Of a stretch of 37,657 bases of DNA, positions 1 through 37,657 are shown in pieces. Position 1 is the stretch's first letter. Every line of letters begins with the position of its first letter. This stretch comes from Actinotalea ferrariae. Lineage in GTDB: Bacteria; Actinomycetota; Actinomycetes; Actinomycetales; Cellulomonadaceae. Position numbers and translations under genes: made by a program. The notes under the pieces were generated by a model that saw only the letters and a list, made by a program, of their open reading frames with translations, was not told the DNA's origin and made no database searches. The DNA lies in NCBI RefSeq assembly GCF_019733465.1, contig NZ_JACVQL010000148.1:1-37657 (forward strand), given 5' to 3'.

Positions 1-83
1 GCGCCCCGCTCGGCCGTGCGGCCGGCGCTGGCCTCGGTTCGCCGATCCGCGGTGCGGTCCGCCCGGGCCGGGCTGCGCCGCTC

Positions 84-1394
84 ATGGTCCTCGGGGCGGC
101 GGTCCTGTGGGGCACGACGGGCACCGCACAGGCGATCGGCGGGGTGCACGACCCCGTCGTCGTGGGCGCCGCTCGGCTCGCCGTCGGCGGGGCGGCCCTC
201 GTGGTCGTGGCACTCGTGACGGGGGCCGGCCCCGCCCTGGCCCGCTGCCTGCGGCGACCGCTGCTCGGATGGACACTGCTCGCCGCCGTCGCGACCGCGG
301 TGTACCAGGCCGCGTTCTTCTCCGCCGTCGCCGGTACCGGCGTCGCCACGGGGACGGTCGTGGCGCTCGGCACCGCACCCGTGGCCACGGGCGTGTGCGG
401 GGCGCTGCTGTTCCGGGAGCGGCTCACGCGTCGGTGGCTGGCTGCGACGGCACTCGCCGTGGCGGGCTGCGTCTGCCTCGTGCTCCTCGGCACGGGCGCC
501 GCCGCGAGCGGCAGCGGCGCGGGCGCGCTGACCGTGCGGCCGGCCGGTGTGGGCCTCGCCGTGCTCGCGGGCGTCTGCTACGCGCTGTACACGTCGGGCG
601 CCAAGGCTCTGCTCGACGCCGACGTGCCGGTGGTCCCGGCGATGGCCGTGACGCTCGGGCTCGGCGCGGTGCTGCTCGCGCCGGTGCTCGTCACACGCGG
701 CGCGGAGCTCGCAGGTGGCCGCTCGTTGCTCCTCGTCGCCTGGCTCGGCCTCGTCACGACCGGCGCCGCGTACCTGTTCTTCGCGCGCGGCCTGCGTCGC
801 CTGCCGGCGGGCACGGTCGGGACCCTGAGCCTCGCCGAGCCGCTCACCGCCGCCGCCCTCGGCCTCCTGGCGCTCGGCGAGCGGCCGCCCGTCGGCGCCG
901 TCGTCGGCGGGGTGAGCCTGCTCGCCGGCCTCGTGCTCGCGGCGGTGAGGCCGACGAGAGCCGAGCGCGACGGGCAGCCCGAGCCGGTTGCCCCTGGGCC
1001 GCCGGCTGAGTGGACCGAGCACGACGAACAGGTGGAGGCGGTCCACGCTGTGGCGCCGGCCGGGCGGAGCGAGCCGGTAGAACCCGTCGGGCGAGCGGAG
1101 GCTACCGGGGCGGTCGGGCGGCGCGGCGCGGTGGACCGAGCCGAGCGGAGCGAGCCGGGCGAGCCGGTCGGGCGAGCGAAAGCGACCGGGGCGGTCGCAC
1201 GGCGTGACGCGGAGGAGCGAGCCGAGCGGAGCGAGCCGGTCGAGCCGGTCGGGCGAGCCGAGGTGACCCGGGCGGTCGGGCGGCGCGGCGCGGTGGACCG
1301 AGCCGAGCGGACGCGGACGGTCGGGCGCGTCGAGCAGCCGGGGACCAGCGACTCGGTCGGTCGGAGCGAGGCGGCGGAGCCGGTCGCCGGCTGA
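84..1394 (+). CDS. EamA/DMT-family membrane transporter with repeat-rich C-terminal tail
   Basis: This is a ten-helix drug/metabolite transporter of the EamA type, an inner-membrane exporter of small metabolites; the substrate cannot be read from sequence. Two homologous halves of hydrophobic helices fill residues 1 to about 290. The first helix carries WGTTGTAQA, and the second half has the typical motif with TGAAYLFFARGLRRLPAGTV followed by LAEPL. The frame is open to the left edge of the window with no ATG, GTG or TTG before the ATG at 84, so the true start may lie outside; starting at 84 places helix 1 at the very N-terminus. Residues 291-436 form a hydrophilic, Arg/Glu-rich cytoplasmic tail that EamA proteins normally lack, including three 27-residue repeats. 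It converges on the flavin dehydrogenase with a 19-bp gap. Confidence 0.85.
   Translation: MVLGAAVLWGTTGTAQAIGGVHDPVVVGAARLAVGGAALVVVALVTGAGPALARCLRRPLLGWTLLAAVATAVYQAAFFSAVAGTGVATGTVVALGTAPVATGVCGALLFRERLTRRWLAATALAVAGCVCLVLLGTGAAASGSGAGALTVRPAGVGLAVLAGVCYALYTSGAKALLDADVPVVPAMAVTLGLGAVLLAPVLVTRGAELAGGRSLLLVAWLGLVTTGAAYLFFARGLRRLPAGTVGTLSLAEPLTAAALGLLALGERPPVGAVVGGVSLLAGLVLAAVRPTRAERDGQPEPVAPGPPAEWTEHDEQVEAVHAVAPAGRSEPVEPVGRAEATGAVGRRGAVDRAERSEPGEPVGRAKATGAVARRDAEERAERSEPVEPVGRAEVTRAVGRRGAVDRAERTRTVGRVEQPGTSDSVGRSEAAEPVAG
1065..1307 (+). repeat. Three 81-bp in-frame tandem repeats in the EamA gene tail
   Basis: Copies lie at 1065-1145, 1146-1226 and 1227-1307 and encode residues 328-408. Each begins RSEP(V/G)EPVGRA and ends with (V/E)(D/E)RAE. 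The copies are imperfect, so the array is probably not very recent. A degenerate fourth start (RTRTVGRVE) follows. Confidence 0.85.
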
Positions 1395-1413
1395 CGTCGT
1401 GGGCTGACGGCGC

Positions 1414-3135
1414 TCAGTCGCCCAGGTGCGCGGCGACCGAGCGGCCGGCGACGCGACCCGAGAACAGGCACCCGCCGAGGAAGGTGCCCTCGAGCGCTCG
1501 GTGACCGTGCATGCCGCCCCCGCCGAAGCCGCTGGCCTCGCCTGCCGCCCAGACGCCGTCGAGCACGGTGCCGTCCTCGCGCAGCACGCGACCCTCGAGG
1601 TCCGTGTGCAGGCCGCCGAGCGTCTTGCGCGTCAGCACCGAGAGCCGCACGGCGAGCAGCGGCCCGTCGGACGGCTCGAGCAGCGGTGCGGGCGGTGCGA
1701 CGCGGATGACGCGGTCCACGACGTACCGCCGCGCCATCGCGGTCGCGACGACCTGCGGGTCCTTGCCGAGGCCCGTCGTCACCTGCGCGTCGCGCGCGCG
1801 GATGGTGCGCTCAAGGGCCGCGGGGTCGATCCGGTCCTCGCCCGTGAGGGCGTTCATGCCACGGGCGAGGCCTGCGGGCGTGTCCGCCCAGACGAACTCG
1901 TCGCTCAGCTCGGCGAACCGCTCGACCGGGAGCACGGCACCCGGGAGGACCCGCTGGAGCACGGCGCGCGTGTCCTTGCCGGTGAGGTCGGGGTTCTGCT
2001 CCGAGCCCGACAGGGCGAACTCCGTCGCCATGATTGTCTTGTTGAGGACGAACCACGAGTGGTCGTCACCGCGCGCGACGACGTGCCGCAGCGCACCGAG
2101 CGCGTCGAAGCCGGGGAAGAGCGGCGCGGGCAGCCGATCGCCGTCGGCGTCGAGCCACAGCGAGCTGGGGCCGGGCAGGATCCGGATGCCGTGGCGGCTC
2201 CACACGGGGGAGTGGTTCGCGATCCCCTCGGGGTAGTGCCACATGCGACCGCCGTGCACGACGGCGCCGCCGGCCGCCGCGGTGGCCGCGATCATGCGTC
2301 CGTCGACGTGGTCCGGCACGCCCGAGAGCATGCGGTCCGGGAGCCGCCCGTGGTCGGCCGGCCAGGCCGCCCGCACGAGGTCGTGGTTGCCGCCGATCCC
2401 GCCCGACGTCACGACGACCGCGGGTGCGTCGACCTCGAACGTCCCGACGACCTGCCGGCTCGACGGCGCGCCCCGCTCGGCGTCGTCGTCGGCCAGGAGC
2501 TCGCCGCGCACGCCCGTCACGCGCCCGCCGGTGGTGACGAGGTCGGTGACGCGGTGGCGGAACCGGAGGTCGGCGAGCCCGGCGGCCCGCGCCTCGCGCA
2601 GCGCCGCGACGAACGGCGCGCAGATCGCGGGTCCGGTGCCCCACGTGATGTGGAAGCGCGGCACGGAGTTGCCGTGGCCGCCCGCGAGGTAGCCGCCGCG
2701 CTCGGCCCACTGGACCGCAGGGAAGAAGCGGACGCCCTTCCCGTGCAGCCACGCCCGCATCGGGCCCGCCGCGAAGTCCACGAACGCCTCGGCCCAGCGA
2801 CGCGGGTTGTCGTCGAGCGGGTCGTCCGGGTCGAAGGCCGCGGAGCCGTGCCAGTCGGCGAGCGCGAGCTCGGCGCTGTCCCGCACGCGCAGCCGTCGCT
2901 GCTCGGGCGAGTCGACGAGGAACAGCCCGCCGAACGACCACCACGCCTGACCGCCGAGGCTCGCGGCCGGCTCCTGCTCGAGCAGCAGCACCCGTTGGCC
3001 GGCCGCGGTCAGCTCGGTGGCGGCGACGAGCCCCGCCAGCCCTGCTCCCACGACGACGGCGTCGACGCCCGCCCGAGGTCCTGCGCCTGAGGCGCGAGCG
3101 GATGCGCGAGCGAGCCCGGTGACGACGTCGTCCAT
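1414..3135 (-). CDS. FAD-binding dehydrogenase (COG3573, fumarate reductase/3-ketosteroid dehydrogenase-like)
   Basis: A flavoprotein oxidoreductase of the FAD-binding_2 family; the physiological substrate is unknown. The N-terminal Rossmann motif is VVVGAGLAGLVAATEL, followed by the LLLEQEPAASLGGQAWWSFGG stretch that marks the COG3573 subgroup. The C-terminal FAD motif is GVWAAGEASGFGGGGMHGHR, ending ALEGTFLGGCLFSGRVAGR. Length, about 573 residues, suits the family (about 550). The ATG at 3135 was preferred over the GTG at 3144 because a TAGGGT box sits exactly 7 bases upstream of it, the geometry of a leaderless actinobacterial start; the GTG would overlap that box. There is no signal peptide, so it should be cytoplasmic. 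It converges on the EamA gene. Confidence 0.85.
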   Translation of the reverse strand: MDDVVTGLARASARASGAGPRAGVDAVVVGAGLAGLVAATELTAAGQRVLLLEQEPAASLGGQAWWSFGGLFLVDSPEQRRLRVRDSAELALADWHGSAAFDPDDPLDDNPRRWAEAFVDFAAGPMRAWLHGKGVRFFPAVQWAERGGYLAGGHGNSVPRFHITWGTGPAICAPFVAALREARAAGLADLRFRHRVTDLVTTGGRVTGVRGELLADDDAERGAPSSRQVVGTFEVDAPAVVVTSGGIGGNHDLVRAAWPADHGRLPDRMLSGVPDHVDGRMIAATAAAGGAVVHGGRMWHYPEGIANHSPVWSRHGIRILPGPSSLWLDADGDRLPAPLFPGFDALGALRHVVARGDDHSWFVLNKTIMATEFALSGSEQNPDLTGKDTRAVLQRVLPGAVLPVERFAELSDEFVWADTPAGLARGMNALTGEDRIDPAALERTIRARDAQVTTGLGKDPQVVATAMARRYVVDRVIRVAPPAPLLEPSDGPLLAVRLSVLTRKTLGGLHTDLEGRVLREDGTVLDGVWAAGEASGFGGGGMHGHRALEGTFLGGCLFSGRVAGRSVAAHLGD

Positions 3136-3142
3136 GGACCGC

Positions 3143-3148
3143 ACCCTA
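3143..3148 (-). promoter_or_regulatory. -10 box TAGGGT for the FAD dehydrogenase
   Basis: TAGGGT on the minus strand, 7 bases before the ATG at 3135, predicts a leaderless mRNA. No clear -35 element is seen. Confidence 0.5.
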
Positions 3149-3225
3149 GGGGCCGTCCGCGATCTCGGGGAGGGCCGTCGGTGTCACGGCGCCGTGCGGC
3201 GTCCGCTCGTGTCGACGACCGCGCG

Positions 3226-3999
3226 TCATGCGTCCGGAGTGGAGCCCCCGGCCGTGGTCGACCGGCGCGCCTCGGACGCGGGGACAGGCGGACGGCGGCC
3301 CACCTGCATGCGCGGCACCAGGAGCCCGAGGACGGCGAGACCGGCGACCAGCCCTCCGACCAGCAGAGGCCAGCCCTCCCGCGGGACCTGTGCCCCCGAC
3401 ACGGCGGGCGTCGGGTCGGGCTCGGCGAGCAGGACACCCCTGTGGTGGTCCGGGGCGTCGGACGGACGGGGCCACAGGCCCGTCTCCGACGCGGCGACGA
3501 GCGCCGCCACGTCCTCTTCGGCGACCTCGAAGACCGGGTCGCACAGGGACGACTCGAACCCGGGCTCGCGATACGGGATGAGGTAGTGCTCGCCGATCTC
3601 CAGGGGACTGCTCCACTCGTCCCGCGGGCGCTCGACCTCGACCCGGCGGGGCACCGGCGGACCGAACGCCCCGGTGACGTCGAGCTGCGTGACGTACGGC
3701 CCGCTCGTCGGGTCCCCGACCTCGGTCACCGTCCCAAGGACGACACCCGCGTACGCCCCGCGCCAGTCCTCGGGCGTCGCCCTCGCCCCGGTCGCCACGG
3801 TCCCCGGCGCGCTCCCGGCCGCGAATCCCATCGCGTCGAACTCGAAGGGCGCGCAGCTCAGGGCCACTGCTGGGGCCGCAGGTCCCGCCAGGGGAAGGGT
3901 CAGTGCTGCGGCGACCGTGAGAGCGGCGCGCCGACGGGGGGTGCGACGTGTGCCCGAGGCCCCGCGGACCTGGGTCTCGGACCGGACGTCATCGCGCAC
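3226..3999 (-). CDS. Secreted, membrane-anchored protein with NTR/TIMP-like domain
   Basis: The function is not established. A basic N-terminus (RRTPRRR) and hydrophobic segment (AALTVAAALTLPLAGPAAPA) ending AVALS form a signal peptide of about 46 residues. The mature part begins with SCAP, continues with YAGVVLGTVTEV, a region ending in VEVERP, then IGEHYLIPY and SSLCDPVFEV. This N-terminal Cys, small beta-barrel and later Cys order resembles the netrin/TIMP-like OB-fold found in actinobacterial surface proteins (inference). A proline-rich linker precedes a C-terminal transmembrane helix (LLVGGLVAGLAVLGLLVP) and a basic tail, so the domain should face outwards. The start is GTG with GGAG a few bases upstream. 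The NTR assignment rests on pattern only. Confidence 0.65.
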   Translation of the reverse strand: MRDDVRSETQVRGASGTRRTPRRRAALTVAAALTLPLAGPAAPAVALSCAPFEFDAMGFAAGSAPGTVATGARATPEDWRGAYAGVVLGTVTEVGDPTSGPYVTQLDVTGAFGPPVPRRVEVERPRDEWSSPLEIGEHYLIPYREPGFESSLCDPVFEVAEEDVAALVAASETGLWPRPSDAPDHHRGVLLAEPDPTPAVSGAQVPREGWPLLVGGLVAGLAVLGLLVPRMQVGRRPPVPASEARRSTTAGGSTPDA

Positions 4000-4110
4000 G
4001 CGTGCTCCACACCTCGGATCGGCTGTCTACCGGACGTATGTCGTCGCGCCCACCGACCTTGCGCGCGGCGTCAGACCCCCGTCCCGTGCCGCGCTGGGCA
4101 CGCCCCGCGC

Positions 4111-4644
4111 TCAGAACCGGTACGTCGTCTGCCCGTGCTCGTCCCCGAAGACGATCGCCTTCGTGGGCAGGACGCGGAACACGCGGGCGCGGCCCCTCGC
4201 GCTGAGGTCCGGACCCGCCTCGACGAACTCCTCGCCGTCCACCTCGAAGTGCCAGTCGTCGCCGTACTTGGCGTACCAGGCGGCGGCGAGCTCCCCCAGG
4301 TCTTCGGCGTCCGTGACGTGCACCGCCGTGCCCTCGACGACGACGTCCTTGCCGGTCCTCCAGCCGTCGGCGCCCGTCGCGCCGGTCGTCATGGCGACGT
4401 GCGGGTTGCCCCTCAGGTTCCGGTGCTTCTGCTCCTCGGCGCCCGTGCAGAACGCGAAGCTGCCGTCCCGCCACACGCCCACGAGCGGGACCGCGTGGGG
4501 ACGGCCGTCGGCGCGCACGGTGACGATCCAGTACAGCTGCGCCTCGGTGAGCAGGCGCTCGACGGCCTCCCACGGGGGCGGCTCGGCCGTCGCGTCGCCG
4601 TACCGCGGGTCGATCACTCCGGTGCTCGTGCGTGGTGCGTCCAT
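4111..4644 (-). CDS. Pyridoxamine 5'-phosphate oxidase (PPOX) family protein
   Basis: A split-barrel flavin- or F420-binding protein of the PPOX superfamily, 177 residues. The core strand pattern is YWIVTVRADGRPHAVPLVGVWRDG, then FAFCTGAEEQKHRNLRGNPHVAMTTG, which supplies the phosphate-binding lysine/arginine region, and VVVEGTAVHV. The C-terminus (VFRVLPTKAIVFGDE) is typical of actinobacterial members that use F420 or FMN to reduce small molecules. The substrate cannot be assigned. It is probably cytoplasmic. It lies downstream of glgX on the same strand with a 122-bp gap carrying a short tandem repeat, so co-transcription is uncertain. Confidence 0.8.
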   Translation of the reverse strand: MDAPRTSTGVIDPRYGDATAEPPPWEAVERLLTEAQLYWIVTVRADGRPHAVPLVGVWRDGSFAFCTGAEEQKHRNLRGNPHVAMTTGATGADGWRTGKDVVVEGTAVHVTDAEDLGELAAAWYAKYGDDWHFEVDGEEFVEAGPDLSARGRARVFRVLPTKAIVFGDEHGQTTYRF

Positions 4645-4694
4645 GCACGGTCCGACCAGCCGGGCGCGCCCAACTCATCGGCCTCGTCGGCCCT

Positions 4695-4740
4695 GGCAGG
4701 CGCAGGTCCGGGCAGGCGCAGGTCCGGGCAGGCGCACCGT
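4695..4740. repeat. 16-bp direct repeats in the glgX-PPOX gap
   Basis: Unit GGCAGGCGCAGGTCCG occurs perfectly at 4695-4710 and 4711-4726, with a partial third copy from 4727. The function is unknown; it may be simple slippage. Confidence 0.8.
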
Positions 4741-4766
4741 CCTGGCCGCCGCAGGTCCCGGCGGGC

Positions 4767-6959
4767 TCAGGTCGTGTAGACCCGCATGCTCAGCGGGTCG
4801 AGCGCCGTGCGCTCGCCGGCGGCCGGGTGGAGGACCCCGTTGATCGCGGCGCTGCGCTGCTCCTCGGGGTGCTCCCACGTCGAGTCCCAGCGCAGCTCCC
4901 AGCGCTCCTGGGGTCCGCGCGCGAGCACGACCTCGGCGACGTCGAGCGTGCCGTTCACCACGAGCAGCGCGCTCGCGCCCGACGGCGTCGAGCGCACCAT
5001 CTGCAGCGTGCGCACGCCCGCGTCGTGCCAGGTGTGGTGGTCGAACGGGCCGCCGTCGGCGAGCCGCCAGTCGAGGTCGGGCCACGGCGCGCCGGCCCGC
5101 GGCTGGCCGCGGAAGAAGCTGCTCGTGCGCAGGGCGGGGTGCGTGCTGCGCAGCCGCAGCAGGTGGCGCGTCGTGGCCAGCAGGTCCCGCTGCCACGGCT
5201 CGAGCTCCCAGTCGACCCACGACGTCTCGTCGTCGAGGCAGTAGGCGTTGTTGTTGCCGCGCTGGGTCCGGCCGATCTCGTCGCCCGCGGTGATCATGGG
5301 CGTGCCCGCGGCGAGCAGCAGCGTGCCCAGCAGGTTGCGCATCGACCGGCGACGCAGCGGCATGACCTCGGGGACGACGACCTCGTCGCGCACCGGTCCT
5401 TCGACGCCGTGGTTCCACGAGCGGTTGTCGTCCGTGCCGTCCCGGTTCTGCTCTCCGTTGGCCTCGTTGCGCTTGTGCTCGTAGGAGACGAGGTCGGCGA
5501 GCGTGAAGCCGTCGTGCGCGGTGACGTAGTTGATCGAGGCCACGACGCCGCGCATGAGCGGCGGGTCGCTGTAGCCGAACAGGTCGGCCGAGCCCGCGAG
5601 CCGCGTCGCGAGGTCCCGCACGCCGTGGCCCGGTCGTCCGTGCGCCGCCTGGGCGGGGTCCGCGAGCCAGAACGAGCGGACCGCGTTGCGGAAGCGGTCG
5701 TTCCACTCGCCGAGCGGTTCGGGGAACGCACCCGTGCGCCAGCCGCCCGGGCCGACGTCCCACGGCTCCGCGATGAGCTTGGTGCCGGCGAGGACGGGGT
5801 CGGTCTGCAGGGCGACGAGGAACGGGTGGTGGGGCGTGAAGCCGTCGTCGTCCCGCCCGAGCGTCACGGCGAGGTCGAACCGGAACCCGTCGACGCCGAC
5901 GTCGGCGACCCAGTAGCGCAGCGAGTCGAGCGCCATCTGCACGACGCGCGGCCGGCGGAAGTCGAGCGAGTTGCCGCACCCGGTGACGTCGGCGAAGCGC
6001 GCGGGCGTGCCGCCGTCGTGCAGGTAGTAGACGGTCGGGTCGAGGCCCCGCCAGCTCAGCTGGAGCCCGTCGGTACCGCCCTCGCACGTGTGGTTGTAGA
6101 CGACGTCGAGCAGCACCTCGAGGCCCGCCTGGTGCAGCAGGTGGACCATGCCCTTGACCTCGGCGAGGACGGCCTGCGGGCCGGCCTCCTGCGCTGCGCG
6201 CGTCGCGTAGCGCGGCTCGGGGGCGAAGAAGCCGAGCGTGTTGTAGCCCCAGTAGTTCGTCAGTCCGCGGCGCACGAGGTGCGGCTCGCTCGCCGCCGCG
6301 TGGATCGGCAGGAGCTCGATCGTCGTGACGCCGAGCCCGCGCAGGTGGTCGATCGTCGCGGGGTGCGCCAGGCCCGCGTACGTGCCGCGCAGCTCGGGCG
6401 GGACGCCGGGCAGGCGCATGGTCAGCCCGCGCACGTGCGCCTCGTAGATGACGGTGTCCTCCCAGGCGACCTGGGGCCTGGGGACGGGCGGCGCGTCGAA
6501 CCGGTCGTCGACGACCACGGAGTGGGGGACGGCGCCGCGCGAGTCGGTCGGGTCGAGCTCCGGGGTGGAGCCCGGCGAGCCGCCGTGCTCGTCGACGCGG
6601 TGCCCGTGCACCGCCTGCCCGAGCACGACCTCACCCGTCAGGCCGCGCGCGTAGGGGTCGACGAGGAGCTTGGCCGGGTTGTACCGCAGGCCCGCGGCGG
6701 GGTCCCACCGGCCGTGCGCACGGAAGCCGTAGCGCTGACCTGCCTCGACCCCCGGGACATGGGCGTGCCACACACCGTGCTGCGGGCCGCGCAGAGCGAT
6801 CCGCCGCTCGGCCCAGCCGTCCGACGACGACGGGTCCGGGTGGAGCAGGCACAGCTCGACCGCGTCGGCGTGCGACGCGAGGACCGCGACGTCGGCGCCG
6901 CCGTCGACGAGGTGGACGCCGAGGCGGTGGGGGGCGCGGGGCACCGGGGGAGCGCTCAC
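4767..6959 (-). CDS. glgX: Glycogen debranching enzyme GlgX
   Basis: A GH13 isoamylase-type enzyme that hydrolyses alpha-1,6 branches left by glycogen phosphorylase; cytoplasmic. An N-terminal CBM48 domain (about residues 8-130, with YGFRAHGRWDPAAGLRYNPAKLL) precedes the TIM barrel. Catalytic residues fit family motifs: nucleophile Asp362 in DGFRFDLA, acid/base Glu398 in LIAEPWD and transition-state Asp483 in VTAHDGFTL. The GlgX hallmark NRDGTDDNRSWN follows. At 730 residues the length is normal. The start is GTG at 6959, 6 bases after a weak CACTGT -10 box, so the mRNA may be leaderless. It is divergent from etfB across about 197 bp. The downstream end overlaps no neighbour. Confidence 0.95.
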   Translation of the reverse strand: MSAPPVPRAPHRLGVHLVDGGADVAVLASHADAVELCLLHPDPSSSDGWAERRIALRGPQHGVWHAHVPGVEAGQRYGFRAHGRWDPAAGLRYNPAKLLVDPYARGLTGEVVLGQAVHGHRVDEHGGSPGSTPELDPTDSRGAVPHSVVVDDRFDAPPVPRPQVAWEDTVIYEAHVRGLTMRLPGVPPELRGTYAGLAHPATIDHLRGLGVTTIELLPIHAAASEPHLVRRGLTNYWGYNTLGFFAPEPRYATRAAQEAGPQAVLAEVKGMVHLLHQAGLEVLLDVVYNHTCEGGTDGLQLSWRGLDPTVYYLHDGGTPARFADVTGCGNSLDFRRPRVVQMALDSLRYWVADVGVDGFRFDLAVTLGRDDDGFTPHHPFLVALQTDPVLAGTKLIAEPWDVGPGGWRTGAFPEPLGEWNDRFRNAVRSFWLADPAQAAHGRPGHGVRDLATRLAGSADLFGYSDPPLMRGVVASINYVTAHDGFTLADLVSYEHKRNEANGEQNRDGTDDNRSWNHGVEGPVRDEVVVPEVMPLRRRSMRNLLGTLLLAAGTPMITAGDEIGRTQRGNNNAYCLDDETSWVDWELEPWQRDLLATTRHLLRLRSTHPALRTSSFFRGQPRAGAPWPDLDWRLADGGPFDHHTWHDAGVRTLQMVRSTPSGASALLVVNGTLDVAEVVLARGPQERWELRWDSTWEHPEEQRSAAINGVLHPAAGERTALDPLSMRVYTT

Positions 6960-7097
6960 AAGGGAACAGTGTGGACCACGTCGCCGCGGCGTCGGGTCGG
7001 ATGCCCGCCCGCCCCGCGTCCCCCGCGACCGGCTGCGACGCTCACGCGCTCCGGCGTCCCCGCGGCCGGCTGCGACGCCCGCGCGTCGACGCAGCGG

Positions 7098-7103
7098 TAG
7101 CCT
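7098..7103 (+). promoter_or_regulatory. -10 box TAGCCT for etfBA
   Basis: TAGCCT lies about 53 bases before the etfB ATG, giving a short 5' leader that contains a GGAGAG ribosome binding site at 7144-7149, 7 bases from the start. Unlike many genes here, etfB therefore looks leadered. Confidence 0.4.
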
Positions 7104-7156
7104 TCCGGAGGTCGACGAGGGGCGGGTCCGGACCCGCCGGAGTGGAGAGCGTGCTG

Positions 7157-7951
7157 ATGAGGATCGTCGTGTGCGTCAAGCACGTGCCCGACCTGCAGGC
7201 CGAGCGCGGGTTCACCGAGGAGGGCCGCGTCGACCGCAGCCAGGGTGACGGAACCCTCAACGAGCTCGACGAGAACGCGGTCGAGGCGGCGGTGTCGATC
7301 GTCGAGGAGCACGGCGGCGAGGTCGTCGCCGTCACCATGGGCCCCGCCGACGCCGAGGACGCCGTGCGCCGGGCGCTGCAGATGGGCGCCGAGGCCGCCG
7401 TCCACGTGGTCGACGACGCCCTCGAGGGCTCGGACGCGTTCGGCACCGCGCGCGTGCTCGCCGCGGCCGTCCGCAAGCTCGAGGAGGACGGGCCGGTCGA
7501 CCTGGTCGTCACGGGCATGGCGGCGCTCGACGGGCTCATGTCCGTCGTGCCGACGCTCCTGGCCGGGCACCTGCGGCTGCCGCAGGCGACCCTCGCGGCC
7601 GAGCTCACGGTCGACGCCGCCGCGCGCACGGTGCGCGTGCGGCGCGAGCTCGACCACGCGAGCGAGGTCGTCGAGGCGACGCTGCCCGCGCTCGTGAGCG
7701 TGACGGACCAGTCGAACCAGCCGCGCTACCCGAACTTCAAGGCCATCATGGCGGCGCGCAAGAAGGCCGTGACGACGTGGTCCCTCGCCGACCTCGGCAT
7801 CGCGGCGACGGAGGTCGGCGCCGCCGGCGCGCGGACGCAGGTCCTCGAGGCCGCGCCCCGACCGCCGCGCGAGAACCGCGTGCTCGTCACCGACGAGGGC
7901 GACGCCGGCACCCGGCTCGCCGCCTTCCTCGTCGAGAACCGCCTCGTCTGA
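7157..7951 (+). CDS. etfB: Electron transfer flavoprotein subunit beta
   Basis: This is the AMP-binding small subunit of the heterodimeric ETF that carries electrons from flavin dehydrogenases such as acyl-CoA dehydrogenases to the respiratory chain. It starts MRIVVCVKHVPDL, the family N-terminus, and has the conserved DENAVEAAV and VTMGPADAEDAVRRALQMGA segments, SVVPTLLAGHLRLPQ, and PRYPNFKAIMAARKK near residues 193-208. Length is 264 residues, as usual. The ATG at 7157 is chosen for its Shine-Dalgarno. etfA follows after 56 bp, so the two subunits form one operon. The FAD dehydrogenase at 1414-3135 could in principle be a partner, but nothing in sequence shows that. Confidence 0.95.
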   Translation: MRIVVCVKHVPDLQAERGFTEEGRVDRSQGDGTLNELDENAVEAAVSIVEEHGGEVVAVTMGPADAEDAVRRALQMGAEAAVHVVDDALEGSDAFGTARVLAAAVRKLEEDGPVDLVVTGMAALDGLMSVVPTLLAGHLRLPQATLAAELTVDAAARTVRVRRELDHASEVVEATLPALVSVTDQSNQPRYPNFKAIMAARKKAVTTWSLADLGIAATEVGAAGARTQVLEAAPRPPRENRVLVTDEGDAGTRLAAFLVENRLV

Positions 7952-8007
7952 CCCGCACCGCCGCACCGATGGACCACCAGCCCGAACGACCGCCTGCCGG
8001 AGGACCG

Positions 8008-8994
8008 ATGACCGACCCGACGCCCGCACCCGTGCTCGTGGTCGTCGACCACCACGGCGACGCGCCGCGCTCCTCGGCGTACGAGCTGCTCACGGCGGGA
8101 CGCGCGCTGGGCCCGCTCGAGGCCGTCTGGATCGGCACGGCACCCGACGCCGCCGTCGAGCGGCTCGGGGCGTGGGGCGTCACGCGGGTGCACGAGCTGC
8201 CGGAGGCGGCCGACCTGCTCCCGCCCGAGCGCGGCGAGGCCCTGGCCGCGGTGGTCGAGGCCACGGGGGCCGCGACGGTGCTCCTCGCGTCGACGTTCGA
8301 GAACAAGGAGACGGCCGCCCGCCTCGCACTCGCGACCGGCGCGGGTCTCATGGTGGACTGCGCGGCCCTGGAGGCTGGCCCCGAGGGTCGCCCCGTGGCC
8401 GTGCAGCAGGCGTTCGCGGCCACGTGGACGCTGCGCGCCCAGGCGACGGTGCCCCGGGTCGTGGCCGCGCTCAAGCCGAACGCCGTCCAGGCCGTGGCGC
8501 CCGAGGGTGTGGGCGCGGTGTCGGGCCGGCCCGAGGTGGTCCGGCACGACGTCGCCCCGGCGCAGGCACCGGCCGCGCGCCTGGTCGAGCGCACGCCGCG
8601 CGCCGCCTCGGACCGACCGGACCTGGGCGAGGCGCAGGTCGTCGTCGTCGGCGGCCGCGGGACGAACGGCGACTTCTCGCCGGTCGAGGACCTGGCCGAC
8701 GCGCTCGGCGGAGCGGTCGGCGCGACGCGCGTCGCGACCGACGAGGGCTGGATCGGCCACGAGGCGCAGATCGGCCAGACCGGCGTCACCATCTCGCCCC
8801 GGCTCTACATCGGTGCCGGCGTCTCGGGCGCGGTGCACCACCGTGGCGGCATGCAGTCGTCCGGCACGATCGTCGCCGTCAACTCGGACCCCGAGTCGCC
8901 GATCTTCGAGATCGCCGACTTCGGCGTGGTGGGAGACCTGTTCACGGTGCTGCCGCAGGCGGCCGCGGAGATCCGCCGGGTCAAGCAGGGCTGA
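8008..8994 (+). CDS. etfA: Electron transfer flavoprotein subunit alpha
   Basis: The FAD-binding subunit of ETF, partner of etfB upstream. The N-terminal domain begins PVLVVVDHHGD. The C-terminal FAD domain carries VVVVGGRGTNGDFSPVEDLADALGG and, from residue 267, YIGAGVSGAVHHRGGMQSS followed by VAVNSDPESPIFEIADFGVVGDLF, the diagnostic ETF-alpha signature. Length is 328 residues. The ATG at 8008 is preceded by GGAGGA at 7999-8004; the in-frame ATG at 7969 has no such site and would add a Pro-rich extension. It is followed by short repeats and a hairpin, then a convergent gene. Confidence 0.95.
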   Translation: MTDPTPAPVLVVVDHHGDAPRSSAYELLTAGRALGPLEAVWIGTAPDAAVERLGAWGVTRVHELPEAADLLPPERGEALAAVVEATGAATVLLASTFENKETAARLALATGAGLMVDCAALEAGPEGRPVAVQQAFAATWTLRAQATVPRVVAALKPNAVQAVAPEGVGAVSGRPEVVRHDVAPAQAPAARLVERTPRAASDRPDLGEAQVVVVGGRGTNGDFSPVEDLADALGGAVGATRVATDEGWIGHEAQIGQTGVTISPRLYIGAGVSGAVHHRGGMQSSGTIVAVNSDPESPIFEIADFGVVGDLFTVLPQAAAEIRRVKQG

Positions 8995-9002
8995 CCGGGC
9001 CG

Positions 9003-9030
9003 GGCACCGGCCGGCACCGGCCGGCACCGG
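9003..9030. repeat. 10-bp tandem repeat after etfA
   Basis: Unit GGCACCGGCC is repeated nearly three times immediately after the etfA stop. Each unit contains the near-palindrome CCGGCACCGG. Confidence 0.75.
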
Positions 9031-9042
9031 TTCAGCCTCCAG

Positions 9043-9060
9043 GCCCGGGCTCCGCCGGGC
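9043..9060. terminator. Possible bidirectional hairpin between etfA and the phosphotransferase
   Basis: GCCCGG and CCGGGC form a 6-bp stem with a 6-base loop between two convergent genes. There is no U-tract, which is common in very high-GC genomes. Confidence 0.35.
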
Positions 9061-9067
9061 GCTGCGT

Positions 9068-10060
9068 TCAGAGGTAGCGCAGCCACCCGAGCGCGGCGAC
9101 GCCCTGCGCGCGCTGGAACGCCCGCAGGTTGGCGATCCCTCGGGGCGCGGGCTGGACCGAGCCCTCGATGAAGTACCCCGTGATCCCCGCGAGCACGGCG
9201 CGCACGGCGTCGGGGTCGGCGCCGGCGGCGTTGGGGTGGGCGGCGAAGATCTCCGCCGCGTCACCGCCGCCCTGCATCACGACGCTCGGCAGCATGCCGA
9301 GCAGGTCGAACCAGCGTGCCCCGGCCGTCGCGGCGTGGGGCCAGTCGATGAGCCACACCGGGCCGTCGGGCCCGCCCGGGCCGAGCATGATGTTGTCGCC
9401 GCGCAGGTCGCCGTGCACGAGGCTGTCGCCCGCGGCGGCGGGCACGGCGTCCGACGCCCAGCCGACGAGCTGCTCGAGGTGGCTCAGGAGCCACTCCCCG
9501 TGGGGACCGGCCCCGAGGACCGCCCGGTCCACCGCCGCGCCGTCGGCCTCGAGCCGCGCCCAGCCCTCGACCACGCCGGAGATCGAGTCGCCGAGCGTCA
9601 CGAGGCCCGCGGGTCCCGGCGTGCCGGCGTCGGCGAGCTGGGTGATCGCCCGGAGCACCCGGTCGAGGTCCTCGCGCCGCCACGGCAGCACCGGCGACGA
9701 GCCCTCGACGCTCTCGAAGCCCAGGAGCACCCAGGAGCCGTCGTCGTGCGACCACAGGAGGCGCGGCGCAGGCACGCCCGCGGGCAGGGCGCCGGCCACG
9801 ACCGCCTCGGCGCGGGCCAGCTCGGGGGAGTCCGGGTTCTGCTCGGGCGAGACGGCCTTGACGAACACCTCGGTGCCGTCGGCGAGCTCGAGGATCGCCG
9901 CGTAGCCGGGGCTGAACCCGCTCGTCGCGCTCGTCTCGGACGTCACCTGGGCGCCCGCGAGCTCCGCGATGCGTGCCCGGACCTCGCGCGGGAGGTCGGC
10001 CCAGCCGAGGCGGGTCCCGCTGAAGGCAGGCGGTGCGCTCAGCGGCGGCGGCGGGGTCAC
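9068..10060 (-). CDS. Aminoglycoside phosphotransferase (APH)-fold family kinase
   Basis: A protein-kinase-like small-molecule phosphotransferase of 330 residues. The catalytic loop is HGDLRGDN (Asp218, Asn223) and the metal-binding motif is LIDWPHA (Asp239). The N-lobe has GFSPGYAAILELADGTEVFVKAV, with the ATP-binding lysine in VFVKAV. The substrate is not predictable; most chromosomal homologues are not resistance genes. The open frame extends far upstream, but homology-like sequence begins near VTPPPPLSAPP, and the GTG at 10060 is 7 bases after a CAGAAT box, so that start is used. It is divergent from the cysteine desulfurase gene and interrupts what is usually a short interval between etfA and that gene. 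Confidence 0.8.
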   Translation of the reverse strand: MTPPPPLSAPPAFSGTRLGWADLPREVRARIAELAGAQVTSETSATSGFSPGYAAILELADGTEVFVKAVSPEQNPDSPELARAEAVVAGALPAGVPAPRLLWSHDDGSWVLLGFESVEGSSPVLPWRREDLDRVLRAITQLADAGTPGPAGLVTLGDSISGVVEGWARLEADGAAVDRAVLGAGPHGEWLLSHLEQLVGWASDAVPAAAGDSLVHGDLRGDNIMLGPGGPDGPVWLIDWPHAATAGARWFDLLGMLPSVVMQGGGDAAEIFAAHPNAAGADPDAVRAVLAGITGYFIEGSVQPAPRGIANLRAFQRAQGVAALGWLRYL

Positions 10061-10067
10061 GGGCGTG

Positions 10068-10073
10068 ATTCTG
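10068..10073 (-). promoter_or_regulatory. -10 box CAGAAT for the phosphotransferase gene
   Basis: CAGAAT on the minus strand, 7 bases before the GTG at 10060; a leaderless start is predicted. Confidence 0.45.
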
Positions 10074-10191
10074 CCAGCCGCGAGCCCCGCACGGCCGTGA
10101 CGTGTCGCGCGTGGTACGGGTGGATTCCGTGCAGGGGGTGTGGTGCGGCGGGTGCGTGCGGCCTCGACCGGGCGGTGGGCGGCCCCGCTCC

Positions 10192-10197
10192 TAGACT
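10192..10197 (+). promoter_or_regulatory. -10 box TAGACT for cysteine desulfurase
   Basis: TAGACT is followed by 8 bases and the GTG at 10206, again a leaderless arrangement. Confidence 0.5.
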
Positions 10198-10205
10198 CGT
10201 GACCC

Positions 10206-11405
10206 GTGACGTACTTCGACCACGCGGCGACCACGCCCATGCGCCCGCGGGCGCTGGACGCCATGGTCGAGCAGCTCGGGCGCACGGGCAACGCGTCGTC
10301 GCTGCACGACGCGGGACGCGCCGCGCGCCGGGTCGTCGAGGAGTCGCGCGAGCTGCTTGCCGCGCGGCTCGGGGCGCGGCCGAGCGAGGTCGTCCTCGTG
10401 GCGGGCGGGACCGAGGCCGACAACCTCGCCGTCAAGGGCGTCTACTGGTCGCGACGCGAGGCTGACTCGCGCCGCCGGCGGGTGCTCGTGTCGGCGGTCG
10501 AGCACCACGCGGTGCTCGACCCGGCGCGGTGGCTGGGCACGCACGCCGACGCCGACGTCGTGCTGCTGCCCGTGGACGCGCACGGGCGCGTCGACGTGGA
10601 CGCGCTGCGCGCGGAGCTCGCGGCGCACGCGGACGAGGTCGCGCTGGTCAGCGTCATGTGGGCGAACAACGAGATCGGCACCGTCCAGCCCGTGCGCGAG
10701 GTGGTGGACGCCGCCCGGCAGCACGGCGTCCCCGTGCACGCCGACGCCGTCCAGGCCGTCGCCCAGCTCGACGTCGACTTCGCCTCGAGCGGCCTCGACG
10801 CGCTCACCGTCTCGGCGCACAAGGTGGGCGGCCCCGTCGGCATCGGCGCCCTGCTGGCCCGACGCGACCTCGCGATGAGCCCTCTCCTGCACGGCGGGGG
10901 GCAGGAGCGCGGGGTCCGCTCGGGCACGGTGGACGTCGCCGCAGCGCGCGCCTTCGCGGTCGCGGTGGACGAGGCGGTCGACGCCCGGCCCGCGGAGGCC
11001 CGGCGGCTCGCTGCGCTGCGGGACCGGCTCGTGGACGAGGTGCTCCGCGTCGTCCCGGAGGCGGTCCTCCGCGGTCCGGCGCTCGACGGGTCCGAGGCCG
11101 CGACCGCGCCGGCGCGCCTGCCGGCGAACGCGCACCTGACGTTCCCCGGCTGCGAGGGCGACTCGCTGCTCTACCTGCTCGACTCCGCGGGCATCAGGAC
11201 GTCGACGGGCTCGGCGTGCCGGGCGGGCGTGCCGCAGCCGTCGCACGTGCTGCTCGCGTGCGGCGTCGGCGGGGCAGACGCGCGCGGCGCGCTCCGCTTC
11301 TCGCTCGGGTGGACCTCGACCGACGACGACGTCGACGCGCTCGTCGCAGCGCTCCCGGGCGTCGTCGAGCGGGCCCGCGCGGCGGGTCTCGCGACGGCCG
11401 GCTGA
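10206..11405 (+). CDS. Cysteine desulfurase (NifS/IscS-type, class V aminotransferase)
   Basis: A PLP enzyme that removes sulfur from cysteine as an enzyme-bound persulfide for tRNA thiolation and/or Fe-S assembly; cytoplasmic. The N-terminus TYFDHAATTPMRPRALDAM is typical. PLP sites include EHHAVLD, HADAVQA and the Schiff-base Lys206 in SAHKVGG. The persulfide-carrying Cys338 lies in TSTGSACRAGVPQPSHVL, as in IscS/NifS proteins. Length is 399 residues. In many actinobacteria this gene directly precedes mnmA, the thiouridylase that needs its sulfur; here about 7 kb separates them. The function as sulfur donor to MnmA is inferred from that conserved linkage. Confidence 0.93.
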   Translation: MTYFDHAATTPMRPRALDAMVEQLGRTGNASSLHDAGRAARRVVEESRELLAARLGARPSEVVLVAGGTEADNLAVKGVYWSRREADSRRRRVLVSAVEHHAVLDPARWLGTHADADVVLLPVDAHGRVDVDALRAELAAHADEVALVSVMWANNEIGTVQPVREVVDAARQHGVPVHADAVQAVAQLDVDFASSGLDALTVSAHKVGGPVGIGALLARRDLAMSPLLHGGGQERGVRSGTVDVAAARAFAVAVDEAVDARPAEARRLAALRDRLVDEVLRVVPEAVLRGPALDGSEAATAPARLPANAHLTFPGCEGDSLLYLLDSAGIRTSTGSACRAGVPQPSHVLLACGVGGADARGALRFSLGWTSTDDDVDALVAALPGVVERARAAGLATAG

Positions 11406-11418
11406 CGACGCGCGTCAG
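11402..11418. terminator. Hairpin containing both stop codons of convergent genes
   Basis: CTGACG and CGTCAG form a perfect 6-bp stem with loop ACGCG. The TGA of the desulfurase lies in the left arm and the stop of the minus-strand VOC gene lies in the right arm. A compact bidirectional terminator is plausible, though there is no U-tract. Confidence 0.4.
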
Positions 11419-11792
11419 GCTCCCGACCGCGTGGCCTGGACGACGATGCCGTTGCCGTCCGGGTCGTCGAAGGTCACGAAGCGCCCCCACGGCGCCTCCT
11501 GGATGCCTCCGTCGGCGAGCGCGACGCCGCGTCGCTCGAGCTCCGCGACGTCCGCGTCGAGGTCGTCGCTCTCCAGGACGAGCCCCTTGCTCGACCCGGG
11601 CGGCATCGTGGGGAACCACGTGACGAGCGTGATCGACGTCTGCCCGCCGGGGAGCCCGACCTCGACCCACCGGTCGGGTCCCATGGGGTTGTCGCGGACG
11701 ACCTCGAAGCCGAGGACGTCGACGTAGAAGGCGCGCGCACGGTCCTGGTCGCGCACGGGGAGCGAGAGCAGCCGGACGTGGGTGATCGCCAT
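11415..11792 (-). CDS. VOC-superfamily protein (glyoxalase/bleomycin-resistance fold)
   Basis: A 125-residue single-unit vicinal-oxygen-chelate protein that probably dimerises. It starts MAITHVRLLSLPVRDQDRARAFYVDVLGFEV, the standard first beta-alpha-beta module, then WVEVGLPGGQTSITLV, GLVLESDDLDADVAELERRGV and FVTFDDPDGNGIVV, where the Asp/Glu-type C-terminal motif sits. The specific reaction is unknown; this subgroup is often annotated only as VOC family. The ATG at 11792 has a TAGCCT box exactly 7 bases upstream, which excludes the longer open frame. It is divergent from the CMD/sigma operon. Confidence 0.85.
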   Translation of the reverse strand: MAITHVRLLSLPVRDQDRARAFYVDVLGFEVVRDNPMGPDRWVEVGLPGGQTSITLVTWFPTMPPGSSKGLVLESDDLDADVAELERRGVALADGGIQEAPWGRFVTFDDPDGNGIVVQATRSGA

Positions 11793-11799
11793 CCCTCGG

Positions 11800-11805
11800 A
11801 GGCTA
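11800..11805 (-). promoter_or_regulatory. -10 box TAGCCT for the VOC gene
   Basis: Minus-strand TAGCCT, 7 bases before the ATG at 11792; a leaderless start is predicted. Confidence 0.5.
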
Positions 11806-11833
11806 GCGACGGACCGTCCTCGCGGGGAGGGGG

Positions 11834-11860
11834 TGTCACACGCGGGGCGGCGTCGGTGTC
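11834..11860 (+). promoter_or_regulatory. Candidate ECF41 promoter TGTCACA-N16-TGTC
   Basis: TGTCACA at 11834-11840 is separated by exactly 16 bases from TGTC at 11857-11860. The published ECF41 target motif is TGTCACA-N16-CGTC, so the -35 is perfect and the -10 differs at one base. It lies upstream of the CMD gene, the usual ECF41 target, and its cognate sigma gene follows, which implies positive autoregulation. Confidence 0.75.
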
Positions 11861-11898
11861 TCCATGTCGGCTCACCCGCCACCGACGAAGGAGACGAC

Positions 11899-12585
11899 AT
11901 GACCAGCGAGGCCCGCATCCCCCCGACCGAGATCACCGGCGCGTACGGAGCCGTCGTGAAGCTCGCCTCCCGCCGCATGGTCGGTCACGTCCCCCGCTCG
12001 CTGGGCGTGCTGTGGCACCACCGCGCGGTCATGAAGGACGCCATGGGCGTCGGGCGCAAGATCGAGGGCTGGAAGGAGCTCGACCGGGACCTGGCGACGT
12101 ACGCGGTCATGGCGGCCGCCGCGACGATCGGCTGCTCCTTCTGCCTCGACCTCAACTACTTCATGTCGCGCGACCGCGGGCTCGACGAGGCGAAGGTGCG
12201 CGAGGTGCCTCGCTGGCGCGAGTCGTCCGAGTTCAGCCCGCGCGAGCGCAGGGTCATGGAGTACGCCGAGGCCGCGAGCGCGACGCCGCCCGCCGTGACC
12301 GACGAGCTGTCCGACGCCCTGCTGGCCGACCTCGGGCCCGCGGCGCTCGTGGAGCTCGCGGCACGCGTCGCGTTCATGAACATGTCGGCACGCATGAACG
12401 TCGCGCTCGGCATCCGCTCGGAGGAGTTCGCCGCGTCGTGCGGTTTGCCGCCGCTCGCGGCGTCGTCGGCCGGCTCGGGTGCCGGTGCCGGTGCCGGTGC
12501 CGGTGCCAGTGCGGGCACGGGTTCGGGTGCCCGTTCATCGGTCGGCTCGGGTGCCGCTTCGGATGCCGGTTCGCGTGCCCGGTAG
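11899..12585 (+). CDS. Carboxymuconolactone decarboxylase (CMD/AhpD-like) family protein
   Basis: A CMD-domain protein of 228 residues, probably a thiol redox or peroxidase-like enzyme rather than a true decarboxylase. The active-site pair is Cys79-Cys82 in GCSFCLDLNYFMSRDRGL. The preceding ATYAVMAAAATIG and the later VMEYAEAASATPPAVTDEL are typical of the longer CMD proteins linked to ECF41 sigma factors. The ATG at 11899 follows a GGAG site. Residues after about 188 form a Gly/Ala/Ser tail encoded by hexamer repeats and unlike the rest of the family. The TAG stop forms the first three bases of the sigma gene's -10 box. Co-regulation with the sigma factor is strongly suggested by the promoter and gene order. 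Confidence 0.88.
   Translation: MTSEARIPPTEITGAYGAVVKLASRRMVGHVPRSLGVLWHHRAVMKDAMGVGRKIEGWKELDRDLATYAVMAAAATIGCSFCLDLNYFMSRDRGLDEAKVREVPRWRESSEFSPRERRVMEYAEAASATPPAVTDELSDALLADLGPAALVELAARVAFMNMSARMNVALGIRSEEFAASCGLPPLAASSAGSGAGAGAGAGASAGTGSGARSSVGSGAASDAGSRAR
12478..12507 (+). repeat. Five GGTGCC hexamers in the CMD gene tail
   Basis: Five perfect in-frame copies of GGTGCC encode (Gly-Ala)5. Related GGTGCC-like units continue downstream. Six-base changes in copy number would keep the frame. Confidence 0.9.
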
Positions 12586-12588
12586 CGT
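12583..12588 (+). promoter_or_regulatory. -10 box TAGCGT for the ECF41 sigma gene
   Basis: TAGCGT includes the CMD stop codon and is followed by 7 bases and the GTG at 12596. It could give basal leaderless expression of the sigma factor independent of the upstream ECF41 promoter. Confidence 0.45.
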
Positions 12589-12595
12589 CGCGCGC

Positions 12596-13489
12596 GTGGC
12601 CAGCGTCCCGCGTGCCGACGACGACCCGTTCGTCCTGCACCGGCGCCTGCTGTTCACCGTCGCCTACGAGATGCTCGGCTCGGCCGCGGACGCCGAGGAC
12701 GTGCTCCAGGAGTCCTGGCTCCGGTGGTCCGCGGTCGACCGGTCCGAGGTGCACGAGCCGCGCGCCTACCTCGTGCGCGTCGTCACGCGGCAGGCGCTCA
12801 ACCACCTGCGCACGCTGGCGCGGCGTCGTGAGGACTACGTCGGCGAGTGGCTTCCTGAGCCGCTGCTCACCGGTCCCGACGTCGCGGCCGACGTCGAGCT
12901 CGCGGAGAGCCTGTCCATCGCGATGCTCACGGTCCTCGAGACGCTCGGGCCGGCGGAGCGCGCGGTGTTCGTGCTGCGCGAGGTCTTCGACGTGCCGTAC
13001 GGGGAGATCGCCGAGGCCGTCGGGAAGACGCCGGCCGCGGTCCGGCAGATCGCGCACCGGGCGAAGGAGCACGTCGCGGAGCGCCGTCCCCGGGTGCGCG
13101 TCCTGCGCGCCGAGCACGAGCGGGTGGTGGAACGGCTCGCGGCAGCGCTCAACTCGGGCGACGTGCAGGGCCTTCTCGACGTGATGGCGCCCGACGTCGT
13201 GGCGGTCGCGGACGGCGGCGGGAAGGTGCAGGGGGCGGCGCGGCGGCCCGTCACGGGTGCCGTGCGGCTCGTCCGGTACCTCGTCGGCGGGATGGCGAAG
13301 GTCCCCGGCGTGGTCCGCGCCGTCGTGACGCAGGTCAACGGCCACCCCGGGATCCGGATGGAGCTGGACGGGGAGCTCGTCGGCGTGGTCAGCGTCACCG
13401 TCGTCGACGGCCGTGTCAGCCGGGTCTACTCGGTCGCGAACCCCGACAAGCTCCGGGGGTTCGACGCGGAGGCCCGGCTCAGCCGGTGA
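12596..13489 (+). CDS. ECF41 (SigJ-type) RNA polymerase sigma factor with SnoaL-like C-terminal domain
   Basis: An extracytoplasmic-function sigma factor of 297 residues. Sigma region 2 includes LLFTVAYEMLGSAADAEDVLQESWLRW. Region 4 is LGPAERAVFVLREVFDVPYGEIAEAVGKTPAAVRQIAHRAKEHV. All three ECF41 signatures are present: YVGEWLPEPL in the linker (from Tyr81), DGGGK (206-210) and NPDKL (282-286). The SnoaL-like C-terminal extension takes the place of an anti-sigma factor and tunes activity. The preceding CMD gene and a matching promoter complete the standard ECF41 arrangement. The GTG at 12596 was chosen because homology begins there and a -10 box precedes it; the open frame extends further upstream only through the CMD gene. 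Confidence 0.95.
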   Translation: MASVPRADDDPFVLHRRLLFTVAYEMLGSAADAEDVLQESWLRWSAVDRSEVHEPRAYLVRVVTRQALNHLRTLARRREDYVGEWLPEPLLTGPDVAADVELAESLSIAMLTVLETLGPAERAVFVLREVFDVPYGEIAEAVGKTPAAVRQIAHRAKEHVAERRPRVRVLRAEHERVVERLAAALNSGDVQGLLDVMAPDVVAVADGGGKVQGAARRPVTGAVRLVRYLVGGMAKVPGVVRAVVTQVNGHPGIRMELDGELVGVVSVTVVDGRVSRVYSVANPDKLRGFDAEARLSR

Positions 13490-13601
13490 AGGTCTGAGCC
13501 GGTGAGAGCCTGAGCCGGTCAGAACCCGAGCCGGTGAGGGTCCTGAGCCGGTGAGAGCCTGAGCCGGTCAGAACCTGAGCCGGTGAGCCCTGAGCCGGTG
13601 A
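13481..13601 (+). repeat. Eight-copy, ~16-bp tandem repeat starting at the sigma-gene stop
   Basis: The core AGCCGGTGA or AGCCGGTCA starts at 13481, 13497, 13513, 13529, 13546, 13562, 13578 and 13593, with spacings of 16, 16, 16, 17, 16, 16 and 15. The first core contains the TGA stop of the sigma gene. Flanks such as GAGAGCCT and GAACC(C/T)G also recur. A degenerate copy follows near 13610. The array fills much of the 221-bp gap before the polymerase gene. Confidence 0.9.
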
Positions 13602-13650
13602 GGGCCCGTGCCGGTGCGGGCGTCGCGCGGTGAGCGCTTCGTGCTGGTGA

Positions 13651-13696
13651 CGCGTCGCGTGTCGGTGGGCGGACCGCGTCGCGTGTCGGTGGGCGG
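13651..13696 (+). repeat. 22-bp direct repeat before the pol I-like gene
   Basis: Identical copies at 13651-13672 and 13675-13696 have a 24-bp period. The second ends 14 bases before the GTG of the polymerase gene, so the array touches its promoter region. Confidence 0.85.
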
Positions 13697-13699
13697 CCC

Positions 13700-13705
13700 G
13701 ACAAT
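13700..13705 (+). promoter_or_regulatory. Possible -10 box GACAAT for the pol I-like gene
   Basis: GACAAT differs from TATAAT at two positions and lies 5 bases before the GTG at 13711. Confidence 0.35.
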
Positions 13706-13710
13706 GGGGC

Positions 13711-15438
13711 GTGTCCTTCGTCGTGGTGCTCGACGACGCCGCCCGGGCGGGCGGGGTCGTCCTGCAGGAGACGGCGGACGACGGCACGGTGCTCGACCGC
13801 ACGCACGTCGACGCCGCGGACCTCGCCGGTGCGGTGGCCGCGCGCGAGGCGGGCTCCCGTGGCGCGCCGTCGCACCGGGAGGGCGCGGCGTCGCATCAGG
13901 GCGGCGCGACGGCGGCTCCGCGCTGGGTCTGGGACGACACCGCCCGGCGTTACCCCGCGCTGCTCGCCGCGGGCGTCCGGGTCGACCGGTGCCACGACCT
14001 GCGGCTGTGCCACACGATCCTGCGCCGCAGCGTGCTCTGCGCGGGCTCCGAGCTGGCGCGCGCGCCAGCCGGCCCGTGGGACGAGGCGTCGCCCGACGCG
14101 CCGTCGGCCGCCGCGGGGACGCTGTTCGACGACGACCCGGTGCCGGACCCGCGGACGCGCTCGCTCGACGCGGCCGCCGAGCTCGCGCGGCAGCTCGCCG
14201 CCGTCGCGGGCTCGAGCGAGCCGGGACGCCTCCGGCTCCTGCTGGCCGCCGAGTCGACCGGGGCGCTCATCGCGGCCGAGATGCGGCACGACGGCATGCC
14301 GTGGGACGTCGACGTGCACGACCGGGCACTCACCGAGGCGCTCGGCGAGCGGCCGCGCGGTGGCGGGCGCCCCCCGAGGCTCGCGGCGCTCGCCGACGAG
14401 GTACGTTCCGCGCTCGACCGCCCGGGTCTCAACGTCGACTCGCAGACGGACCTGCTCTCGGCGCTGCGCTCGGCCGGGCTCGACGTCGCCTCGACGCGCA
14501 AGGGCGAGATCCGGCGGCTCGACCACCCCGTCGTCGAGCCCCTGCTCGAGTACAAGAAGCTCGCCCGGCTGCTGAGCGCCAACGGCTGGGCGTGGATGGA
14601 GCAGTGGGTGCACGACGGGCGCTTCCGTCCCGACTACGTGCCGGGCGGGGTCGTGACCGGCCGATGGGCGACGAGCGGCGGGGGAGCCCTCCAGCTGCCG
14701 GCGGGCGTCCGCGCTGCCGTGCGGGCGGACCCGGGGTGGCGGCTCGTCGTCGCCGACGCGGCCCAGCTCGAGCCGCGCGTGCTGGCCGCGATGTCGGGCG
14801 ACACCGCGATGGCCGCCGCGGGGCGCCAGGCCGACCTCTACCAGGGGCTCGTCGAGGCGCGCGTGGTCGAGACCCGCGAGCAGGCCAAGTACGCGATGCT
14901 CGGCGCCATCTACGGTGCGACGACCGGGACGAGCGGGGCGCTCATGCCGCGGCTGACCCGCGCCTACCCGCGGGCGATCGGGCTCGTCGAGGAGGCCGCG
15001 CGGGCCGGCGAGCGCGGCGAGGCGGTGTCGACCTGGCTGGGCCGCACGTCACCGCGCCCCGGCGGCGCGTTCCTCGACGCGCTGCGGGCGGCGTCGAGCG
15101 AGGGCGCCGACGCCGAGGACGTCCGCTCGGTGCGCCGTCGTGCGCGCGACTGGGGGCGCTTCACGCGCAACTTCGTCGTCCAGGGCACGGCCGCCGAGTG
15201 GGCGCTGTGCTGGATGGCGTCGCTGCGGCGGCGTCTGCGCGCGATCGAGGGCCGGCCGCACCTCGTCTTCTTCCTGCACGACGAGGTCATGGTCCACGCG
15301 CCGGCGGACGTCGCCGACGACGTCGCCCGGGCCGTGCGCGAGGCCGCGGTGGAGGCGGGACGCCTGCTCTTCGGCGCCTCGCCGGTCGAGTTCCAGGTCA
15401 GCGTGTCCGTGGTCGAGAGCTACGACCGCGCGAAGTGA
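13711..15438 (+). CDS. Pol I-like (family A) DNA polymerase, actinobacterial bifunctional exonuclease/polymerase type
   Basis: A 575-residue family A polymerase resembling proteins annotated in actinobacteria as bifunctional 3'-5' exonuclease/DNA polymerase; it is separate from and shorter than replicative PolA. The N-terminal domain (about 1-250) is exonuclease-like, but I cannot place a convincing set of catalytic acids. Polymerase motif A is VVADAAQLEPR (Asp349, where pol I has DYSQIELR), motif B is TREQAKYAMLGAIYGATTG (Arg389, Lys393, Tyr401), and motif C is HDEVMVH (Asp524-Glu525). The O-helix position equivalent to E. coli Phe762 is Leu397. A repair or lesion-related role is possible but unproved. 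It starts with GTG and converges on a PPOX gene. Confidence 0.85.
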   Translation: MSFVVVLDDAARAGGVVLQETADDGTVLDRTHVDAADLAGAVAAREAGSRGAPSHREGAASHQGGATAAPRWVWDDTARRYPALLAAGVRVDRCHDLRLCHTILRRSVLCAGSELARAPAGPWDEASPDAPSAAAGTLFDDDPVPDPRTRSLDAAAELARQLAAVAGSSEPGRLRLLLAAESTGALIAAEMRHDGMPWDVDVHDRALTEALGERPRGGGRPPRLAALADEVRSALDRPGLNVDSQTDLLSALRSAGLDVASTRKGEIRRLDHPVVEPLLEYKKLARLLSANGWAWMEQWVHDGRFRPDYVPGGVVTGRWATSGGGALQLPAGVRAAVRADPGWRLVVADAAQLEPRVLAAMSGDTAMAAAGRQADLYQGLVEARVVETREQAKYAMLGAIYGATTGTSGALMPRLTRAYPRAIGLVEEAARAGERGEAVSTWLGRTSPRPGGAFLDALRAASSEGADAEDVRSVRRRARDWGRFTRNFVVQGTAAEWALCWMASLRRRLRAIEGRPHLVFFLHDEVMVHAPADVADDVARAVREAAVEAGRLLFGASPVEFQVSVSVVESYDRAK

Positions 15439-15447
15439 CGAGGTGCC

Positions 15448-15464
15448 GTCGGCGCCCGATGCGC
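15448..15464. terminator. Hairpin between the polymerase and PPOX genes
   Basis: CGGCGC and GCGCCG pair around the loop CCGAT, in the 36-bp gap between convergent genes. A bidirectional terminator is plausible. Confidence 0.4.
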
Positions 15465-15474
15465 CGGGCGGGCG

Positions 15475-15963
15475 TCAGAGGTCGACGCGCTCGTTCTCGC
15501 CGCCCTCGTAGCGCTCACCCGTCGCCTTGGCCTTGACGAAGCTGATGAGGGTCGCGATGCGACCACCGGGGGAGTCCCAGTACTCCGCGGAGTCCGCCTC
15601 GACGCGGATCAGGGCGACCTCGGGGGTGTCGGGCCCACCGGGCAGCCACGCCTCGACGAACGCGTTCCACAGCTCGCGCTTCTTGGCGTCGTCCTCGACC
15701 ACGCGGGCGCGGCCGGTCAGCGACACCCACGTCGAGCCAGAGCCGACCGTGACGTTGACCTGCGGGTTCACGCCGATCTGGGTGACCTTGCGCGAGCCCC
15801 GCTCGGCGAAGAACCACAGGTCGCCGTCGAACTCGACCTCCTGGAGACCCATCGGCCGGCTCATGAGCGTGCCGTCGGGCGCCGTCGTCGTGAGCATCGC
15901 GATCCGCTGGCCCTTGATCAGCTCGGCGACCGTGCGCGTGCCGTCGTCGGGGGTCGTGGTCAT
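15475..15963 (-). CDS. Pyridoxamine 5'-phosphate oxidase family protein (general stress protein 26-like)
   Basis: A 162-residue split-barrel flavoprotein of the COG3871 group. The N-terminal part is ELIKGQRIAMLTTTAPDGTLMSRPMGLQEVEFDGDLWFFAERGSRKV, then VNVTVGSGSTWVSLTGRARVVED, and AEYWDSPGGRIATLISFVKAKATG near the C-terminus, all typical of that group. Members bind FMN or FAD and are often stress-induced; the reaction is unknown. It shares only the superfamily with the other PPOX gene at 4111-4644. The ATG at 15963 fits the family N-terminus. A strong hairpin at 16059-16084 probably separates it from the upstream minus-strand genes. Confidence 0.88.
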   Translation of the reverse strand: MTTTPDDGTRTVAELIKGQRIAMLTTTAPDGTLMSRPMGLQEVEFDGDLWFFAERGSRKVTQIGVNPQVNVTVGSGSTWVSLTGRARVVEDDAKKRELWNAFVEAWLPGGPDTPEVALIRVEADSAEYWDSPGGRIATLISFVKAKATGERYEGGENERVDL

Positions 15964-16058
15964 GGTGGGGTGCCTCGCTCTGCTCGTGGGCGCTGTGGTG
16001 ACGCGCGCTCCCGTGAGGAGCGCTGTGAGCGTCGGCGTCCATCGTGCGTCGAGGTGCG

Positions 16059-16084
16059 CCCGGCCGCGCGGCGAGGCGGCCGGG
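16059..16084 (-). terminator. 9-bp-stem hairpin downstream of the small unknown gene
   Basis: CCCGGCCGC and GCGGCCGGG pair around an 8-base loop. It lies between the unknown gene (ends 16153) and the PPOX gene start, so it likely terminates the hydrolase/unknown transcription unit. Confidence 0.45.
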
Positions 16085-16152
16085 TCTTCAGAGGCGGCCC
16101 GACCGTCAGGGGAGCACGGACGCGTGTCGGCAGAGCGGTGGGGCGGAGGCGC

Positions 16153-16431
16153 TCAGACGGGTCCGACGAGGAGCGCCTCGGCCTCGGCGACGAGCGAGTC
16201 GGCGACGTCCTGCATCAGCGCCTGGCAGGAGTCCCAGGCCTCCTCCTCGACGTCGCTCGCGCCGCGCACGTGCGCCTCGAGCCCCTCGAGGAACGCGCGG
16301 TAGAGCGGGCTCGTCGGGTCCCCGAACATGAGCGGCGCGGCGAGCACGAACCGGCCGGCCCACTCGTCGCCGAACGAGCGGCGGATGCCGGCGTGCGTGT
16401 CGGCGAAGCCGGGCTGCTGCGTGATGTCCAT
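16153..16431 (-). CDS. Small acidic protein of unknown function
   Basis: I do not recognise this 92-residue protein. It is acidic and predicted mostly helical, with FGDEWAGRFVLAAPLMFGDPTSPLYRAFLEGLEAHVRG and a C-terminal helix DSCQALMQDVADSLVAEAEALL. There is no signal peptide or membrane span. The ATG at 16431 is preceded by GAGGGG at a good distance, and the coding strand shows the expected strong G/C bias at third positions, which supports a real gene. It lies 99 bp after the alpha/beta hydrolase on the same strand and may share its mRNA. Confidence 0.65.
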   Translation of the reverse strand: MDITQQPGFADTHAGIRRSFGDEWAGRFVLAAPLMFGDPTSPLYRAFLEGLEAHVRGASDVEEEAWDSCQALMQDVADSLVAEAEALLVGPV

Positions 16432-16530
16432 GCGCCCCTCATCGGCCGCTGCCGCGGTGCTGCTGAGGCGCGGGGCGGGTGGTCCCGGAGTGTGAGACGG
16501 ACCGGCAGGTGCGGGCGGCAGGGCCGCGCG

Positions 16531-17394
16531 TCAGGCCGAGCGCTCGGCGAGCCAGGCGACGACGTCGTCGTAGGCCTGCAGGACCGAGACGTGGCCGTCG
16601 TCGGGCAGCTCGCGGTGCTCGGCCTGCGGCATCGCCTCGGCGAGCCACCGGGAGTGCGACGCGGGGACCATCCGGTCGCGAGCCCCGTGCACGAGCAGGG
16701 CCGGCACGGAGACCGCCGCGGGGTCGAAGCCCCAGGGGTTCACGAAGGCGACGTCGTCGTCGACGAGGCCGTCGGCACCCGCCGCCTCGGCCTGCTGGGC
16801 GTCCGTCCCGAGGGCGGACCAGGTGCCCTCGAGCGCGACCCAGTCGCGGTCGACGAAGGCGGCCGGGTCGAACTCGTCGATCTCGGCGTACTCGGCGCGC
16901 GCAGCGCGGCCGAGGGTCGCCGCCCGCAGCGCCGCGTCGGACGCCATGCCCTCGAACCAGGCGTCGACGTCGGCCGGCGCTGCGGACGCCGGGAACGGCG
17001 CGAGGCCCGAGATCGAGGCGACGGCGGTGACGCGACCCGGGAGGAGGGCCGCGCAGGCGAGCGCGTGCGGGCCGCCGCCGGAGTGGCCGAGCGTCGCGAA
17101 GCGGTCGACGCCCAGCGCGTCGACGACGCGGGCGACGTCGTCGGCCGCCGAGGCCACGTCGCGACCGGGCTGCGGCGTCGACCGGCCGTAGGAGGGCCGG
17201 GCGTACGTGACGAGCGCGACGCCGTGCGCGGCCGCGCCGGCGAGGAGAGGCTCGACGAGTCGCCCCGTGTGCGGGGACCCGTGGTGCCACACCAGGACGG
17301 GTCCGCGCCGGGCCGAGGTCCGGTGCTCGTCGAGGGTGTGGTGCACCTCGAGCGTGCGTCCGTCGGGCCGGGTGACGTCCGTCGCGGTGACCAC
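16531..17394 (-). CDS. Alpha/beta hydrolase
   Basis: A cytoplasmic alpha/beta-hydrolase of 287 residues, probably an esterase or a related C-X bond hydrolase. The oxyanion region is VWHHGSPHTG, the nucleophile elbow is GHSGGG with Ser105, the acid is Asp240 in VHGARDRMVP and the base is His268 in DDGHVSV. A cap region lies between residues about 135 and 220. The substrate cannot be told. The GTG start at 17394 is 6 bases after TAGCGT, which predicts a leaderless mRNA. It is divergent from the HNH gene, and the two starts are 144 bp apart. Confidence 0.88.
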   Translation of the reverse strand: MVTATDVTRPDGRTLEVHHTLDEHRTSARRGPVLVWHHGSPHTGRLVEPLLAGAAAHGVALVTYARPSYGRSTPQPGRDVASAADDVARVVDALGVDRFATLGHSGGGPHALACAALLPGRVTAVASISGLAPFPASAAPADVDAWFEGMASDAALRAATLGRAARAEYAEIDEFDPAAFVDRDWVALEGTWSALGTDAQQAEAAGADGLVDDDVAFVNPWGFDPAAVSVPALLVHGARDRMVPASHSRWLAEAMPQAEHRELPDDGHVSVLQAYDDVVAWLAERSA

Positions 17395-17400
17395 GGAGCG

Positions 17401-17406
17401 ACGCTA
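17401..17406 (-). promoter_or_regulatory. -10 box TAGCGT for the alpha/beta hydrolase
   Basis: Minus-strand TAGCGT, 6 bases before the GTG at 17394; a leaderless start is predicted. Confidence 0.5.
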
Positions 17407-17526
17407 TCGGGACCGGTGCGACGAGAGAACAGCGAGGTGCCGACGAGTGGACGGCGAGGTCCGCAGCCGACGAGGACGCGGACGGGTGGTCGGCCGACGC
17501 GGCGGGCGCACGGCAGGACGTCGACG

Positions 17527-17532
17527 TAGCCT
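17527..17532 (+). promoter_or_regulatory. -10 box TAGCCT for the HNH gene
   Basis: TAGCCT is followed by 6 bases and the ATG at 17539; a leaderless start is predicted. Confidence 0.5.
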
Positions 17533-17538
17533 CGCCGC

Positions 17539-17940
17539 ATGGCCGCGGGCGGTGCGCACCAGCCGGGCCGGGCCGAGCGGCTCGTCCTGGCGCTCGCGCG
17601 CGACGGGGCGCGCTGCGTGTGGTGCGGCCGGGAGCTCGGCGGGCTCGTCGCGGCGACGCGCGAGCACCTCGTGCCGCGCGCCAAGGGCGGGCCGTCATGG
17701 CTCGAGAACGAGGTGCCCGCGTGCCGTCGCTGCAACGCCGAGCGCGGGCACCGCGGCGTCGTCGAGTGGCTCGAGGAGTGCGAGCGACGCGGCTGGGCAC
17801 CCGACGCCCCGGGCGTCGAACGCCGGTTGATCGCGCTCGCGGGGGAGATCGCGGAGCGCGGCGGCCAGCGACGGGCGCGGGCCTACGTCGACGCGCAGCT
17901 CCGCCGGCTGTCGCGGCGCACGGCAGGCGGCGCGGTCTGA
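17539..17940 (+). CDS. HNH endonuclease-domain protein
   Basis: A 133-residue protein made almost entirely of one HNH nuclease domain. Zinc ligands are Cys26/Cys29 (CVWCGREL) and Cys62/Cys65 (CRRCN); the HNH core has His43 in REHLVPRAKGG and Asn57 in LENEVPAC. It is a beta-beta-alpha-metal nuclease fold; the cellular target is unknown. It is not next to phage, intron or restriction genes, so a solitary housekeeping or defence nuclease cannot be decided. The C-terminal half is helical and basic (GGQRRARAYVDAQLRRLSRR), possibly for DNA contact. It converges on a VOC gene. Confidence 0.85.
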   Translation: MAAGGAHQPGRAERLVLALARDGARCVWCGRELGGLVAATREHLVPRAKGGPSWLENEVPACRRCNAERGHRGVVEWLEECERRGWAPDAPGVERRLIALAGEIAERGGQRRARAYVDAQLRRLSRRTAGGAV

Positions 17941-18008
17941 GGTGGACGCCCGCTCACGCGAGCGAGGGGGCGCGGCGGCGGGCACGGCGACCGGTGCGGG
18001 GAGGACGC

Positions 18009-18410
18009 TCAGGGCGCGAAGCAGCAGAGCTCGTTGCCCTCGGGGTCGGCGAGCACGTCCCAGCGGATCTCGTCGTCGCGGGCCCGGACGAGCGTCGCGC
18101 CTGCGGCCAGCAGCGCGTCGCGGTCGCCGACGACGTCGACGTGCATCCGGTTCTTGACCACCTTCGGCTCGGGCACGGGGTTGATCCACAGGTCGGGGCC
18201 GTGGCCGGCCGGGTCGACGAGCAGCACGGGGTCCCCCGGAGGCCGTGCCCCCGCGCCGTCGCGCGGACGGGCCCGTCGGTAGCCCAGCGCGGTGCACCAC
18301 CAGTCCGCGAGGTGCTGGTGGTCGCGCGCGTCCAGGCAGAGGTCCTTGAACCGCGCCGGCGGGTGGTCGGCCTCGGTGCCGGTCGCGGCGGGGGCGGCGG
18401 TGTCGCTCAC
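18009..18410 (-). CDS. VOC-superfamily glyoxalase-like protein
   Basis: A 133-residue glyoxalase-like-domain protein. Conserved features are [57 protein letters not shown] and the C-terminal [16 protein letters not shown]. This is the actinobacterial subgroup with the NPVPEPKxxKNRxHxDV motif. The reaction is unknown. The GTG at 18410 is preferred because it begins just before conserved sequence and is 6 bases after a GAGACT box; the longer open frame runs through the mnmA promoter. It is divergent from mnmA with only 52 bp between starts. Confidence 0.85.
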
Positions 18411-18416
18411 GACCGC

Positions 18417-18422
18417 AGTCTC
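18417..18422 (-). promoter_or_regulatory. Possible -10 box GAGACT for the second VOC gene
   Basis: Minus-strand GAGACT, 6 bases before the GTG at 18410. The first position does not match TANNNT. Confidence 0.35.
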
Positions 18423-18450
18423 GTCCGACGGGACATCGTCCGCACGCCCG

Positions 18451-18456
18451 TACCCT
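18451..18456 (+). promoter_or_regulatory. -10 box TACCCT for mnmA
   Basis: TACCCT is followed by 6 bases and the ATG at 18463; a leaderless start is predicted. Confidence 0.5.
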
Positions 18457-18462
18457 GGGCGC

Positions 18463-19560
18463 ATGCGTGTGCTGGCAGCTCTCTCGGGCGGCGTCGACTC
18501 GGCCGTCGCGGCGGCCCGCGCGGTCGAGGCCGGGCACGACGTCGTCGGCGTGCACATGGCCCTCTCGCGCAACCGGGACGAGTTCCGCACCGGCTCCCGC
18601 GGCTGCTGCTCGATCGAGGACGCCGGGGACGCGCGACGCGCGGCCGACGTGCTGGGGATCCCCTACTACGTGTGGGACCTCTCGGAGACCTTCGAGCGGA
18701 CGGTCGTCGCGGACTTCGTCGCCGAGTACGAGGCCGGCCGCACGCCCAACCCCTGCGTGCGCTGCAACGAGCACATCAAGTTCGAGGCGCTGCTGGACAA
18801 GGGCGTCGCGCTGGGCTTCGACGCCGTCTGCACGGGCCACTACGCACGCGTCGAGATCGCCGAGGACGGCACGCGCAGCCTGCACCGCGCGCGCGACGCG
18901 GCCAAGGACCAGTCCTACGTGCTCGCCGTGATGGGTCCCGAGCGCCTGGCGCGCGCGATGTTCCCGCTGGGCGACGTCGCGTCGAAGGACGAGGTGCGCG
19001 CGGAGGCGGCCGCACGCGGGCTCGGCGTCTCGGCGAAGCCGGACTCCTACGACATCTGCTTCGTCGCCGACGGCGACACCCAGGGCTTCCTGCGCGGCCG
19101 GCTGGGCTCGCGGCCGGGCGACGTCGTCGACGCGGACGGCGCCGTCGTCGGGCGGCACGACGGCGCCTACGCGTACACGGTCGGCCAGCGCAAGGGGCTC
19201 GCGCTCGAGCGGCCCGCGGCCGACGGCCGGCCGAGGTACGTGCTCGAGGTGCGGCCCGCGACGAACACGGTCGTCGTCGGCGCGGCGGAGCTGCTCACGG
19301 TCAGCCGGCTGCGCGGCGAGGACGCGGTGTGGTTCGCGCCCGTCGACGACGGAGCGTGGTTCGCGTGCAGCGTGCAGGTGCGCGCCCACGGCAGCCTGCT
19401 CGCGGCCCGCGCGCGTGCGGTCGGGCTCGGCGGCCCGTCCGCGGGTGTCGAGGTCGAGGTCGACGGCGGTCTGCGCGGCCTCGCCCCGGGCCAGTCCGTG
19501 GTGCTCTACGACGGCACGCGGGTGCTCGGCGAGGCGACCGTCACGGCGACCGCCCGGTGA
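18463..19560 (+). CDS. mnmA: tRNA-specific 2-thiouridylase MnmA
   Basis: This enzyme makes 2-thiouridine at the wobble position (U34) of Glu, Gln and Lys tRNAs using ATP and sulfur from a cysteine desulfurase. The PP-loop is SGGVDS (residues 8-13). The nucleophile Cys98 lies in [12 protein letters not shown] and the second catalytic Cys199 in [11 protein letters not shown], followed by TQGFLR. The C-terminal tRNA-binding barrel includes YTVGQRKGL. Length is 365 residues, normal. The ATG at 18463 begins [10 protein letters not shown] and has a leaderless-type promoter. The next gene starts inside its stop codon (GTGA), so the two are translationally coupled. Confidence 0.96.
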
Positions 19561-20597
19561 CCGGCGTCACCCTCCTCGGCCCGTGGCCGGGGACGCGCCT
19601 GCACGAGGCGCAGGCGACGCTCGTGGGCGAGCTCACCGACCTGCCCGAGGGCGTCGTCGGCCTGCCGCCCGCGGCGCAGCTGCCCGCACGCGGTCCGTGG
19701 GCCGAGTCGCTCGCGCGGTCGGCGTCGCTGCTCACCGAGCTGCCCGTCGAGCTGGGGCCGCACGGGTGGCGGCTCGCCGACCGTCCCGGGATGGACCTCG
19801 AGCGCTGCCGCGCCAACCTGCGCGAGGAGCTCGACGAGCTGGCGATCGCCGCCTACGGCTACGAGGGTCCGCTCGTGCTGTCGGTCCGCGGACCGTGGAC
19901 GCTCGCCGCGACGCTCTGGCTCGCGCGGGGCGACCGCGTGCTGAGCGACCTCGGTGCGGTGCGCGACCTCGTCGCGTCGCTCGCCGACGGGCTCGTGGGC
20001 CTGGTCGCGCGGGTGCGGTCCGCGGTGCCGGGTGCCGAGCCCGTCGTGGTGCTGCGCGAGCCGCAGCTGCCCGACGTGCTCGCCGGCACCGTGCCGACCT
20101 TCTCGGGCCATGGCCGGCTGTGGTCGGTGCCCGTCGAGCAGGCGACGGGCGCGCTCGCCGAGGTGACGGCGGCGCTGGGTGCGGCGGGTGCACGTGTCGT
20201 CGCGCACGGCGGCGTGCGGTTCGGCACGCGGTCGTTCGGCGTGCTCACCGGGAGCGGCGCGGACGCCGTGGGCGTCGCGGCAGGGCCGCTCGGCAGCGCG
20301 CAGTGGGAGCAGGTGGCGGGCGCCGTCGAGCGGGGGGTAGGTCTATGGTTCGGCCTGCCGCAGGAGAAGCACGGCCGTCGCACGGACACGCGCGCGACGG
20401 CGCGCCGGGTCGCCGGCCCGTGGACCGCGGTGGGGCTGCCCGCCGAGGGGCTGGCCGACGTCGTCGTGCACGTCGAGACCTCGGGCACCGTCTCGGGAGC
20501 CGACGCGCAGAACCGTCGCGAGAGCGACGTGCGCTCGGCGCTCGGCGTCGCACGGCAGGTCGCGGCGGTTCTCGCCGACACGGCCGCGGGCGGCTGA
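19557..20597 (+). CDS. MetE-like (UROD/cobalamin-independent methionine synthase fold) protein
   Basis: A 346-residue protein usually annotated in actinobacteria as methionine synthase, vitamin-B12 independent. It matches the TIM-barrel UROD/MetE superfamily: [14 protein letters not shown] at the N-terminus, [20 protein letters not shown], and [12 protein letters not shown] near the C-terminus. It contains only one cysteine (in LERCRANL), so the His-Cys-Glu-Cys zinc site of true MetE cannot be formed; methionine synthase activity is therefore doubtful. The GTG start overlaps the mnmA stop by 4 bases, which fixes the start and couples translation. Its position between mnmA and ligA is conserved in many actinobacteria. 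The actual function is unknown. Confidence 0.8.
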
Positions 20598-23613
<3,016 letters not shown>

Positions 23614-23617
<4 letters not shown>

Positions 23618-24414
23618 CGTCGGCTGCTCCCGGCGTGCGTCCCGTCAGTAGCTCCGGAGCACCGGGCCTGCGCGTCGAGGTGGCGACGTGGCGTCCGGTC
23701 GAGGTCACGGAGGTCGACGGCTGGCTGGTCGGCCGGTCGGCCGGCTTCACGCGGCGGGCGAACAGCGTCGCGGCGCTCGCCGAGCCGGCCGATCCCGAGC
23801 GGGCGCTCGACGACGTGGAGGCGCTCTACCGCGAGTACGGGCTGCCGCCGGTCTTCCGCGTCTGTGCCGGCTCCGCACCGGCCGACCTCGACGCCCGCCT
23901 GGCCCGGCGCGGCTACGCGGTGGCCGCCCCCACCCAGGTCATGGCGCGCGGCGCGCTCGGCGAGCTGGCGTCGCCGGAGCTGCCCGACCGCGCCGCGGTG
24001 GACGTCGCCGACGACCCGGACGGTCCGTGGGTCGCGGGCTGGGTCGGCGTGAAGTCCCGGGCCGCCGGGCACGGGGTCGACGTGGACCTCGCCGCCCGGA
24101 TCCTCACGGGCGCGCCCGCGCGGTACCTGTCCGCCCGCACGGCGGACGGCACGCTGCTCGGCGTCGTCCGGGCGGCACCCGCCGGCGACTGGGTCGGCAT
24201 CTCGTGCCTCATGGTGCCCGTGGCCGGCCGGCGTCGGGGCACGGCCCGCGCCCTGACGCTCGCCGCCGTCCGGGACGCCACCGCGAGGGGCGCGAGGCGA
24301 GCGTTCCTCCAGGTGGAGTCCTCGAACGCCGGCGCGATCGCGCTCTACGCCGGGCTCGGGTTCGAGGTCGTCGACAGGTACCACTACCGCGAGCGGGTCG
24401 CGCCCGGGACGTGA
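23614..24414 (+). CDS. GNAT-family N-acetyltransferase, two-domain type
   Basis: A 266-residue acetyltransferase. The C-terminal GNAT domain has WVGISCLMVPVAGRRRGTARALTLAAVRDATARGARRAFLQVESSNAGAIALYAGLGFEVVDRYHYR, with motif A in RRRGTARAL and the ALYAGLGF motif B. The N-terminal half (WLVGRSAGFTRRANSV, ALYREYGLPPVFRVC) resembles the degenerate GNAT lobe of actinobacterial double-domain members. The substrate is unknown. The GTG at 23614 overlaps the preceding stop by 4 bases and sets the start. A 7-bp-stem hairpin follows. Confidence 0.88.
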
Positions 24415-24452
24415 GCCGTCGCCCGACCGGTCGCTCGCCGCTCGCGCCGAGG

Positions 24453-24469
24453 GCCTCGCCGAGCGAGGC
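24453..24469. terminator. Hairpin between the GNAT and ThuA-family genes
   Basis: GCCTCGC and GCGAGGC form a perfect 7-bp stem around a 3-base loop in the gap between convergent genes. Confidence 0.5.
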
Positions 24470-24493
24470 GGACGCGGTGGGGACGCCCGCCCG

Positions 24494-25165
24494 TCAGCGA
24501 CTCGCCCAGAGCAGGCCGCGCTCGATGACGCCGCGCAGCTCCGGGACGTCGAGGTCCGAGACGCGGTGCCCGGGCGTGCAGACGAAGACGCGGCCGCGGC
24601 CCCACGTGCGCGTCCAGATCGCAGGGCTGCGCACCGGCGCGGACCACGGGTCGTCCGGGTCCGCGCGCACCGTCGTCGTCGCCAGGACGTCGTTGAGCGA
24701 GTCGGTCGCGACCCAGTACTGCTCGGTCACGAGCGTGAGGGAGCCGAGGCCTCGGACCACCGGGTGGTCGGCCCGCCCCGGGACCACCTCGACCGTGTGC
24801 TCGACCAGGTCCCGCGGGTGGGCGAGGAAGACGCCGCCGGTGAGCTGGCCGTACTCGGGCGACGCCCGGAACGCGTCCACCACACCTCCGTGCCAGCCCG
24901 CGAAACCCGTGCCGGCGGCGACGGCGTCGCGCAGCCCGGTGAGCTCGTCGGGCAGGATCTCGCCCATCGTCCAGCTCTGCACCACGAGGTCCGTGCCGCG
25001 CATGAGCTCGGCGTCGGCGTAGACCTCGAGCGTGTCCTCGACCACGACGTCGTAGCCCGACTCCCGGAGGAACGGCAGGAACCGGTCCGTCGCCTCGACG
25101 GGGTCGTGGCCCTCCCAGCCGCCGCGGACGACCAGTGCCTGCTTGCTCTGTGCCTGCTCGCTCAC
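24494..25165 (-). CDS. ThuA-domain (trehalose utilisation) protein
   Basis: A 223-residue protein with the class I glutamine-amidotransferase-like ThuA fold. Visible motifs are ALVVRGGWEGHDPVEATDRFLPFLRESGYDVVVEDTLEVY, VQSWTMGEI, GFAGWHGGVVDAFR, the HPRDLVEHTVEVVPGRADHPVVRGL segment and VFVCTPGHRVSDLDVPELRGVIERGLLWA. ThuA is linked in rhizobia to trehalose breakdown through 3-keto sugars, with ThuB, a Gfo/Idh/MocA dehydrogenase. No catalytic Cys is seen at the amidotransferase elbow, as in the family. The GTG at 25165 forms a GTGA overlap with the ROK stop, so translation is coupled; the GTG at 25174 is less likely. Cytoplasmic. Confidence 0.88.
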   Translation of the reverse strand: MSEQAQSKQALVVRGGWEGHDPVEATDRFLPFLRESGYDVVVEDTLEVYADAELMRGTDLVVQSWTMGEILPDELTGLRDAVAAGTGFAGWHGGVVDAFRASPEYGQLTGGVFLAHPRDLVEHTVEVVPGRADHPVVRGLGSLTLVTEQYWVATDSLNDVLATTTVRADPDDPWSAPVRSPAIWTRTWGRGRVFVCTPGHRVSDLDVPELRGVIERGLLWASR

Positions 25166-26343
25166 TGGACCCACCCTTCGATCGCCTCCGGTGACAGCAC
25201 GTGCTCGACCGCCATCGCGCTCGCCCCCAGCACCCCGGCCCGGCCGCGTGTCCGGCTGGCCACGATGCGCAGGTGCTGGGTCGCCAGGGGGAGCGAGCGG
25301 CGGTAGACGACCTCGCGGATGCCCGCGAGCAGGTGCTCGCCGGCCTCCGCGAGATTCCCCCCGATGACGATGACCGAGGGGTTGAGCAGGCTCACCGCGG
25401 CCGCGAGGACGCCGCCGATGTCACGGCCCGCCTCGCGCACGGCGTGGCTCGCCCGCAGGTCACCGGCCCGCACGAGCGCGACGACGTCGGACGTCGACGC
25501 CGCCTCCACGCCCTGCTCGGACAGCACCGTGGCGATCGCCCGACCACTGGCCAGCGCCTCCAGGCAGCCCGTGTTGCCGCAGCGGCACAGCAGGTCCCGC
25601 CCGCCCGGCACCGCGATGTGCCCGAGGTCGCCCGCCGCGCCCTGCGCGCCCCGGCGCATCGTGCCGTCGCTGATCACGCCCGCACCGATGCCGGTCGCGA
25701 CCTTGACGAAGAGGAGGTGGTCCACCTCGGGGAACTCCGCGCGGTGCTCGCCCAGCGCCATGACGTTGACGTCGTTGTCCACGAGCACGGGGACGCCGAG
25801 GAGCCCGCGCACGATGCCAGGCACGTCGGTGTCGTCCCAGCCGGGCATGATCGGCGGGTTCGTGGGCCGTCCCGTGGCGTGGTCCACGGGCCCCGGCAGG
25901 CCGATCCCCACGCTGACGAGGTCGGACATCGACCGCCCGGCCTGGTCGACGAGCTTGCGACCCACGGCCGCCGCGCGTTCGAGCACCGGCCCCGGACCGT
26001 GGGCGATCGTGATCGGCTCCTGGTGCTCGGCGAGCACGGCCGAACCGAGGTCCGTGACGGCCAGGCGTGCGTGCGTGGCGCCGAGGTCGATCGCGAGCAC
26101 GATCCGTGCGCTCGGCTGGAACGCGAAGGTGGCGGGCGGGCGGCCTCCCGTGGACGTCGCCTCGCCCGCCGGTCCCACGAGTCCCAGCGCGAGGAGGTGG
26201 TCGATCCGCGCCGCGATCGTCGAGCGGGCCTGGCCGGTGACCTGGGCGAGCTCGGAGCGCGTGCGCGGACGGCCGTCACGGAGCAGCTGGAACATCTCGC
26301 CCGCACCCGTCGGCTTCACGGGGACCTTCGTCAGGGGATCCAT
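25162..26343 (-). CDS. ROK-family transcriptional regulator
   Basis: A NagC/XylR-type repressor of 393 residues. The N-terminal winged helix-turn-helix (about 15-65: LRDGRPRTRSELAQVTGQARSTIAARIDHLLALGLV) is followed by a sugar-kinase-like ROK domain: AIDLGATHARLAVTDL, then VGIGLPGPVDH, VLVDNDVNVMALGEHR, GDLGHIAV and the zinc motif CRCGNTGCLEALASG (Cys253/255/260). It should sense a sugar and control the divergent ABC-transporter operon. The ATG at 26343 (MDPLTKVPV) is preferred to one 22 codons upstream that would sit in the promoter region; TTCACT lies 7 bases before it. It is translationally coupled to the ThuA gene downstream. Confidence 0.9.
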   Translation of the reverse strand: MDPLTKVPVKPTGAGEMFQLLRDGRPRTRSELAQVTGQARSTIAARIDHLLALGLVGPAGEATSTGGRPPATFAFQPSARIVLAIDLGATHARLAVTDLGSAVLAEHQEPITIAHGPGPVLERAAAVGRKLVDQAGRSMSDLVSVGIGLPGPVDHATGRPTNPPIMPGWDDTDVPGIVRGLLGVPVLVDNDVNVMALGEHRAEFPEVDHLLFVKVATGIGAGVISDGTMRRGAQGAAGDLGHIAVPGGRDLLCRCGNTGCLEALASGRAIATVLSEQGVEAASTSDVVALVRAGDLRASHAVREAGRDIGGVLAAAVSLLNPSVIVIGGNLAEAGEHLLAGIREVVYRRSLPLATQHLRIVASRTRGRAGVLGASAMAVEHVLSPEAIEGWVQ

Positions 26344-26416
26344 CGGGGGCAGTGAAGCACACCCCCCTTGTGCACGTCGCGGTCCGTATGTGTGCCGAGA
26401 CAATTTCACCTTTTGC

Positions 26417-26446
26417 TTGACGCCCGTCAGAAGTCCGCCCTACGTT
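26417..26446 (+). promoter_or_regulatory. Promoter of the sugar ABC operon with overlapping palindrome
   Basis: TTGACG (26417-26422), an 18-base spacer and TACGTT (26441-26446) lie 7 bases before the ATG at 26454. The 12-base palindrome TGACGCCCGTCA (26418-26429; TGACG-CC-CGTCA) covers the -35 box and is a good candidate for the ROK repressor operator. The local AT content just upstream (AATTTCACCTTTTGCTTGA) is high for this genome. Confidence 0.65.
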
Positions 26447-26453
26447 CGGCCGC

Positions 26454-28016
26454 ATGGTCGATGACGACACCCGGGGGACAGCCCCGGCCGGACCGGCGAC
26501 GACGCCGGCCACGACGGGTGCACTGCTCGAGATGCAGGGCATCGTCAAGCACTTCCCCGGTGCGAAGGCCCTGGACGGCGTCGACCTCGACGTCCGCCCC
26601 GGAGAGGTGCACTGCCTGCTCGGCCAGAACGGGGCGGGCAAGTCGACCCTGATCAAGGTGCTCGCGGGCGCCCACCGGCCCGACGCCGGGACGATCACCT
26701 GGGAGGGCCGGCCCCTCGCGCTCGACGAGCCGGTCCAGTCCCTCCGCGCCGGCATCGCCACGATGTACCAGGAGCTCGACGTCGTCGACGGGCTCACGAT
26801 CGCGGAGAACGTCTTCCTCGGCCACGAGCTCGCCCGGGGCGGCTTCACGCAGCGCTCGGGGGCGGCGGCACGGACGCGTGAGCTCCTCGCCCGCCTCGGC
26901 CACGGCGACCTCCCGCCGAACCGCGAGGTCGGCCGCCTCTCGGCGGCCGAGAAGCAGGTCGTCAGCATGGCTCGGGCGCTCTCCCACGACGCCCGGCTCA
27001 TCGTCATGGACGAGCCGTCCGCCGTGCTCGACTCGGGGGAGGTCGAGAACCTCTTCCGCGTGGTCCGGCAGCTGACCTCCGACGGCGTGGCCGTCGTCTA
27101 CATCTCCCACCGCCTCGAGGAGATCCGGCGGATCGGCGATCGCATCACCGTCCTCAAGGACGGCCGGACGGTGGCCACGGGGCTGCCCGTCGCCTCGACC
27201 GCGACCGCGGACCTCATCCGCCTCATGACCGGCCGGTCCGTCGAGCAGGTCTTCCCGGCGCGCGCCACCGTGGCCTCGGACGCGCCGGTGCTGCTCGAGG
27301 TCGACGCCCTCGCCCTGCAGGGCGTGTTCGCCGACGTCTCGTTCGAGGTCCGCGCGGGGGAGGTCGTGGGGCTCGCCGGTCTCGTCGGGTCCGGCCGCTC
27401 CGAGATCCTCGAGACCGTCTACGGCGCCCGCCGCGCGACGTCCGGCCGGGTGCTGGTCGCAGGACGCGCCCTGCCGGCGGGATCCGTCGCCGCCGCCGTC
27501 CGCGCGGGCATCGGCCTCGCGCCGGAGGAGCGCAAGAGCCAGGGCCTGCTCCTCGACGAGCCCGTCTACCGCAACGTCACCCTCTCGACGTTCGCCCGGT
27601 ACGCGCGCGGCTCGCTCCTCGACGAGCGCGGGGAGCGCCGGGTCGCGCGCGAGCAGATCGAGGCGCTCGACGTGCGCCCGGCGGACCCCGAGCGCCACGC
27701 CCGCACGCTCTCGGGCGGCAACCAGCAGAAGGTCATGCTGGCGCGCTGGCTCGTCCACGGCTGCCGCGTCCTGCTCCTCGACGAGCCGACCCGCGGCGTC
27801 GACGTCGGCGCGCGCGCCGAGATCTACACACTCGTCCAGCGCCTGGCGGCGGCGGGCAACGCGGTCGTCGTCGTCTCGAGCGAGATCGAGGAGGTCCTCG
27901 CGCTCTCGCACCGGGTCCTCGTCGTGGCCGACGGCCGCATCGTGCACCAGGGCCCGGCCGACAGCATCGACGAGCACGCGGTGCTCGACCTCGTCATGGA
28001 AGGAAGTGCCGCGTGA
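26454..28016 (+). CDS. Sugar ABC transporter ATP-binding protein (RbsA/XylG type)
   Basis: A double-ATPase subunit of a CUT2-class sugar importer, 520 residues, at the cytoplasmic face of the membrane. In the first domain, Walker A is GQNGAGKST (57-65), the signature is LSAAEKQ (from 162) and Walker B is LIVMDEPS (Asp186). In the second, the P-loop is degenerate (LVGSGRSE), the signature is LSGGNQQK (from 419) and Walker B is LLLDEPTRGVDVG. This asymmetry is normal for RbsA. The start is ATG at 26454 with a leaderless-type promoter. The permease gene overlaps the stop by 4 bases. The substrate, probably a mono- or disaccharide-like compound, is not set by this subunit. Confidence 0.93.
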   Translation: MVDDDTRGTAPAGPATTPATTGALLEMQGIVKHFPGAKALDGVDLDVRPGEVHCLLGQNGAGKSTLIKVLAGAHRPDAGTITWEGRPLALDEPVQSLRAGIATMYQELDVVDGLTIAENVFLGHELARGGFTQRSGAAARTRELLARLGHGDLPPNREVGRLSAAEKQVVSMARALSHDARLIVMDEPSAVLDSGEVENLFRVVRQLTSDGVAVVYISHRLEEIRRIGDRITVLKDGRTVATGLPVASTATADLIRLMTGRSVEQVFPARATVASDAPVLLEVDALALQGVFADVSFEVRAGEVVGLAGLVGSGRSEILETVYGARRATSGRVLVAGRALPAGSVAAAVRAGIGLAPEERKSQGLLLDEPVYRNVTLSTFARYARGSLLDERGERRVAREQIEALDVRPADPERHARTLSGGNQQKVMLARWLVHGCRVLLLDEPTRGVDVGARAEIYTLVQRLAAAGNAVVVVSSEIEEVLALSHRVLVVADGRIVHQGPADSIDEHAVLDLVMEGSAA

Positions 28017-29122
28017 GCGAGTCCCTGCCCCCCTCGTTGGCCACCGGCGGCAGCGTGCCACCGGGTCCCGACGACCGCACGCCCCTGGCCCGCACCGCCG
28101 ACGACGGCGGGCACGGGACCGCCGCGCAGGCGGCGGCCGGCACCGGCCGCACAGGGCGCCGCGGGCTCCTGCACGGCGGCGTGGGCCGCAACCTCGGGCT
28201 CGTCGTCGCGCTCGTCGCCCTGTGCGTCGTCGGCGTCGTCACGGGCGGCGACCGCTTCGCGAGCCTCGACAACGTCATGACGATCCTGCGCCTCGCCGCG
28301 GTCATCGGCGTCCTCAGCATCGGCATGACGTTCGTCATCACCGGCGGCGGCATCGACCTGTCTGTCGGCTCCGTCCTCGGGCTCGCGAGCATCTGGGCCT
28401 CGACCGTCGCGACCCAGACGATGGCCGAGGACGTGCACTGGGTCGTCATGGTCCTCACCGCCCTCGCGGTGGGCACCGCGGCCGGACTCGTCAACGGCGT
28501 GCTCATCGCCTACGGGAAGGTGGTGGCCTTCATCGCGACCCTGGCGATGATGGTCGCGGCGCGCGGGCTCGCGGAGATGATCGCCAACCGGCAGACGCAG
28601 ATCGTCGACGTCGACACGTTCCTCGACGCGGTGCGCGGCGACGTGCTCGGCATCCCGAAGATCGTCTGGGTCTTCGTCCTCGTCGCCGTCGCCGGCTGGC
28701 TGCTGCTCAACCGGACCACCTTCGGCCGCCGGACGCTCGCCGTCGGCGGCAACCCGGAGGCGGCCCGCCTCGCCGGGATCAAGGTCCGCCGGCACACGAT
28801 GTACCTCTACGCCCTCGCCGGCCTGACCGCCGGCATCGCCGCGGTGATGATGCTCGGGCGCACCGGCTCGGGCTCCTCGACGCACGGCATGCTCTACGAG
28901 CTCGACGCCATCGCGGCCGTCGTCGTCGGCGGCACGCTCCTGGCGGGCGGCCGCGGCACGATCATCGGCACCGTTCTCGGCGTCGTCCTCTTCTCGACGC
29001 TCACCAACGTCTTCATCATCAACAACCTGTCGACGTCGGCCCAGTCCGTCGCCAAGGGCGTGATCATCGTCGCCGCCGTGCTCCTGCAGCAGCGTCTCGC
29101 CGCGCGGTCCCGCGGCGCCTGA
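28013..29122 (+). CDS. Sugar ABC transporter permease (RbsC type)
   Basis: A membrane permease of 369 residues in the BPD_transp_2 family. After a long hydrophilic N-terminus (about 55 residues), about nine to ten hydrophobic segments follow, starting LGLVVALVALCVVGVVTG. Conserved family motifs are GMTFVITGGGIDLSVGSVLGLAS, GLVNGVLIAYGKVVAFIATLAMM, FGRRTLAVGGNPEAARLAGI and the AVVVGGTLLAGGRGTIIGT region. GTG at 28013 overlaps the ATPase stop (GTGA). It forms the transmembrane pore with the ATPase upstream and receives sugar from the lipoprotein encoded downstream. Confidence 0.93.
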   Translation: MSESLPPSLATGGSVPPGPDDRTPLARTADDGGHGTAAQAAAGTGRTGRRGLLHGGVGRNLGLVVALVALCVVGVVTGGDRFASLDNVMTILRLAAVIGVLSIGMTFVITGGGIDLSVGSVLGLASIWASTVATQTMAEDVHWVVMVLTALAVGTAAGLVNGVLIAYGKVVAFIATLAMMVAARGLAEMIANRQTQIVDVDTFLDAVRGDVLGIPKIVWVFVLVAVAGWLLLNRTTFGRRTLAVGGNPEAARLAGIKVRRHTMYLYALAGLTAGIAAVMMLGRTGSGSSTHGMLYELDAIAAVVVGGTLLAGGRGTIIGTVLGVVLFSTLTNVFIINNLSTSAQSVAKGVIIVAAVLLQQRLAARSRGA

Positions 29123-29244
29123 CCCGCTCGCGCGCGCCCCTGCCGTCCCGCTACCCAACCCTCAGCCCCGCCCGGCCGCCCGGCCGAGCGACCCCTCGTC
29201 CACTCACCCGCACAGCACCACCCGACCGTCCGAGGAGGACACCG

Positions 29245-30300
29245 ATGTCCGCACACCGCTCCGGCCCCCGCCGCCGGCTCGTCCAGGCAGGCGCCATCGC
29301 CGCCGGCCTGACGCTGCTCGTGGGCTGCACGTCCAACGCCCCCGCCGAGGAGGACGACTCCTCGCAGGAGCAGGACGACGGCGCCACCTCCGCGAACGAC
29401 GACTCGGGCGACACCGTCACGATCGGCTTCTCGGCGCCCGCCGCCGACCACGGGTGGATGGGCGCGATCACGTCGTCCGCACGCGCCGAGGCGGAGAAGT
29501 ACGACGACGTCGAGCTCCTCGTCGCGGAGGGCACCAACGACGTCAACCTGCAGATCAGCCAGGTCGAGCAGTTCATCAACGACGGCGTCGACGCCATCGT
29601 CCTGCTGCCGTTCGACGGCGCGGCGCTGACCGACGTCGCGACCCGGGCGATGGAGGAGGGGATCGTCGTCGTCAACGTCGACCGCGAGTTCTCGAGCCCG
29701 TTCGCGGCCCGCACGACGATCCTCGGCGACAACTACGGCATGGGCGTCAGCGCCGGGACGTACATCTGCGAGCAGCTCGGCGGTGACGAGGACGCCGTCG
29801 TCGCCGAGATCGCGGGCATCGACTCGCTGCCGCTGACGCAGGACCGCAGCCAGGGCTTCGCGGACGCGCTCTCCGACTGCGGCCTCGAGGTCGAGAACCG
29901 CGTCGCCGCCGACTTCACGGTCCAGGGCGGCCAGGCGGCCGCGGCCAACCTGCTCCAGGCGGCGCCGCAGATCGACGCCCTGTGGAACCACGACGACGAC
30001 CAGGGCGTGGGCGTCCTCGCGGCGATCGAGGAGGCCGGGCGGGACGAGTTCATCATGGTCGGCGGCGCCGGTTCGCGGAGCGTCATGGAGTCGATCCAGG
30101 CCGGTGACTCGGTGCTCCAGGCGACCGTCATCTACCCGTCGACGCAGGCCGCCGACGGCATCCGCCTCGCGCGGCTCATCGCGCAGGACAAGGCCCTGAG
30201 CGACCTCGTCGAGGTCGAGGTCCCGCGGACCATCCAGCTCTACGCGCCCGTCGTGACGGCGGACAACGTCGAGCAGTACCTGCCGACCGCCTTCGAGTGA
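29245..30300 (+). CDS. Sugar ABC transporter substrate-binding lipoprotein
   Basis: An RbsB-like periplasmic-binding protein, 351 residues, tethered outside the membrane. The signal peptide has RRRLVQAG, a hydrophobic core and a lipobox LLVGC, with lipidated Cys28. An acidic linker (about 30-52) precedes the Peripla_BP_4 domain: TIGFSAPAADHGWMGAITSSAR, FINDGVDAIVLLPFDGAAL, VVVNVDREF, LWNHDDDQGVGVLAAI and GDSVLQATVIYPSTQAADGIRLA. It binds a sugar-like ligand not identifiable from sequence. A GAGGAGG site lies just before the ATG. It is separated from the permease by 122 bp, and a hairpin follows. Confidence 0.93.
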   Translation: MSAHRSGPRRRLVQAGAIAAGLTLLVGCTSNAPAEEDDSSQEQDDGATSANDDSGDTVTIGFSAPAADHGWMGAITSSARAEAEKYDDVELLVAEGTNDVNLQISQVEQFINDGVDAIVLLPFDGAALTDVATRAMEEGIVVVNVDREFSSPFAARTTILGDNYGMGVSAGTYICEQLGGDEDAVVAEIAGIDSLPLTQDRSQGFADALSDCGLEVENRVAADFTVQGGQAAAANLLQAAPQIDALWNHDDDQGVGVLAAIEEAGRDEFIMVGGAGSRSVMESIQAGDSVLQATVIYPSTQAADGIRLARLIAQDKALSDLVEVEVPRTIQLYAPVVTADNVEQYLPTAFE

Positions 30301-30311
30301 CCGGCGCGTGA

Positions 30312-30343
30312 GGTGGCGGGCGTCCGACCGGGCGCCCGCCTCC
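30312..30343 (+). terminator. Hairpin after the binding-protein gene, possible attenuator
   Basis: GGCGGGCG and CGCCCGCC form an 8-bp stem with a 10-base loop, extended by two further pairs past one mismatch. It lies between the lipoprotein and oxidoreductase genes and may cut read-through, keeping the binding protein in excess. Confidence 0.5.
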
Positions 30344-30409
30344 CGCCGCCGGCGGTTCCCGACAGGCCCGTCACGGGCAGGACGAGGCGCACGGAGAGTG
30401 GAGACGGTG

Positions 30410-31678
30410 ATGGAGCAGCACGAGGCGCACCAGTCGCAGGGCCGGCTGGGCGTGGGCATGATCGGGTACGCGTTCATGGGCGCGGCCCACTCCCAGGCCT
30501 GGCGCGTGGCACCGCGCTTCTTCGACCTGCCGCTGACCCCGGAGATGACCGTGGTCGCCGGCCGGACGCGGCCCGCGGTGGAGGAGGCGGCGGCCCGGCT
30601 GGGCTGGGCGTCCGTCGAGACGGACTGGCGCGCGGTCCTGCGCCGGGACGACGTCGACCTCGTCGACGTCTGCACGCCGGGCGACACGCACGCCGAGATC
30701 GCGATCGCGGCGCTCGAGGCCGGCAAGCACGTCCTGTGCGAGAAGCCGCTCGCCAACTCCGTCGCCGAGGCGGAGGACATGGTGCGCGCCGCCGACGCCG
30801 CCGCCGCCCGCGGCGTGCGCGCGATGGTCGGGTTCACCTACCGGCGGGTCCCGGCCGTCGCCCTCGCGCGGCAGCTCGTCGCCGAGGGGCGACTCGGCAC
30901 GGTCCGCCACGTCAGGGCCCAGTACCTGCAGGACTGGATCGCCGACCCGCAGGCCCCGCTGTCCTGGCGGCTCGACAGGGCGACCGCCGGCTCGGGGGCG
31001 CTCGGCGACATCGGCGCGCACATCGTCGACCTCACGCAGTTCATCACCGGTGAGCGCATCACGGGCGTCGGCGGACTGCTGGAGACGTTCGTCAAGGAGC
31101 GTCCGCTGGCGACCGAGTTCTCGGGCCTCCACGGCGCCGCCGGCTCGGGCACCGGACCGGTCACCGTGGACGACGCCGCGCTGTTCCTCGCCCGGTTCGA
31201 GGGCGGCGCCGTCGGCTCGTTCGAGGCGACGCGGTTCGCCTGGGGCCGCAAGAACGCGATCCGGATCGAGATCAACGGCTCCCTCGGCTCCCTCGCCTTC
31301 GACTTCGAGGACATGAACGTCCTGCACCTCTTCGACGCCACGGAGGACGCGCGCGTCGCGGGCTTCCGCCGCATCGTCGTCACCGAGCCCGAGCACCCCT
31401 ACATCGGTGCCTGGTGGCCCGCCGGCCACGGGCTGGGCTACGAGCACGGGTTCGTCCACCAGGTCGTCGACCTCGTCCGCGCGATCGGCGCCGGGGAGCA
31501 GCCGACGCCGTCGTTCGCGGACGGACTGCAGGTCCAGCGCGTGCTCGACGCCGTCGAGCGCAGCGCCGGCGACGAGAGCCGATGGACCTCCGTCGCCACC
31601 GGTGCGTCGCCGCACGCACCGTCCCCGACCGCCGCCCCGATCCACCAGGTCGCCACGACCGGCACGAAGGAGAGCTGA
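30410..31678 (+). CDS. Gfo/Idh/MocA-family oxidoreductase
   Basis: An NAD(P)-dependent sugar dehydrogenase of 422 residues. The Rossmann motif is GVGMIGYAFMG (14-24), with VDVCTPGDTHAEIAIAALEAGKHVLCEKPLA carrying the catalytic Lys112 of the EKP motif. The C-terminal domain has GSGALGDIGAHIVDLTQFITG and GYEHGFVHQVVDLVRAI. Relatives such as ThuB oxidise C3 of glycosides to 3-keto sugars, which is the role suggested here by its neighbours; myo-inositol or another sugar oxidation is an alternative. The start is ATG at 30410 with GGAG upstream. The isomerase gene follows with only 3 bases between. Confidence 0.9.
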   Translation: MEQHEAHQSQGRLGVGMIGYAFMGAAHSQAWRVAPRFFDLPLTPEMTVVAGRTRPAVEEAAARLGWASVETDWRAVLRRDDVDLVDVCTPGDTHAEIAIAALEAGKHVLCEKPLANSVAEAEDMVRAADAAAARGVRAMVGFTYRRVPAVALARQLVAEGRLGTVRHVRAQYLQDWIADPQAPLSWRLDRATAGSGALGDIGAHIVDLTQFITGERITGVGGLLETFVKERPLATEFSGLHGAAGSGTGPVTVDDAALFLARFEGGAVGSFEATRFAWGRKNAIRIEINGSLGSLAFDFEDMNVLHLFDATEDARVAGFRRIVVTEPEHPYIGAWWPAGHGLGYEHGFVHQVVDLVRAIGAGEQPTPSFADGLQVQRVLDAVERSAGDESRWTSVATGASPHAPSPTAAPIHQVATTGTKES

Positions 31679-31681
31679 CGC

Positions 31682-32686
31682 ATGGCCCGTCCGATCACCC
31701 TGTTCACCGGCCAGTGGGCCGACCTGCCGCTCGAGGAGGTCGCGCGCCTCGCGTCCGGCTGGGGCTACGACGGCCTCGAGCTGGCCTGCTGGGGGGACCA
31801 CCTCGACGTCGCCCGCGCCGCGGAGGACGACGCGTACGTCCGTGACCGGCTCGACCTGCTCGAGCGTCACGGCCTGCAGCTGTTCGCGATCTCCAACCAC
31901 CTGTCCGGCCAGGCGGTGTGCGACGACCCGATCGACCAGCGCCACCGCGACATGCTCACCGACCGTGTGTGGGGCGACGGCGACCCCGAGGGCGTCCGGC
32001 AGCGGGCGGCGCGCGAGATGGAGCTCACCGCGCGTGCGGCCGCGCGGCTCGGCGTGCGGACCGTCGTCGGGTTCACCGGGTCGTCGATCTGGAAGTACGT
32101 GGCGATGTTCCCGCCCGCGTCCGCCGAGCTCGTCGACGCCGGCTACCGGGACTTCGCCGACCGCTGGAACCCCGTCCTCGACGTCTTCGACGAGGTGGGG
32201 GTGCGCTTCGCGCACGAGGTCCACCCGAGCGAGATCGCGTACGACTACTGGACGACCGTCCGGACGCTCGAGGCGATCGGCCACCGCGAGGCGTTCGGCC
32301 TCAACTGGGACCCGAGCCACTTCGTCTGGCAGGACCTGGACCCCGTGGGCTTCATGTGGGACTTCCGCGAGCGGATCTACCACGTGGACTGCAAGGACGC
32401 GAAGCGCCGGGTGGGCAACGGCCGCAACGGCCGCCTCGGGTCGCACCTGCCGTGGGCCGACCCGCGTCGCGGCTGGGACTTCGTGTCGACCGGTCACGGC
32501 GACGTCCCGTGGGAGGACTCGTTCCGGATGCTCAACACCATCGGCTACGACGGCCCCATCTCGGTCGAGTGGGAGGACGCCGGGATGGACCGGCTCGTCG
32601 GCGCCCCCGAGGCCCTGGAGTTCGTCCGGCGGCTCGCGTTCGCGCCGCCCACGGCGTCCTTCGACGCCGCGTTCAGCACGCGCTGA
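31682..32686 (+). CDS. Sugar phosphate isomerase/epimerase family (AP endonuclease 2 TIM barrel)
   Basis: A xylose-isomerase-like TIM-barrel enzyme, 334 residues, cytoplasmic. Likely metal ligands are Glu179 (FAHEVHPSE), Asp210 (LNWDPSHF), His234 (YHVDCKD) and Glu296 (SVEWEDAG). The N-terminal part ([36 protein letters not shown]) is typical of the family. Members next to Gfo/Idh/MocA dehydrogenases isomerise or eliminate from 3-keto sugars or inositol-type products; the exact reaction is unknown. The Shine-Dalgarno AAGGAG lies within the end of the preceding gene, so the two are tightly linked. A strong hairpin follows. Confidence 0.9.
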
Positions 32687-32769
32687 CCAGGACCCGCTGA
32701 CCGGCACGGCTCACGCCGGCGACAGACCCGGACCGGACCGGACCCGAACACCTCTGCACACGGCGTCAC

Positions 32770-32795
32770 CACGCCGGCGCACCCGCGCCGGCGTG
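32770..32795 (+). terminator. Strong hairpin before the large secreted-protein gene
   Basis: CACGCCGGCGC and GCGCCGGCGTG form a perfect 11-bp stem with loop ACCC. It probably ends most transcription from the transport/oxidoreductase unit and leaves the next gene with its own or attenuated expression. Confidence 0.6.
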
Positions 32796-32836
32796 CTCAC
32801 CCCTGCGTTCCCGAGCATTGCCCTCAAGGAGGAAGC

Positions 32837-35242
32837 GTGCGTCAACGAACGGTGCACCGCCCGGCAGGCCTCGCCGGCCTGGTCGGTCTGTCCCTGCTCG
32901 GCTCCGTGGTGACGACGGCGGCGTTGCCGACCGCCGCGCACGCCGCCGAGCTGCCGCCCCAGCAGCAGGGCGTCACCCTGCGGACGTACACGCTGGGGTC
33001 GCCACCGCAGGCCCTCTGCGAGATGCGGCCCGGCACCACGCCCAACGTCGACAAGCTCATGCCGGCGATCGACTGGACGACCCACGAGCAGTTCGGCGGC
33101 ACGGACGACTTCCGCACGGACGTCCTCGCCAACCTCCACGTCCCGTCCGACGGCGAGTACGCCTTCCGCCTCATCAGCGACGACGGCTCGCGCCTGCTGG
33201 TCGACGAGCAGCTCGTCGTCGACCACGACGGCCTGCACGAGGCCACGCCGAAGGACGGCGTCGCCCAGCTGTCGGCCGGTCACCACGCGCTCCGGGTCGA
33301 GTACTTCGAGGCGGGGTTCGACCAGGTGCTGCGCCTCGAGTGGCGCACGCCCGGCGCCGACGACTTCGTGCTCGTGCCCGAGTCCGCGCTCAGCACCGAG
33401 CGCGACGTCGTCCGCGTGACGGCCCCGGGGACCAAGTACTGCGCCGGGGACACCGACACCCCGGGCGATGGCCTGCGCCTCGACGCGGTGCACCCGGGCT
33501 ACACCCTCACCGACCTCCTGCCGGAGGGCTTCGAGCCCATGGTCTCGGCCCTCGACTGGACCGCGGACGGCGAGCTCGTCCTCGTCACCTCGGGCTCGGT
33601 GAGCCCGTCCGGGCCGGTGCCCGACCCGGAGCCGGGCGAGGTGTTCGTCCTCGGCGGCGTGACGGGGGAGACCAGCGCCGACCAGGTGACGGTCACGAAG
33701 GTCGCCACCGGCCTGCTCAACCCCATGGGCGTCGCGGTCGTCGACGGCTCGATCTACGTCTCCGAGCGCGACCGGCTGACCGAGCTCATGCCCGACGTCG
33801 ACGGTGACGGGCTCCTCGAGCACCGCACGGTGGCCGAGTGGCCGTACGGCGGGACGTTCCACGAGTTCGCCTTCGGTCTGCTGCACGACGAGGAGAACTT
33901 CTACGTGACGCTCTCGGTCGCGATCGACAACGGCGGCGCGACCACGGACCCGCAGCCGGCGCCGAACCGCGGGACGAGCATCACGATCGACCGCGAGACC
34001 GGTGAGGTCAGCTACGTCGCGGGAGGGCTCCGGACGCCCAACGGCCTCGGCTGGGGACCGCAGGGCGAGCTGTTCGTCATGGACAACCAGGGTGCGTGGC
34101 TGCCGTCCTCGAAGCTGCTGCACATCGAGCAGGACCGGTTCTTCAACCACTACAACAACCCGGCCGGGCCCTTCGACACCCAGCCGGTGACCAAGCCCGT
34201 GCTGTGGCTGCCGCAGAACGAGATCGCGAACTCGCCGAGCAACCCCGTGCTGCTCGAGGAGGGGCCGTTCGCCGGGCAGATGCTCTTCGGCGACGTCACC
34301 TACGGCGGGCTGCAGCGGGCGTTCCTCGAGCAGGTCGACGGCGCGTACCAGGGCGCCGCCTTCCGGCACACCGCCGGCCTGCAGGCGGGCGTCAACCGCA
34401 CCGTGATCGGGCCGGACGGCGCGATCTACGTCGGCGGCATCGGCGAGGCCGGCAACTGGAGCGAGACGGGCAAGCTCGACTACGGGCTCCAGAAGCTCAC
34501 GCCGAACGGCGCGGACGCGTTCGACATGACCTCGATGAGCGTCACTGAGGGACGGGTTCGAGGTCCGGTACACCCAGCCGCTCTCCGAGGAGACCGCGCA
34601 GCGGATCAGTGCGGACGCGGCAGCGGGCTACCGGGTCCAGCAGTGGCGGTACGTGCCCACGCAGCAGTACGGCGGCCCGAAGGTCGACGAGGAGGTGCTC
34701 GTCGTCTCCGCGGCCGACGTCTCGGCCGACCGGCGGACCGTGCGCATCACCATCGACGGGCTCAAGCCCGACCGGGTCGTCCACCTGCGCTCGCCGCGCC
34801 CCTTCACCGACGCGAGCGGTGCCGAGCTGTGGAGCACCGAGGCCTGGTACACGCTCAACGCCATCCCCGGCTACGAGGCGCCCGACGACCTCGGGTACCA
34901 CGAGGCCGAGGAGGCCCTGATGCTGGGCGGCGCGAGCATCGCGTCCGACCACAGCGGGTACTCGGGCTCGGGCTTCACCGCGGGCCTGCAGCAGCCCGGG
35001 GCGTCCGTGACGTTCACGACGCAGGTCGACGAGGCGGGGACGGTCCCGGTCCACGTGCGCTACGCCAACGGGCCGAACCCCTTCCAGGGCACCAAGAGCA
35101 TGTCCCTGTACGTCAACGGCTCCCGCGTGGGACCCGTCGAGTTCCCGAGCACGGGGGACTGGCGGACGTGGAGCACCCTGACGCTCGACGTGGCGCTGCA
35201 GCAGGGCACGAACACCATCGGGCTGCGGTACGACGACGGTGA
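32837..35242 (+). CDS. N-terminal ORF: PA14 plus sugar-dehydrogenase-like beta-propeller
   Basis: The frame as read encodes 801 residues, but only the first 571 or so look genuine; the rest, after about 34549, is the wrong frame of the downstream domains and is Arg-rich. A GTG start with AAGGAGG just upstream begins a signal peptide (MRQRTVHRP then LAGLVGLSLLGSVVTT, cleavage near AHA-AE). The PA14 domain has LHVPSDGEYAFRLISDDGSRLLVDEQLVVDHDG. The propeller begins LLPEGFEPMVSALDWTADGELVL, passes LRTPNGLGWGPQGELFVMDNQG and NPVLLEEGPFAGQMLFGDVTYGGLQRAF, and ends IGPDGAIYVGGIGEAGNW. It resembles secreted glucose/sorbosone-dehydrogenase-like proteins. A role in extracellular carbohydrate binding or oxidation is inferred. 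Confidence 0.8.
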   Translation: MRQRTVHRPAGLAGLVGLSLLGSVVTTAALPTAAHAAELPPQQQGVTLRTYTLGSPPQALCEMRPGTTPNVDKLMPAIDWTTHEQFGGTDDFRTDVLANLHVPSDGEYAFRLISDDGSRLLVDEQLVVDHDGLHEATPKDGVAQLSAGHHALRVEYFEAGFDQVLRLEWRTPGADDFVLVPESALSTERDVVRVTAPGTKYCAGDTDTPGDGLRLDAVHPGYTLTDLLPEGFEPMVSALDWTADGELVLVTSGSVSPSGPVPDPEPGEVFVLGGVTGETSADQVTVTKVATGLLNPMGVAVVDGSIYVSERDRLTELMPDVDGDGLLEHRTVAEWPYGGTFHEFAFGLLHDEENFYVTLSVAIDNGGATTDPQPAPNRGTSITIDRETGEVSYVAGGLRTPNGLGWGPQGELFVMDNQGAWLPSSKLLHIEQDRFFNHYNNPAGPFDTQPVTKPVLWLPQNEIANSPSNPVLLEEGPFAGQMLFGDVTYGGLQRAFLEQVDGAYQGAAFRHTAGLQAGVNRTVIGPDGAIYVGGIGEAGNWSETGKLDYGLQKLTPNGADAFDMTSMSVTEGRVRGPVHPAALRGDRAADQCGRGSGLPGPAVAVRAHAAVRRPEGRRGGARRLRGRRLGRPADRAHHHRRAQARPGRPPALAAPLHRRERCRAVEHRGLVHAQRHPRLRGARRPRVPRGRGGPDAGRREHRVRPQRVLGLGLHRGPAAARGVRDVHDAGRRGGDGPGPRALRQRAEPLPGHQEHVPVRQRLPRGTRRVPEHGGLADVEHPDARRGAAAGHEHHRAAVRRR
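34548..34551 (+). other. Frameshift site (one extra base)
   Basis: GAG-G-GAC: dropping one G joins ...SVTE to DGFEV. The upstream frame in the downstream phase has a stop at 34536, so the shift must lie between 34539 and about 34557. Confidence 0.75.
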
Positions 35243-36995
35243 CGACGGGAACATCAACGTCGACGTCGTGCGGGTGGGCGCCGAGCCGGACATCTGCGCA
35301 CCGAGCACCCCGGAGGACGGCTACACCGCGCTCTTCGACGGCACCCTGGAGAGCCTGGGCGACTGGCGGCTCGCGGGCGCGGGCTCGTTCGGGCGGCAGG
35401 CCGACTGCAGCCTGCGCACGAGCGGCGGGCTCGGCCTGCTCTGGTACACCGCCCAGGAGTTCGCCGAGTACAGCCTCAAGCTGGACTGGAAGCTCGTGAA
35501 GGACGACAACGGCGGCGTGTTCGTCGGGTTCCCGAACCCCGGCGAGGACCCGTGGGTCGCCGTCGACCAGGGCTACGAGATCCAGATCGACGCGACCGAC
35601 GCACCCGACCGCACGACCGGCGCGATCTACACCTTCCAGGGCGCCGACCCCGACGCCGTCGCCGAGGCGCTGAACCCGGTGGGGCAGTGGAACGCGTACG
35701 AGATCGAGGTGTCGGGGGAGACGATCCGCGTCCACCTCAACGGCGTGCTGGTCAACGAGTTCACCAGCACCGACCCGGCGCGCGACCTCGCGGGCTTGGT
35801 CGGCGTGCAGAACCACGGCGCCGGCGAGGCGGTGTCCTACCGCGACATCCGCATCCGCAGCGGTGCGTCGCCCGTGGTCTCGTACGAGCTCGAGGACGGC
35901 GTGCTCGACGGCGGTGCGGAGGTCGGCACCGAGCACGCCGGCTACTCGGGCCGGGGCTACGTGCAGGGCCTGGGGGCCGTCGGCGCGGGCGTCAGCGCGA
36001 CCGTCGACGTCGACGCGGCGGGCACCTACCCGGTGACCCTGCGCTACGCGAACGGGCCGCATCCGTTCGAAGGTCCCAAGACGGTCTCGCTCCACGTGGA
36101 CGGCGCCGACCGGGGGCAGGTGACGCTGCCGAGCACGGGCACGTGGGCGACGTGGTCGACCGTCACGGTCGACATCCCGCTGCAGGCGGGGGAGAGCACG
36201 GTGACGCTGCGCCACGAGGAGGGGGACGACGGCCACGTGAACCTCGACCGGCTCCGGCTGGGCGACCCGGTCGTCGCGACGCCACCCGTCACGACGGCGA
36301 CCGTGTCGCCCGAGCCGGTGGGCGGCTGGTACGCCGTCGAGCCCAGGGTGACGCTGGTCGCCGAGGACGACCAGGGGGTCGCGTCGACCGAGTACCGGCT
36401 GGACGACGGCGACTGGCTCGCGTACGAGGGCCCGTTCGTCGTCGGCGGTCAGGGCGAGCGCACGGTGTCCTTCCGCTCGACCGACACCGCGGGGACCGTC
36501 GAGGAGGCGTCGAGCGTCGTGCTCGCGGTCGACACGGTCGCGCCCCAGGTCGCCTTCGCGGGCAACGCCGGGAGGTACACGGTCGCCGACGACGTCACGA
36601 TCACGTGCGCCGCGCAGGACCCGTCGCCCGGCTCGGGCATCGCTGCGTCGACGTGCTCCGACGTGACCGGGCCGGCGTGGCGGCACGGCCTGGGCACGCA
36701 CGCGCTCGCAGCCTCGGCGACCGACGTCGCCGGGAACGTGGGGGAGGCGTCGACGGCGTTCACCGTCACCGTGACGTACGCGTCGCTGCGGTCGCTGGTG
36801 AACGACTTCAGCAGCAGCTGGGTCGCGACGGCGGCCATGAACGTCACGCTGACGCTCGCCGAGCACGTCCGCATCGACGCGGTGCGTCACGTGCTGCTGT
36901 CGTCGTTCGAGCACCAGGTCGCACGCCAGACGGGCCGGGCGTTCACGGTCGAGGAGGCCGGGGTCCTGCGGTCGCTGGTGGCCGCACTGCGCTGA
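34653..36995 (+). CDS. C-terminal ORF: CBM6/35-like, DUF1080 (3-keto-disaccharide hydrolase) and repeat domains
   Basis: GTG at 34653 is only the first formal start in this frame; coding sequence in the same frame reaches back to about 34550, so independent translation is doubtful. A short strand-rich region (VRITIDGLKPDRVVHLRS) closes the propeller part. A CBM6/35-like domain follows (YHEAEEA, HSGYSGSGFTAG, PVHVRYANGPNPF, VDVVRVG). The DUF1080 domain (35320-35865) has DGYTALFDGTLESLGDWRL, NGGVFVGFPNPGEDPW, GYEIQIDATD, TGAIYTFQG and QWNAYEIEVSGETIRVHLNG. A second CBM6/35-like copy is at about 35880-36264. OmpL47-like and Cys-paired Bap/HYR-like repeats lead to a C-terminus resembling FIMAH. 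DUF1080 members cleave 3-keto glycosides. Confidence 0.8.
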   Translation: MPTQQYGGPKVDEEVLVVSAADVSADRRTVRITIDGLKPDRVVHLRSPRPFTDASGAELWSTEAWYTLNAIPGYEAPDDLGYHEAEEALMLGGASIASDHSGYSGSGFTAGLQQPGASVTFTTQVDEAGTVPVHVRYANGPNPFQGTKSMSLYVNGSRVGPVEFPSTGDWRTWSTLTLDVALQQGTNTIGLRYDDGDDGNINVDVVRVGAEPDICAPSTPEDGYTALFDGTLESLGDWRLAGAGSFGRQADCSLRTSGGLGLLWYTAQEFAEYSLKLDWKLVKDDNGGVFVGFPNPGEDPWVAVDQGYEIQIDATDAPDRTTGAIYTFQGADPDAVAEALNPVGQWNAYEIEVSGETIRVHLNGVLVNEFTSTDPARDLAGLVGVQNHGAGEAVSYRDIRIRSGASPVVSYELEDGVLDGGAEVGTEHAGYSGRGYVQGLGAVGAGVSATVDVDAAGTYPVTLRYANGPHPFEGPKTVSLHVDGADRGQVTLPSTGTWATWSTVTVDIPLQAGESTVTLRHEEGDDGHVNLDRLRLGDPVVATPPVTTATVSPEPVGGWYAVEPRVTLVAEDDQGVASTEYRLDDGDWLAYEGPFVVGGQGERTVSFRSTDTAGTVEEASSVVLAVDTVAPQVAFAGNAGRYTVADDVTITCAAQDPSPGSGIAASTCSDVTGPAWRHGLGTHALAASATDVAGNVGEASTAFTVTVTYASLRSLVNDFSSSWVATAAMNVTLTLAEHVRIDAVRHVLLSSFEHQVARQTGRAFTVEEAGVLRSLVAALR

Positions 36996-37002
36996 GCGCG
37001 CT

Positions 37003-37020
37003 GCCCGGCGGACGCCGGGC
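37003..37020 (+). terminator. First hairpin after the secreted-protein gene
   Basis: GCCCGGC and GCCGGGC form a 7-bp stem around GGAC, starting 8 bases after the stop. Confidence 0.5.
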
Positions 37021-37023
37021 GGA

Positions 37024-37067
37024 CGTCAGGACCCCGCGGTCGGCACGCCGTCCGCGGGGTCCTGACG
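37024..37067 (+). terminator. Second hairpin, perfect 16-bp stem
   Basis: CGTCAGGACCCCGCGG (37024-37039) pairs perfectly with 37052-37067 around a 12-base loop. With the preceding hairpin it makes a tandem terminator. It ends immediately before the -10 box of the next gene. Confidence 0.7.
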
Positions 37068-37073
37068 GATACT
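37068..37073 (+). promoter_or_regulatory. Possible -10 box GATACT for the last gene
   Basis: GATACT is followed by 7 bases and the ATG at 37081. The -35 region would fall inside the terminator hairpin. Confidence 0.35.
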
Positions 37074-37080
37074 GGGACGC

Positions 37081-37509
37081 ATGATCTCGAGGGACCTCGC
37101 CAGTGACCTGCGCGACGCCGGCCTGCAGTGGCGACCCACGGCCGGGGACCGGTTCGTCATCCCGCAGCCCGAGCTCGACGGCGAGCTCTTCACGCTCAGC
37201 GAGATGACGATCGAGGCGCGCGAGTACCCGACCGGCACCATCCTCGGCTTCAACGGCACCACGGAGTGGGCGCTCGACTCGGTCGCCCAGGACGACGCGC
37301 TGTGGATGCCGCGCGAGGACCAGCTGCGCGACCTGCTCGGCGGGACCTTCCGCTCGCTCGAGGGTCCGGCCGACGGCCGCGACGGCTTCCGCGTCACGAC
37401 CGCTCCCGTGGTCGGTGAGACGACGTTCGAGGCCCTCACGGCGGCCGACGCCTACGGCCACGCGGTCCTGGCCCTGGTCCGCCACGCCCTCCTCGACGTC
37501 GACGCCTGA
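37081..37509 (+). CDS. Conserved actinobacterial protein, often labelled pilus assembly protein CpaE
   Basis: A 142-residue cytoplasmic protein without signal peptide or membrane span. It starts MISRDLASDLRDAGLQWRPTAGDRFVIP, then FTLSEMTIEAREYPTGTILGFNGTTEWALDSVAQDDALWMPREDQLRDLLGG. This pattern (FNGTTEWALDSV, WxPREDQLRxLLG) is common in actinobacteria, where automatic annotation calls it CpaE; it lacks the ATPase and receiver features of real CpaE, so that name is probably a transfer error. I cannot assign a function. It stands alone between a double hairpin and a C-rich tract. Confidence 0.8.
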   Translation: MISRDLASDLRDAGLQWRPTAGDRFVIPQPELDGELFTLSEMTIEAREYPTGTILGFNGTTEWALDSVAQDDALWMPREDQLRDLLGGTFRSLEGPADGRDGFRVTTAPVVGETTFEALTAADAYGHAVLALVRHALLDVDA

Positions 37510-37588
37510 CCCCCGCGCCCGCACCCGCCCCACCCCGCCCCGACCCCGCCCACCCCACCCCGACCCGACCCCGCCCACCCCGCCCGGC
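37510..37588 (-). repeat. C-rich tract; complement is a strong G-quadruplex candidate
   Basis: The plus strand has more than a dozen runs of three to five C separated by one or two bases (CCCCACCCCGCCCCGACCCC and similar). The minus strand therefore has many GGG/GGGG runs with 1-2 base loops. It follows the stop of the last gene directly. No gene is supported in it. Confidence 0.7.
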
Positions 37589-37635
37589 CCAGCCGCAGAG
37601 TGGAGCGAGTTCGTGGCGACGCGCGGCTTCGGTTC

Positions 37636-37651
37636 AAGTGGTTGTTGCAAC
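37636..37651. promoter_or_regulatory. Possible operator with palindrome GTTGCAAC
   Basis: GTTGCAAC (37644-37651) is a perfect 8-base palindrome preceded by AAGTGGTT in an AT-richer stretch at the window's end. It could be an operator of a gene to the right, but only a fragment is visible. Confidence 0.2.
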
Positions 37652-37657
37652 GCGGTG

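Follow-up and report, generated by a model that had tools for sequence, protein, structure and literature searches.

The DNA analysed here (the window) is a stretch of 37,657 nucleotides from Actinotalea ferrariae, a soil-type actinobacterium. Its genes include one for a predicted secreted modular protein, the last gene of a sugar-uptake operon that also encodes an Rbs-type importer, a Gfo/Idh/MocA oxidoreductase and a hydratase homologue. The features of the locus are the following:

25162..26409, minus strand: ROK-family regulator, divergent (PF00480)
26454..28016, plus strand: Rbs-type ATP-binding protein with two ABC_tran stretches (PF00005)
28013..29122, plus strand: Rbs-type permease (PF02653)
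29155..30300, plus strand: Rbs-type sugar-binding protein of the ABC importer (PF13407)
30410..31678, plus strand: Gfo/Idh/MocA oxidoreductase, related to levoglucosan dehydrogenase
31682..32686, plus strand: AP_endonuc_2 TIM barrel (PF01261), homologue of 2-hydroxy-3-keto-glucal hydratase (8ro4)
32837..34549, plus strand: first half of the gene (frame of 32837), with a signal-like N-terminus, PA14 and a six-bladed-type propeller
32963..33367, plus strand: PA14 domain, residues 43-177 of the first half (PF07691, 62.3 bits, cut-off 24)
33449..34549, plus strand: propeller, fold related to soluble aldose sugar dehydrogenases (L015 model, Foldseek, VIA-align, profile-profile match to PF07995 enzymes)
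34546..34556, plus strand: frameshift, one extra base relative to L014, L015 and L016
34554..36995, plus strand: second half of the gene (frame of 34653)
34554..34883, plus strand: C-terminal domain of the propeller unit, kept in 36/36 aligned relatives
34908..35240, plus strand: first CBM6/35 module, with HSGYSG and RYANGP
35319..35858, plus strand: DUF1080 / 3-keto-disaccharide hydrolase domain (PF06439)
35880..36260, plus strand: second CBM6/35 module, with HAGYSG and RYANGP
36345..36527, plus strand: OmpL47-type domain (NF047446, 70.7 bits, cut-off 40)
37081..37509, plus strand: small conserved gene with no Pfam match; in genomes with an empty site it comes directly after the operon

The gene is not a single open reading frame in the window. 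The stretch 32837-34549, which contains PA14 and the propeller, and the stretch 34554-36995, which contains the propeller C-terminal domain, the two CBM6/35 modules on either side of DUF1080 and the OmpL47 repeats, are in different frames because of an extra base at about 34548-34553 that has no counterpart in the three nearest relatives (L014, L015 and L016). The 1385-residue protein of the preliminary description is a read-through across the two frames and, since the gene is interrupted in the assembly, the full protein is only predicted in this strain. Both halves have been under selection, as indicated by a low dN/dS against the three relatives (0.16-0.20 for the first half, 0.26-0.27 for the second) and by a third-codon GC of 0.90-1.00 in each 60-codon block. 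An error in the assembly is one possible source of the frameshift. That the gene is instead a real pseudogene in this strain is a substantial possibility, a little short of even odds: the extra base lies in a G-rich stretch and has a single third codon position other than G or C next to it, members of the genus can dispense with the gene, and in one complete genome (L041) it is likewise broken; the low dN/dS of both halves and the fragmentation of the assembly into 426 contigs speak against it. Programmed +1 frameshifting, for which the overlap of two selected frames might be quoted, was rejected as extremely improbable because the three nearest relatives have a single frame and lack the extra base. 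A distant blastn search for plasmid relatives of the frameshift region gave no match.

Pfam and NCBIfam matches, together with a propeller model made on L015, recover every module named in the preliminary description, in the order it gave. PF06439 scores 114.9-118.6 bits (cut-off 26.8) over positions 1-187 of the 187 of the profile, and this domain is the sole PF06439 match in its genome. CBM_6 and CBM_35 match two stretches each, above the Pfam cut-off (87.8 and 85.9 bits). The two CBMs had been described as an internal duplication and they are in fact 51% identical to each other, with HSGYSG and HAGYSG occurring once each and RYANGP twice; nevertheless, in a CBM tree built without the L092 type and with weak deep branches (70), each of them clusters with the CBM at the same position of L014, L015 and L016, so that the duplication is older than had been implied and a recent one is unsupported. 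No LPXTG anchor is present at the C-terminus of the joined protein, the lone LPxTG-like string being internal.

A set of 80 homologue loci, chosen by their match to the second half of the gene, was fetched. PA14, propeller, CBM and DUF1080 are encoded by one ORF in 79/80 of them; the idea of one secreted polypeptide thus holds in the relatives, but the window itself has the gene in two frames. PF06439 was found in the window and in 79/79 locus regions, and the DUF1080 alignment has an invariant N, E-x-Q, Y and W in 80/80 rows. The widely conserved unit is PA14-propeller-CBM-DUF1080, whereas the exact order of the preliminary description, with the second CBM and the OmpL47 repeats, is narrow: among the proteins examined it occurs, besides the window, only in Cellulomonas cellasea and two further Actinotalea. 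The family tree (37 rows representing 79 loci) is a quick one with SH-aLRT support only. A search of the literature returned no paper on this protein type, although one may exist.

The propeller of the window falls below every Pfam and NCBIfam cut-off, including the curated one of PF07995. Its fold was approached through L015, whose propeller is 90% identical and gave a prediction with pLDDT 89.2 and pTM 0.90. The six best structural matches of this model (2ism, 3a9g, 3das, 7cgz, 7cdy and 2g8s; Z 25.5-27.5, later ones at most 23.4) are sugar dehydrogenases or are so annotated, the model has the six-bladed fold of the PF07995 enzymes, and a profile-profile comparison matches these enzymes with Prob 97.5 and E 4.9e-12; the sugar-dehydrogenase-like propeller of the preliminary description is therefore borne out as far as the fold is concerned. 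A profile search of the PDB also listed designed Pizza propellers and PDZ domains, which were discounted as composition matches, and 2ism at E 0.63. A PVC-type haem propeller is not supported: the similarity is weak, with scores below the cut-offs for TIGR02604 (23.7 bits, cut-off 122.2) and DUF7133 (PF23500; 15.7 bits, cut-off 27, reached by the homologue L097 with 32.6), and the joined protein has no CxxCH haem motif.

The active-site residues of the soluble PQQ aldose sugar dehydrogenases (3das, 2ism, 3a9g, 2g8s) are kept only in part. In a profile alignment the catalytic His and one PQQ-binding Arg, which we take to be His144 and Arg228 of sGDH, are present in 36/36 sequences. The other ligands, presumably Asn229, Arg406 and Arg408 of sGDH, are kept in 0/36 each at positions assigned by profile alignment and not by superposition: in all 36 the Asn is replaced by Thr, one Arg by Gly and the other by Asn, Ser or Thr, and the DELN motif is lost. 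Unlike those dehydrogenases, the propeller is also fused to other modules. A canonical PQQ enzyme was not accepted because of the missing ligands, but the Arg test is weak, since just 13/20 PF07995 sequences have both Arg and 7/20 lack them as the window does. It follows that oxidation by the propeller is only putative. At the same time this is not a bare propeller at the sequence level, the case by which the preliminary description would have been refuted, because many polar residues (H138, D212, N213, Q214, H234, N261, D282, Y285 and N336 in L015) are invariant in 36/36 sequences.

Two readings of the propeller have to be weighed on these data. In the first it would be a C3 glycoside oxidase, one secreted chain both oxidising and cleaving the glycoside, which is the idea of the preliminary description. 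The fold, the profile match, the kept His and Arg and the pairing of two propeller types with DUF1080 described below point this way, and so does the homologue L097 (PA14-propeller-ricin lectin), whose lack of PF06439 suggests a propeller acting on its own. Moreover, no LacABC-type oxidase was found in the genome, where a PF13618 search gave no match (its control matched in 2 genomes) and a GMC search one partial match. The missing ligands and the absence of a haem motif argue against an oxidase, and we hold this reading to be somewhat doubtful; a PqqC search gave no match in the genome, but none in its control either, and so weighs on neither side. In the second the propeller would be non-redox, serving for sugar binding or for lactonase-like or lyase-like chemistry beside DUF1080. 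SMP-30/gluconolactonase, DFPase and an engineered Diels-Alderase follow closely behind the dehydrogenases (Z about 22-23), and the invariant polar residues could form another site in place of the lost PQQ ligands; on the other hand, the top six matches are all of the dehydrogenase kind and the lactonase families all fall below their Pfam cut-offs. This reading is a real, if minority, possibility.

The operon suggests a metabolic setting for the gene. The product of 31682-32686 matches 8ro4 with 138.6 bits (E 2.7e-39, residues 9-322) and is a close relative of 2zds (575.1 bits); by sequence it is a homologue of 2-hydroxy-3-keto-glucal hydratase, with putative hydratase activity. The Gfo gene scores 383.9 bits against the NCBIfam equivalog of levoglucosan dehydrogenase, below the cut-off of 650. 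In three other genomes of the genus (G005, G007 and G009) the operon is present and the secreted-enzyme gene is absent, leaving an empty site. In the Actinotalea genome G002 the same slot is occupied by a PF07995-PKD-CBM6-OmpL47 protein, and two eliminase-like ORFs come after it. In four Streptomyces-like genomes (L171, L175, L176 and L178) the last ORF of the operon joins a PF07995 propeller to a type I DUF1080; in L175 this ORF reads GSDH-PKD-CBM6-ThuA-DUF1080 by Pfam. Type I DUF1080 is joined to each of two different propeller types, a comparison made on a quick tree with SH-aLRT support only, from which row L162 was lost as its motif was not found. Motif inspection of the same-slot PF07995 propellers showed no Arg-x-Arg before GPDG where GPDG was found, except in the stand-alone L120.

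This setting is not general. The hydratase-like gene neighbours the homologue in 3/80 loci only (L014, L015 and L025); beyond these the family has no conserved neighbourhood in the 80 loci, and the largest neighbour cluster comprises at most 13. Conversely, among 40 regions around hydratase homologues the propeller type of the window occurs in none (0/40), and propeller, DUF1080 and eliminase-like gene are all missing in 18/40, by a raw count over these regions alone. What was scored there as eliminase-like shows 28-34% identity and may instead be other TIM barrels.

A lyase-like TIM barrel is found in the same chain in 4/80 homologues (L020, L021, L029, which has it twice, and L036, cut by the contig end), but not in the window. 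The L020 barrel is nearest in structure to the 3-keto-beta-glucopyranoside-1,2-lyases 8tcr, 8tcd and 8tct (Z 25.2-25.4) and reaches Z 22.6 with AtOGE (8bvk); in sequence it matches 8tct at E 1.2e-17 and 8bvk at E 8.3e-15. Five aligned barrels carry an HNH (His-x-His) motif and SSH/TSH/SAH-type motifs, to which we assign the catalytic roles described for AtOGE in the accessible part of PMC10628242. By predicted fold, sequence and motifs, the fused barrels of L020, L021 and L029 are 3-keto-glucoside 1,2-lyase-like.

A DUF1080 domain need not require a 3-keto substrate, since THTE_1561, a DUF1080 protein, is named an endo-xanthanase/lichenase in the available portion of PMC9007349; DUF1080 proteins have also been proposed to act on the xanthan backbone, according to the accessible text of PMC5673643. 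The domain of the window might accordingly be an ordinary endo-glycosidase involving no keto sugar. We consider this unlikely: the hydratase-like and Gfo neighbours, the eliminase-like fusions and the ThuA-DUF1080 protein in the same operon slot form a context of 3-keto-sugar chemistry, in agreement with the keto-sugar function assigned to the domain in the preliminary description.

That glycosides can be cleaved by way of a 3-keto intermediate, and not only by ordinary glycosidases, has been described recently. Our preferred reading, to which we give a probability of about 0.6, is that the protein belongs to an actinobacterial family of secreted, modular enzymes cleaving 3-keto-glycosides, and that its gene is the last, removable gene on an intracellular sugar operon which it feeds. 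The CBMs would anchor the secreted protein on carbohydrate outside the cell, where DUF1080 would cleave 3-keto-bearing glycosides. The released 3-keto sugar, either as such or dehydrated, would enter the cell through the Rbs-type importer; the hydratase-like barrel would then hydrate the imported product and the Gfo/Idh/MocA oxidoreductase would reduce it towards glucose. The 3-keto group itself would most likely come from the propeller, which may alternatively only bind the substrate or perform other chemistry. The more specific proposal, in which one secreted chain oxidises at C3 through an uncharacterised cofactor site of the propeller and cleaves with its own DUF1080 (with a 3-keto-glucoside lyase in some relatives), as an interchangeable last gene on the intracellular hydratase-reductase operon, is doubtful. 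If the family does cleave glycosides through a 3-keto form outside the cell, the 3-keto route would extend to secreted actinobacterial enzymes with propeller and CBMs attached, and the origin of the 3-keto group would become testable within one protein.

Known systems share parts of this arrangement. The Agrobacterium operon described in the accessible part of PMC10628242 encodes an eliminase (AtOGE), a hydratase (AtHYD) and a Gfo oxidoreductase, and has the same logic of oxidation, elimination, hydration and reduction, with a hydratase-type TIM barrel as in the window; there, however, oxidation is the task of a GlycDH and elimination that of a TIM-barrel protein of its own, whereas the window has DUF1080 as the cleaving module within a secreted chain. 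BT2157 and CCNA_01705 also have a PF06439 domain, proposed or shown to be active on 3-keto disaccharides, but as far as the available portion of PMC9007349 describes them they are single-domain, stand-alone periplasmic proteins with no propeller or CBM. A further parallel is offered by the L175-type secreted proteins, which combine propeller, CBM and type I DUF1080 in one chain and share with the window the operon of ROK regulator, Rbs importer, Gfo and hydratase-like gene, but have a PF07995-passing propeller of another subfamily, PKD and ThuA, and no PA14. Two propeller types paired with DUF1080, and two DUF1080 types behind one scaffold, mark these modules as interchangeable parts.

In the window the secreted gene is split over two reading frames at the end of an operon, arranged as follows.

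Features of the secreted gene and its operon
32837-35242, listed ORF; meaningful part 32837-34549 (first half)
34653-36995, listed ORF in a different frame; meaningful part 34554-36995 (second half)
Upstream, same strand: Rbs-type ATPase, permease and binding protein
Upstream, same strand: Gfo/Idh/MocA oxidoreductase and AP_endonuc_2 protein
Divergent to the operon: ROK regulator

The first half encodes a PA14 domain (Pfam) and a propeller; the second encodes, in order, the propeller C-terminal domain, a CBM6/35 module, DUF1080 (PF06439), another CBM6/35 and an OmpL47-type domain. By eye, the N-terminus of the first half looks like a signal peptide, and a motif check of the window protein found no C-terminal LPXTG. 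Comparison with homologous DNA of Actinotalea soli (L014), Actinotalea sp. C106 (L015) and Cellulomonas cellasea (L016) places one extra base at about 34548-34553, which may be either a recent real lesion or an assembly error. Third-position GC is high along the entire length of both halves, dN/dS is 0.16-0.20 in the first and 0.26-0.27 in the second, and the assembly consists of 426 contigs.

The preliminary description had joined these domains in one polypeptide. This does not hold in the window, with its two frames, and it does hold in relatives. Species genomes were searched with the second half, giving 521 matching stretches, the best 80 of which were kept as loci; in 79 of these 80, a single ORF encodes PA14, propeller, C-terminal domain, CBM and DUF1080 (four ORFs, L018, L022, L036 and L040, reach a contig end). 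PF06439 matches the last region in all 80 proteins (79 locus ORFs and the window). The remaining homologue, L041 5801-9290 from the complete genome of Nocardiopsis eucommiae, is likewise broken, inside the propeller. Because the loci had been picked by the second half, 396 genomes of the phylum were also searched with the propeller alone, which is present in nine, the window's included; CBM and DUF1080 follow in frame in eight of the nine loci outside the window, and the ninth (L097, 259-3270) continues from PA14-propeller into a ricin-type lectin, without CBM6/35 and PF06439. The L097 propeller exceeds the DUF7133 cut-off. In the genus, the full family occurs in 3/19 genomes (the window's, G006 and G015). 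Tails differ, with a second CBM and OmpL47 in L014-L016, additional CBMs in Demequina (L025, L030, L033) and long tails in Georgenia and Serinibacter.

Two DUF1080 types can be told apart by how similar they are to that of the window: type I (37 loci, 53-88% identity, alignment A4) and type II (42 loci, 25-33%). Propeller identity to the window is nevertheless 56-91% for type I loci and 61-67% for type II loci. In the scaffold tree a single branch (SH-aLRT 96) separates type II from the rest, and under midpoint rooting type II is placed between two type I groups, a position that would fit a single exchange of the catalytic module. Alternatively, one of two modules may have been lost, as L137 has both types in a single chain of 2133 residues (4978-11376), which also has glucodextranase-type C-terminal domains.

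As to the propeller, the sugar-dehydrogenase-like fold proposed earlier was recovered in an AlphaFold2 model of the L015 propeller and C-terminal domain (pLDDT 89.2, pTM 0.90), whose six best structural rows are 2ism, 3a9g, 3das, 7cgz, 7cdy and 2g8s (Z 27.5-25.5), followed by 1qbi (23.4), a Diels-Alderase (23.3) and SMP-30 proteins (about 23). Profile-profile comparison with 20 PF07995 sequences gave a probability of 97.5 (E 4.9e-12). The PQQ-site His and Arg are each kept at aligned positions in 36/36 family sequences, but Asn is replaced by Thr and one Arg by Gly in all 36, the remaining Arg position is Asn, Ser or Thr in all 36, and DELN is absent from the aligned positions of these sequences; in the PF07995 set, His, Arg, Asn and D-E-x-N occur in 20/20 and the last two Arg in only 13/20. 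The window-type propeller is therefore a distant PF07995 relative, probably with a different site. Numerous further polar residues are invariant in all 36 sequences, which argues for a working pocket. That the propeller itself produces the 3-keto group is possible but less likely than not: its dehydrogenase-like fold, the repeated partnership of propellers with DUF1080 and the failure to find a LacABC-type oxidase in the window's genome favour it, and the loss of PQQ ligands counts against it.

The AP_endonuc_2 protein of the operon has hits of 575.1 bits to 2zds and of 138.6 bits (E 2.7e-39) to 8ro4, an entry titled 2-hydroxy-3-keto-glucal hydratase. For the Gfo protein the hits are 4h3v, with 642.8 bits, and 6a3f, with 322.3 bits; against the levoglucosan dehydrogenase model it scores 383.9, below the cut-off of 650. 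PMC10628242 describes an Agrobacterium operon whose eliminase, putative hydratase and Gfo oxidoreductase convert 3-keto-glycosides to glucose; the last two of these have their likeness here in the 8ro4-matching barrel and the Gfo protein. The hydratase-like gene occurs in 9/19 genomes of the genus. Three of them (G007, G009, G005) have the operon without the secreted gene, a homologue of window 37081-37509 following within about 75-240 bases, and in G002 its place is taken by a PF07995-PKD-CBM6-OmpL47 protein of 1110 residues, followed by two eliminase-like ORFs; the secreted part is therefore a dispensable and exchangeable last element of the operon. The small gene at 37081-37509 has no Pfam match and is kept beside the operon in five other genus genomes. 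In G016 and G008 the hydratase-like gene has different surroundings; in G008 (L189 6227-9230) Gfo-type, eliminase-like and hydratase-like genes stand in a row resembling the Agrobacterium operon.

Across the class, the hydratase-like protein was found in 45/148 genomes at 50 places, 40 of which were fetched (the other ten being the window's own, second copies, contig-end cases or not chosen). As raw counts, 22/40 regions contain a PF07995-type propeller (11), DUF1080 (11) or an eliminase-like gene (13), in 21 on the same strand and within 6 kb; 18 have none of the three. Gfo genes are close by in 25 and Rbs genes in 19, and the window's own propeller type is in none of the 40. PF07995 propeller and DUF1080 share one ORF in L171, L175 (GSDH-PKD-CBM6-ThuA-DUF1080), L176 and L178; L172 has adjacent ORFs, GSDH-PKD-CBM6 and ThuA-DUF1080, either separate genes or one broken gene. 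The DUF1080 of L171, L172 and L175 groups inside type I.

In 4/80 loci (L020, L021, L029 with two copies, and L036, cut by the contig end) the secreted chain itself extends into an AP_endonuc_2 barrel. The L020 barrel model (pLDDT 79.9) is nearest to the 3-keto-beta-glucopyranoside-1,2-lyases AL1 and BT1 (8tcr, 8tcd, 8tct; Z 25.2-25.4), then to AtOGE (8bvk, Z 22.6), ahead of other isomerases (20.8). Work in Nature in 2024 reportedly dealt with an alternative pathway by which Bacteroides breaks down glycans, and certain PDB entries are, by title, presumably structures from it. The His-x-His motif described for AtOGE in PMC10628242 is retained in all five aligned barrels. L029 9582-11207 is a tandem pair of 3-keto-lyase-like barrels in one secreted chain with an SLH-type region at the end.

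On the combined evidence of domain fusions and operon, 3-keto-glycoside cleavage is the best-supported predicted activity of the DUF1080 module. Two observations count against this: the window's family adjoins the hydratase operon in only 3/80 loci besides the window, and PMC9007349 terms at least one protein with DUF1080 an endo-xanthanase/lichenase.

Elsewhere in this genome, contig C6 encodes a large secreted protein (L142 1841-5752) with a PF07995 propeller, PKD and a C-terminal PA14, domains assigned by Pfam on the overlapping locus L135, and contig C416 a soluble aldose dehydrogenase that stands alone (L120; 321 bits to PQQ-bound 3das). Window 12479-13489 encodes an ordinary sigma-70 family factor that has a SnoaL-like domain at its C-terminus.
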